In this document: one piece after another, positions 1 through 64,000 of the stretch
Layout of the letters: each line of letters opens with the position of its first letter
Numbering within the stretch: position 1 is the first letter of the stretch
Assembly (NCBI GenBank): GCA_037783545.1
Contig: JBBELK010000964.1
Coordinates: forward strand, 248,001 to 312,000
Direction of reading: 5' to 3'
Length of the DNA: 64,000 nucleotides
Source of the DNA: Henricia sp. BOLD:AAB3569
Taxonomy: Eukaryota > Echinodermata > Asteroidea > Spinulosida > Echinasteridae
Notes under the pieces: generated by a model
Told to the model about the DNA's origin: nothing
What the model saw: only the letters and a program-made list of their open reading frames with translations
Database searches by the model: none
Position numbers and translations under genes: made by a program

Positions 1-576
1 AAGCTTTCTAAACTTTTCCGGAGGTTTTACGACAATCACGAATGTCATGCCGAATGAATTGAGCTTTTTTTTCAGAATATTTTTGTATAAAAATTATAGA
101 ATTCATCTGCAAGAGAATCCGACTATACTGTGGATAAACGAAAATTCTATCTTTTGGCATAGGACCGACCAAGATCAGTACTTACCGCATGAAGCCACGA
201 AGCGTCCGCACGGTGACACAGCAGCGTAGTTATTGTTCATGTGATGTGTGTCAATGGTTTGTAATATCTCACCTAGAATAAAAATAAATAATTTAATCTC
301 TATTAGATTTCTCGGCCATTTCCCGGCGAAAGTCTGTCGATTTTGCAGGACGATTTCGGAATATAGACAGTTTAGAGCATAAACAATTTGAAGTTCGTTG
401 GGAAAATTCCTTCACTTCCAAATTTGCCGACATTTGGAGCATACTTTAGCCCAATTCCCCTTCACAGATTAGAGTGGGCAAAAAGTCCGAGCACGGGCAC
501 AAGTCAGTACTACACCCTCGCCGGGTGGCCTTGCAGCCACGGATAGGGTAGGAGGCCGGAAGCCCGGGCACCATTT

Positions 577-703
<127 letters not shown>

Positions 704-1150
704 CCACATCCAACAGCGGAGGGACCGCCAATTACAGGAATGGGAGCAAGTGTGGTTGAGTGCCTTGCTCAAGGGCACAGGTGCCACAACCCGTCGCGGC
801 CCGGAATCGAACCTACATTCTAGTACTAGCACAGAAACTTAAGTTCGACGCACTAGACCGCTCGGCCTTAACACCCCACACATCATTAGATTTCTCGGCC
901 ATTTCCCGGCGAAAGTCGGTCAATTTTGCAGGACGAGTTCGGAATATAAACAGTTTGGGGCATGAACAATTTGAAGTTCGTCGGAAAATTCATTCACTTC
1001 CAAATTTGCCGACATTTAGAGCACACTTTTGCCAAATTCCCCTTCGCAGATTCGGGATAGAAAGTTAACTTGGCACATCCAGAAATAGAGATATTTCTAA
1101 ATATTAATTCTGCATGCCATACTTGACGGTTGACGCATGTGTGTGACTAG

Positions 1151-1952
1151 GAGCCAATTTCATCAAACCTGTTAGCACTCGTTTTCTGATTATGAAGCGC
1201 TCTCTCCATTTCATAAAACTCATTCTCTGCTTAAAGATAGTATACATGATTGGTAAACCGTTACAAATAGTTTTATCCCCCTGTGTGATTGAAGATATGC
1301 ATGATTAAAACCAACCCGAGCAAAAACCAGCTCCGTACTTGGTCTAACTTTTGAGAAAACAGTCAAAAAAGGGTTTGCAGTCATTTCACCCCAAAACCAT
1401 TTCGCCCTGAACCACGGCCTGTGCACGAAGTGGTTTTGGGGCGAAGTAGCATTTGGGCGATGTAGTGTTTGGCTGAAGTGATTTGGGGCGAAATGGCACT
1501 CAAGCGAAGTGGTTTGGGGCGAAATAGCACTTGGGCGAAATGGTTTTGGGGCGAAATGAATTTTCGTCTCATGAGACGAAAACTAATTGTTTTACTCATT
1601 TCTCAAAGACTATAGCACTTCAGACAAAACAATTTCAGGGGAAGTTTTCTACGGTCATCATGTTTACATTGTGTAAGTTAGGCGTAAATCTGTGAACATT
1701 TATGATTTTCGGGATACCAATCATGTATACTGCCTTCAAGCATGTAGCAAACCAAACAGCATGCTAACCTACCGTTTTTTTGCTAACGCAACGCCATTTC
1801 CCATCTGGGAGCATGTGTGGTCTGTGGGAGCACTCTCTGCATGCTTTATAACAATAAGCTTTATGAAATGTGCTCTTGCTTGAGCGAATTTTCGTGCTAT
1901 GCTTAATCCAAAATTTATGATTAAGCATAACATGTTTTAAGAAATTGGACCC
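1151..1952. mobile_element. TIR element of the GGGGCCAATTTCAT family
   Basis: The left end (1151) reads GAGCCAATTTCATCAAAC and the right end (1952), in reverse complement, reads GGGTCCAATTTCTTAAAAC. These are inverted ends of a family that recurs at 52979-53694 and 61320-61561, with a solo end near 22285-22310. No transposase is seen, so it is non-autonomous. It contains the short minisatellite at 1375-1560. Confidence 0.65.
1375..1560. repeat. 30-32 bp minisatellite, GGCGAA(A/G)TGG units
   Basis: About five degenerate copies of a unit containing TTTGGGGCGAAATGGCACT, followed by a 16-bp palindrome at about 1558-1581 (TTTTCGTCTCATGAGACGAAAA). The first 25 bases are in the opposite orientation, so the block can fold back. 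Confidence 0.75.
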
Positions 1953-2143
1953 AGGCCTAAATTGGACTCGTGAAGGACCATGTTTTAATCTCACCTTTGA
2001 CATCCCAAATGTGTATCGTGGTGTCCGTGTATGCAGTCATGACAAAGCTTCCATGTGCGTGAAATCCAAGACCAATATTGATGATATCGGAGGTGTGTTT
2101 CTTCAAAATAAAATTTCAAAAAATAGAACAAATTTAAAATATA

Positions 2144-2714
2144 CTGAAACGCAAAAGAAACTTACTTGTTTAAAATGTAATGAAATTGTAACAGTTCAAA
2201 ATAAAACAAACCAACAATTGCTAATTGAAACATTGGCATTTTATTGATGACATGTCAAGTTTTTGACCAAGATACACCATCTCATCAGTTTGTTCTACAG
2301 TAAAGAACAGAAGAGGGTGCAATGTCAGTCCCCTTTCAATAGCGTGTGTGGCCACCATTGATTTGGATACAGGCAGTGCAACTGCATCGTCGGCGCATAC
2401 TGCCTACCAGTCTTTGGATGGATTGCAATCGTGGCATGTTGCTTGAAATGCCCATTTTGCACTAGCCTTTTTAAAGCCAACATCAAGACATCACGTGCGG
2501 CTCATTACAATCATCCCATACCCCTTGGTTAATCACTGACAGTCAAAACAGCTGTGCCATGAAGTGACAATTGAAGGTTCAAGTGACCTTCAGACACCGT
2601 TTGGTCTGACAGTGAGGACACTATTGTCCACAAATAAGTTCACACATTACTACATGCAGTGTTATTGTTGCTATTTAAAGGTTTGAAAGGTGGTAAGTTT
2701 CTTTTGCGTTTCAG
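2144..2714. mobile_element. MITE with 21-bp perfect TIRs and TA target duplication
   Basis: Perfect inverted repeats lie at 2144-2164 and 2694-2714 (outer sequence CTGAAACGCAAAAGAAAC). Both sides are flanked by TA (2142-2143 and 2715-2716). A TA duplication is typical of Tc1/mariner-type transposition; the family assignment is inference. No long ORF is present. Confidence 0.75.
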
Positions 2715-3040
2715 TATGCATGCCATGACTAAAGTGCTTACCCAAACTCAGACATTTATTTGTTCACATTTGTAGTGAATTAAATCACCTTGGCAGTCCC
2801 TGGGTCATTATCCCAAAAATAAATTGTTAACTTTCTTTAAATGAACTTGTTCAGATTTTTCCAGAAAATGGATTTCGTTCTAACCTAACAAACATATAAA
2901 ATACCTCCACAAAATACTATCTATCGAATACATAATTTCACAATAGTAATGAGAAAAATATGACAAAATTATATGTTCACAAAATCTCAACACCCATGAA
3001 AAAAATCATAAATGGGGGTTCAAAAATGGAATAAACTAAC

Positions 3041-3149
3041 CTTGGGGAAGTCCAATGAAGCAGTAGCGGTGCTGGAAGAGCCATCGTCCTTCTTAGCTAA
3101 CTTGAAGACTCTTATGTTGTTCCCTGTTGATAAGCTGGTAATAAAGGCT
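3041..3149 (-). CDS. TBL2: TBL2 exon 5
   Basis: Acceptor AAATCAG at 3150-3156 and donor GTTAGT just below 3041. It encodes residues 166-201: AFITSLSTGNNIRVFKLAKK, then a Ser/Thr stretch ending in LDFPK. This matches the end of the second WD unit of TBL2 and the conserved DFPK segment. It exits in phase 0. Confidence 0.87.
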
Positions 3150-6100
3150 CTGATTTGGGATAAAAAAAAAAAAAAAATTAAATTAAATTCAAATTGAGAA
3201 GAAAAAGAATTTGGTGTCAAATTTCACTACATGTGCACAAATTGTACTTGTCCAGCATGTATGCGCTCAGCATGCTCAGCGATTGGCTGCTATTTTATCC
3301 AACAGGGAGCACGTGTGGTCTAGTGGGTACACAGCCGTGCTCGTAATCGGAGGGTTATGGGTTCGAGCCCCACTTGTGCCAACGTGTCTGTGGGCAAGAC
3401 ACTTAGTCTCAATTGCCTCGTCAACCCAAGCGACATCTGGGGAGCTGTTATGGGGAATGCCACAATCTAACTGCTGATAGAGTTGTGCGCCTTGGCCAGG
3501 CTGCCAGCCTAGTTGAAGTGAAATGATTCTGGTGATTTCCTGACGGCAGCGGTAATAATGGCAACAGCGCCATGATCTATATGGAATGGCGCTATATAAA
3601 AACCTGCTATTATTATTATTATTATTCCGTTCCATTACGTTTTTTGTGCAACCCTTTTATTGAATTGAAGAACTGCGGAGTAAATAAAAATGTTGAATGA
3701 AATTTTGTAGCAAGGGAGTCAATCTAATTTTGGAAAAGTATAGAAATTGTTTCGTTTCAGCATAACATGACCAAATTGATTAAATTACCTCCAAAATGTA
3801 TTAATTTGGTGTTTCCGAAAGTGTGACATTAAGTCTCCCCCGTTACACCTGATATGTTATTTTTCATACAAAAATCATTAAAATGGCTTTTAAACCATTT
3901 TTGTATGAATTGTACTTTATGTACCCACTCTTTGAGATGGAAAGTATTTAAAGAACGTGTCCTGAATTAAAAACAAGATGTAAAATGTAACGGGGGACAC
4001 CAAAATTGGACCCCTAATTTATAGAAAGACCCTGCTGCTCGGGGCCAATCACGACACTTGTAACATGAGGCATTTGGTGTCAAATTTCACTGCACATGCA
4101 CAAATTGTACTTGTCCAGCATGTATGCGCTCAGCATGCTCAGCGATTGGCTGCTATTTTATCCAACAGTGGCATTCCGTTCCATTACGTTTTTTATTGTG
4201 CATCCCTTTTATTGATTTGAAAATTTGCAGAGTAAATACAAAAGTTGACGGAAATGTTGGTAGGGAGTCACAAAGGAACAAAAACTCAATCAAATTTTTG
4301 ATAAAGTATAGAAATTGATTCTTTTCAGCATAACATGACCAAATTGATTAAATTACTTCCAAAATGTAAGCATTTGTTAAACGTAACAGTCTCTTAGGAT
4401 GGCCTCACATTCCCAAGGAAAAATTCGGTATTTTTTTTGTATACATTGAACGAAGATTTTAAAGAAATTACCTCCTGGAATCAACAGATAATGTAATTTT
4501 AAGATATACTTCCCACTTGCACTTTTGTCGCAAATTCTGTAGAAAAATCACATTTTCTCCTTCAAAAATTGCCTACAGTTAGTGCACAAGATAATCATTC
4601 ACGCGCGCGCGCAGCACCCTCTGTTGTCGCGCTTACGCACAGACCGCTCGCCGCGTCATTTTGTGCATCACTTTATGCAGTAATTTTATCATTTATTTAT
4701 CTCAGAAATGCAACATTTGCGACAGAAGTGCATGTGGGAAGTATATCTTAGAATTTGATGATCTGTTGATTCCAGGCAGTTCCAGGAGGTATTTTCTTTA
4801 AATCTTTGTTCAATTTATACGAAAAAAATACAAAAAATTCCGTTATGCACTTACTTGCAGTCTGGACTGAACTTGACTTTTGTCGCATGATCATATTCCA
4901 CATTCCCTCGGATGCATCTAGGAATTAAAGAAAAGAAAAAATTAAACATCTTTGTAAGACATCTTTGTCCTTGTAACGAAAGATACATGTGCATGAGAAA
5001 TTTGTACAGAGGTTTGAGAAAGGCATACACCATTTGACTGTAAATGTTTTTTGTTTTTTTTACCGATATCTATCTTCAAAACTTTTTAAGTCCCAAAATA
5101 AAAAGAAAATTAACAAAAAAAACTTACTTGTGCTCTTTATCCTTGAATTCCTTCACGCTCCAAACACGAACTGTGCGGTCTGAAAAAAAAAAAAATTTTA
5201 AATAGTGAAATTTAAATAGTGAAATTCTTGTGTGGTATGTATATTTTATGCACCTATCAATTGTTCTGGCAATGTATAGACACAGGGGCAGTTGACGAGT
5301 TAAAATGTCAGCTTTGCCGCCGTCTTCCACGGTTGCATTGTCCACCATTCATTTGTACACACCGTGTTTTCAACTTGAACTTGATGGCTGTGGACGGCCT
5401 GTCAGTGTAGCAAATCTCGGTCCGTGGCGGCCGCAAAGTATGATTTTTTTGGTGAGAAAATTCGTACAACGAATGTAGAAATGACTCAAGAGTCAGTATT
5501 TGTGGTGCTTGACGTGATATTAACTTTTGGCCAATGACATTTTCCTTCTGTATTTTTTGCCAAAAATAATCCTGGCATCAGCCGCAAAGGAAACCTTTTT
5601 ACTAAAGGATATTCTGAGAACTTACCCTCTCCGCAAGAGGCTAAATATTTGCCATTGATGCTGAAGTCAATGTCTAAGACACTGCTACTGTGTTCCTTTA
5701 GCGTTGATGCAAGATGAGGATGACTGAATGTGGACTGTGCACTGCGCTTTGATAACTGCTTCTGGCGTTTTCCTGGTTGGTTGGCTTTTGATTTCTTGGT
5801 TTTATCTGTCTTTTTATCTGGAAAAACGGTATGAACGGAATTAAGATGTGAAAAGAATGGAGCGGAAAGAAGTACAGTGAAACCTGCTATTAAGGCCACC
5901 TTGATAAACAGGCCACCTGCATATAGTGGCCACCCACCTTTGGTCCCAAATGCCATGTGTATAATGCTTAAGAAACCTCTATAAAGAGGCAACCTCTTTA
6001 TAGTGGCCAGTTTTTTACGGTCCCGAGGATGGCCACTATAGATGTTTCACTGTACTTCCAAATACTGAAAGGCAGAGGCCTGTTTTTTGCTGATATATGC

Positions 6101-6466
6101 TATGCTCTTTGTACTGGGGCCCTGCCTTTCAATATAAACTTTTTTTTCCCCCATCAAAATCGTTGCTCAAAATCGTTGCTCAAAATAATGGAATCTTTAA
6201 GCAAGTCTTTTTACAGAAAATTGCAATTTTTGGTAAAATCAGAATTTCTACACGTTCTACATACCTCCCTGGCCGTAATAGTCTCAAAACTGACATACAT
6301 ACCTTCGTTTTTAACAATTTGACGATCAAATTCAACTTCATAAACAAAAACGGCTGGCATCATGTTTTACAGAGTCCATAGCCTGCGCCTGCACAATGGC
6401 GCTCGCCTATAACAGTTTCAAGCACCAGGCCGTACCATTTTTGGATGAGGAGGGTGGGGGTGGGGG

Positions 6467-6504
<38 letters not shown>

Positions 6505-7975
6505 TTTGTTTTAGCATGCCACTGTGCGGTCAGTGATTGAAGGATTCACGTCAAATTACCACCAAACGGCTTTTTGTCAAAGCGACCCACGTGGCAAGTG
6601 TTTCCTCACAAAATCTTAAAATCTTCTCTCCTAAATTTGAGTTTTTTGGATCAAATCTGCACTTACCAATGCTTGACAAATCAATTTAAAGAAAAACATT
6701 CTTCTCAACTTCTCAACTTCTCAACTTTTACTAAATCAATTTTTTAACTTTACAAGTTGTTTTTCACCCCACAATTTCATAATTAAAAGAAAAGTCCTGT
6801 CTTTCGCCACAAAATTTAACCTCACACTTCAAGACCGATGTAAGTGCGTGCATCATTCAAATGATGCGTGCGTGTCACGCTAGAATTTCGTAACAGAAGG
6901 AATTGGTCTCGAAATCAGACAGAAAATTGCACTTTTTCCCACAAAGGTAAATAAGTTATTACACCTCAGCTTAAACCTCAATACCCATTTATTCCTTAGA
7001 TGTCGTGTCAAGTGTATTTGTGGCTATTTTGAGGGTGAAAACTGTTGCTTTTTTGGGGGCGTGTGAGAGCTGGGAATTAAGAAATACTTTTTAACCCAGA
7101 TTCCCTTAGACCCTACAATATCCCACATAACGTCCCCATGAGAAAAAAATCCCCGATATTTGTAATGTAGGCATCTAAGTTAAAGTTACTCGGACTAGAA
7201 AAATCATATCATTCTGTTATCAATAACAAATTAATCAGTATTAACAAAGGGGTATTTTTTTTCATATACATTGAACACGGATTTGGGTAAATTTATATAT
7301 TGGAATCGATAGCTTATTCAATTCTAAGATATACTTCCCACTGACACTTCCGTCGCAAATGTTGCATTTCTGAGATAAATAAATGATAAAATTACTGCAT
7401 AAAGTAAAGCACAAAATGACGTGGCGAGCGGTCCATGTGTAAGCGCAACAACAGAGGGCGCTAAGCGCGCGCGTGAATGGTTATCTTGTGCACTAACTGA
7501 AGGCAATTTTTGAGGAAGAAAACGTGATTTTTCTACAGAAAAGCAACATTTGCGACAAAAGTGCAAGTGGGAAGTAGGCCTATATCTTAAAATTACATTA
7601 TGTGTTGATTCCAGGAGGTAATTAATTTAAAAACTTTGTTCAATGTATACGAAAAAAATACCAAAGAGTGCCTGTGTTTTTACAATAAAAAAAACTGCAC
7701 CAACAAAATAAATTATTTGCGGCAAGATTTGTTCAACATCCCATCCCAACCCCTCCCCGCCCCACAATAAAAGCCCAATTAAATTCACCATCATCCGCCG
7801 TGTCATCAGCGGAGCTTGCGGCTCGCCCGCCCATCCCAAACCCGCAGACGAGCATCAGCAGTCCCACGACGGCCGCTAGAGCTAACGTCACAACAACTGC
7901 CGAAAAGACCTGCTCCGTTCCTTCTCCTTCTTCAGACAAATCTCTGGCGCCATTTGGACCAACTTTTGCAGACAT
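3041..7975 (-). CDS. TBL2: TBL2 (transducin beta-like 2), 5' five exons, 3' part outside window
   Basis: ER-membrane WD40-repeat protein, known in mammals to bind PERK under ER stress. Five exons join in frame: 7975-7789, 5817-5626, 5179-5128, 4917-4855 and 3149-3041, all with GT/AG sites, giving 201 residues. An N-terminal signal anchor (about residues 24-48) is followed by a Lys-rich linker and then WD repeats. Key matches to vertebrate TBL2 are DIDFSINGKYLAS, EDRTVRVWS, EYDHATKVKFSPDC and NNIRVFKLAKKDDG. The human protein is about 447 residues, so roughly the last 250 residues (later WD repeats) are missing. No exon for them was found in 1-3040, so intron 5 probably extends beyond the left edge. 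Assigned from remembered family sequence; no search was run. Confidence 0.9.
3306..3627 (+). mobile_element. CORE-SINE-like, tRNA-derived, (ATT)n tail
   Basis: tRNA-like head with an A-box-like GTGGTCTAGTGGG and B box GGTTCGAGCCC, then a core TGGGCAAGACACTTAGTCTC, then a LINE-like 3' end GGCGCTATATAAAA and an (ATT)n tail. The core resembles the CORE region of MIR-type SINEs. It sits in intron 4 of TBL2 in antisense orientation. A related copy at 4075-4170 lacks the insertion and provides an empty site. Confidence 0.85.
3812..4024. mobile_element. 5'-truncated copy of the 10454-10681 MITE
   Basis: From CCCCCGTTACACC to CCCCTAATTTATAG it is nearly identical to the full element at 10454-10681. 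The left TIR is lost. Confidence 0.7.
4427..4832. mobile_element. 406-bp hAT-like MITE, copy 1, perfect 8-bp TSD
   Basis: TIRs start GGTATTTTTTT-GTATACATTGAAC and mirror at the right end. The 8-bp duplication AAAAATTC flanks both sides (4419-4426 and 4833-4840). Other copies are at 7251-7662 (inverted) and 22772-23186. It lies in TBL2 intron 4, immediately beside exon 4. An 8-bp TSD fits hAT, but no transposase is present. Confidence 0.83.
4855..4917 (-). CDS. TBL2: TBL2 exon 4
   Basis: 63 nt between acceptor CCTAG and donor GTAAGT. It encodes CIRGNVEYDHATKVKFSPDC, matching the REHRSMRANVELDHAT...SPDC segment of the vertebrate protein. It enters and leaves with split Lys codons (residues 144 and 165). 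Confidence 0.9.
5128..5179 (-). CDS. TBL2: TBL2 exon 3
   Basis: 52-nt exon after a T-rich acceptor (TTTTTTCAG); donor GTAAGT. It encodes DRTVRVWSVKEFKDKEH with the preceding split Asp, the D-x-x-V-x-V-W strand that ends a WD repeat. Confidence 0.9.
5626..5817 (-). CDS. TBL2: TBL2 exon 2
   Basis: 192 nt, acceptor TTTTCCAG, donor GTAAGT. It encodes a Lys-rich cytosolic or luminal linker (KKTDKTKKSKANQPGKRQKQ) followed by the opening of the first WD repeat (LKEHSSSVLDIDFSINGKYL). Phase 1 at both ends. Confidence 0.9.
5875..6052. mobile_element. TA-flanked MITE, ends CAGTGAAAC
   Basis: Inverted ends CAGTGAAACCT... and ...GTTTCACTG flanked by TA (5873-5874, 6053-6054). A second copy of this family, split by another element, is at about 52950-53815. 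It lies in TBL2 intron 1, 58 bp from exon 2. Confidence 0.75.
6459..6503. repeat. poly-G tract
   Basis: More than 40 consecutive or nearly consecutive G on the plus strand, inside TBL2 intron 1. Its exact length in the assembly is unlikely to be reliable. Confidence 0.9.
7251..7662. mobile_element. hAT-like MITE, copy 2 (inverted)
   Basis: Same family as 4427-4832, opposite internal orientation, in TBL2 intron 1, 127 bp from the exon 1 donor. The flanks CAAAGGGG and CAAAGAGT are only an imperfect target duplication. Confidence 0.78.
7789..7975 (-). CDS. TBL2: TBL2 exon 1 with signal anchor
   Basis: Starts at ATG 7975 (context CGCAATGT), the first ATG in this frame; upstream in-frame sequence is open but has no ATG. 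62 residues plus one base, donor GTGAAT. An acidic N-terminus (MSAKVGPNGARDLSEEGEG) is followed by a hydrophobic segment VVVTLALAAVVGLLMLVC, which fits the ER signal anchor of TBL2. Confidence 0.85.
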
Positions 7976-8483
7976 TGCGAGCCGATTTCTGTGTAGTTTT
8001 GCAACTTTTATTAGAACGTTTGACCAGCAATCCGCACATGTACCTGGCACGATTTTGAGTTTGTCGACGTCAGAGCCGTCGACGTGTATAGACAGCGCCA
8101 CCACGCGTTCAAGGAGCGCCACCAATAATAAACTTTACCTAATCAGTTCAATGCTTTTTCTAATACACCGCCATGTCTTTTGACCGTAATAACGAGACAA
8201 TTTCAGACTCTTTACATAAATACAGTTAATATATAAGCGACAATAAGTTTGAATATTACCTCATAGTTATTCAATTTAAAAGTTTTTTCAATTATTGTAA
8301 ACAATACACAAGAGCAACAAAGCACTTGTCAAGTTTAGGATTTAAAGTCCAGACAATGTGCTATTTTTAGAACAGATAGTTTCGCGTCGGTACATGTTTT
8401 TGCCTCAAACGAGTTTCTACAAGCTCTCAAAAGCATCCGAACGTGTACATATATTCATAAATTTTCATAACTTTTCACTTACC
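7976..8483. promoter_or_regulatory. Divergent TBL2/POLD4 promoter region
   Basis: 508 bp separate the two start codons, which point away from each other. The segment holds a palindromic pair GTCGACG...CGTCGAC (8067-8087) and an E2F-like TTTCGCG (8380-8386) about 100 bp before the POLD4 ATG. No clear TATA box lies close to either ATG. Function is inferred from position only. Confidence 0.55.
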
Positions 8484-8601
8484 ATGGCGGGCCACCAGAG
8501 GTTGATCACTGATGTTTTTGCACAGCACAAGGAGATTTCTCGGACATCAAAAGCGAAACCCTCAACGCCGACAACACACGCGACAACCGAGGAGAAAAAA
8601 G
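8484..8601 (+). CDS. POLD4: POLD4 exon 1 (PIP box)
   Basis: ATG context ACCATGG is a strong Kozak match. It encodes 39 residues, MAGHQRLITDVFAQHKEIS then a Ser/Thr/Lys-rich linker, and ends in phase 1 before GTGGGC. Confidence 0.9.
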
Positions 8602-11600
8602 GTGGGCGGGGCATGGACATTCAATCCTTTCCTTGTTATAAATTATTTCAAGGAGCGTTTCCGAAATTCCCGAGTGACTTTGAACAAAGGTCTGCCCACT
8701 TGGCATTCCCACATTACAGTTTTTCTATTACTTGTATTCACATATGCAGCACAATAAATATTTGACAGAGTCAGCCCCCTCCCCCCTTCCATTGTCCCCC
8801 CATTGTCTCTCAAACATCAAAGGAATTTTAAACTTAAAGGAATTCTTTTCAGGTTTTAGGGGAGTTGGTGCATTAAGAAAATTGCAAAAGTGTGTTGAGG
8901 TATGGAACAGTTGGGGGAAGTCCCTTCGTCACATACATTGTATTGTGCTGGGTATTTAATAATACAGTCTAGTCCATCACAAGTCCATAAGAGCTGAAAT
9001 CACAAGTCCATCACAAGTCCATCCTCTTGCAACAGTGCCCCTTTAACACACTTTCCAACTCCTGCGTACCGGGGCCCTGTTGAAACCGGCCCCATTTCGC
9101 TGGGGAACAAGCAACAGAAATCTCGTCGCCTCTTTGGACCAATCATGAGGCTTGTCAGGTATCATGAGGCTTGTCAGGTGTCATTCGGTGTTTTCCACGA
9201 TCCACCTCATTACCAGTGCCAACTTTCAGCTGTCCGATCTAACACGCTCGCCGATTGGTCGCTATTTCTATTAAACAGGACATTATGTTACTAGTTCTCC
9301 ATCCCTCTAATTCATTTTATTAAAAAATACGTTGTAGATAAAAATGTTGCAGGAATTATCGATATGATCAACATGACAAAGAACAAAAACTCAAACCAAT
9401 TTCTAGAAAATATAGAAATTGTGAATTTTCACTTAAACATGACCACCGGTAATATCATTTAATTATACATCCAAAAATGAGTCGGGTGTGTGCTCGCTGA
9501 ATTCAACAGCCAGCTTACTCCACAGATTTGCGTGGATTTCCTCAGTGTATTGTATCGTCACTTTGCAGAGTGGAAATTCCCTGAGATCTCAGGATGTGAC
9601 AAGTCCAGAAACACGAAGCAAAGGATGAACAGGCGCAAAAGAATGCCTTTGTTGGATACTTGTGGTGGACTTGTAATGGACTTGTGATTAATGGACTTGT
9701 GATCAATTAGCCTTGTGATCAAGTATGGCGGGAAAAAAGGAGGGCGCAATTTTATTTGGGTATGAATTTTTTTAACAATTGTATTTCTTTCCAACACAGA
9801 CAGAATTATAAATAAAATAAATAAGTGCAATGTGAAAAATAGTTACATTGCATTTTATTTGATTTTATACCCACTTCAAAGTGCGCCCTCCTATTGTGTC
9901 CGCCATACTTCAAAAAGGCAAAAAGGCCGGACTCAACTACAACCCTGCTGGGTATAATATTTATTCAAAGCGCCGTCTTGTTTTCACAAATAAAAAAGAA
10001 ACTCAAAAAAGAAACTCAAAAACAAAACCCCCAAATAAATTGCAAATCATGCATACTCTGACTGCACCAGCATCTGCAAGAGCCACTTAGGCAGGGTGTG
10101 CCACTCTGCTTGAAGTGCTCCCTGAGAACCTGCACTTATAGGGCGGTTTTTGAGACGCACTGCTCCAGAGGTCAGCTCATCCCATGCAGGTTCAATCAGA
10201 TTGAAACCCAACAAAACATGTTTTCTGAGAGCCCTTATCCACATAATTCTCCCAGAAACAGGAAATGTCACTGTGACATTACATTGCTGTGGGAATCTCT
10301 TCATTGAAACAGGTCCCCTTTGACCTGGATGAAATCACTAAAGCAGAACAGTCTTGAAAGCGATTCCAAAGTGATTAGTCAATCAGTGCCTTGTTATTCA
10401 ACAAACTTCTCTTCTAATCAAGAATTGATATCTTGGGAGAGTAATATGGTGTTTCTATAAATTAGGGGTCCAAAAGTGTGACATTTGGTGTCCCCCGTTA
10501 CACCTATGTGTTATTTTTCGTACAAAAATCATTAAAATGGCTTTTAAACCATTTTGTATGAATTGTACTTTATGTACTAACTCTTTGAGACGGAAAGTAT
10601 TTAAAGAATGTGTCCTGAATTTACAAAAACAAGATGTAAAATGTAACGGGGGACACCAACATTGGACCCCTAATTTATAGAAAGACCCATTAACCTCACA
10701 GTTTAAGAAGGAATTTAATAGCAACTAGAAGTATGTCTGTTGATAACAGAGCATATGGCTTTCCGCTTTTTGTATTGTTTATGTTTGTATGCATGTAAAA
10801 CTGCATGCTATATAATACTACATGTACACTCTGTACACTCTGCTACCAGTTTTAAATGACAAGGCAGCCTCGTTTTCGACCAAGAGGAAGCAAGATTCAA
10901 GGTCAATGTCTGTGCATAAAATTTAGACCTTGGATAGTCATTACCAGTATCGAAGGAAACAAGTTCGTATCTCAAACGGTTGAATTTTTACAGATTTTTG
11001 AATTTGTAAGGCATTAAATTTCAGGCGCATGTAATCTGACACCTGGTGACGTCATCAAGATGTAACATCTTTGGTAAAGTACTTTACTATGGGTTCCTTA
11101 TTGTGACCAGGTTTGATGATGATCCAAGCTTTGCAAGCGACCCTTAGACCAGCGATACAGACTGTGGTTTGTCTATGGGACTTGGGGATAGTGTATGCAT
11201 GTTTATGTACACTCACACAGACTGCACTGTGTGTATGCTGTAGTATAGGTTGCTAGATTAAAAAATTAATAACAAATCAACAAATGACGTCACACTAATG
11301 TAACTTGGTATGTTATATGTTAATGACCAAGTCTACGTCCCTGCAAGGTTTCAAGGTCATACGACCAATAGAGGAAGTTAACGACCTTGGCTAATGTATG
11401 CTGCACAAACGCGCTTATTTGATGACGTCATCGTTACGCTACCAAATTTTGCTGATAATATGCATTAGATTAAGTCACAACAATACTAAAACACAAAATT
11501 TGACCTTCATCGGCCTTTTCGTTTTCTAGATATAGCCGTTAGAAGAACGCATGTTCAACTGAGTGTAATTTGACACCTCGTGACGTCATCAAACTTTTGA

Positions 11601-14017
11601 AGGTATGGGCATGTTCACTGACCCTCAGTGAACATATGCACCAATTTTGGGCCAATTTGCAAAAACTTCGCCACAGACATCTCTTCAAAATGCGTTTTGG
11701 CCATTTTTCAACTTGCCGCTAGAGGGCGCTCTTTCGTACGACGACTTAACTTTTGGTATTTTTTCAATGCCCAAGGGGTCTTGAGACTAACACCTTTGAC
11801 CCGATCTCGGAATCTGCTACCAGTTTTAAATGACAGGGCAGCCTCGTTTTCGACCAATAGGAAGCAAGATTCAAGGTCAATGTCTGTGTACGGAATTCAG
11901 ACCTTGGATAGTCATGACCATTGCCGAAGAAATAAAGTTTGTATCTCAAACGGTTGAATTTTTACAGAAGTTTCAATATTGAAGGCCATATATTTCAAAC
12001 GCTTGTAATCTGACACCTGATGACGTCATCAAAATGTAAACACATTTGTGCAGTACTTCATAATGAGGTGATTGTTGTGACCAAGTTTGATGATGATCCG
12101 AGCTTTGCAAGTGACCATTTTGCCAGGCCGAAAGACCATGCGCTTTGTCTATGGGGTTTTGACGGAAGAATAAAAAAAGCTAAAAAAAAAAAAATCAGAA
12201 CAGAAACAAGGACTTTCCGCAGGAGTGCGGAAAGCCAACTACCGGTAAGGTCATCAAGGAATCAAAACAAAGGACTTTTAATCTCTCTTTTTTAGAATGC
12301 GTTCCTGAAAGTAACTGATATACCACTTCCCCACCCCCCAAAAAATATTTTATTCAACTTTTTCAAGCAATTTCACAGGACTCTTTCTTTGTTTGCAGAC
12401 GTAGATGTGGAAGCATTGAAACAGAAAATACGCAATAAGGAAATTGATGTCCTGAAGCAATTTGATCTCTGCTGGAAATATGGACCCTGCATAGGTAGGA
12501 ATACATGATGCATGTACATGTAGTTGAAAATTTGGAGAGAATGTTTTTGCATGTGAAAAGTCACAAGTCCTCGGCCCTCGACCCTCATCTGTACGCTTTG
12601 TAGAACCGTGAAAATGTTGACAACTTAGTAGTGTCCTGTGTACATAATTTATAACATTTCGCACACAAATGAATTTGTAGTGCATTTTTCCCATATAAAG
12701 TGAAAACGTCACCCTGTGTTACCAAGGTTATTGGGACTTCACAAAAACCAGTGAACTGTTTTTCTGCACTTTACCAATGGGTGTTTCAGATTACCAGCGA
12801 TTGTTTAGACCCAATTACCATGGCAACTGACATCATACTTTAGTAGTGTATTGCAGTTACCCAAAATTTTAATTCAGGAGTTGACAGAAAAAGAAATGTC
12901 CAACTAAAGTGTTGATAGCAATGGTAACAAACACCACATGATTTTGTGGGCAAAATTGCCAAATTGTTGTGATTTTGTTTTAAAGAAAATTGTCTGCAGA
13001 CAGTTGTTTACCATTCATTTAATACAAAATGTCAGTGTGGCTGGAAATTCTACAAGGCAGTTTATCAACATTAATCTTTAGTTTTAAAGTTGTTGTTTTT
13101 AAAGGGCTTCCAATCATGTCTTTTTAAAAGCAGAAGCTTGTTGCACATGCTGTCATTTTCTACACATTTTCATGGGGAAATTGTCCCAAGATTTTCTGGC
13201 ACCAATGACCATTCATCTTCAATCTTTAAAACGTTTACATTTATCTTTGCAATAGGAATTACAAGGTTAGACAGGTGGGAAAGAGCCAAGAAGCATGATA
13301 TGGATCCACCTGAGGAAGTCAGGAATATTATTCTGAAATATGAAGACCAAGAGGACTACACGCAAAGGTATGCTTTACTGGGATCATGAATATTACACAT
13401 GTAAATCTACACTCTAAAGCCGTGTCCGCATTGGACTTGTTTTTTAGAAGGTTTTACTGAGACGTTGGTAAAATGAAAAATGGCTAAATTTTGCTGCTGT
13501 CCGCATTTGGCCTTTTTGACACAGTAAAATGTTACCGAGACCGTGGGAGAGAGCATGCGCAGTGTCCCTTCGCAGTTTGACAGCCCAGATGTACGCTCGG
13601 GAAAAGTTCCCCGGTCAATTTTCCTGGGCAGAAGTTGGCCAGGAAAAGTAACCGCTGGAAAAGTTACTGAGAGGAAAACGTCCTAATCTGTCCGCATTGG
13701 ATATAAAATGGGAAAGTACCCATCGTCTCGGTAAGTTTTTCCAAAAAAGTCTAATGCGAACAGGCCTATAATTAGTGTGGTAATGACTCAGTGACTCGGA
13801 CTCGACTCGAGTCCCAATTTTTACTAAGTTGACTGGGACTCGAGTCACTGACACAAATGACATCAACCGCCCCTGTGACTATACATGTACATTGCCAGAA
13901 TGTGTTTACACATCCTCCGGCATCAAGTGGTTAATGTCAATTTGATAAGAAACAATTGTTCTAAAACGTCTGCATTTTTGTTCCCTTTTCAGCATATGGC
14001 ATGACTACCCACTGTGA
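8484..14017 (+). CDS. POLD4: POLD4, DNA polymerase delta subunit 4 (p12), complete
   Basis: Small accessory subunit of DNA polymerase delta, acting in the nucleus at the replication fork and in repair. Exons 8484-8601, 12399-12494, 13256-13367 and 13993-14017 join in frame to 116 residues (human 107). Residues 5-12 QRLITDVF form a PIP box with a T-D pair and Lys16 at +4, as in a PIP degron. The conserved C-terminal domain reads FDLCWKYGPCIGITRLDRWE, then DPPEEV, then the terminal SIWHDYPL. All introns have GT/AG ends. Intron 1 (3.8 kb) carries many repeats. The family is recognised from characteristic motifs at both ends; no search was run. Confidence 0.93.
8960..9703. mobile_element. TIR element with CACAAGTCCAT ends, split by an inner insertion
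   Basis: Repeated CACAAGTCCAT at 8963-9020 is mirrored by ATGGACTTGTG at 9671-9702. The 9021-9595 element interrupts it. Boundaries are approximate. Confidence 0.5.
9021..9595. mobile_element. 'R' element, copy 1 (ends ATCCT...AGGAT)
   Basis: It runs from ATCCTCTTGCAACAGTG to CCCTGAGATCTCAGGAT and is the inverse of 41601-42196. Both sides carry ACAAGTCC, an 8-bp or slightly longer target duplication. No ORF of note. Partial relatives are at 3211-3306 with 3628-3790, and at 4075-4400. Confidence 0.7.
9708..9920. mobile_element. MITE, ends TAGCCTTTTTGAAGTATGGCGG
   Basis: The inverted ends contain GTATGGCGG and GGAGGGCGCA. A second copy is at 63495-63740. It is in POLD4 intron 1. Confidence 0.7.
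10454..10681. mobile_element. MITE, ends TCTATAAATTAGGGGTCCAA
   Basis: The inverted ends extend inward to GGTGTCCCCCGTTACA / TGTAACGGGGGACACC, about 45 bp each. A truncated copy is at 3812-4024. Confidence 0.78.
10848..12125. repeat. Direct repeat pair with TGACGTCA motifs
   Basis: About 300 bp at 10848-11150 are repeated at 11812-12125 (start CTGCTACCAGTTTTAAATGA). The whole interval holds five full TGACGTCA palindromes at 11047, 11285, 11423, 11581 and 12021. A fragment related to the sequence before the second copy lies near 14609-14650. It is in POLD4 intron 1. Confidence 0.75.
12399..12494 (+). CDS. POLD4: POLD4 exon 2
   Basis: Acceptor TTGTTTGCAG, donor GTAGGA. It encodes VDVEALKQKIRNKEIDVLKQ followed by FDLCWKYGPCI, the core p12 motif. 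Phase 1 at both ends. Confidence 0.93.
12694..12851. mobile_element. 163-bp MITE family, copy 1
   Basis: Diverged copy of the elements at 17822-17989 and 63136-63298 (inner motifs ACCAGTGAACTGTTT, GTTTAGACCCAATTACC). The left end is eroded. Confidence 0.65.
13256..13367 (+). CDS. POLD4: POLD4 exon 3
   Basis: Acceptor TTTGCAATAG, donor GTATGC. It encodes ITRLDRWERAKKHDMDPPEE then VRNIILKYEDQEDYTQ. The ITRLxRW and PPxEV motifs are shared with vertebrate p12. Confidence 0.93.
13419..13765. mobile_element. MITE, ends GCCGTGTCCGCATTGGAC
   Basis: The right end in reverse complement reads GCCTGTTCGCATTAGAC, and TTACTGAGACG/TTACCGAGACG continue the match. It lies in POLD4 intron 3. Confidence 0.6.
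13993..14017 (+). CDS. POLD4: POLD4 exon 4 (terminal)
   Basis: 25-nt coding end after TTTTCAG, encoding the rest of Ser109 and IWHDYPL, then TGA. The human protein ends in the similar SLWHLYPL. Too short to be found by ORF length alone; placed by splice phase. Confidence 0.93.
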
Positions 14018-14479
14018 GGTGCAACAAGACAAAGATGCCTGTAGTCTGCAAGGCTATGCAAAGTGGATATGGAAAACAAAGTGCATGCATACATGTACTT
14101 CCAGAACTTGGTACTTTACCTGCTGTTGTTATTGTCTGATCTTTCACTCACTCGGCCTTGCTGACCTATGCTGCTGTAGTCGTCATCCACAAGGATGGAT
14201 AGGGACACATGACACCCCCTCAGCCCCACCCAGAAATAACTTTCTGGGGGCTTTTAAAAATGCTAAAATTCATTTTAGCATGATTCTTTTAAACTAATCT
14301 TTAAATTATATCCTATGTATTACTTTTGATTTTGAAGCATGTTTTGTGAAAAAGACTTTTTACAATCTTTTTACATATAAAAAGTCAGATATTCTTTCTA
14401 TAACAAGACAGACAATATTACATGTTGTTTAAATGTAATTATGAAATGCATGAAAACCGTGCATTGATTTTTAAATTAA

Positions 14480-14778
14480 GGGTGGATTCACATGGCCTTT
14501 TCGCGTGTAAATGCGACGCGCGACGCTTTGAGAAAAAACGATGGAGGGAATTTGGAGTAAAATGACAAATTGAAAATCACTGAATTATAAAAACCATTAA
14601 TTATATTTTTGGGGCCTCTGACACTAACACCGTTGACCCCATCTCAATACCTCCTACCATTATCAAACTAAGGGTCACTTCCACCCAAGTTAATTATGTG
14701 GTTTTCAGCCCATCATTTTACCCCCAAATTCCCTCCACGTTACATTTACACGCGAAAAGGCTCAGTGTGAATCTGCCC
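14480..14778. mobile_element. MITE, ends GGGTGGATTCACA
   Basis: Inverted ends share TTCACA and CCTTTTCGCGTGTAAATG. It is between the convergent POLD4 and TIMM22 genes. The rest of 14018-16673 holds SINE remnants and no gene that I can see. Confidence 0.65.
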
Positions 14779-15597
14779 AAAGGTGTTTGTAAACAAAAGG
14801 ATTAATCTAAAGTTAGTGTCAAGTTCAGACAAATTAAAATTTGGGGGTCTAGGATTTCACCAGAAAAATAACATCAAAGAAACAATTTCTGTGGTTCGAA
14901 AGTACTGTCATATTTTATGACAACTCTTGGTATGCCAGTGTACAAGTGGATTGGACCGATGGCAAAAAATAATGCTTGGCAAAACAAGCTACCAGGTTAA
15001 ATCTCATTTCATCTGCATGTACTTTTGACTGGAACTCCGCTGAAAAGTTAGTCCTTTCCTCCATGATGAAACTAGGCTACGTTCCACTTATGCAAACATT
15101 GCCAACGTTTACTACTGGTTACGGCACTTTTGTGCACTCATATGGAAAGCTGGGTATCCGTTGCTGGCGAACGTTGGAAATGTTTGCAATGTTCTCGTGT
15201 TTGAAAGGATTTTTTTTTTTTTTTACTGTATTCCTAGAGTTTTGCAAAATTGTAAGTACCTGTAGAACTTCTCTATAATTTGTTTTTATTATCTTCTTTT
15301 AGGTTTCTGTATCTTAACTGTTTAAAACAAATCACGCATAGGAAACAAATAAACGTAATCATGGATTAGATTTACTGTTGAATTAAAAATCATAACTTTA
15401 TTATTTTCTTTTTAAAATTTGCAAAACAGCAAATCAATTTGGACTTCAGTTCAAACTCCCAAACCAAGCAAACATCGGTGAAACAAATTACCCCCATGAG
15501 TTATTAGTACAAGTATCGTGATCTCGTAGTCTTACATAGCGCACATCTATCCTGCTGGATACACATGGCGCTATACAATATTACCCTAGTCAATGAA

Positions 15598-15860
15598 CAG
15601 CCTAAACATTGAGATACTTAGGTGGGTGGCGCCAAGCCAGAAACACCCTTCTTTTTATGAGCGAATGCTCTTGGATCATTTAAGTGCATTAAACAACACA
15701 CTTAACCTACGGCTTTACATCCCATCCGAAGGATGGAGCAATTGAAGGTAAATGCCTTGCTCAAGGGTGCAAGTACCAGGAGTGGTTTCGAAGCCACAAC
15801 CTCAGGGTGCTTCCACGGCCACCTGCTGTTTGCGACCAAAACTGCTTGGCCCAGTACTCA
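15598..15860 (-). mobile_element. SINE remnant, reverse orientation
   Basis: Carries TGCCTTGCTCAAGGGTGCA followed by a reverse-complement B-box-like TTTCGAAGCC. It is closely similar to 56690-56910 (shared AACATTGAGATAC, GGTGGCGCCA). Confidence 0.65.
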
Positions 15861-16416
15861 CTGAAACTGGATATCAAAATATAAATGAATATCCCAACCC
15901 CAGTAGCAAAAAACTGCAAAGTCTTGGCCGATTTAGTTTGTCACTCACTGTCTGTTATCCGTGTTGGGTGGTTATCACTCCAATATTGATACAACTTCAA
16001 CAGCATACTCTCTCGTCAGTTAAGGTTGTCGATCGTCGTCATATGCTATAGTCGATCTCCGATGTCTGTCAGCCATTTGATCGCCTTTCCTCAGCTTGGT
16101 GGAGGGCTACAATGCCTTCTTCCAGAATGAAGAATAAAGGATCAGCGTTCTCGTCGCACCCTCTGCAAGTACCCATGTTCGCCTGGAGAAACTAATGATC
16201 CTCCTAGCTTGCCAAATCCAGAAATGGATCCACGCCTTGATCTCCATCAACAAGAAGCAGACAGCGTCTTGCTAGACATGGGCCCTGCTGTCTGAAGCCT
16301 TCAGCTCAACATCGAAGGGATCTCTTCTGCCAAATGGCCTGGGAGATCCTTGCGTCAATTTGTCATTTGAGATACCCACCGCTAAATGATTCAAACCTGC
16401 TGCTCAACACCGGCCA

Positions 16417-16487
16417 GCTTGGTGGTCGAGTGGTTAAGACGTCTGCCTAGCATGCAGGAGGTCGGGGGTTCGAGTCCCACCCGAGCA
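16417..16487 (+). repeat. tRNA-Ala(AGC)-like sequence
   Basis: The D arm (GTC/GAC stem) and anticodon arm (TCTGC-CTAGCAT-GCAGG, anticodon AGC) fold well, and the B box GGTTCGAGTCC is exact. The T stem has a mismatch and the acceptor does not pair in register. There is no T-run terminator. A tRNA pseudogene or a SINE head is more likely than an active gene. Confidence 0.45.
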
Positions 16488-16673
16488 TGCTATCAAGTTG
16501 TTCTCATAGTGTCTCAGGGAAGCACAGAGTATACAGTGCTAATCAAGTTACGTCGGGGAGGGCAAAACAAGCCCTAATTAATATCGATACTGCCAGAGTT
16601 AACTATCGCTTAATTCCACTGCGAGAGAGTTGCCATTTTTTGTAGTATGTAAGAGTATCAAGAAATGTCTTTG

Positions 16674-16756
16674 TCAGTGTAGATGGAAGTAGTGATCGAT
16701 GGCAGCCGAGAAGGCAGCGAATCCAACACAGCCAACAATTCCAGGCTTCAGTCCAG
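16674..16756 (-). CDS. TIMM22: TIMM22 exon 4 (terminal)
   Basis: Acceptor GTTTTTGCAG. It encodes GLKPGIVGCVGFAAFSAAID then HYFHLH and TGA. This is the last membrane helix. Confidence 0.95.
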
Positions 16757-19700
16757 CTGCAAAAACAAGGGTTAACCGTAATGACATCACAACACGTACA
16801 TGTAGCTACTGTCCAGGGTCGGTATTCACAAAGCTCATTCTAAGAGCCCGTTCTCACTAGAGAAATCGCTTCATTTAATGAAGATTAGTTAATCATCGTT
16901 AGATAATGAAGCGTGTGTTCACATCTCACTTAATGAAGATTGAACGAAGGTCGAATGAAGAGCGGTACCGTTCACATTTGGCGACTGCTAACGAAGATCA
17001 AATAAAGCTGTGGGACGCCACTATGCCATCGAGCATCAAGCGTCGAGCTTCAAGTGTCTGACGTGCTGTGTGGTCTTACATGGTGCGTCAAAAAACAATG
17101 CTTGCGAGGCGCTTGACGAACGACGCGCTTGTGCAAAGAGGCCCGTGAAATTGCTGTGGAATGAAGAGGCGTGTCTCTTTATCGAATCATTGTCAAATCT
17201 TCATCGAACTAAGCGATTTCTCTAGAGAGAACGGTGTCTAGGCGTCTCTCAAATCTAAGCACCCCATTAAGATTTAAGTTGGAATCATCTTTACGAAAGA
17301 GTTCTCTGGGATCTTTTAAGTTTAACACTACACACTGGACCAATGACTTTACATCCCTACTGAAGGAAGGAGCAAAGTGCCTTGCTCAAGGGCACATATA
17401 TCAAGTTTCTGCATCTAACTTGCATACTGGGAGCAAATGAACCAAACCACTTTGCAAAAGTTACGTATCCAACCAATGCGCTGGCAGAGTGTGACGTCAA
17501 TTTCCACGCAGATGCGCTCACTTCTTTGACAATGGTTCTTGCATGGCAGCGCGTTTCTCCATTCATTTTGCACAGGAGCCGCAAAGGGAACGTTTTTTTG
17601 TTGAGTTTTTCGACAAAATAAGGCAGTATGGTAGCGTATTCACTATGAGAGTAGGTACGAGCAAACCATTGCAAGTCATTATGGTCCTTATTTTTTAATA
17701 TTTTCTTCTAAAAGAATACTAAAATACAATGCGCAAACACAATGGATGTAAATTCTGAGCGTGAACCAGTAACCATAGCGCCCGCAATGTGCATGTGATG
17801 TCACGACTCTGCCAGCGAATAGAGTACTAAAAAAGTGAAAACAACATCCTTTGTGTGTTGCCAAGGTTCCTGGGTCTGCACACTAAAACCAGCGAACTGT
17901 TTTCCTGTGCTTTAGCAACGGACGTTTCAGATTACTGGCGAACGTTTAGACCCAGTTACCCTGGCAACTAACATCACACTTTAGTAGTCTACATCATCAG
18001 CGATTACCTCTGTAACCTATTAAGCCTCCGGTCACACAACCTGCCATGGGGCTATTCTTCCAGTCACTCTGACCACGATACTGTAAAATGAAAATATAAA
18101 AATATAAACAGTATCGCCATAAAATGTTATACAAATAATAAATGTTTATGAGTGCAATGGGAGGAATATTTTCATGAGGTGAAAGATGGAATGTTCCATT
18201 CAACGAGGCGAAGCCGAGTTGAATGGAACACATTCCATCTTTCACCGAATGAAAATATTCCTCCCATTGCACAAATAAAAACATTCATTATTTGTTTTAT
18301 ATGATGGCCAAGTAGATCCTTGTCATCCTACTTTCTTTTTAAAAAATTAATCAGGCTTACCCTTCAAGTTTATTTCATCGTCCGTCATAAGTACAAAACC
18401 CACCATTAGTAGAGGACCTGGCTTAGACATGTATGCACATAATTTAGGAGAGGATAACTCAACTGTTATAGGCTAATATGACCCCAAGGAACAACTTGGG
18501 ATGTGTGCCAAAATCTCTATCCGGGGCGAAAAGCCCGAAAATGACCACGCCCTTTTAAAGATGGTCACGCCCCTTTCTTTATCAGTAGTGCTGCTTCCGA
18601 CATAGTTGTATCTACTGAATTCAACTGATATTAGCTAATATGACCCCGAGGAACAACTTGGGATGTGTCCCAAAATCGCTACCTGGGAGAAGTACCCAAA
18701 ACTGACCACGCCCTTTTAAATGACCACGACCTTTATCAGAAGTGCTACCTCTGACATATCTATACATGTATCTACTGAACTTGACTGATCTAAGCTAATT
18801 TGAACCCGAGGAACAACTTGGGATTTGTGCCAAATTTACTATCGATAGAAAAGTACCCGGAAATGACCACACCCTTTTAAACGACCACGCCCCATATTAT
18901 CAGAAGTGCTATTTCCGACATAGCCAAACTAATGAACTCAACTGATAAAGGCTAATTTGAGCCCTAGGAATAACTTGAGATATGTGTCAAATTCGCCACC
19001 TAGAGAGTAGTTCCCACAAATGACCACGCCCCTTATTTAAATTGCTACTTCCGACATCGGTGTATCTACTCTAGAGCAAGCTAATTTGATCCCAGGGAAC
19101 AACTTCGGATTTGTGCCAAATTCCCTATCCGGGATAAGTACCCAAAAATGACCACGTCCTTTCAAATTACCACACCACCTCTTATCAGAAGTGCTACATG
19201 TACTTTTAATTTTGCTTTATCTACTGAAATCAACAGATATAAGATAATATGACCCCGAGGAACAACATGGGATGTATGCCAAAATCCTGGGGGAAAAGTA
19301 CCCAAAAATGAACACGCCCTTTTTTTCGTCAGAAGCGCATTACTTCCGACATAGTTGTATTTACTGAACGCAACTGATGTAAGCTAATTTGACCCCGAGG
19401 AACAATTTGGTGTGTGTGCCATATTCGCTGTTAGGGGAGAAGTACCCCAAAACGACAACATTCCTCTTTTTCTTTTCATCAGCAGTGCTACTTCCGACAT
19501 AGCTGTATCTTCAAAACTGTTACAGCTGGGTATCTGGGTGTTTAGTGGGTCATATAGAAGAATTTCAAATTTATATTTTGATAATTAGAGAAAAATTGCC
19601 AAAGATTTTATCAATTACCATATTTACTACCCCTTACTACCTACATATATATAAATTGCCAAATATTTATTAACGTAAGCGTTCCATGCTTAAATTGTAC

Positions 19701-22700
19701 AAATGTCTATTTCTTATTCTATAGTGCACTCACACAGGAGTAAATCGTGTTATGAATTCCGTCTTAATGACATTATAGCATTTTTTTAAGGGGTGGGTAG
19801 GCAATGCACCCTATCAGCAGTATGGATTAACACGAATAGCTAGATTTTTAAATACATGTAATGTGCACCAAGCTATAGTGAGTAGATTGTTTCTTTTGAA
19901 TAATTTTCACCTTTTAACTACATGTACTTTGAACAAGGTGAAGCACAAGGAGCAGTGAGAGCAACCTTACCCTAACAAGAGACAGTTATACCATCATCAG
20001 ATTGCTACACAAAGTCAAGAGTAAATTTTGCTCTGCCATCAAATACCGCTATATTTCTCTCCAAAGCAAAGACTTTGCCCTCTAATACACGGTACAGATC
20101 TAATTTCTATCAAAATATAAATTTAAAACTCTTCTATGATCCCCTAAACATTATGACCATTCCGAACATTTTGAGCAACCCAGAAAATACAACGATGTCA
20201 GAAGTACATTTCTGATAAGAAGTGGGTGTGGTCATTTTCTGGTACTTCTCCACGGATAGCGAATTTGGCACACATCCCACATTGTTTCTCAGAGTTAAAT
20301 TAGCTTACATCAGTTAAGTTCAGTAGTATATCTATGATGGATACAGCATTTCTGATAAGAAGGGGCGTGGTTATTTCCTGGATAGCGAATTTGGCACAAA
20401 TCCTAAGTTGTTCCTTGGGGTCAAATTATATTGTATCAGTCGAGTTCAGTAGATACAGCGATGTCGAAAGTAGCACTTTAAATGTGGGGCGTAGTCATTT
20501 TAAAAAGGGCGTGGTCATTTTCGGGAACTTCTCCCTAAGTGGCGATATTGACACACATCCCAAGTTATTCCTCGGGGTCAAATTAGCTTATCAGTTGAGT
20601 TCAGTAGTTTAGCTATGTCGGAAATAGCACTTCTGATAAGGTGGGGCGTGGTCATTTAAAAGGGTGTGGTCATTTCTGTGTATTTTTCCATCGACAGTGA
20701 ATTTGGCACAAATCCCAAGTTGTTCCTCGGGGTCAAATTAGCTTATATCAGTCAAGTTCAGTAGATACATGTACAGATATGTCGGAAGTAGCACTTCTGA
20801 TGAAGGTCGTGGTCATTTAAAAGGGCGTGGTCAGTTTTGGGTACTTCTCCCCAGGTAGAGATTTTGGGACATATCCCAAGTTGTTCCTCGGGGTCATATT
20901 AGCTCATATCGGTTGAATTCAGTAGATACAACTATGTCGAAAGCAGCACTTCTGATGAAGAAAGGGGCGTGACCATCTTAAAAAGGGCGTGGTCATTTTC
21001 GGGTATTTCGCCCCGGATAGCGAATTTGGCACACATCCCACGTTGTTCCTTGGGGTCAAATTAGCCTAGATCAGTTGAGAAATCCTCTCCTAAATTATGT
21101 GCATACATGTCTAAGCCAGGTCCTAGACTACATGTCGCTTGTGCATGCGAGTTGTAAAAAGTTTGTGTCAGGGGTCGCGCTCGCGTTATACATTACATTC
21201 GACATGCACATAGTCATACATGTACATACGCGGGCGCATCGTGCAATGAAAAAAACATTGAAAAACCATTGCATGGTTAGTGACGTAGCATTGAATAGAT
21301 TAAATATTGAACGACACGTGACCTGCTATCGTCCAATTAGATAACAAGGATCTGCTTGGGCGTTATATAAAAAAAGTAATCAAATATGAGTATTAAGAAA
21401 TATCATACAATGTGTTCATCAGAAATCAAACCCAAAACCTGACACACCAGGCAGATGCTCTACCAGCTGAGCCATGAGGCACAGTTGTATGCTCCATAAG
21501 GTCCCTTCCCCCAAGACCTCATACACACTGGGCGGATGAACAGCCAGCCGAACTATGAGGCACAGTGGTATACTCCTCAGGTTCCCCCCACCCCCCTTCC
21601 GAGACCTCTGACTCACCAGGCAGATGCTCTACCAGCTGAGCTACGAGGTACAGTGGTATACACCCCCAGTCAAAATTGTATGTCAACTTGTTTTCTTAGA
21701 AAGAATAGCAGAACACCAGTCAATTGTAATACACATTACCAGTGTTCTCCACAGGTCCAAATTTTGTCCGGGCACGCCGAAGTCGCTTACTGGGGGAGGG
21801 GGTTAGCAGTAGCGGTAGCATGCAGCAGCAGTCGCGGTGCACACGCCCCCCTGTAGCTACGCCGCTGCGCTGAGCATGCAGCGCCCTCCACAGGTGAACA
21901 CAATCGCCACTTGAGGGCGCTTTTAAAATAAAATCCATGCAACTGTCATGGCCGTTATTTTTATCGACACGGATTTGGGTCGCCAATCGGATAGATATGC
22001 GTGGGGGGGGGGTGGGGTGGGGGGGGGGGAGGGGGGGGGGGCTGTGGGGGGGGGGGGGGGTGGGGTGGGGGGGGGGGAGGGGAGTGGGGGGGTGGAAATT
22101 GATTTTTTATTTTATTTGTTTGTCCAGGCGGCCGAGTTTTTAGTCCGGGCGGAAAATTATTGTCCGGGTGATAACAGTACCTGTGATGATGTGGAGAACA
22201 ATGATTACAGACAATTTTGACTGCTAATGTTAACACATTTTTACAAAACAAATAAATGTTGGATAAAGCAAATTTGTTTCTGCTAAACAGCTTTATGAAA
22301 TTGGGCCTAGGCCTTCAGTGTTGCATGGAGGTGCAAATGAGCATAAATATTTGGTATGGTGCCTAACTGGGAACTTACAGATTCTATTAAACATTCTGTG
22401 CCGGCAAACATAGCCCCAATCAAGGCAAAGTTCTTAGCGTGGAAGACGCTCCTCTGGCCCATGTCCTTTAAGACATCTTTGGCTTTCTGCTTGGCAGCGA
22501 GATCAGGGTCAATGGGATCTACACTGGCAGCAAACAATCCAATGACGGCTCCCAAAGCAAAACCTGCAAATATCGTAAGTTAGGATAGGACATTTAACCG
22601 TTAAAAGAAAATAAAAACCGTGGAAAGAATTCTGCATAGTGGTCACCGCTAATTTTCCTTAATATGTTCAAGAAACACCAAAACATGTCAATATTCATCA

Positions 22701-24590
22701 AGCATTGGAATGTGCAGATTTGATGGAAAAACACAATTTCTAGATTTTGTGAGGAAACACTTAGAAATTTTTGTATTTTTTTGGTATACATTGAAGAAAG
22801 ATTTTAAGGTAATTACCTCCTGGAATCAACAGATAATGTAATTTTAAGATATACTTCCCACTTGCACTTTTGTCGCAAATGTTGCTTTTCTGTAGAAAAA
22901 TCACATTTTCTCCTTCAAATATTGCCTTCAGTTAGTGCACAAGATAACCATTCACGCGCGCGCAGCGCCCTCTGTTGTCGCACTTACGCACAGACCGCTT
23001 GCCGCGTCATTTTGTGCATTACTTTATGCAGTAATTTTATCATTTATTTATCTCAGAAATGCAACATTTGTGACAGAAGTGCAAGTGGGAAGTATATCTT
23101 AGAGTTTAATGATCTGTTGATTCCAGGAGGTACATGTAATTTCCTTAAAATCTTTGTTCAATGTACCGGTATACGAAAAAAATACCGAAATTGTTCAGCC
23201 TGTTTTTATGTTTTGCACACAAGGTCTGATAAGCCATGATCAACTTCTCAATTCTTTCCGAAAAATTGTCATGATCAACGCAACTTTTCAATAAACCTTA
23301 TCGACGTTCTCAATGCATCATGGAATTGGAGGACAAAATTGCCCGGCTAATTGTGCATAAACCTATGAGGCGGACGCCAACTCGGCAACCTTTTTTACTA
23401 ATTTTCACAAAAACCAAAACGATTTCAAGAATCAACCTCTCACCACTTTTTCTTTGATACATATCAAACATACTGACAAACATGTCCCGAAACAGACATT
23501 TTGCAAATGCGAGAAATCATCAGGGATTCCCTTCGTAGTGGGAGGGTCTAAGACGAGTATACCGCGCTCGCAGCTCGGCATGCATGTGCAATGCAACTCG
23601 GCATGTGCAATGCATGTGCCGTATCAGCACGGCACTCGTTGGATTGAGTATGCTGCACTGCAAGTTCGACAGTCCGTGTATGCGGACTCCCCCGACACGA
23701 AGGGAATCCCCGATGATTTCCTCGCAATTGCAACATTTCTGTTTCGGGACATGTTTGTCAGTATGTTTAATATGTATCAAAGAAAAAGTGGGGGGGAGGT
23801 TGATTCTTGAACTTTTTTTGGTTTTCGTGAAAATGTTCAGTTCACTTTATTTCCATACTCAAGATGAATTACAATTTTACTAATAAAAAAAATAGGTAGT
23901 ATGGGGGGAGCTCACAAAAAGTAAAGCTTATCGAGTGTGAGCTTCCTCAGAATAAAATATTAAGTTATAAAGTTAACCAAATTAATTAATAATGCAAATA
24001 AAAGTAATATGAGCCAGACTATTATTATAAGTAAATAATATAATATAAAAAAAAATCAGAAGCGCAGCAATGGTCAGCATTAAAATGAAAAAAAGCAATT
24101 AAGTTGAGCTGTGAGTGAGTTCAACAAACAAAGCAACGAAGTGAGTTAAAGCCAGGTAAGTAAATTAACTTGCAAATAAGGCAAGTAGATTAGTTTATAG
24201 TTAACACAATGCAGAGCAGGGCAGGTAAAAAAATTAGTAAAAAGTTGCCGAGTTGGCGTCCGCCTCATTCATAGGTTTACACACACTGACTTAGCAAGGC
24301 AAGGCATTGACTGATTGAGAATGTCGATAAGGTTTATTCAACGTACCTAACACACAGCTCATGACCGTTTTGAACGTGCAGCTTTCCATAGCTCGCTCCA
24401 CCGTCAGTTCCTCCCTGGTTTTGGGAGCTTGTGGCAACCCAAACTGCCTCACTCCTTCGTAATGTCGCTTCTTGTTTGGCCCAAGAAGAGAATCCATCAT
24501 ATCCACGATGTTTACCGGAGTCAGTTCGGTGTTATCCGAAGTAGATTCTGAACTGGATTTGTTCATGTTGGCCGATGTGTAAGTCGCCAT
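16674..24590 (-). CDS. TIMM22: TIMM22, mitochondrial carrier translocase channel, complete
   Basis: Channel subunit of the TIM22 complex, which inserts multispanning carriers into the mitochondrial inner membrane. Exons 24590-24347, 22563-22379, 18080-18008 and 16756-16674 join in frame with GT/AG sites to 194 residues, the length of human TIMM22. Four hydrophobic segments lie at about 70-95, 120-143, 153-168 and 172-190. Diagnostic stretches are VLKDMGQRS, AKNFALIGAMFAGTECLIES, YRGQSDWKNS and GFAAFSAAIDHYFH. Cys71 and Cys139 probably match the disulfide pair described for Tim22. Introns hold a hAT-like MITE, a 1-kb TIR element, a foldback element and tRNA-like repeats. Confidence 0.96.
16848..17234. 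mobile_element. MITE, ends CCGTTCTC(A/T)CTAGAGAAATCGCTT
   Basis: About 40-bp inverted ends; inner fragments repeat the same words (AATGAAGATT, TTCACAT). It is in TIMM22 intron 3, 92 bp from exon 4. Confidence 0.75.
17822..17989. mobile_element. 163-bp MITE family, copy 2
   Basis: TA-flanked copy related to 63136-63298. Its right end lies 19 bp from the TIMM22 exon 3 donor, inside intron 3. Confidence 0.72.
18008..18080 (-). CDS. TIMM22: TIMM22 exon 3
   Basis: Acceptor TTTTACAG, donor GTAATC. It encodes YRGQSDWKNSPMAGCVTGGL then IGYR. Enters in phase 0, leaves in phase 1. Confidence 0.95.
18127..18300. mobile_element. Near-full-length palindromic MITE
   Basis: About 80-bp arms meet at GAGGCGAAGCCGAG; the arms contain AATGGGAGGAATATTTTCAT and its complement. 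It lies 46 bp upstream of TIMM22 exon 3 (intron 2), so a strong hairpin could form near the acceptor. Confidence 0.85.
18405..21132. mobile_element. Foldback (TU-like) element with ~1.1-kb inverted arms of tandem repeats
   Basis: The left arm has seven tandem units of about 130-164 bp, marked by GAGGAACAACTTGGGA at 18486, 18648, 18808, 18965, 19093, 19257 and 19396. The right arm (20165-21124) has the same units in reverse orientation. The tips match: AGGACCTGGCTTAGACATGT at 18413 and its complement ending at 21124. Inner arm parts also match (19536-19590 vs 20098-20160). The unique centre is about 0.5 kb. It resembles Drosophila FB and sea urchin TU elements in design. Whole element lies in TIMM22 intron 2. 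Confidence 0.82.
21425..21665 (-). repeat. Three tandem tRNA-like units, 81-88 bp
   Basis: Each unit on the minus strand has a D-arm-like GCTCAGCTGGTAGAGCAT or a degenerate form, then CTGCCTGGTG. Anchors lie at 21451, 21532 and 21620. The first unit also has a B-box-like GGGTTTGATTTC. The middle unit is the most decayed. Confidence 0.65.
21999..22096 (+). repeat. G-rich low-complexity tract
   Basis: About 90% G with many runs of 6-10 G separated by T or A; potential G-quadruplex on the plus strand, which is the non-transcribed strand of TIMM22. Base calls here may be unreliable. Confidence 0.85.
22379..22563 (-). CDS. TIMM22: TIMM22 exon 2
   Basis: Acceptor ATTTGCAG, donor GTAAGT. It encodes residues 82 (part) to 143, with FALGAVIGLFAASVDPIDPD and NFALIGAMFAGTECLIES. 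Confidence 0.96.
22772..23186. mobile_element. hAT-like MITE, copy 3
   Basis: Flanks GAAATTTT (22764-22771) and GAAATTGT (23187-23194) form a near-perfect 8-bp duplication. It interrupts another dispersed repeat, uninterrupted at 47463-47630 (CACTTAGAAATTTACAAACC). In TIMM22 intron 1. Confidence 0.82.
23290..24338. mobile_element. 1.05-kb TIR element next to the TIMM22 exon 1 donor
   Basis: About 115-bp inverted arms start AATAAACCTTATCGAC and include GAGGCGGACGCCAACTCGGC. Arms are 23290-23405 and 24225-24338. The right tip is only 8 nt inside intron 1. A second element is nested at 23401-23834. Confidence 0.8.
23401..23834. mobile_element. Nested 434-bp MITE
   Basis: Inverted ends ATTTTCAC(A/G)AAAACCAAAA and about 100 bp of further arm similarity (CACTTTTTCTTTGATACATA, ACAAACATGTCCCGAAACAG). 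Confidence 0.8.
24347..24590 (-). CDS. TIMM22: TIMM22 exon 1
   Basis: ATG at 24590 in context AAGATGGCG. It encodes 81 residues plus one base; donor GTACGT. The Ser/Thr-rich N-terminus is followed by REELTVERAMESCTFKTVMS and the first helix. Confidence 0.95.
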
Positions 24591-25309
24591 CTTGAATTAC
24601 ACACTGTGGCGCTGGCCGTGGGGGGCGCTATACTGATTTGATGGGTTGTCTAAATCCCCGCATGCGCGTGCACGGAGGCTTATTTTACACAAAAACCGGG
24701 CTTAAAATGTCCCCTAATATTTTTAAGGAAAAAACAAAAATCACGAGGGAAAAAAAACAAGGTATGAAATTATAATTCACACGGAGGAATACGCGAAAAG
24801 GATCGCAAACGCACATGCGATACATATATTCAAAAATTAAAACGGTAGCCTGCAAATCGTGTGGCCCTCAACTTTCAAGACAGTTTACAAGAAATACTTC
24901 AAAAGTTTTATTCGCAATTTTCCTCATTTGCAAAAATTGGGTTGCCATATCGTTGTAAAAGTATAAACAATTAGTAAACATTCACTGAAATTTACACCAC
25001 CTGAATTTTCAATAGTTTTAGAGAAAAATGCGATTTCGTCGAAGCTCTAATTTGTCGATTTCTTCCTCCATGATCAGACGACTAGAACATGTCATCCTAA
25101 GATCTCAGGGAATTTGCTGAGCGACGGGACGCACGAGTACGAGTAGGGGAGTGCGTTAAAGGATGGAACAGGCAGCCCCTGGCTTAACATTTCTTTTAAA
25201 ATTTGCTAAATAAAATGGCAATAGATTATTTTCCCACTCGTTTCCACAGAACATCATGGCACCCAATAAAAATGTCTGGATATTTTTAAGTCGTACTGAT
25301 TGAGTCGAT

Positions 25310-28300
25310 TCCGTGTTTCCTACGCCACGCGACGCACAAGTCGCCACCGGTTAATTTTCAACGGGATTGTGCGCGCTCCCAACCTTCAGAGGAAAACAAC
25401 CTTCTGGGGACATTTTGTATCCCAGTAACACAACACGTTCACCCGTAGCCAAGTCACACAAAAAAACAGCCGTTTTCATGTTTTTCCAATCCACAGGCGC
25501 GATACACACCTTCACTGTTGTTGCATGTTTGTGCGCAAAAAGCGCGCTCCTAAATAGGTGAATAGAAACAACGTTATTAGGACATTTTGTACCCAAAAAA
25601 CACACACACTTCACACATTGCCGAGTCACACAAAAATACAGTCGTTTTCGTGTTTCCCACAGGCGAGACACACACCACCACTGTCGTAGTTTGTGCGCAA
25701 AAACCGCGCTCCTAAATAGGCTGAAAGAAACAGCCTCGTGGGGATCATTTGAAAATCGACATTTGTGCACATTAATATTATACACAGCGCTCCACCAAAA
25801 CACCACATTTTGGGGTTTTTGGGCGCCGGGACACGAAATTCTGTACCGCACAATATCTATGGGTTGGTGTTTCCTGCGTGAAATGGGTGCAAACCGGCCT
25901 TACGGGGACCATTTGTTGCTGTGGCATTTGTACACAAACTAATACGAAAACATAGTGCATATGATTACACGATTTCGTGTTTCTCCAGTGTGGGACACAT
26001 TTTGCAATTTAGCGGTTTTTGCCATGGACACATTGGGAGTGCAAACATTGAAGATACTGCGTAAGCGTTCCAAGTCTCATTTTCAGGACGGGATTGTCCA
26101 TTTTTAGGACCGACTCAGGGGATTAGTCCTTTTGTGTGAATATTTTATATGCGGGGACTACATGTATTAAAAAAAACCCGATACCGAATCGATGCATTTT
26201 TGTGTTCCTATAGGCGTGATTACACACTGCCACTGTGGCACGCTTTGTGCTCGCAAGCCAGCGCCTAAACAGGCGATCAGAAAAACAACCTTCCGCGAAC
26301 CTTTTACAAATCGACATTTGTGCACACAATACTCCACCAAAACGACCGATTTTGCGTTCTTTAGTGCGACAGACACTGAAACTCTGAAACTGCACAATTT
26401 CTATGGGTGGGTTGTTTCTATCGTAAGATGGGCGCAAACCAGCTATACGGGGACCATTTGTTGCTGTAACGTCTGTACACAAGCCAATACAAAAACATAG
26501 CACATGAAATTACACGATTTCGTGTTTCTGTGGTGTGCGACACACAACATTTTGCAGTGCACATTCCGTATGAGCAAAATGTTTCGTACGTTACAGCGCC
26601 TCAAACCGCTCTTATGGAGACTTTTACTTGCCGAAGCATGTGCGCGCAACCAATGCGAAAACAATGCACACAGAATGAGGCGATTTGGCGTTTTCCGCCA
26701 TGGGACACCATAGAGCTGATGGGCCGCGCGCGAAGCACGTGTGTTTTCGTAAAATGTGTGAAGTACAAAATAGTATTTTTGTTACATTTATTCCAAATAA
26801 TTTTATTTATATTATACGAATTACTAATTTGTTACGACGAATTAGTTATTAATTCGCATTAATTCTTAATTCGTAATTACAAATTACTTATTTCATACAA
26901 ATAATTTGTAATTATGGGTTATTTAATTCGTAATTACGGATAATTTCATTGTTATTTACAGAATTGAGGAATTTCAAATTGTCATCTAAAACTCGGGTCT
27001 CACTGCTTTCTTTTTGAACAAATTTGCAAATGAACAAAACACGTGACGTAATACAAGAAACGATGCTGCCAGTGTCAATTTGAAATTTGTCAATTATTCA
27101 TTCTTAGGAAAATATGAATCCGTAATTCGGACTATTTTATTTCGTTACTTCAAATAAGTAATTTGTTATTAGGGATTTATTGTTTCGTATTAATTCTTTA
27201 TTACATGTACAAACTAGTGTAATGCGCAGTTAGGAATTATTTTAAGATATGGAGTATGTGAAGTAATTCGTAATACAATTAAATGCAAGTATTATTATGC
27301 AACTAAAAGATTTTACGAATAGACTTTTGTAGTTTTTGGTACACTGTGGTCCCGTTTTTATACAAAATGTTATCATGTCGTTTACCTGTTTCCCATTCCA
27401 CGCGAGACATTAATCGCAACCGGTTCATTTTATACGGGATTGTGCGCGCTCCCAACCTTCAGAGGAAATACCTTCTGGGGACATTTTGTATCCCAGTAAC
27501 AAACACAACACGACCCGTAGCCAAGTCACACAAAGAAACAGCCGTTTTTATGTTTTTCCTAATCCACAGGCGCGATACACACACTCCACTGTTGTTGCAT
27601 GTTTTGTGCGCTAAAAGCGCGCTCCTAGTTAGGCGAATAGAAACAACGTTATGAGGACATTTTGTACCCAAATAACACACACACTTCACACATTGCCGAG
27701 TCACACAAAAACATACATTTTCGTGTTTCATATTTGTGCGCAAAACCGCTCTCCTAAATAGGCTAAAAGAAACAGCCTTGTGTGGATCATTTCCAAATCG
27801 ACATTTGTGCACATTAATATTATACACAGCGCTTCACCAAAACACAACATTTTGGGGTTTTTGGGTGGCGGGACACGAAATTCTGTACCGCACAATATCT
27901 ATGGGTTGGTGTTTCCTGCGTGAAATGGGTGCAAACCGGCCTCACGGGGACCATTTGTTGCTGTGGCATTCGTACACAAACCAATACGAAAACATAGCGC
28001 ATATAATTACACGATTTCGTGTTTCTCCAGTGCAGTGTGGGACACAGTTTGCAGCGCACGTTACGTGTGGGCAATTTAGCGGTTTTAGATACTACGTAAG
28101 CGTTCCAAGTCTCATTTTCAAGACGGGATTGTCCATTTTTAGGACCGACTCAGGGTTCCTATAGGCGTGATACACACCCTGTGGCACGCTTTGTGCGCTA
28201 AAACAGGCGATGAGAAAACAACCTTCCGCGAACCTTTTACAAATCGACATTTGTGCACAGTGATACTACACACAATACTCCACCAAAACGACCGATTTTG

Positions 28301-31300
28301 CGTTATTTAGTGTGACAGACACTGAAACTCTGAAACTGCACAATTTCTATGGGTGGGGTTGTTTCTATCGTGGGTTGTTTCTATACGGGGACCATTTGTT
28401 GCTGTAGCGTCTGTACACAAGCCAATACAAAAACATAGCACATGAAATTACACGATTTCGTGTTTCTGTGGTGCAGACACACAACAGTTTGTAGTGCACA
28501 TTCCGTATGAGCAAATGTTTCGTACGTTACAGCGCCTAAAACGGCTCTTATGGAGACTTTTACTTGCCGAATAGCGAAGCATGTGCCAAAACAATGCACA
28601 CAGAATGAGGCAATTTGGCGTTTTCCGCCATGGGACACCATGGGGCTGATTAGAGCAGGCCGCGCGCGCGCGCGGCACGTGTGTTTTCGTAAAATGTGTG
28701 AAGTACAAAATAGTATTTTGTTACATGTATTACAAATTCTTTTATTTATATTATACGAATTACTAATTTGTTACGACGAATTAATTATTAATTCGTAATT
28801 ACAAATTACTTTTTTTATACAAATAATTTGTAATTATGGGTTATTTAATTCGTAATTAGGCCCTACGGATAATTTCATTCGTTATTTACAGAATTGAGGA
28901 ATTTAAAATTGTCATCGAAAACTCGGGTCTCAGTGAAAATGAAAAAAACACGTGACGTAATACAAGAAACGAGGCTGCCAGTGTCAATTTGAATATTATC
29001 AATTATTCATTCTTAGGAAAATATGAATCCGTAATTCGGACTATTTTAATTCGTTACTTCAAATAAGTAATTTGTTATTAGGGATTTATTGTTTCGTATT
29101 AATTATTTATTACATGTACAAACTAGTGTAATGCGCAGTTAGGAATTATTTTAAGAGATGGAGTATGTGAACTAATTCGTAATAAAATTAAATGCATGTA
29201 TTATTATGCAATTATACTGTGGTCACGTTTTTATACCAAATGTTATCATGTCGTTTACCTGTTTCCCATTCCACGCGACACACAAGTCGCCACCAGTTCA
29301 TTTTCTACGGGATCGATTGTGCGCGCTCCCAACCTTCAGAATAAAACAACCTTATGGGAACATTTTGTATTCCAGTAACACAACACGTTGACCCGTACCC
29401 AAGTCACACAAAAAACAGCCGTTTTCATGTTTTTCCTAATCCACAGGCGCGATACACACCTCCACTGTTGTTGTTGCATGTTTTTTTGTGCGAAAAACCG
29501 CGCTCCTAAATAGGCGAATAGAAACAACGTTATGAGGACATTTTGTACCCAAAATAACACACACTTCACACATTGCCGAGTTACACAAAAAAACAGTCGT
29601 TTTCGTGTTTCCCACAGGCGCGACACACACCAGAAAACCGCTCTCCTAAATAGGCTAAAAGAAACAGTCTCGTGGGGATAATTTCCAAATCTACATTTGT
29701 GCACATTCATATTGTACACAGCGCTCCACCAAAACACCACATTTTGGGGTTTTTGGGCGGCGGGACACGAAATTCTGAACCGCACAATCTCTATGGGTTG
29801 GTGCTTCCTGCGTAAAATGGGTGCGAACCGGCCTTATGAGGACGATTTGTTGCTGTGGCATTTGTACACAAACCAATACGAAAACATAGCGCATATGATT
29901 ACACGATTTCGTGTTTTTCTAGTGTGGGACACACAGTTTGCAGTGCTCGTATGGGCAAAGGTTTCGGACGTTTAAAGGAACACGTTGCCTTCGGGTTGCG
30001 CTTTATTGGGCGTTTTTGGGCTATTACAAGCGTTTGAAGTATAATGAGCACGATCTGAAAGATGTTTAAAAAGTAGAATATAATGATCCACACAAACGTG
30101 CCTTAGAAATGCTTCAATTTTGCGTAATTTCTCGAAGCAGCACGCTCCGCCATTTATGGGAGTCAAAATCTTGACTCCCATAAATGGCGGAGAAATTATA
30201 TTAGTCTTATTTCCAGCCTGGAGAAAGAAATTATTTTTCCTTCCTCCGTTGCGTGTGATGTGCCTGTTTTTTAAATTCGTGTCTACAATAACCATTGGGT
30301 ATAAATCATCCAAGTCCTTTCTATCGGTTTGTCCCATGACAATATTCTTACCCTGATTGGCGAGGTTTTCGTATTTTCTTTTTTGACGCGTCTGCTGTGT
30401 TCTCTTGACGATCCATTTTTTGACAGCCAGTGGATGTGTGTGTTTACATTTCACACATGTCTCGGGAGGCGGAGAATGGTATGGTACCTTGCGATCATCT
30501 GATAGGTTTACCTGACCACTGGCTACGGCGCCAGCCTAACTCCTGTTCGTCGCTGCATTTTGCCCACTACCCGGACGATCGTATTGACGGCTTGAAATAC
30601 GTATACATTTCGCGGGACATGTAGTGGGGGTCAGAGGTCAGTGTTTGTTTTTTTTAATTACCATTCACTAATTATAACACATTAAATGTGTTTTATTGCA
30701 AGAACAACTCTTAATAAGTATAAGGAACACCCTCAAACGTGAGATTTCGTGAAATCTGAAGGCAACGTGTTCCTTTAATACAGTGCCTAAAACCAACCTT
30801 AGGGGAGGGAACCTTTAGGCCTAACTTGCCGAGGCGTGTACGTACGTACGCGCAACAATTGCGAAAATAAGGCACAGAGGCAATTGAGCGGTTTTTGCCA
30901 TGGTATACCATGGAGTGCAAACATTGACTGCACAATTTCTATGGGTGGGTTGTTTCTATCGCAAGATGGGCGCACACCAGCTATACGGGGACCATTTGTT
31001 GCTGTAGCGTCTCTACACAAGCCAATACAAAAACATAGCACATGGAATTACACGATTTCGTGTTTCTGTGGTGTGCGACACACAACATTTTGTAGTGCAC
31101 ATTCCGTATGAGCAAATGTTTCGTACGTTACAGCGCCTAAAACCGCTCTTATGGAGACTTTTATTTGCCGAAGCATGCGCGCAACCAATGCGAAAACAAT
31201 GCACACAGAATGAGACGATTTGGCGTTTTCCGCCATGGGACACCATGGAGCTGATTAGAGCAGCACCATGGGCCGCGCGCGAGGCACGTGTGTTTTCGTA

Positions 31301-34300
31301 AAATGTGTAAAGTACAAAATAGTATTTTTGTTACATTTATTCCAAATAATTTTATTTATATTATACGAATTACTAATTTGTTACGACGAATTAATTATTA
31401 ATTCGCATTAATTCTTAATTCGTAATTACAATACTTATTTAATACAAATAATTTGTAATTATGGGTTATTTAATTCGTAATTACGGATAATTTTATTCGT
31501 TATTTACAGAATTGAGGAATTTCAAATTGTCATCGAAAACTCGGGTCTCAGTGCTTTCTTTTTGAAAATGAAAAAAACACGTGACGTAATACAAGAAACG
31601 AGGCCGCCAGTGTCAATTTGAAAATTATCAATTATTCATTCTTAGGAAAATGTGAATCCGTAATTCGGACTATTTTAATTCGTTACTTCAAATAAGTAAT
31701 TTGTTATTAGGGATTTATTGTTTCGTATTAATTATTTATTACATGTACAAACTAGTGTAATGCGCAGTTAGGAATTATTTTAAGAGATGGAGTATGTGAA
31801 CTAATTCGTAATAAAATTAAATGCATGTATTATTAGGCCTATGCAATTAAAAGATTTTACGACTAGGATTTTGTAGTTTTTGGTACACTGTGGTCACGTT
31901 TTTATACCAAATGTTATTATGTCGTTTACCTGTTTCCCATTCCACGTGACACACAAGTCGCCACCAGTTCATTTTCTACGGGATCGATTGTGCGCGCTCC
32001 CAACCTTCAGAGGAAAACAACCTTCTGGGGACATTTTGTATTCCAGTAACACAACACGTTGACCCGTACCCAAGTCACACAAAAAACAGCAATTTTCATG
32101 TTTTTCCTAATCCACAGGCGCGATCCACTGTTGTTGTTGCATGTTTTTTGTGCGCAAAAACCGCGCTCCTAAATAGGCGAAAAGAAACAACGTTGTGAGG
32201 ACATTTTGTACCCAAATAACACACACACTTCACACATTGCCGAGTTACTAAAAAAAACAGTCGTTTTCTTGTTTCCCACAGGCGCGACACACACCACCAC
32301 TGTCGTAGTTTTGTGCGCAAAACCGCTCTCCTAAATAGGCTAAAAGAAACAGCCTCGTGGGGATCATTTCCAAATCGACATTTGTGCACATTAATATTAT
32401 ACACAGCGCTCCACCAAAACACCACATTTTGGGGTTTTTGGGCGCCGGGACACGAAATTCTGAACCGCACATAGGTTGGTGCTTCTGCGTAAAATGGGTG
32501 CTAACCGGCCTTACGGGGACCATTTGTTGCTGTGGCAATTTGTACACAAACCAATACGAAAACATAGTGCATATGATTACACGATTTCGTGTTTCTCCAG
32601 TGTGGGACACATTTTGCAATTTAGCGGTTTTTGCCATGGACACATTGGGAGTGCAAACATTGAAGATACTACGTAAGCGTTCCAAGTCTCATTTTCAGGA
32701 CGGGATTGTCCATTTTTAGGACCGACTCAGGGGACACGATTAGTCCTTTTGTGTGAATATTTTATATGCGGGGACTACATGTATTTAAAAAAAACCGATA
32801 CCGAATCGATGCATTTTTGTGTTCCTATAGGCGTGATTACACACTGCCACTGTGGCACGCTTTGTGCACAGAAAAACAACCTTCCGCGAACCTTTTACAA
32901 ATCGACATTTGTGCACAGTGATACTACACACAATACTCCACCAAAACGACCGATTTTGCGTTCTTTAGTTTGACAGACACTGAAACTCTGAAACTGCACA
33001 ATTTCTATGGGTGAGTTGTTTCTATCGTAAGATGGGCGCAAACCAGCTATACGGGGACCATTTGTTGCTGTAGCGTCTGTACACAAGCCAATACGAAAAC
33101 ATAGCACATGGAATTACACGATTTCGTGTTTCTGTGGTGTGCGACACACAACATTTTGTAGTGCACATTCCGTATGAGCAAATGTTTCGTACGTTACAGC
33201 GCCTAAAACCGCTCTTATGGAGACTTTTACTTGCCGAAGCATGTGCGCGCAACCAATGCGAAAACAATGCACACAGAATGAGGCGATTTGGCGTTTTCCG
33301 CCATGGGACACCATGGAGCTGATTAGAGCAGCACCATGGGCCGCGCGCGAGGCACGTGTGTTTTCGTAAAATGTGTAAAGTACAAAATAGTATTTTTGTT
33401 ACATTTATTCCAAATAATTTTATTTATATTATACGAATTACTAATTTGTTACGACGAATTAATTATTAATTCGCATTAATTCTTAATTCGTAATTACAAT
33501 ACTTATTTAATACAAATAATTTGTAATTATGGGTTATTTAATTCGTAATTGAGGATAATTTAATTCGTTATTTACAGAATTGAGGCATTTCAAATTGTCA
33601 TCAAAAACTGGGATCTCAGTGCTTTCTTTTTAAAAAAAAATTGCAAAAAAACACGTGACGTAATACAAGAAACGAGGCTGCCAGTGCAGTGTCAATTTGA
33701 AATTTGTCAATTATTCATTCTTAGGAAAATATGAATGCGTAATTCGGAATATTTTATTTCGTTACTTCAAATAAGTAATTTGTTATTAGGTATTTATTGA
33801 TTCGTATACTACATGTACAAACTAGTGTAATGCGCAATTAGGAATTATTTTAAGAGATGGAGTATGTGAACTAATTCGTAATAAAATTAAATGCATGTAT
33901 TATTATGCAATTAAAATATTTTACGACTAGGATTTTGTAGTTTTTGGTACACTGTGGTCACGTTTTTATACCAAATGTTATCATGTCGTTTACCTGTTTC
34001 CCATTCCACGCGAGACATTAAGTCGCAACTGGTTAATTTTCTACGGGATCGCGCTCCCAACCTTCAGAGGAAAACAACCTTCTGGGGACATTTTGTATCC
34101 CAGTAACACAACACGTTGACCCGTAGCCAAGTCACACAAAGAAACAGCAGTTTTTATGTTTTTCCTAATCCACAAGCGCGATACACACCTCCACTGTTGT
34201 TGCATGTTTTGTGCGCAAAAAGCGCGCTCCTAAATAGGTGAATAGAAACAACGTTATGAGGACATTTTGTACCCAAATAACAAACACACTTCACACATTG

Positions 34301-36750
34301 CCGAGTCACACAAAAACACAGACATTTTCGTGTTTCCCACAGGCGAGACACACACCACCACTGTCGTAGTTTTGTGCGCAAAACCGCTCTCCTAAATAGG
34401 CTAAAAGAAACAGCCTCGTGTGGATCATTTCCAAATCGACATTTGTGCACAATAATATTATACACAGCGCTCCACCAAAACACCACATTTTGGGGTTTTT
34501 GGGCGGCGGGACACGAAATTCTGAACCGCACAATCTCTATGGGTTGGTGCTTCCTGCGTAAAATGGGTGCTAACCGGCCTTACGAGGACCATTTCTTGCT
34601 GTGGCATTTGTACACAAACCAATACGAAAACATAGCGCATATGATTACACGATTTCGTGTTTTTCCAGTTTGCAGTGCTCGTATGGGCTAAGGTTTCGGA
34701 CGTACCGAATCGATGCATTTTTGTGTTCCTATAGGCGTGATACACACCGCCACTGTGGCACGCTTTGTGCACGCAAGCCAGCGCCTAAACAGGCGATCAG
34801 AAAACAACCTTCCGCGAACCTTTTACAAATCGACATTTGTGCACAGTGATACTACACACAATACTCCACCAAAACGACCGATTTTACGTTCTTTAGTGCG
34901 ACAGACACTGAAACTGCACAATTTCTATGGGTGGGTTGTTTCTATCGCAAGATGGGCGCACACCAGCTATACGGGGACCATTTGTTGCTGTAGCGTCTGT
35001 ACACAAGCTAATACGAAAACATAGCACATGGAATTACACGATTTCGTGTTTCTGTGATGTGCGACACACAACATTTTGTAGTGCACATTCCGTATGAGCA
35101 AATGTTTCGTACGTTACAGCGCCTAAAACCGCTCTTATGGAGACTTTTACTTGCCGAAGCATGTGCCAAAACAATGCACACAGAATGAGGCAATTTGGCG
35201 TTTTCCGCCATGGGACACCATGGGGCTGAGGCCGCGCGCGCGCGGCACGTGTGTTTTCGTAAAATGTGTGAAGTACAAAATAGTATTTTGTTACATGTAT
35301 TACAAATTCTTTTATTTATATTATACGAATTACTAATTTGTTACGACGAATTAATTCTTAATTCGTAATTACAAATTACTTTTTTTATACAAATAATTTG
35401 TAATTATGGGTTATTTAATTCGTAATTACGGATAATTTCATTCGTTATTTACAGAATTGAGGAATTTAAAATTGTCATCGAAAACTTGGTTCTCAGTTCT
35501 TTCTTTTTGAAAAAAAATTGCAAAGGAAAAAAACACGTGACGTAATACAAGAAACGAGGCTGCCAGTGTCAATTGAAATTTGTCAATTATTCATTATGCA
35601 ATTAAAAGATTTTACGAATAGACTTTTGTAGTTTTTGGTACACTGTGGTCACGTTCTACGGGATCGATTGTGCGCGCTCCCAACCTTCAGAGGAAAACAA
35701 CCTTCTGGGGACATTTTGTATCCCAGTAACACAACACGTTGACCCGTAGCCAAGTCACACAAAAAAACAGCCGTTTTCATGTTTTTCCAATCCACAAGCG
35801 CGATACACTCCACTGTTGTTGCATGTTTGTGCGCAAAAAGCGCGCTCCTAAATAGGCGAATAGAAACAACGTTATGAGGACATTTTGTACCCAAAAAACA
35901 CACACACTTCACACATTGCCGAGTCACACAAAAATACAGTCGTTTTCGTGTTTCCCACAGGCGAGACACACACCACCACTATCGTAGTTTGTGCGCAAAA
36001 CCGCTCTCCTAAATAGGCTGAATGAAACAGCCTCGTGTGGATCACTTCCAAATCGACATTTGTGCACATTAATATTATACACAGCGCTCCACCAAAACAC
36101 AACATTTTGGGGTTTTTGGGTGGCGGGACACGAAATTCTGTACCGCACAATCTCTATGGGTTAGTGTTTCCTGCGTGAAATGGGTGCGAACCGGCCTTAC
36201 GGGGACCATTTGTTGCTGTGGCATTCGTACACAAACCAATACGAAAACATAGCGCATATAATTATACGATTTCGTGTTTCTCCAGTGTGGGACACAGTTT
36301 GCAGCGCACGTTTAACGTATGGGCAATTTAGCGGTTTTAGATACTACGTAAGCGTTCCAAGTCTTATTTTCAAGACGGGATTGTCCATTTTTAGGACCGA
36401 CTCAGGGTTCCTATAGGCGTGACACACACCGCCACTGTGGCACGCTTTGTGCGCCTAAACAGGCGATCAGAAAACAACCTTCCGCGAACCTTTTACAAAT
36501 CGACATTTGTGCACAGTGATACTACACACAATACTCCACCAAAACGACCGATTTTTCGTTCTTTAGTGCGACAGACAGAAACTCTGAAACTGCAGAATTT
36601 CTATGGGTGGTTTGTTTCATCATAAGATGGGCGCGAACCGGCCTTACGGGGACCATATGTTGCTGTAGCGTCTGTACACAAACCAATAAGAAAACATAGC
36701 GAATGTAATTACACGATATCGTGTTTCTCTGGTGTGCGACACACAACATT
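25310..36750. repeat. Higher-order tandem satellite, about six units
   Basis: Units start near 25310, 27340, 29215, 31875, 33940 and 35630; the last is truncated. Each has 7-8 diverged monomers of about 165 bp followed by a roughly 0.6-kb AT-rich spacer rich in AATTCGTAATTAC words. Monomer marker (TTTCGTGTTTC or variant) in unit 5 lies at 34151, 34324, 34491, 34656, 34880, 35041 and 35203, so spacing is 161-173 bp apart from one gap. Units begin TTTACCTGTTTCCCATTCCA. Minus-strand ORFs inside are frame-broken between units and are not called as genes. Confidence 0.9.
29976..30774. mobile_element. piggyBac-like MITE, TTAA target duplication
   Basis: 17-bp TIRs AGGAACACGTTGCCTTC, flanked on both sides by TTAA (29972-29975, 30775-30778). 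It is inserted in satellite unit 3. It holds a perfect 22-bp-arm hairpin (30145-30166 and 30171-30192, loop AATC). Short ORFs diverge from about 30455 but match no transposase that I know. Confidence 0.85.
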
Positions 36751-37174
36751 TTGCGTAGTCTTGATGCAAGACCGAGTTCGCAATCCCCACATTGTTCATT
36801 TTAGCCGCCAGAGGGCGTACCTACACTTACAACGTGAACTCGAAAACTCGGTCTTGATTACTCCGTAAGAAAAAAGTTCGATAACCTTAATGGAAGCACA
36901 TGAATAATTAAACAGCAAGGTCAAAAATTATGGGCGCCTGCGTAGAAGAGAAAGCGATGCCTCCATAATTAGGTCATGTGGGATGGTAACTTGCCGTGTA
37001 CATTTTGCGCGAAAATGATATCGGGCCGTTTTTGTGCAGTGACCGTGGTGCATTGCCTGCCGAGAAGCGGCATTTCTCGGTACGAGTGCGCGCCCAGCCC
37101 AGCCCGGTGACTTCCTGTCCCCGGCTGGGGGTGCCTGTCCGTGTAGATTAAGACCCAATGCCATGGCCAAAACA
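36751..37174. other. Intergenic, no gene seen
   Basis: Contains an imperfect inverted pair CAAGACCGAGTT / AACTCGGTCTTG (36770-36858) around GCCGCCAGAGGGCG, then a GC-rich stretch (37020-37150) that looks unlike its AT-rich surroundings. No exon is supported. Confidence 0.5.
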
Positions 37175-39195
37175 TTGAACAATGTTGGACAACAGTGGGA
37201 AAAAAATCTAAAAATCATGAAAATTTCTCTCTCTTAGTTTTTACACCATGGTTTTTACAACTAAACTAAAATTTTACATGGTTTTATAACAATGGAAATC
37301 CAGGCTGGGGGCCTAAAATCAGACATGTCATAATTTTATTTCTCATTTTTATCATCAAACTTGTTCTAACATACATTGTTTATTTTTCATTTAATACAAA
37401 ATAAAGACGTTTATAGTGGTCGGATATGGAATTCAACCTACAAATTCAAATTATTTCTGCACTTGAAGTCAAATATTGAACTAATGAATCAGACAATGTT
37501 GACGAACATTTCCTTGGACAATGTTGGACAGCAGTGGGAAAAAATCTAAAAATCATGAAAATTTCTCTCTCTTAGTTTTTACACCATGGTTTTTACAACT
37601 AAAGTAAAATTTTACATGGTTTTATAACAATGGAAATCCAGGCTGGGGGCCTAAAATCAGACATGTCATAATTTTATTTCTCATTTTTATCATCAAACTT
37701 GTTCTAACATACATTGTTTATTTTTCATTTAATACAAAATAAAGACGTTTATAGTGGTCGGATATGGAATTCAACCTACAAATTCAAATTATTTCTGCAC
37801 TTGAAGTCAAATATTGAACTAATGAATCAGACAATGTTGACGAACATTTCCTTGGACAATGTTGGACAGCAGTGGGAAAAAATCTAAAAATCATGAAAAT
37901 TCCTCTCTCTTAGTTTTTACACCATGGTTTTTACAACTAAACTAAAATTTTACATGGTTTTATAACAATGGAAATCCAGGTTGGGGGCCTAAAATCAGAC
38001 ATGTCATAATTTTATTTCTCATTTTTATCATCAAACTTGTTCTAACATACATTGTTTATTTTTCATTTAATACAAAATAAAGACGTTTATAGTGGTCGGA
38101 TATGGAATTCAACCTACAAATTCAAATTATTTCTGCACTTGAAGTCAAATATTGAACTAATGAATCAGACAATGTTGACGAACATTTCCTTGGACAATGT
38201 TGGACAGCAGTGGGAAAAAATCTAAAAATCATGAAAATTTCTCTCTCTTAGTTTTTACACCATGGTTTTTACAACTAAAGTAAAATTTTACATGGTTTTA
38301 TAACAATGGAAATCCAGGCTGGGGGCCTAAAATCAGACATGTCATAATTTTATTTCTCATTTTTATCATCAAACTTGTTCTAACATACATTGTTTATTTT
38401 TCATTTAATACAAAATAAAGACGTTTATAGTGGTCGGATATGGAATTCAACCTACAAATTCAAATTATTTCTGCACTTGAAGTCAAATATTGAACTAATG
38501 AATCAGACAATGTTGACGAACATTTCCTTGGACAATGTTGGACAGCAGTGGGAAAAAATCTAAAAATCATGAAAATTCCTCTCTCTTAGTTTTTACACCA
38601 TGGTTTTTACAACTAAACTAAAATTTTACATGGTTTTATAACAATGGAAATCCAGGTTGGGGGCCTAAAATCAGACATGTCATAATTTTATTTCTCATTT
38701 TTATCATCAAACTTGTTCTAACATACATTGTTTATTTTTCATTTAATACAAAATAAAGACGTTTATAGTGGTCGGATATGGAATTCAACCTACAAATTCA
38801 AATTATTTCTGCACTTGAAGTCGAATATTGAACTAATGAATCAGACAATGTCGACGAACATTTCCTTGGACAATGTTGGACAGCAGTGGGAAAAAATTAA
38901 AAAATCATGAAAATTCCTCTCTTAGTTTTTACACCATGGTTTTTACAACTAAACTAAAATTTTACATGGTTTTATAACAATGGAAATCCAGGTTGGGTGC
39001 CTAAAATCAGACATGTCATAATTTTATTTCTCATTTTTATCATCAAACTTGTTCTAACATGCATTGTTTATTTTTCATTTACAGAATAAAGACGTTTATA
39101 AGTGGTCGGATATGGAATTCAACCTAAAAATTCAAATTATTTCTGCAAATATTAAACTAATGAATCAGACAATGTTGACGAACATTTCCATTTTG
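37175..39195. repeat. 338-bp tandem array, ~6 copies
   Basis: AATGTTGGAC anchors lie at 37181, 37520, 37858, 38196, 38534 and 38872, so the period is 338-339 bp. Copies are nearly identical except the sixth, which has deletions. Copies 2 and 4 share one set of variants (TTTCTCTC, ACTAAAG, AGGCTGG) and copies 3 and 5 another (TTCCTCTC, ACTAAAC, AGGTTGG), showing a 676-bp dimer. Confidence 0.95.
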
Positions 39196-40395
39196 TTTTT
39201 AGTTAACCAAACTGTGCAAATTTCCTTCAAGGGCTTCTGTCCTATCTACAAAGTAGTTTGCTGTTGTTCCCTGGAATTCGTAAAAACAGCTTCATATCCA
39301 CAAAATTAATGGGCCTTCTCAAAGCATTCTCCTCAAAGCACTGAAAATGGTGAAATTTTAAACATTTAGTAAACTAATAAACATCAAATTTAAATTTGTT
39401 CCATTAAACGTTATTCCAGTATATTTTCGGAGGCTTATGCAAGCAAGTTGCTCTAATTAATTTTCTGCAATTCTGCTTGCTGTAAAAACAAAAACATGCA
39501 CGAAGAATCAGAAAAAAAAGTATTGTTTTAAATAGGCCGTAAAAGGTCGATCCTTGGGTCACAACAATTTGCCTTATTTTTTGTTGGCCTAAATGAAAAT
39601 CAAATGGGTCATATTTGACTTTAGAAAATGTACAATTACTTTTGTAATGTACAATTACTTCAAACATTGTGTACAAAGCATGTGATAGTGAGTGAAATTA
39701 GTAGTTTTTAAGAAAGTGGGTGGTTCTTCACTCAGATTAATTCACTCCTAAATTTTTGTTTTTTTCTATCATATCTGAACTAACTGATGCTTGCAAGTCA
39801 TTTTAGTGACAAATAGTAGTGGATAACTTCTCTGAAATCGTTTAGCACTTTTTTTTTTACCGAAGCCAATAATATGACAAGCATGCCATAGTATAGAGGA
39901 GAAGAAAACAATCCCAGTCGTTTTCTTCCTCCATGCGTAAGCGATGAAATAAAATCGTGACCAAGCAGAAAATGCCCCAAGAAAATCTCTAAATGCCAGT
40001 CGTCTTCACTGGCCGCCCAATCATCACACCCGACCGTAGACCCGTTCACGGGTCTAACCCCACCGTACGAGCAACGCAGGCCGGCAAGCGGCAAGGCCCG
40101 GACGTACGGTACAGGCGAGCCACTGAGTGCAACGCGCAAGATAGCTTTGTCCGTGGACAACGTGTTTGCCTCATAATCATGTTTGCCCGCTGACTGCTGA
40201 TCGATCGATCGATCAGCGACTGGAAAAGCAGCGACATTTGTATGCACTGTCCTGTCCAGTGTGTACTCTGGGTACCAGACAGACCAGAGTTGTTGTGAAT
40301 TATGGAAATTAGATGACGTCACGCATTTCAACGTGTCACACAAAGGTATGCCAGGAATTCGCTCGGTATTTTGCGAGCGATTTATACGGAATATG
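39196..40395. other. Intergenic, no gene supported
   Basis: Holds a 181-codon minus-strand open frame (40343-39798) with no recognisable domain or splice context. GATCGATCGATCGATC at about 40200 is a short palindromic repeat. Confidence 0.5.
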
Positions 40396-40479
40396 AAAGA
40401 CTGTCTTTTCGACTGTATTTCAGGTGCGCCCTCTGGCGGCCAATGGTGAATAGTCTATGCTTGTACATCGTGTATTGCG

Positions 40480-41348
40480 CGCAAAAAGGCAGTCTTTCCG
40501 AAAGACTACATTTTGCGGTGCACAATCCACATGAGCAAATGTTTCGTACGTTACAGCGCCTAAAACCGCTCTTATGGGGACTTTTACTTGTCGAAGCATG
40601 TGCGCGCAACCAATGCGCAACCAATACACACAGAATGAGGCAATTTTGAGTTTTCCGCCATGGGACACCATGGGGACGTACGCGCGCGCGGCACGTGTAT
40701 ACAATTCAAAAAAGTATTTTGTTACATATGTATTACGAATAATTTTATTTGTAATTACGAAATAATAACTTGTTACGATGAATTTAGTATTTACAAATTA
40801 CTTATTTCATAAAATTAATTCATAATTATGGGTTATATTTAGTCATTTAGGAATTTGAAATTGTCATCGAAAATGAGGCCGGTCTCGTGCTTTTTTTAGG
40901 ATAACATTTGCAAGTGAAAAGACGCGTGATATGCAGTGTCAATTTGAAATTTGTCAATTATTCATTCTTAAGGGGAGTTCACACTATCGCGGAAAAATCA
41001 CACTGTTCCATTGGTTTGTACACAAACTGGTTTGCCGCAAACTGGTTTGCCGCTTGTGCGCGGCCTATCGCGAGCCCCAAGCCCCAAGCTACCAGAGTGG
41101 AATTTTCTATTTTGGAATAATCGGCGATTGGGAGCTCATGCAATGCGGTGAGCGCAGCGCGAAAGTGTGATTTTTCCGCGATAGTGTGTATCCGCCTTTA
41201 GGATAGGAAATATGAATCCGTAATTTAATTTCGTTACTTCAAATTAGTAATTTGTTATTAGGGATTGATTAATTCGTATTAATTCTTTATTACAAATTAG
41301 TGTAATGCGCAATTAGGAATTATTTTAAGAGATGGAGAATGCGAGTAT
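40480..41348. repeat. Diverged satellite fragment
   Basis: Matches the last monomers and spacer of the 25-37 kb units (CAAATGTTTCGTACGTTACA, CCGCCATGGGACACCATGG) with clear divergence. It is interrupted by 40971-41197 and followed by a SINE. Confidence 0.85.
40971..41197. mobile_element. Harbinger-like MITE, TTA target duplication
   Basis: Inverted ends of about 22 bp sharing CACTATCGCGGAAAAATCAC. Flanks are TTA (40968-40970) and TTA (41198-41200). The satellite units give the empty site TTATTCATTCTTAGGAAAAT. Confidence 0.82.
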
Positions 41349-42219
41349 GGGAGCACGTGTGGTCTAGTGGGTATGAATCGGATATGCCAATCAGAGGTTG
41401 TGGGTTCAAGCCCCACTATGACCAACGTGTCTGTTTCCCTGGGCAAGGCACTTGATCTCAGTTGCCTCGTCAATTTCAACCCAAGCGATATTTTGTGAGC
41501 TGTTATGGGAAATGCCACAATCTAAGTGCCGACAGGGTTGAGCGCCTGGCCAGCAGCCACCTGATGGTTCTGGTGATTTCCTGATGGCAGCGGTAATAAC
41601 ATCCTGAGATCTCAGGGAATTTCCACTCTGCAAAGCGACGTGACAATACCCTGAGGAAATACACGCAAATCTGTGGAGCGAGCCGGCTGTTGTCTTGAGC
41701 CAACTCACGCCCGAGTCATTTTTATGTAATTTAATCAATTCGGTCATGTTATGCCGAAAAGAAACAATTTCTATACTTTCCAGAAATTGTATTGGGTTCC
41801 GTTCCTTATGACTGTCCCATTCCTACCAAACTTTAAAACGACGAACTTTATTTACTCCGCAGTTTTTCAAATTAATAATAGGGATGCATGCTGACGAATG
41901 TAATGGAACGGATTCCCCAGTATTCTTTAAATAGCAGCCAATCGCCGACGCGGACAACGGCCAGCATTACCGAGTATTGTATCACATGCATGCATGGTGT
42001 TTACAATCTGCGCGCGTTACATTTGAATGCCTGCTATCGTGCTGCATAATGCACTGCAAGCGTCCTGATATGATTGGTCCAGCAGAGGCGACAAGATTTC
42101 TGTCGCTAGTCCCACCGCCAAATGGGGCCTTTTTCAACAGGGCCACTGTACGCAGGAGTTAGGGAGTGCTTTAAAGGGGCACTGTTGCAAGAGGATGCGG
42201 TAATAATGGCAACAGCGCC
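41349..42219 (+). mobile_element. CORE-SINE-like copy split by an inner element
   Basis: Same SINE as 3306-3627 (GGGAGCACGTGTGGTCTAGT). Its body runs 41349-41600 and resumes at 42197-42219 (GCGGTAATAATGGCAACAGC). The inner 41601-42196 element is flanked by GCGGTAATAA on both sides. Confidence 0.82.
41601..42196. mobile_element. 'R' element, copy 2, ~10-bp target duplication
   Basis: Inverse of 9021-9595, ends ATCCTGAGATCTCAGG and TTGCAAGAGGAT. Direct flanks GCGGTAATAA at 41590-41599 and 42197-42206. The length of the duplication suggests a Mutator-like mechanism, but the inverted match at the ends is only about 5 bp. Confidence 0.75.
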
Positions 42220-44000
42220 AGTCATAGGCGCGAGTTCTGTGGCGCGATACACACATATATTGTTGTATGTTTTGTGTGCAAAAGGCGCGTTCTTGAAAAG
42301 GCGTCGAGTAGAAACAGCCTGCCTTGTGAGTTGTGAAGACCATTTCCAAAACCATATCGATGCATCTTTCCACGGCAACGATACCCTAAACATTCGGAAT
42401 TTGTGAAATGATTTGTAAGGACGGCCAGCACCCGCGTACCAAAGGGCAAATTACAATTTTGGGACACCGTCCTTAAAGGCCTATGTATCATTTGCAAGAA
42501 AAACTTGTTACATATTCGCGGTATAAGAGTGTAACATATCTAAGGAAGTAAGTTGGTAAACTAGCTTGAAGAAATTTTAGTTACTTAGATGCATCAATGC
42601 TTCAGAAAACCTTGAAAAATGAAAATCTATATATGGATTTTGTGTACAAGTGAATGGTAAAAAAAAGTCCCGTGCACATAACTTTTTTTCTTCAGAAAAC
42701 CACCTTCGGTTGTCAATTTCCAGCATGAAATACCATGTGTTTTGTTACCATTGCTATCAACACTTTAAGTAAGATATTTCCTGTCAACTCATGAGAAACA
42801 AAATTGGGTCATATACTTATTAAACCCCTTCGCCGCGCGCGGCTGGCTGGGCAGACTGCACATGCAGTTCGGTTTTTATATGTGTGCGGGGAACTTCATC
42901 TGCAGTGCAGTGTAGTCTGAATTGCTGGGCGGTACAGGCAAATTACTGCAGGTAATTTCGTTCACAAGAATGTGCAGAAAAAGTCACACAAAAAACCTAG
43001 TCATTTTTGCGTTCCTATAGGCGTGATACACACCGCCACTGTGTGGCACGCTTTGTGCACGCAAGCCAGCGCCTAAATAGGCGATCACAAAACAGCCTTC
43101 CGCGAACCATTTACAAACTCGACACTTGTGCACAGATACCAGACACAGTACTCCACCAAAACAACCGATTTTGCGTTATTCAGTGTGATGGACACCGAAA
43201 TCCTGAAACTGCGCAATTTCTATGGGTGGGTTGTTTCTATCGTAAGATGGTCGCGAACCGGCCTTAAGGGGACTATTTGTTACTGTAGCGTTTGTACACA
43301 AACCAATGCGGAAATATAGCGCATGAAATTACACGATTTCATGTTTCTCTGGTGTGCGACACACAACATTTTGTAGTGCACATTTCGTATGAGCAAATGT
43401 TTCGAACGTGACAGCGCCTAAAACCAACCTTATGGGGACTTTTACTTGCCGAAGCGTGTGTGCGCATCCAATACGAAATCAATGCACACAGAATAAGCTA
43501 ATTTGACGTTATCCGCCATGGGACACCATGGGGACACTATGTATTTCGTAATTACGAATTATTTATTTTCGTTATTACGATATATTTAAATTGTAATTAC
43601 GAATTTAACAAATTACTTAATTCGTAAAAGTATTTCTTAATGGGATTAGCATATTATTTAAAATTGGTACAGCTGACCTCTGACATGTTTAGATTGGTTC
43701 CCGCGAGAGATGGTATTCTGCAATAAGCGATAGGATCGGGAACCGGTCTAGTACATGTCACATCAAAGGTCTGCTGTACTGCTAATTAAGAATTAGAATT
43801 AATTCAATCAAATGTTGGTATAATTTTTCTAAATCGGTCACGTACGTTTTCCATCATCTACTTCGTCCACACCACGCGACAACTACAATCACCACTGATT
43901 CATTTTTTCACGCGATTGTGCCCTCCTCTCTCAACAACCTTCAGAAGAAAACACCTTTCCAGGACATTTTGTACCCCCGGTTTGTGCACCAGTAAACAAC
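42220..44000. repeat. Diverged satellite fragments
   Basis: Monomer-like pieces at 42230-42400 and 42975-43560, spacer-like AT-rich DNA at 43530-43660, a hairpin MITE at 43667-43779 (ends GTACAGC(T/A)GACCT), and the start of a new unit at 43860-44000. The unit resumes at 48358. Confidence 0.75.
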
Positions 44001-44880
44001 TAGTCTTTGTGAAAGACTGTCTTACGTTGCTTGGTTCGTGTACGTGCGCGGTCGACATTGCACCGTGTGGACAGGGTACTAGTTTATGTGCCATTGGGTT
44101 CAGTCTGTAAGACAGTCTTTGGAATCTCTTCACCTGTCACGTGAGACCAGGGACTTTGACCTGAACATACATATTCAAATAAGGTCATTTTGGAATCGCC
44201 CAATCGCAAAGATGATATCATTGCTCATGAATAATGATGTAAGACTGGTGACATGATAACTCTATAACTAGATCTAACGGATATGGACGTACGGAAGCGC
44301 ACTGTACGCCCATGGAGGAAGGAAAGATGGTACGCCCTACGAATGTACCGATGTGCTCCCCACTAAGTCCAAGTTGGCAGCGTAAAACGTTCGTCGTTGG
44401 ACTTTTTTAGGTTTGTTTCTATAGATTTCTGAGTATAAATAATGACCGCCAGAAGCAGGGGCTAATCAAAATTAGGAGAGACGGACAGATCTTCGAAGGA
44501 CATTTTACAAAAATAAAAAAATTCGAACCGTGTCCGGAAACTGGGCCATGCGGCAACGATAAATGTTTTCCTTCCTCTGTTGATTTAACGAGTAAGAATT
44601 TACAAGTCGGACATCACTATTGCTATTCCTTGACAAAATGACTAAATAACCAATGTTAGCCGTCATTTAGGTGCAGATCTGATTGGCAGGAAGAAATGAC
44701 GATTATATTTTAATTTTGACAAAACTTAGTAAGTATAGATGAAGTTGACTTGTAAATTCTTTCCTTTTTCATATAAAATAATACCATTGGTAAAGGGTTG
44801 AGAAGTTGATCATAATTGTTTCTTTAAAAACAAAATGACTCGGCTAGCATTGTAATGTGCAGATTTGATGGGAAAAAATA

Positions 44881-45019
44881 GACCCCTTGCACAGCGGCCA
44901 TGACAGAAGGCAGTCACCTGGTCACATTGCGTCATGCACTAGTATGCACTTTATGGATCTATTGTCACACATTTAAATATAAAAACCTGCCCTCTGTCAT
45001 GGCCGCCGTGCAAGGGGTC
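44881..45019. mobile_element. 139-bp MITE, TA flanks
   Basis: Inverted ends GACCCCTTGCAC(A/G)GCGGCCAT of about 35 bp, with TA on both sides. It is nested in a dispersed repeat shared with 22695-23275 and 47463-47630. Confidence 0.85.
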
Positions 45020-45770
45020 TATATCAAGTAGCAAAAATTTAAGATTTTGGGAAAAAACACATTTGTTCAGCCTGTCTCATTTGTTTTGCACACAAGGTCT
45101 GAAGCCATGATCACCTTCTCAATTCTTTCGGGTACTGGTACCTTATTATGAGAAATTGCCAACTATTTTGTTGTTGACAATTTGCAAATAAATTATTTAC
45201 CATTTATTCAACACAAAAACCATGCATTTGTTCAGCCTGTCTCGCATGTTTTGCGAGAAATTGCCAGATACTTTTCTTTTTTTTTTTTGACAATTTGCAA
45301 ATGAATTATTTACCATTTATTCAACACAAAAACCATGCATGTATTTTAAAGGGTTTTGAATTATGGCCGAGTGAAATTTTAAAAGGCATACTTTAGTTCT
45401 GTAATGCATTTGGTACCATTTTTGAAAGTTTACCAATCATGTCTTTAAACCTAAGGAATGAAACATTTTCTTGTGATAAGCAGATTGTTTTACTATAGTA
45501 CTAATAATTAGTACAGATCTTATAAGTGACGTTATTAATACAGCTTGCTGTGTTGCTATATCAATGCAGGCACGTTTATGAATTTACTTGTCTTTCCAAA
45601 AAAATAATTGTCCCAAGCACTGATGACTATACATGTAAAGAATAAACAAAAACTTGGAGGTCAGAGTTCAATTGTTATGTAGCATTTATTTCGTGTAGTT
45701 GGAGGCATGCTTCCCAGAGGACTCAAACTGTCAAATTTTGTTCACATGTACGCTTTTCTATACAGGAGCA

Positions 45771-45895
45771 GGGGTTGATATCACAAAGAATTGTGACGTG
45801 TCGCAAAAGTAGCCAAATCCATCGGAACTCGCTGAACCCGTTGCGAGATGTGATGGATTTGGTATACTTGTTACACGTCGCAAGTCTTTGACCCC
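45771..45895. mobile_element. Hairpin MITE, GGGGT(C/T)GAT(T/A)TCACAAAG family, copy 1
   Basis: Arms include AAATCCATCGGAACTC and GTGATGGATTT. A second copy is at 57649-57795. Confidence 0.78.
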
Positions 45896-47296
45896 ATGGC
45901 CCAAATTCATTCTGCTCTTTAAGTTTAAGCAGGAATATACATGTACATGTACCTTTATAGCTCAGAAAAATGAACTTTCAAAATCCACTAGCTAATCTCC
46001 TGACATCAGTAAGCCAAGCATCACCACGAAATTCCCTCCTTGGACAGTTTGCTCAAAATTTCAACATGTAGGTTCATTCATGATTATTAAAGAACTGTCC
46101 TAGTTACATGTACATCTGCATGGAAGTTGTACCTTTCAATTAGGCCTCCATGTTATGTGAATACACCATGGAGTGTACATGTACTTACATGTAGCTGATT
46201 ACATGCTCAAAAAAGAATTTGTCAAGCAAGGCTTCAATACAGTATAATTCATTCTGATTAAAGACTACTGTTTTGTGTGTGGCTGTCCGTTGCAATTGAC
46301 ATAAGTCACAAAGTCGTGCAGCTAGCTGCAGGACATTTGAAATAAAAAGTCTTGTGTAGCTTTAATTTTCCATCATTCATCAAATATGGAAACCCCAGAC
46401 ACGAAGCAGCAACAGGACATTTTACATTAAAAGAAGACCAAAGCGTGGAGACAAAGGATTGCACACTCTTCTGTTGGGAGAAGCCACAAGTAGTCAGGAA
46501 ATATACGGACTGATGAGAATCCCGTGTAGATGGAGGTCAATCTTATTCCTCATTTTCTGAAGAAAAAAGCAAAAGAATCGCATACGATAGTAAATCGTGA
46601 GAATTTGGTAAGAATCTGTCTAAAACAGCGTTTAATTGTAATTACTAATTTCATTTTACCCCGTGGCTCATAAAATGCACATCAAGGACACAGCATTTTC
46701 CACAGGTCTGGTCTCTACTACACTGTTTCAAGCAGGTATGAGTTGTTCATGCATAAAGCTGAACTGAACACTTGTAGGCAAAAGTGCCCTGTTTTAACAT
46801 GATTTTTGTAATATCAGCATGAAAAGCTTGTTATAAGGTGGATCTTGTATTAATAATTATGTGATTATTGTCACTGTTCCCCTGTACAGAGACTGCAAAA
46901 GGAAATACCAGTAAATGCTCAACATGGGTTTGTGCCCGGGTTTGTGTGTGCCATCATGGGTGGATTGACTGCTATCTTGTGGCATTGGAATTTTTGTTAA
47001 AGAAAAGATTATAAATTACAACAAATTTTACCTCGCAGAAATACTTTGCCGACAGAGATTCCATATATGTACCGTACTTTATTGAAACTCTGCTAATTTG
47101 TGGGTCTGAGGAGAAAAAAGAGAAACGAAAGTGAAAGAAATGGTTAGAATGCAATGGAGCATGACATAATTAAAGTGTTTTCAAGCAAACACTTGAAATA
47201 TTTTCATTGCTAAAACGTGTTTCCTCCAGATTGGAAGTGTGAACAAATAGAGCCCATGCTATGATGCTTTCCTGCTAGCAGCTTATGTGCGTTTCC

Positions 47297-47395
47297 CCAC
47301 ATGGCTATATTGTCCCCCCGCCCACATGGCTATATTGTCCCCCCGCCCCCACCTTGTCCCCCCACCCCGCCCCCTCCCCCAGCCCCCATCTGGAG
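47297..47395. repeat. C-rich short tandem repeat
   Basis: CCCACATGGCTATATTGTCC is repeated twice, followed by a C-rich run. Confidence 0.8.
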
Positions 47396-48357
47396 GACAA
47401 ACTCAGGAGGGTCGTCACCGTGACAAGATTTGATCATAATTGTTTTCTTTAAAATTAATCATCTAGCATTGGAATGTGCATATTTAATGGGAAATTAACA
47501 ACATTTCGAGTGACAATTTAAGATTTTGCGAGGAATCACTTAGAAATTTACAAACCTGTCTCATATGTTTTGCAAGCAGTATGCACGCAAGGTCTGAATC
47601 CGTGATCAACTTCCCGATTCTTTCCGAAATCATTAACATTTCCACAATAAAATTACGATTTCTTAACGGAATTTCACGTTTTGGTGATATTATGCCGTAA
47701 TAACTTAAAACAAATGTAGTGCAGGCATTTCAGTAAAATTTTACCACGAATCTGCATCATGTAGCATGTGTATAGTGTAGGCCTATGCATGGAGGAAGAA
47801 ACATTATTTTCTTCCTCCATGGCCTATGCAAACATGTCGTCCTTCAGCATATGCGGATATTTTGTAAACACCATCATTTTACAGCATTCCTACCTTTCTT
47901 CAGATCTTGCACCTACGCCGCTAAGAAGTACCTGCATCCTTTGCTAAACTGTCTGTCTTTTGATATAATCCTCGTCGCTTCTGTTAATAACACGGTGACG
48001 ATCCGCCATCATAAATCCTCAAAATCACCACGCACATTTTTGTTTATCGTTACGTCGTGTGGAAAGTCTTGCATACAGTACAACTACTTCGAAGTACAGA
48101 TACACGACCTTCACACGCCGTACATTCGGAAACCGGTTATGCTAATCATTACGTCACGTAGGAATGTGCTCGGGATTTCGCGAGCAAACCACGTGACACG
48201 TGAAGAGTTTCCAAAGACGGTCTTACAAACACTACCCATAAACTAGTTCCCTGTCCACACAGTGCAATATCGACCGCACGTACGGCGCATAAACTAGTTC
48301 CCTGTCCACACGAACCAAGCAACGTTAGACCGTCTTTCACAAAGACTAGTAAACAAC

Positions 48358-48860
48358 ACGTTGACACATAACACAAAAAATAGTCATTCTGTGTTTCCTG
48401 TATGCGCAACACACGCCGCCTCCGTTATATGTTGTGTGTGCAAATGGCGTGCTCCTAAACAGGCGAATAGAAACAACCTTTCGAGGACATTTTGTACCCC
48501 AATAACACACACATTGTCAAGTCACACACAAAACAGCCGTGTTCGTGTTTCCATAGGCGCGGCACACACCGCACTGTTGCATGTTCTGTACGCGAAGACA
48601 CGCTCCTAAACAGGCGACTGGAAACAGCCTTGTGGGGACTTTTAGTTGCCGAAACTCATGCGCATGACCAATGCAAAAATGCTACACACAGGATGAGGCA
48701 AATAGGTATTTTCGGCCAACGGTAATACCACTGGTATGGACTACAACATTCACATTGCAAATTTCACACGGTACGGTTTCCGTCCGCAACTAGTGCCTGA
48801 AACCAGCTTTACGAAGAACATTTTGTGGCCGAGATGTACGTAAAAGTAAAACGCAAACGC
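48358..48860. repeat. Diverged satellite fragment, right part
   Basis: Continues the unit broken at 44000 with three or more monomers (ACACACGCCGCC, GCTCCTAAACAGGCGA). 48861-49495 shows no gene; it holds two AATAAA signals on the minus strand (49166-49171 and 49194-49199) that could serve the next gene. Confidence 0.8.
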
Positions 48861-49495
48861 GAAACGGCTTGAGCACTGGTCATATCATTAGGAGGGCTTA
48901 GTTAGGGCATGGAGGAGGAAGTGTACGCAGGTATTTCATTTAGTATATATTAAGCATTCCGCTAAATCCGCTTGAATGATTTTGTATATGATTATACAAT
49001 TGTATCTGCATAACAGACACACCTTGTCACAGTATCCTTAACTTATTGTGAGTAGTGTATGTAGAAGATCCTTCTTCAAAATTAGCCCACCACTTATAAA
49101 TTTTGAGGGTACGGGTATCATCTTTTCAGGCGTAGTCCCCTAATGGCTGTGTTCTCAGTATCGGTTTTATTAAAAGCGATGAGAATTAATTAATTTATTG
49201 TAATGTCCCGTCTTAGTTTTTAGTCTGTCATTATTGCCTGGTATGGTGTATATTTCTTTAAGTGTCAAGTATTTGGGTATTGGTATACCTACAGGGATGG
49301 TTTTGTAGACGGGTGCAATACCTATGCAGTTAAATCAATTGTTTGTGTTTAATAACTTGTTCAATATCTTATTAGGTATGTCTTAATGTCTTCAGTAAAG
49401 TAACAAATCAACCAATCAATTTGAACAACAAAACACCGCATAAACAAATTTGTGGTTTCAATTAATAGAAGATTTGCAAACATCAGCAACTGTGC

Positions 49496-52384
49496 TTAGC
49501 AAAACTCGACAGAGTTGAGCGAGTCCTCTGCGAACCTAGTGACGTAATGGTCTCCCTCCTTGACCATGTACAACCTCTTCCCGTCCATCTCGATCTGCCG
49601 GAGAACCTCTGGGGAGATGTCCTCCTGAGTGGCAAGAGTTCGGTAGTACTCGATCAGAGTTTCCTGCGCCGCTCTCGCCCGGCTGGAGTACCTCTGGAAG
49701 ACCTCGTGGAGCGATTCGCTAAACTCTCGCGAGACCTCTGCGCACTGTCTCGCGAGACGACAGACGAGGGCGTGTTTGTAGACGTCATCGGGCTCGATGC
49801 CGTCCATCATCGTCAAAAGGCGCTTCTGGTTCTTGCACGAGTGGTAGGCGATGGAGTTTGAACATGAATTGATGATATTGATGGCGTTGAAGGCTACGTC
49901 GAGCGGGGTGGTGTCGGTGAAGAACCGCTTGGACAAGTCCTCCAGACTGATATTTGGCTCCACGTAGTTAGCAGGTCGTTTGATGCGATCTTCTGGACCC
50001 CACGGCCAGATATCCTGCAAGTTACAGGCATGAGTGGGTCTCGGAAAGTGGCCCAACTCATCAACAGCATGGTTGATTTGTCCTGGATGCAACTGCTCGG
50101 ATGGTGAACCACTTGAGGTCTCTTCTTGCGACCGTAGCAGTGGGGTCACAGTTGGTGGGGTCCATTCCTTTCCCAGATTCTCCCCGGCTCCATCCACTCC
50201 ACCCTTCTCAACACCACGGTCTACTGCTGGATCATCTTTGGATTTTCCTTTCTTCCCCAATCGCTCCTCCTTAGCCTCAGTTGAACCCTCTGCTGACCCG
50301 CCGTGTTTCTTAGATCGATCTCTTACACCAGTTCCTGTCCTAATCGTGTCGAAATCTGAACGTTTTTCTTGTGGATTGCCTTCATTCTTGTCGAACTCGT
50401 CCACACCAGGGTAAATGTCTCGTTCATTCTCTCGCTGCTGGGAGTGCGTGTCACCTTCTCCCCGTCCGGAACCCGAGTCAGCTCGAACATTGTCGGAGGT
50501 TTCTCCACTCACTGAGCTTGTGTCTGACAATTTATCAAGGGTCCTTGGAAGTCGCCTGTCACTGATAAGCTGACCATCAGGGATCTCGGTGACGTGATCA
50601 GGTAGAACTAAATACTTACATTTGCCTTGAGTGTCCTCAGTGGGTATTTTCCGAATGTTGCATCTTTCGGCCTCCAAGCGCTTAGCTGAGGTTTTTCTTG
50701 TGCTTGGGTCGTCCCGTTTCTGAGGCGGCGATTCGGTGTCGCTGGGTGGGGTTTTCGCTATTAGATCTAGATTCGGTGGTTTTGTGTCATTTTCGGGTGT
50801 CCTAAAGCATCGGACACCGATAGCGATATCGTGACCACTCAAAGATCCTTCCAGGTCTGGGCGAGCGTCATCCGTGGTTTGAATCCCTCCTTCGCGAAGT
50901 ACAAGTTTCTCTGAAAGGATATCTTTCGGTCCCGTCTCGTCTTCATTTTGGTGACCGGGTGTTTTTATATCATCTATTTTAGACGTTTTGGTCTCTCGAT
51001 TTCTCGGAATGTAAACAGAAAAACTGAGAAGTTCTGTTTCACAGTTATCACCCAAAATTACTTCCGAATCCTGTGCTTCCATTGGGGATGAAACTGGACT
51101 CTGCTCACCATCTTGGCTACGTGAAGAATGAATTTCGCTGTGCTGTTTATTAACGGCTGCTGATAATTCTTCGTAACATTGCGCATCAAAAGTTGGTCTC
51201 CCGGCTGGCGGTTCCTGATGTATTGTTTTGTTGTCTTGTGGTTTACTGTTAACGGTAATGGGATGACTTGGTGAAGTTTTAATTGTGTTGCAAGCATTTT
51301 CTGCTTGTAAAGTCTGCTGCTCGTTAACTATGTCGCTGTAGATGATGCAATCATCCTGGTCACTCCGGTTTTCACTAGCCGCTGATGAGATCATCGCCTC
51401 CTCCTCCTCTTCTTGTTGACTTCTTTGAGATTCTTCTCCCGGTGCTATCTCCGAGACTGAGGTTTTCTCTTCTTCGTTCTGTTTTTCCCGTTCTGCACAG
51501 GTGAGTGCCGCAAAGCTCTTGGGTCGCTCGTCCGTGTGAAGTCTGGTGACGATCCCAAAAGACACTAGACTTTCTGCTCTTGCTATGGCCGATTTCTCTG
51601 GCATTCCTCGAGTGAGATCAGTATCCGCAACGACTCCGTCCGGGACGTCATCACTCCTCGATTGAAGGGTTACAACTGTCTCATCTTCGGATGCGTTTGT
51701 TACATATTCGGCGCCGCCTTCGTCACATTCGGAATCTGTGTGTGCTGAAACTGGGAGAGTATCGTCTGGGCCAAACAGTGGTTCTGTACTTCCAAATTCA
51801 AGGCTGTCTTGTGGTTGCAAACTACAAACTGATTCCTGGAGACTTTCATATTGGTGGTTCCTATCAGCAATAGACTCGTTGGTTAGTGCATGGCTGTCTT
51901 CTTCAAAAATATTGCTGAGGTATCGTGTTTTTCTGAAGTCTCCTCTTTGCTTTGAGCAGCTTGTCCTTTGTTGACCAGCTGCCTTTCCTCGCCGTGGTGT
52001 CCCATCGGCGTTCGGTGATTCTTCCAGGACTCCGAGACGACGGTGACCGTGTCGATGGCAGAGATCGACGGGCTTTAGTTGCTTGAGCCCCCGGGGAAGC
52101 CGCTCGAAGCAGATGCTACCGGCCTGGGTGGGCTCCACCACGGCGCATGTTGCTCGCCACGGCGGGTTCAAGTGGGACTGGGACTCTCGCTTGTAGGTCC
52201 CACCGCCTTCGAGTGTGGCCTTAGCACGAGGGGTCGGCGGCAAGTCACCGCACGGGCCCTGGGTCGGAGCGGCTGGGATGGGAGGACTGCGCCGTCCCGG
52301 TACGGGTCGTTGTCCATAATTCGTCACACGTGGGGTCGGGATTTGCCATGGAAAGTGTGGTTTTGGACAAGCCGATTCTCGAGT
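49496..52384 (-). CDS. Unrecognised gene, terminal exon (962 aa + stop)
   Basis: Acceptor CATTGCTTTACAG then ACTCGAGAATCG. The frame stays open for 962 codons to TAA at 49496, far beyond chance. The first 19 codons before the GTG at 52327 have no ATG, so this is not a first exon. Acidic patches such as EEEEEAM lie in the middle. The C-terminal domain ends SLNSVEFC. Confidence 0.85.
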   Translation of the reverse strand, partial: TRESACPKPHFPWQIPTPRVTNYGQRPVPGRRSPPIPAAPTQGPCGDLPPTPRAKATLEGGGTYKRESQSHLNPPWRATCAVVEPTQAGSICFERLPRGLKQLKPVDLCHRHGHRRLGVLEESPNADGTPRRGKAAGQQRTSCSKQRGDFRKTRYLSNIFEEDSHALTNESIADRNHQYESLQESVCSLQPQDSLEFGSTEPLFGPDDTLPVSAHTDSECDEGGAEYVTNASEDETVVTLQSRSDDVPDGVVADTDLTRGMPEKSAIARAESLVSFGIVTRLHTDERPKSFAALTCAEREKQNEEEKTSVSEIAPGEESQRSQQEEEEEAMISSAASENRSDQDDCIIYSDIVNEQQTLQAENACNTIKTSPSHPITVNSKPQDNKTIHQEPPAGRPTFDAQCYEELSAAVNKQHSEIHSSRSQDGEQSPVSSPMEAQDSEVILGDNCETELLSFSVYIPRNRETKTSKIDDIKTPGHQNEDETGPKDILSEKLVLREGGIQTTDDARPDLEGSLSGHDIAIGVRCFRTPENDTKPPNLDLIAKTPPSDTESPPQKRDDPSTRKTSAKRLEAERCNIRKIPTEDTQGKCKYLVLPDHVTEIPDGQLISDRRLPRTLDKLSDTSSVSGETSDNVRADSGSGRGEGDTHSQQRENERDIYPGVDEFDKNEGNPQEKRSDFDTIRTGTGVRDRSKKHGGSAEGSTEAKEERLGKKGKSKDDPAVDRGVEKGGVDGAGENLGKEWTPPTVTPLLRSQEETSSGSPSEQLHPGQINHAVDELGHFPRPTHACNLQDIWPWGPEDRIKRPANYVEPNISLEDLSKRFFTDTTPLDVAFNAINIINSCSNSIAYHSCKNQKRLLTMMDGIEPDDVYKHALVCRLARQCAEVSREFSESLHEVFQRYSSRARAAQETLIEYYRTLATQEDISPEVLRQIEMDGKRLYMVKEGDHYVTRFAEDSLNSVEFC

Positions 52385-55300
52385 CTGTAAAGCAATGAAT
52401 AGTAAATTAATAAATCCTGTACACCTCGTTATGAATCAAAGTAATTCGTGACGTCATGTCGATATATTAATATCGTGAGATAAAAGCGAAGGGAGCTGCG
52501 TGACAATGGAAGACTTTTGAAACACGTGGTGGCAGCAAACAAACCAGTCCTTTTCCATTGTTTACGTCAAGTTTGAGCTAAAGTGCGCATGCTCAGTATT
52601 ACAGTATGACGTAGTAATGAAAAGGACCGGTTTAGTTTGCTGCCACCAAGCGTCTCAGAAGTGCCCCCTATACAACCAAACAAAACATTTTGAAGGAATA
52701 GTGTAATCCGAGCAACATTTAGTGAGCCCGTCCTTTTGTGGTTATTCCATTGTTACTGCGGTGTATTTCTATTGTGACGTCATGTAAATACACCGCAGTT
52801 TTTATTCGTCGAATTAGTCTTATTTACTATGCTTCTGTGAATAATTCAATTCTGCAATTGGACCATCTTGTCAAATCTTTCATCAGCTTTTTATCGCCCC
52901 AAACTGCCAAATTTGTACCCAAACAGGGAGCATGAGTGTAAATTTGAATGCATGACCACCTTAATAAAGAGGCCACCTGGGGCCAATTTCATAAAACATT
53001 TTAGCACCCGATTTCTGTTTTAGCAGCCCTCTCTCCATTTCATAAAACTGTTTAAGCACTAGCAAAACAAACCGCATGCTAACCTACCGATTTTTTGCTT
53101 AATTTGCGACACATATTCCAACAGACACACAATTTTCAGCTGTTGTTGAAATATTCCAGTTAGCGACATGCAAGGGTCCTCTGTGTTAGTGATAATCATC
53201 CCAAATCGATGATGCATACTTGAAAATGTTGACGTCGACTTTTGAAAGCAGACGATGAACGTGTTCGAACATAGTCTAGGCTCTAGACGGTCATTATGTG
53301 TTGGATACCCGACTGCCGCAAGAGGGCGTAATCACGCGATAGACTCGTTCGTAGTCCTATCACCATATCGTTTTGTCAAAATTGACTCTCGCGGCGATCG
53401 GTTTTCGGGACGGACGTTCAAAACTAAACAATAACAACGTCTAGGGCCTAGACTAGTTCGAACAAAACAGACGACAGTGTTGCGCGCGTACACTCTACGC
53501 GCGTAGAACAATTAACAAGCTTTATGAAATAGGCCCTTGCTTGAGGAAATTTGCTCGTCAGCAATGCGCGCGCGCCAAATTCGTGCCACGAAATACGCAG
53601 CTCTATAGCAAAGGCATGGAGCCGGAGCTGCGTATTTCGTGGCACGAATCCAAAATGTTTGATTAAGCGTAACATGTTTTATGAAATTGGCCCCTGTTTA
53701 GTTGGTCCCAAATACCATGTTACTGCAACCTTTTGTAAAGAGGCAAAACCTGTTTATAGTGGCCAGTTTTTTTACGGCCCCGAGGGTGGCCGATATATAT
53801 ATAGTTTCACTCTATTTGTATACAACTCCTCACCTTATGTCTAATGTGTATTGTTGCGGCACACAGGACCGAGTCTGCAAACTCGGGGTCTTTCTCGATA
53901 GCTATTGACGGAAGAGGCTTTTTCTTGGAGAACTGTTGGAGAATTAAGAATATAATTTGCATAATACCAAGACAAAAATGGCCTGGGTGAGCTCGGGTAG
54001 TGGTGGCTGACACCGAGGAAGACACGAGTATCACGTAATGGCAAACCGAAGTTACCAAACGCTCTGGTGTAAGTTCGTATTACACGTGGACGCTAATCGA
54101 ACAAAACTATATTACAAAATTTATATATACAACACCAGTTAGAGGAGCGTATTCAGATTTTTCCAGAAAATGAATTTGGTTTTAACAATTATATAAAATA
54201 CCGTCCCAAAATGCTATCCATGGGAAGAGAGCAGGAAATTTGCAATCTCAAATATGGATGTGAATGTAAAAAGGTTGGTGCGATTACTGAACCTCAACAT
54301 ACTTCTCCCTTTTGTTAACGCATTAACCCCCTCGCTAAAAGTGAGAGATTTCCTTGAATTCCTTGGATGTTTGAGACGCAATGGGGAACAATGAAAGGGT
54401 ATCCCTGTCACATATGACGATGATAGCATATGCAGCACGACATGGGCCCTACCATTGTGTCTTAAACATCCGAGGAATTCCAAAGGAATCCCGTCATATG
54501 CAGTTTTTAGGGTTGGTTGGTGCGTTAACAGACGGGAAGAGTGTGTTGAGTCAAAGGTGCGTTAGGGCTTGGGGGGTTCTGGTCCTTAGGCCCCATATCA
54601 TGCTGGGTATAGATGATAGAGACATATTTATATCGCGCACATTTATCCCAAGGATGCTGAAGTCGCTGTCACATTATCACCCCGCTCAATGGGCTCAGTA
54701 ATATCATTCCTTAATCCTTCTCAACTCCCTGGGGAGCATGCAGTCCTGTGCAGCTTTAATGCGCACAGGGACTAATCAAACACATCAGCTTTCACTACCC
54801 TCACAGGTACCCATTTCCTCCTGGGTGGAGAGAGGCAATTCATGGCAAAGTGCCTTGCCCAAGGGCACACAAACCACGGACACGGGCAGACCCGGATTCG
54901 AATCCACGACCTGCAGAATTAACCAACTTGAAGGTATAGACTGCCCAAGTGAATACGTCATCGGCATTCCTTACTTTTAGTACCCCGTTCCATAAAAGAG
55001 ATTAAATGTGTCGAATTTATCAAACCACTTACCTATAGTGTTTCTCTTGATCTTTTTCTTTAGATTGACTAGATTATTTTTGTGAAAAGAGGGCAGGGTT
55101 TTGATTTTTGAGGGAAATTGTGGGGTGAAAACAGGAATAACTGCCTAAATGTTTAACAAATTTCAAGATGGCTTTTTATGCTCAATGAGCATGAAAGGCC
55201 GTTTTTGATTGGCTGAGAATGGTTTCACTTTAATACCCGGTCTCTGATTGGTCAATGAGTGGGAGTTTTTTACAACATGAAACAGCAGCAGGCCAAATTC

Positions 55301-58300
55301 AAGTGAGTTAGCAATGCTGAAGCTGACAAAACAGGTAACAGAAATTGTATTTTTTACAGGAATTATTGTCCAAATGTTAAAAAAATATGGATTAGAGGAA
55401 TGAAGAAGAGTTGGTCGTTTCCACAAAAGTGAAATTAGTGCAAAAAACTCAGTTTTACAAAAGTTATTACAAAAATGGGTGGCCTAAAAGTAAGGAATGC
55501 CACGTTATCTTTTGTTGGTTGCCTAGGCAATTGGCTCTAAACTAAAAATTACTGAACCGTGTCCCTGTGCTTTGCAATGGTACTTTTTCCGACGGCCATG
55601 ATAGTTTAGAGCCATGCAACTGCCTAGGCAAACACGTCACACTTCGGCTGTCTATAGAGTTCGAATCATGACCTAGAAAGTGCTGGAAAAACAGCATAAC
55701 AGAGGAGGAAAACGGAACACCACTGCCAACAAAAAAATCCATTTGCATCCATTTCCCCACAATCTAATCTGTGCAAGCCTATCGTTTACGTGGGTTGAGT
55801 CTGAGGGAAAAACAGGCATTGTGGAATACCCATGCATTTATGCTTAAGGGCAAAACGTCCATCAATATTTTAACTAAGCCTTTGACGGGTTCCACTTCTT
55901 TGGACAAAAGCCAGAATCTATTGTAGCTTGGTTCACACAAGAAAATCTGGTTTACACTCGTTGGATTTTCTCACCATGCTCACTGGTGCTTTGTTTGTTA
56001 TCGGCATAGGCCTAATCTGATAATGATATGACAACAAAAGCCCAGATTTTAATGTTTTCTGACAAAACAAACCTCCGATTTTGCGCCACAATTCGCCTCC
56101 GAGCTATTCCTCACGTGACAGGTTGCTGGTTCGTCCCCCTTTGTGGAATTATTTAGTCTTTTCATGCTTGTAATAAATCACTCCACACTTTTTTTTATTG
56201 AATGACGAAAATGCAATGGCATGGTCGTACAATTTCCATTTTCGAGACTGTGTTCTGTTTTGTCGCGCGTTTGAAAAAAATGTGAGCGTTCGAAAACGTC
56301 GCGCGTGTTTGAATACGCGCGTTTAACTACGCCGCCGCGCGCACCATGGGCATGCAGTAGGCGTATTCGAAACTCCGTTTCCGAGTGAATCCCTAACTGT
56401 TTTCGAGTTGCAGTTACGAACGCGAGAGTGTATTAAAGTAGGCGCAGTTTCGTCGTTTTTATAAGTCAAGGAACAATGCGACTTGTTTATTTTACTTATA
56501 AATCTCAGACACAGGTGGGGCAAGGTCGGGGCGCGGGCCGAGGACTTAAGTATTTTGCAGCTAATGGTTGCGTATAGGTAACCCCGGGAAACACCATGGG
56601 CCCTTTGTGTTGGTTGCCAAGTGAAAAATGGAAATACTTATGTTTAATGGGCTCAAAGAACTTCAACTTGCAGCCCATAGGCTGAATTATATGAACCTAA
56701 ACATTGAGATACATACGTGGGTGGCGCCATTGGCAGCCGACGACCGGCCAGAGACACCGGGGAATCCCCTTACTATTCACGAAATAATTATCTGGGATTT
56801 TTTTAAGTGCGCCGTACACAACACAACACAATGGACCAACGGCTTTACGTCCCTTCCGAAGGATGGAGCAAGTGTGCTTAAGTGCCTTGCTCAAGGGCAC
56901 AGGTACTACGGCCGGGTGCGAAATTTGTTATTTCCAAATGACATAGGATGGGGATTCTGTGCCTTCTGATTGGTGCATTGTATATGAATATTCATACTCT
57001 CTTTATAGCGTATTCAAGAGGCTTTGGCGATCGAGTTGCTTGGTGGTCTAGTGGTAAAGCATAGGATTATCAAGCAGAAAGACCCTAAGTTCAATTCTCG
57101 CTGTGGTTATACTATTACCTTTTTCAGTAACTGGGGAAATACTTTGAAATGTTTCCGAACTGCAGTTGGGTTTGAAGAACGTGCATTAGTATGCATGTGA
57201 TCCACCAATCAGAAAACAATAGATGCTATGTCGTTTGGAAATAAAAATTTCGCCGGCCGCGTATCGAACCCGCGTATCGACCCAAGCCACTTGGCCACGA
57301 TACCACAGTATCTCCCCCTCCCCCCTCCCCCTCCCCCTCCCCCTCCCCCTCTTTTCACATGTATGAAAACCAAAGCTGCTCATTGTATGGTTGAATAGGC
57401 TACCTCCTTTACACCGGAAACATGTTTTACGTTATGGTCGCAAAAACAGGGTTATAGTGGATACCATTCAACGTCTTGACCCCGGAGCATCTTTTGGCGA
57501 CCACAACATAACAATGTTTTACGCATTCGCTGGTTTAAATAATGAGGCTGAATAGATTTGGTATGCTGACGACCAAAGCTGATTGGTCGATTCAGCAATA
57601 ACGTCAGAAACACAATGGCTGCTTATGATCGCAAAAACAGGTCCCTGTGGTCGATTTCACAAAGGTTTGCGACGCGGCGCAAGTACCAAATCCGTCGGAA
57701 CTCCCGAACCCGTGGCAAAATTATGAGGAGATAGATTAGTTGCGACGGATTTGATACTTGCGACCGCATCGCAAGTCGTTGTAAAATCGACCCCCGGTCT
57801 GATCTCCGCATAGACTGGTTCCCGTCCACATATTCCACACAGGAGAATATAAGGACAGATAAAAGGCGCTTCATCTTGATCTGTAATTGGTCGTCTTTGC
57901 GCGTGCGCCTTGTATTTTTTATATTTAAAAATTGGCCAAGCCCTTTGCTTTAGGCAATGTACTTTATTTACATACTTGGATACATGTATGTTCGACACGC
58001 ACGGCCAAGTTACAAATGTCAATGCAAAATCTGCGCACTTACTTAAAAAAATATTATAGTAATAACCACGTGACGGGCAGAATTCTGCCCGTCATGGCTG
58101 CCCGTTACCGATCCCTATATTTTCGCAACAAGCGAATTAATCTATAGGGATCGGGAACCAGTCTAATCTCCGTAAGGTTGTTTTATAAATTTGTACATGT
58201 ATGTATGCGGTGTTGAATTTAGCCCTCTGGCGGTCAATGGTGAATACCGGTAGTCTATGTACGTCGTGTATCGCGCGCCAAAAGGCAGTCTGCCAAAAGA

Positions 58301-58988
58301 CTAGACTGCATGTTGAGTGAAAGAGTTTCTGACCCTTTAGTACAAAGGTCACTGATCATGCGCACATACTTGGGATCATACAAAGTTTCATTTTGGCTCA
58401 ATTAGTTTCGCCTGCATGGTTTCAAAATGGGCAGAAGTACAATCAATGTGCAACAGATATAGGTCTGCAATACACTGTTCAAATGTATGGAATAGGGCAG
58501 TGCATTTTGCGGAACGTCTTTGTACCTGTTAAAGGCACAGGCTCGTCAGCAATGCGCGCGCACCAAATTCGTGCCACGAAATACGCAGCTCCATGCCTTT
58601 GCTATGGATTCATGCCTTTTGCCACGAATTGTTCCGACCTGTCAATCAATCGAACCCGCCGACCAATCACAACAGAGCTAGCAGACATCACACACATAGG
58701 TCAAAGTGCACTGTCTCTCAACATGGAGCGATGTTCTGCCCCATACAATTTGTACAGTGTTGTGTGCGATGATCCGGGTGAATTTTTGGTTTCAAGGCCG
58801 GTCGTTTCGTTGTTCAAAAGGTACGAAAGCACGTATGTCATGATATGACATCCCTGTATTACTGACTCTTTACTCGGTGTGTTCCAAGATAACTGTCGAC
58901 CCTGGAACATGAATACCTTCGAGTTTTCTCCAATGAATCTGTGCTTTCTGTCGAAAGTCCCATTGCTTTGTGCGTTGCCTGTCGCCAT
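49496..58988 (-). CDS. Unrecognised gene, predicted 1019-aa protein, three exons
   Basis: Proposed exons 58988-58917, 53932-53834 and 52384-49496 all end in phase 0 and have GT/AG sites. I do not recognise the family. The N-terminal ~60 residues are basic and hydrophilic. A Pro/Arg-rich part is followed by a long acidic Ser/Glu/Asp-rich, probably disordered middle. A helical, well-ordered-looking C-terminal ~150 residues follows (LEDLSKRFFTDTTPLDVAFN; LVCRLARQCAEVSREFSESL; DISPEVLRQIEMDGKRLYMV). No transmembrane segment or signal peptide is evident. A GC box 39-48 bp upstream of the ATG supports the first exon. Extra exons in the 5-kb intron 1 cannot be excluded. Confidence 0.6.
52523..52652. 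mobile_element. MITE, ends GTGGTGGCAGCAAAC
   Basis: About 33-bp inverted ends (AACCAGTCCTTTTC / GAAAAGGACCGGTT). It is 139 bp upstream of the terminal exon of the 1019-aa gene. Confidence 0.78.
52950..53815. mobile_element. CAGTGAAAC-family MITE split by a GGGGCCAATTTCAT element
   Basis: Outer parts (52950-52978 and 53695-53815) match 5875-6052. The inner element 52979-53694 has ends GGGGCCAATTTCATAAAAC. The inner element carries a palindrome at 53580-53650 (CGTGCCACGAAATACGCAGC) of the 58536/59303 family. Three layers of insertion. Confidence 0.75.
53834..53932 (-). CDS. Unrecognised gene, middle exon (33 aa)
   Basis: Acceptor AATTCTCCAACAG and donor GTGAGG enclose exactly 33 codons, FSKKKPLPSIAIEKDPEFAD then SVLCAATIHIRHK. 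Phase 0 on both sides matches the terminal exon. Confidence 0.72.
54290..54550. mobile_element. MITE, ends CTCAACA(C/T)ACTTCTCCC
   Basis: Inverted ends continue into GTTAACGCA; the interior holds TGGATGTTTGAGACGCAATG and its near-complement. A relative lies near 8763-8930. Confidence 0.6.
54605..54940 (-). mobile_element. SINE, reverse orientation
   Basis: On the minus strand: a B-box-like GGATTCGAATCC, then GTGCCCTTGGGCAAGGCACT, then a 3' end with ATAAATATGTCTC. Relatives at 15598-15860, 17330-17400 and 56690-56910. Confidence 0.72.
55513..55636. mobile_element. Hairpin MITE, ends GTTGCCTAGGCAA
   Basis: Ends share TGCCTAGGCA and TGGCTCTAAACTA in inverse order. Other DNA in 54941-56680 shows no gene that I can support. 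Confidence 0.65.
56690..56910 (-). mobile_element. SINE remnant, reverse orientation
   Basis: Shares AACATTGAGATAC, GGTGGCGCCA, CGAAGGATGGAGCAA and TGCCTTGCTCAAGGGCACAG with 15598-15860. Confidence 0.65.
57034..57110 (+). repeat. tRNA-like SINE head
   Basis: A-box-like TGGTGGTCTAGTGG and B-box-like AGTTCAATTCTC, 34 bp apart. An opposite-strand tRNA-like head lies at 57252-57303 (TGGCCAAGTGGC, GGGTTCGATACG). Confidence 0.5.
57311..57351. repeat. (CCCCCT)n microsatellite
   Basis: Six to seven copies of CCCCCT between two tRNA-like remnants. Confidence 0.9.
57649..57795. mobile_element. Hairpin MITE, copy 2 of the 45771 family
   Basis: Ends GGTCGATTTCACAAAG and its complement; arms contain GCAAGTACCAAATCCGTCG. 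Confidence 0.78.
58536..58640. mobile_element. Half copy of the 59307-59440 MITE
   Basis: Starts TTAAAGGCACAGGCTCGTCA and includes AATGCGCGCGCACCAAATTC; the right half is lost. Confidence 0.75.
58917..58988 (-). CDS. Unrecognised gene, proposed first exon (24 aa)
   Basis: ATG at 58988 in context AAAATGGCG. It reads MATGNAQSNGTFDRKHRFIG ENSK up to a donor AAG|GTATTC in phase 0. The frame stays open for 71 more codons, so an alternative longer exon is possible. The link to the next exon rests on phase and position only. Confidence 0.5.
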
Positions 58989-59026
58989 TTTGACGATAGC
59001 GTGTGAGCCATAGCAACATTATCCAA

Positions 59027-59036
59027 GGGGGCGGGG
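59027..59036 (+). promoter_or_regulatory. GC box (Sp1-like)
   Basis: GGGGCGGGGC lies 39-48 bp upstream of the proposed minus-strand ATG at 58988, a usual place for a GC box in a TATA-less promoter. Confidence 0.55.
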
Positions 59037-59059
59037 CTAACTAGGCAAACTCGGAACTA

Positions 59060-60110
59060 TACATTGGTACGATTACCAGAGACTGTCTATGGACTCTACA
59101 CACAATCGTACCAAATCGTACTCAATCGTAGGAAATTCGTGGCAAAAATCGCACAGTGGGAGGCCCGCTTAAGGGGTGCACATTTGGACTGTAGACATTA
59201 CGTGTTTAGGGTAGTTTTTGAAAACCTCTGCATGGTCACGCATGACATCTACTTGTCAATGTGCAGTGGCCCCCTGGGCTCTTGGCATTGTCAACAACAC
59301 TTTTAAAGGCACAGGCTCGTCGGCAATGCGCGCCCGCCAAATTCGTGCTCGAAACACGCAGCTCCATGCCTTTGCTATGGAGCTGCGTATTGCGTGGCAC
59401 ACATTTGGCGGGCGCGCATTGCTGACGAGCCTGTGCCTTTAAGCGGGCCTCCCACTGTGCGATTTTTGCCACGAATTTCCAACGATTAGATACGATTTGG
59501 TACGATATACACCGCGTTTACACTCGAATCGGCAAAGGTGGATACAGATCCAGCATTTTTATTGCGACCACAAAACTGAACATTTGCCGCGTTTACACTA
59601 CACCCCAAATCGCTTCAACTCGCTTCAGAAACCGCAAAAGTCACCACAAAATGTAACTGCAGCGCATGCGTGAGCCGTTAGGTGTTGCTGCACTAGTGCC
59701 AGATTGGTATGCATAGATTGGTCTACACTGCGGGCACCGCCCCAAGGACACTCAAATTGCCGAATCTGTATTCGGGTAGCGTTTACACTACAAGCGACCT
59801 TGACGATTGCAGGGTTCAACCCCGCAATTGCGGGGTTCAACCCTACCCCAAAGGTGACTTGAAAAAGGCGAATCAGACCCGGGTCTGATCCGCCTTTTTC
59901 AATTCACCTTTTGCGTTTACACTTAGTGCCTACCCGGCTTCAACTCCCCTTTTTGGAAATTGCGGAGTTCGATTCGGCAAAGGCGAATCGAGTGTAAACG
60001 GGGTGATAGAGTCCATATAGACAGTCTCTGGTAATTTCACCAAATCGTACCTAATCGAAATTTCGTAGCAAAAATCACAGTGCATGGGAGGCCCGCTTTA
60101 GTCGGGTTTT
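59060..60110. mobile_element. Nested MITE cluster
   Basis: Outer inverted pair ACCAGAGACTGTCTAT at 59079 and 60018-60034. Inverted pairs of GGGAGGCCCGCTT occur at 59159, 59443 and 60087. One element with ends CCG(C/T)GTTTACACTCGA runs 59511-60003. The hairpin MITE 59307-59440 sits inside. The exact nesting order was not fully resolved. Confidence 0.7.
59307..59440. mobile_element. GC-rich hairpin MITE, TTAA target duplication
   Basis: Inverted ends AGGCACAGGCTCGTC(G/A)GCAA, flanked by TTAA on both sides, which fits a piggyBac-like origin. Related pieces are at 58536-58640 and 53560-53655. Confidence 0.8.
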
Positions 60111-60402
60111 TCTTGACAACTCGTGAAGCAAACTTTTTAGTAACAGAAAATGATGTATTGGGGCTATATATAAACAAGGTGCAGTAATGTATATACATGT
60201 AACACCACTGAGCTCTTTTCCGAGTCCTGGTACATACAATGCAGCATACCTATAGTACCAGATTTTAGATCCAAACTCAACTCGACGGGGAACCATACGA
60301 TATGCAGTATAATGGGGTACAGACACGCACTGGGCAGTTCTGGCAAATTACACATGTACTGCAGCGAGTCGTGTTCTTATAAGCTATAGCCGACGCAAGA
60401 CA

Positions 60403-60559
60403 GATGGGTTGATAAGCAAGTCTGCACGATGATAACTTCGAATTTTGTTCAAGAGTAGAGAGACTTGTTGCAGAGAAACACGAGCTAATTTATACGGAAT
60501 CAGAACTGTTCATCACCCGAGCTTTCAGCGTGTATCACGGCGTCATGACGGAAGCAAAG
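60403..60559 (+). CDS. Candidate exon, plus strand, unrecognised
   Basis: Open frame of about 50 codons, ending VERLVAEKHELIYTESELFI then TRAFSVYHGVMTEAK at a good donor AAAG|GTAGGC (60560). Amino-acid composition looks coding. No convincing acceptor precedes it. An alternative is a 5' exon with start ATG 60545 (MTEAK). The partner exon is not in the window. Confidence 0.3.
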
Positions 60560-60561
60560 GT

Positions 60562-61319
60562 AGGCCTAAATCTGACTAAAATTGTGGAGTATATTTCAAA
60601 ATAACATGAAATATCTGTCAACCAGAGTGTCCAAATTTCAAGTGAACTGAGATATTAACCAACTCTATCTCCATGCAGTTTAGTTCAATTTTGTGTCCCA
60701 AGTTCTGAGATACATCTAGTAAACCATAGTTTAAACGACTACTTTTACCATGGCCCAACTGATGTAGTAACTGTATTACACTATATAGAACAATCTCAAA
60801 TTGATTTTAAGTTTGCCCAAAGTTCTAAGACTTATTTATATTCCAATCATAGTTGTGACAACTACATGTACTTTTATGGTCCGACTCAGACTGCGGCAGG
60901 TAGTTCTTGTAGCACCTAGAACAATCTCCAGTTTAGTTCAGAGCGCGATCCAAAACTGGTAAACAATAATACCTCGATCTGTCCATATTTTTCAATCATA
61001 TTACAAAAATTAACAAAATAAATTTGACTGGGCACACTGTGCCATCACATTTTCAAGAAATAGTTGAAAATGCATTTAAAAAATGGCTTTGATTATCTGT
61101 CCCTCACGCATAAAAACAACCTCTACATTAATGTGATAAACTGGGTGTGTGTATTAACATCAGTAGAAGGTAAACAAACGTGTTCACTTTAGTTTTCATT
61201 TCATTTGTTGTTGACTAAGGAAAGGCATTTGTGTCTTGATTTCCGTCCCTCACGCGTGAGGGACGGAATCGGATTACGCTCCCCAGTTTTGCTCCAAGTT
61301 GCAAGATGTATTATGACCA
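60562..61319. other. No gene seen
   Basis: AT-rich; a short perfect palindrome CCGTCCCTCACGCGTGAGGGACGG lies at about 61243-61266. Confidence 0.5.
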
Positions 61320-61561
61320 GGGGCCAATTTCATGGCCCTGTTTAGCACAAACGTTTGCTTAGCGCAGAATTTGCTTTGCTTTATTTTGCAAAACTGGGTT
61401 GCCAGCCAAAATCGTACGTGATGTGTACTTACTGATACTTTGCTCCCGTTCCTAAAAATACAATTTGACGTACAATTTTGGCTGGTAACCCATTTTACAG
61501 AGCAAAGAAATGTTGTGCTAAACAAATTTTTTGTGCTAAACAGCGCCATGAAATTGGCCCC
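61320..61561. mobile_element. GGGGCCAATTTCAT-family MITE, complete 242-bp copy
   Basis: Ends GGGGCCAATTTCATGGC(C/G)CTGT are mirrored; the arms continue with AGCACAAA, GCCAGCCAAAATCGTACG and their complements. Confidence 0.85.
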
Positions 61562-61683
61562 AGCACGTCAGGTGGGAATTAACGCGCGTTTTACAAACTG
61601 GTTGATTTGGAAAACCATGCAGCCCATAGTCATAGGTTCTACATGCTTAAACTAGGTAATCCTAAAAAGAGTACAAGAAAATA

Positions 61684-62469
61684 CACTCGACCAAAACAGT
61701 TCTGTCACCAGTAAGACATTTATAGATATTTATTATTAAATTGGATTTAATGTAGGAAAATAATATATCAAATTTTAGCTGAACATATCCCTCAAAGGAA
61801 TAGAGATCAAGAGAGATAATGATGGCAAGCTTCACTGAACAGGAATGCAACAAAGGAGTGTGGGGTCAGAATGAAAAACACCAAAGAACAATGCAACTTG
61901 CGATTTGGGCAATTTGTGTGTAGACAATTAGGACATTTTTAAGTGAGTTTGGATTTATCAATGTCTTGTCAAAAACATCTAAATCAAAATGCTTAAATTG
62001 TCAAATCTGAATCGTGCCATTGCATTAGGTATGGTGGAAGCAAAATACTGAACTGTAACTCCCCTTGCCTGAGTGCACATATCTGTGTGTACAGGGGTTT
62101 ATGGGGTACTTGCATTGTTGTCCTACTTTCCCTTTTCTTTAGAATTTCTCTTTGGGGTACCATTGTTCCTTTTGAATTTCTTTATGGGGTACCATTGTTC
62201 CATTGTGTTTTGTACCCCACAAGTGTGTCTGTGTAACCAATAAAGTTGACATCGTCGTTTTTTGGTGTTTTTCATTCTGACTCCACACTCCTTTGTTGCA
62301 TTCCTGTTCCGTGAAGCTTGCATCATGGACTCCGTTGAGCTCTATTCCTTTGAGTGATAGGCCAATGTTCAGCTAAAATTTGATGTATTATTTTTCTATA
62401 CATTAAATCCAATTTCATAATAAATATCTACAAATGTCTTACTGGTGACAGAACTTTTTTGGTCGAGTG
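61684..62469. mobile_element. 786-bp element with ~215-bp TIRs, TA flanks
   Basis: Arms 61684-61890 and 62253-62469 begin CACTCGACCAAAACAGTTCT or its near-match. TA on both sides (61682-61683, 62470-62471). The centre has a GGGGTACCATTGTTCC repeat. No ORF of note. Confidence 0.85.
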
Positions 62470-62959
62470 TATAAAACAATTCAACATGCACGTTATACAT
62501 TTTAAAAGTTCCAAATGTACATTTTAAAAACATCAGTTTCAATTGAAGAATTTACCTCCGAGAAATAATGTCAGCATTTGAAGGTTGGGGCAAGCCACTG
62601 TTTATGACAGCAAGTCTCGTTTCAAGTGCGAAGTTTTGCCCAAGGCAAGTCTGTGAAGTCAAGTTTTAGAAGTGGGGAGAAATGGCGCCAATCATACTCC
62701 TCGATTCGCTCCGAGGGCTGAAAATTGACCTTTAAAGAGCCACGGAACCACGGTCCAGTACATCCAACAATGAACATTCATGTACTATTGTTAACTGAAC
62801 AATCAACTTGTCAACAGAAAACCTCACAAAAAAATCCCGGGACAAAGTAAAATATGTAGGAGTTATTGGAGTCTCATTTTTATCACGCACAGTAAATAGT
62901 ACCAGACATCAAAACCTTTATATTTCTATGGTATTGGGTTTCCATTGTAATGCAACTCT

Positions 62960-63044
62960 CATTTAGATTAATACGGCAGAAAGCGCATTGAGAGTTCCGT
63001 CGGTTCTGAATTGCGCTCTATAAGAACTGCCTATTATTATTGAA
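62960..63044 (+). mobile_element. SINE 3' end remnant
   Basis: GCGCTCTATAAGAACTGCCT followed by (ATT)n matches the 3' end of the SINE at 3306-3627. Confidence 0.6.
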
Positions 63045-63135
63045 AGAGGTCATAGTGAGGTTTTCTGGCCCGTGACACGCATAGTAATCTACAGTGTGTC
63101 CCTAAAAAGGTACAAGTTTTTAAAAAATTCGTATA

Positions 63136-63298
63136 GACTACTAAAGTGAAAACGTCACCCTTTGTGTGTTACCAAGGTTACTGGGTCCACACTAAAACCA
63201 GTGAACTGTTGTCCTGCACTTTACCAATGGGCGTTTCAGATTACCAGCGAACGTTTAGACCCAATTACAATGGTAACCGACGTCACACTTTAGTAGTC
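63136..63298. mobile_element. 163-bp MITE family, copy 3 (best ends)
   Basis: Inverted ends GACTACTAAAGTG flanked by TA (63134-63135, 63299-63300). Copies at 12694-12851 and 17822-17989. Confidence 0.83.
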
Positions 63299-63494
63299 TA
63301 TTGTGGCAAAAATATACTGAATATTAAAAGAAAAATATCTGTGGAAAGGTTGGAATGTGTTGTATCAAATGGCATTGGGTTTGATATGTTATTGTCATGG
63401 ATGACTGAATTAATAAACATTATTTTGCATAAGGTATTGAAATCAGCACTGTGTCAAATTGGTACACATTCGGAAAAGTGGTGACAGGGACAAT

Positions 63495-63740
63495 TAGCCT
63501 TTTTGAAGTGTGGCGGACACAATAGGAGGGCGCACTTTGCAGTGGGTATAAAATCGACTAAAATGCAAAATAACTCAGTTTTTCACTTTACACTTATTAA
63601 TTTTATTTATAATTCTGTCTATGTATTATAATTACAACATGTAAATCAAGTTTTTGGAAAGAAATACAATTGATAAAAAAATTCTTACCCAAATGAAATT
63701 GCGCCCTCTCCTTTTGTTCCGCCATACTTCTAAAAGGCTA
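63495..63740. mobile_element. MITE, ends TAGCCTTTT(T/A)GAAGT(G/A)TGGCGG, copy 2
   Basis: Inverted ends continue with GGAGGGCGCA; the same family as 9708-9920. Confidence 0.8.
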
Positions 63741-64000
63741 ATGAACGAGTGGGCTGTGTGATCTTTTTTCTTCTTTCCGAGACAGGAGAGATTAGACAGG
63801 CCACTAGTCCAGAGGGCGTAAATGCTTTAAAAATTCGTTCGGAGAAAAAACAATGAATTTGCTGAGAACCACAGACAATATAACTTGAAGTTGCAATATA
63901 TTTTACGTTTACAACAGAGCGCACGGAAATCCCCCAAAATTTCCTGAGTGAACGATCGAACCTATTGCGTAATTACCACAGGTTTCTATAGACAATAACG

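Follow-up and report, generated by a model that had tools for sequence, protein, structure and literature searches.

The 4.35-kb inverted-repeat element at positions 44001-48348 of the window, which is the whole analysed stretch of 64,000 nucleotides from Henricia sp. (C964:248001-312000), belongs to a real, recently active, non-autonomous transposon family with terminal inverted repeats (TIRs) that is MULE-like by its marks. Defined common ends, 9-bp duplications, dispersed and near-identical copies, and insertion into an existing repeat unit were all observed in the searched genome of 740.7 Mb (2104 contigs). A Mutator-like (MULE) transposase supplied in trans most probably moves this family of non-autonomous DNA transposons.

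Insertion site and ends of the element

The element on the plus strand is 4348 bp long, has a G+C content of 0.39 compared to 0.41 for the window, and its limits were set by the TIRs and the target site duplication, with the same ends found elsewhere. It begins with TAGTCTTTGTG at 44001 and closes with CACAAAGACTA at 48348. An exact copy of the 9-bp sequence GTAAACAAC is located on either side (43992-44000 and 48349-48357), and these are the only two occurrences of this 9-mer on the plus strand of the window. Based on the alignment of the flanks, the left and right parts of an interrupted satellite-like repeat unit cover 43935-44000 and 48358-48480 (plus strand). If the element is excised and one 9-mer is kept, the two flanks can be aligned across their join with further units of the window repeat. 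Those at 34058, 35681, 25380, 29330 and 32001 are 67-69% identical, and the one at 27453 matches less closely. The interrupted unit differs from the others by about 13 additional bases immediately to the left of the duplication, and the other units read GTAACACAAC where the interrupted site reads GTAAACAAC. Since the flanks form one repeat unit once the element is removed, the insertion is real on internal evidence. Positions 44001-48348 are thus confirmed as a TIR element that was inserted into a pre-existing satellite-like repeat unit, and the original prediction of a 4.35-kb element splitting one satellite unit, flanked by a 9-bp duplication and ending in TIRs of about 150 bp, was borne out.

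Self-alignment places the left TIR ('T-end', starting with TAGTCTTTGTGAAAGACTGTCT) at 44001-44143 (143 bp, plus strand) and the right TIR ('G-end', starting with TAGTCTTTGTGAAAGACGGTCT on the minus strand) at 48190-48348 (159 bp). The two agree in 72% of 167 aligned columns, gaps included, with ungapped blocks that are 86-95% complementary. The right TIR is longer and contains the 24-bp sequence CATAAACTAGTTCCCTGTCCACAC twice (48237-48260 and 48288-48311); the largest gap of the TIR-to-TIR alignment, 24 columns, lies at this doubled sequence and is accompanied by two smaller gaps.

Within the left TIR, an outer arm (AAGACTGTCTTAC, 44013-44025, plus strand) can pair with an inner arm (GTAAGACAGTCTT, 44107-44119, minus strand), as identified from sequence, fold and alignment, and a matching pair is present in the right TIR. 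The arms were surveyed in 40 ends sharing the 17-base start, taken from the window and from loci L009 and up, of which 25 were of the left and 15 of the right type. Wherever the script detected the inner arm, the pair was T:A in left ends (23 of 23) and G:C in right ends (9 of 9); the inner arm went undetected in 2 of the 25 left and 6 of the 15 right ends. Because the copies share ancestry, this difference is a single matched change between two end types. Compared with simple base shuffles, the predicted TIR folds (RNA energies) score 1.6-1.7 standard deviations under the mean, which is a weak signal. If the pairing were kept on purpose, the ends might be recognised as hairpins or dyads, and the family would be a MULE-like group with foldback-type ends in which a 4-kb repeat cargo and a form of about 0.2 kb are amplified in parallel; this reading is improbable.

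Copies of the family and their age

Exact matches in the genome number 529 (260 + 269) for the end 22-mer TAGTCTTTGTGAAAGACNGTCT and 103 (49 + 54) for an interior 26-mer, with 0 matches for the control in both cases. Using the first 200 bases as query, at least 42 matches were found, with 40 of 572 candidates scored. Around other copies, 20 stretches were examined, and an inward end pair is seen in 13 copies, the window copy included. An exact 9-bp target duplication flanks ten of these 13, all ten being different (GTAAACAAC, GTTGGGTGG, CCCTAATGT, CTAGCGCCA, GGACAACCC, CTGCAGCGC, ACGTGCACG, GCAGGTCTG, GCTTGGTAT and ACACGGGGC). At one further copy (L020) the duplication measures 8 bp, and none was seen at L009, a rearranged cluster for which two pairings were tried, or at L021, which spans 8.9 kb with inserts. 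No inward end pair was present in the stretches examined at L011, L015-L019, L026 and L027. The recurrence of the shared ends hundreds of times against a control of 0, in conjunction with exact duplications at 10 of 13 copies, is beyond chance, and further copies with the same TIR, which the original prediction had proposed to search for, do exist.

The copy at L015 is split by a long intact frame that, by reading of the frame, resembles the pol of a Gypsy-type LTR retroelement, and the split is attributed to the insertion of this Gypsy-like element. At L009 (C24:614531-624343), one copy keeps its orientation on the left up to about 1714, its remainder follows inverted, and a complete inverted copy comes next; CATGCTTCC and its reverse complement adjoin the two right ends. 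This layout may reflect a joint use of ends from two copies, or an assembly error. At C648:98563-100200, three interior matches are spaced by exactly 806 bp, so a piece of the element may have been tandemly amplified there.

Among the first 100 of the 529 ends (C1-C120), neighbouring ends formed 33 inward pairs within 40 kb and 34 ends remained unpaired. The sizes of these 33 listed pairs fall below 1 kb in 18 cases (17 of them at 166-269 bp), between 1 and 6 kb in ten and above 6 kb in five. Judged from coordinates only, the short class, with end spacings of 166-269 bp, resembles a MITE version of this family.

The age of the family was assessed in an alignment of 12 complete copies with the window copy as reference. 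The window copy differs from L009 by 12 substitutions in 4339 sites and from L010 by 11 in 4344, and from the remaining nine aligned copies at 1.5-2.8% of ungapped sites. Since the closest copies are only 11-12 substitutions apart in about 4,340 sites, the family has moved recently. A more diverged copy, at C34, has 81% identity in its main stretch. Taken together with the near-identical copies, it shows that the long form represents an old lineage with recent activity. The near-identical copies also suggest that an active transposase is present in the genome now or was until recently.

Interior and coding capacity

The recognisable parts of the interior are repeats. A dispersed module of about 218 bp was found with a module profile in nhmmer in two copies on the plus strand. 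Copy A consists of a first part at 44788-44877 and a second part at 45026-45143, separated by a 145-bp palindromic insert at 44878-45022 (36-bp arms, 94% complementary; self-alignment and nhmmer), and copy B is located at 47426-47637. Repeat searches added a 70-bp direct duplication spanning 45163-45345 (45163-45232 and 45276-45345, 91%) and a 25-bp tandem repeat with 2.1 copies at 47296-47348, both on the plus strand. Outside the element, the module occurs in the window at 6592-6725, at 39658-39831 and in two parts at 22693-22766 and 23180-23263. Outside the window, one copy lies in a separate insert of L051, and L026 is weakly matched at 3792-3894 and 4746-4850 (E 1e-5 to 1e-4).

The original prediction that the element carries no transposase holds to the extent that none is recognisable with Pfam among its eight stop-to-stop frames of at least 70 AA. 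A Pfam scan of all eight frames and of a neighbouring 979-AA frame gave no family at cut-off. Weak matches to IL12p40_C (E 0.0045, 17.9 bits) and Circovir2_Orf4 (E 0.17, 12.6 bits) do not reach the curated 25 bits and were taken as chance. The majority of the indels among the copies are not multiples of three, and Rfam gave no match at the gathering threshold in 40000-53000 of the window. The neighbouring 979-AA open frame, on the minus strand at 49499-52435, has no Pfam match at an E-value of 1 or better and is perhaps an exon of a host gene. On the other side of the element, a 338-bp tandem repeat with 6 copies and 97% matches covers 37175-39189.

The size of the element without a transposase had raised the question of captured host DNA. 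A Pack-MULE-like origin, with host gene sequence captured between the TIRs and mobilised by them, would account for a long transposase-free interior between MULE-like TIRs, and Pack-TIRs do occur in animals according to PMC8277862. In the 100 animal reference genomes covered by this source no Pack-MULE is reported, and nothing found here conflicts with this. As in Pack-TIRs and Pack-MULEs, TIRs enclose non-transposase DNA, but the recognised contents here are other repeats, namely the dispersed module and the palindromic insert, instead of pieces of host genes. The lack of a Pfam family at cut-off in the eight frames and a G+C content close to that of the surroundings also speak against gene capture. 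Furthermore, 16 of 20 matches of the interior 26-mer on C2-C120 adjoin element ends, with a correctly oriented end at most 4.5 kb away; interior matches far from the nearest correctly placed end are located on C43 (twice) and C117 (25-27 kb) and on C57 (13.5 kb). No free parental locus for the interior was seen on C2-C120 with this exact 26-mer, which is blind to a diverged parent. The interior recurs at about a hundred sites genome-wide and is thus no cargo peculiar to the window copy. Gene capture is therefore not supported by these results and is considered very unlikely. We infer instead that the long interior is ballast, made up of other repeats that were gathered in an ancestor and amplified along with the ends.

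Superfamily and source of the transposase

For a family of this kind, a MULE transposase would act in trans, recognise the TIRs of about 150 bp and cut the target with a 9-bp stagger, presumably as part of a cut-and-paste step. According to PMC6446971, the target duplications of MULEs measure 8-11 bp and their TIRs 14-500 bp. The family agrees with both ranges, as its duplications are 9 bp in 10 of 13 copies, 8 bp in one and absent in two, and its TIRs are 143 and 159 bp long. The Pfam family MULE (PF10551) has 19 matches over the cut-off in the genome with all 56 candidates scored, so MULE transposase domains are present. Nevertheless, a TIR of the element was found within 1.5 kb of none of these 19 loci. 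The TIRs share only stretches of 11-19 bases with them (E 3.4 or worse), and the single match of the whole element below E 0.01, 42 bases of the C-rich part to L030 (E 4e-4), was taken as low complexity and rejected. Among the ends listed, five of the 19 MULE loci share a contig with an end, and the nearest is 4.8 kb away on C1081, on the outer side of the end.

Some of these MULE loci form families of their own. L034 and L035 (C216, C808) represent a family whose ends are inverted arrays of a 16-bp GGTCGTTTCGTACCC-like repeat. L046 and L047 (C69, C293) belong to a family of about 2.4 kb with open frames of 592 and 595 AA and 98% protein identity, which has probably been active recently. Both families were considered as partners and rejected, since their limits (GGTCGTTTCGTACCC and CCCGCGGGC, respectively) differ from the ends of the element. 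The group L036/37/39/40/41 runs past the examined stretch on its left side. Four MULE-domain loci lie in a row at C504:607053-644117 (L029, L031-L033), 12-13 kb apart and with proteins that are 92-99.7% alike, which is perhaps a local amplification.

Large forms with the same ends were also inspected. For three of the four interior matches that lie far from an end (those on C43 and C117), 1.65-1.68 kb were read inward from the distant left end (L050, L051 and L052). At L050 the element stops at about 615 and a tandem repeat follows. L052 has an insert of about 0.4 kb at about 110, and the element stops at about 311. At L051 (C43:1303000-1304680), an insert of about 1.29 kb at about 126 has its own inverted ends (near CTATATATAGGAACTAG) within the TIR of the copy, after which the element resumes to the end of the piece (about 407). 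L050 and L052 have nothing in common outside the element parts. One common giant autonomous form does not look likely from these reads, which diverge from the element at about 615 (L050) and 311 (L052). The end pair on C34 (7.97 kb; 4.5 kb read) is a diverged copy with an insert read as a tandem repeat, and that on C71 (8.13 kb; 4.0 kb read) starts with a copy, after which comes an insert whose frame was read as gag-like. On C104 (4.5 kb) and on C109 (10.6 kb), both ends are present with no exact match to the interior 26-mer, and these pairs are candidates for an autonomous copy.

The MULE assignment of the original prediction thus stands in part. The 9-bp duplication and the long TIRs fit, while the autonomous relative it called for was not seen within 1.5 kb of the 19 MULE loci, and since no transposase with these ends was found, the superfamily can only be inferred. 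The family resembles non-autonomous TIR-type MULEs in its 9-bp duplication, long TIRs and many copies, and in that no transposase can be recognised within it, and differs from them in having no partner found and in an interior of about 4 kb that partly consists of other repeats. Besides the missing TIRs at the MULE loci and the two readable MULE families that end otherwise, the two of 13 two-ended copies without a duplication, which are rearranged or nested, count against this assignment. A transposase of another superfamily may be the mover.

The decay of an autonomous element is an alternative that overlaps with the preferred reading. The 4.3-kb form would then be a worn remnant whose transposase gene has decayed, which is compatible with present movement in trans. 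The copy at L048, about 81% identical to the window copy, has the same interior order, which makes the interior old; a gene may have been part of it in the past. The eight frames of at least 70 AA show no trace of a transposase, though a badly broken gene would escape a scan of these frames, and this origin is regarded as rather unlikely. hAT elements have target duplications of 8 bp, a length seen in 1 of 13 copies here as opposed to 9 bp in ten, and were rejected for this reason. Rehavkus, a MULE relative in which the family would be moved by a PHD-finger transposase, is listed in Table 1 of PMC6446971 with a 9-bp duplication and TIRs of 26-400 bp, and the family falls within both. A minisatellite before the 3' TIR would have a counterpart in the 25-bp tandem repeat preceding the right TIR. 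However, this repeat is very small and separated from the TIR by about 0.84 kb, and 5 of the 11 other aligned copies (L013, L014, L022, L024 and L028) have lost the stretch in part or entirely; no convincing minisatellite array was seen. Rehavkus is an unlikely assignment. According to PMC8101967, Merlin (IS1016/IS1595-related) shares 8-9-bp duplications and possible long TIRs of 24-462 bp with the family, but its TIRs carry a conserved terminal 5'-GG. Both element ends in the window and the 37 ends listed, which were picked by their match to the TIR, begin with 5'-TAG. Merlin is disfavoured because its ends begin with GG, and is highly improbable.

Movement in trans by a MULE transposase remains the preferred explanation for this family. 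Compared with the descriptions of MULE, Rehavkus, Merlin and Pack-TIR elements, the family is presumably a new one of an established type. Apart from its animal host, it is a matter of ordinary genome annotation with an ordinary mechanism. Across 100 animal genomes, MULEs are rare according to PMC8277862, with a median number of 0. Due to this rarity, a recently active, high-copy, MULE-like non-autonomous family is of some note in an animal.
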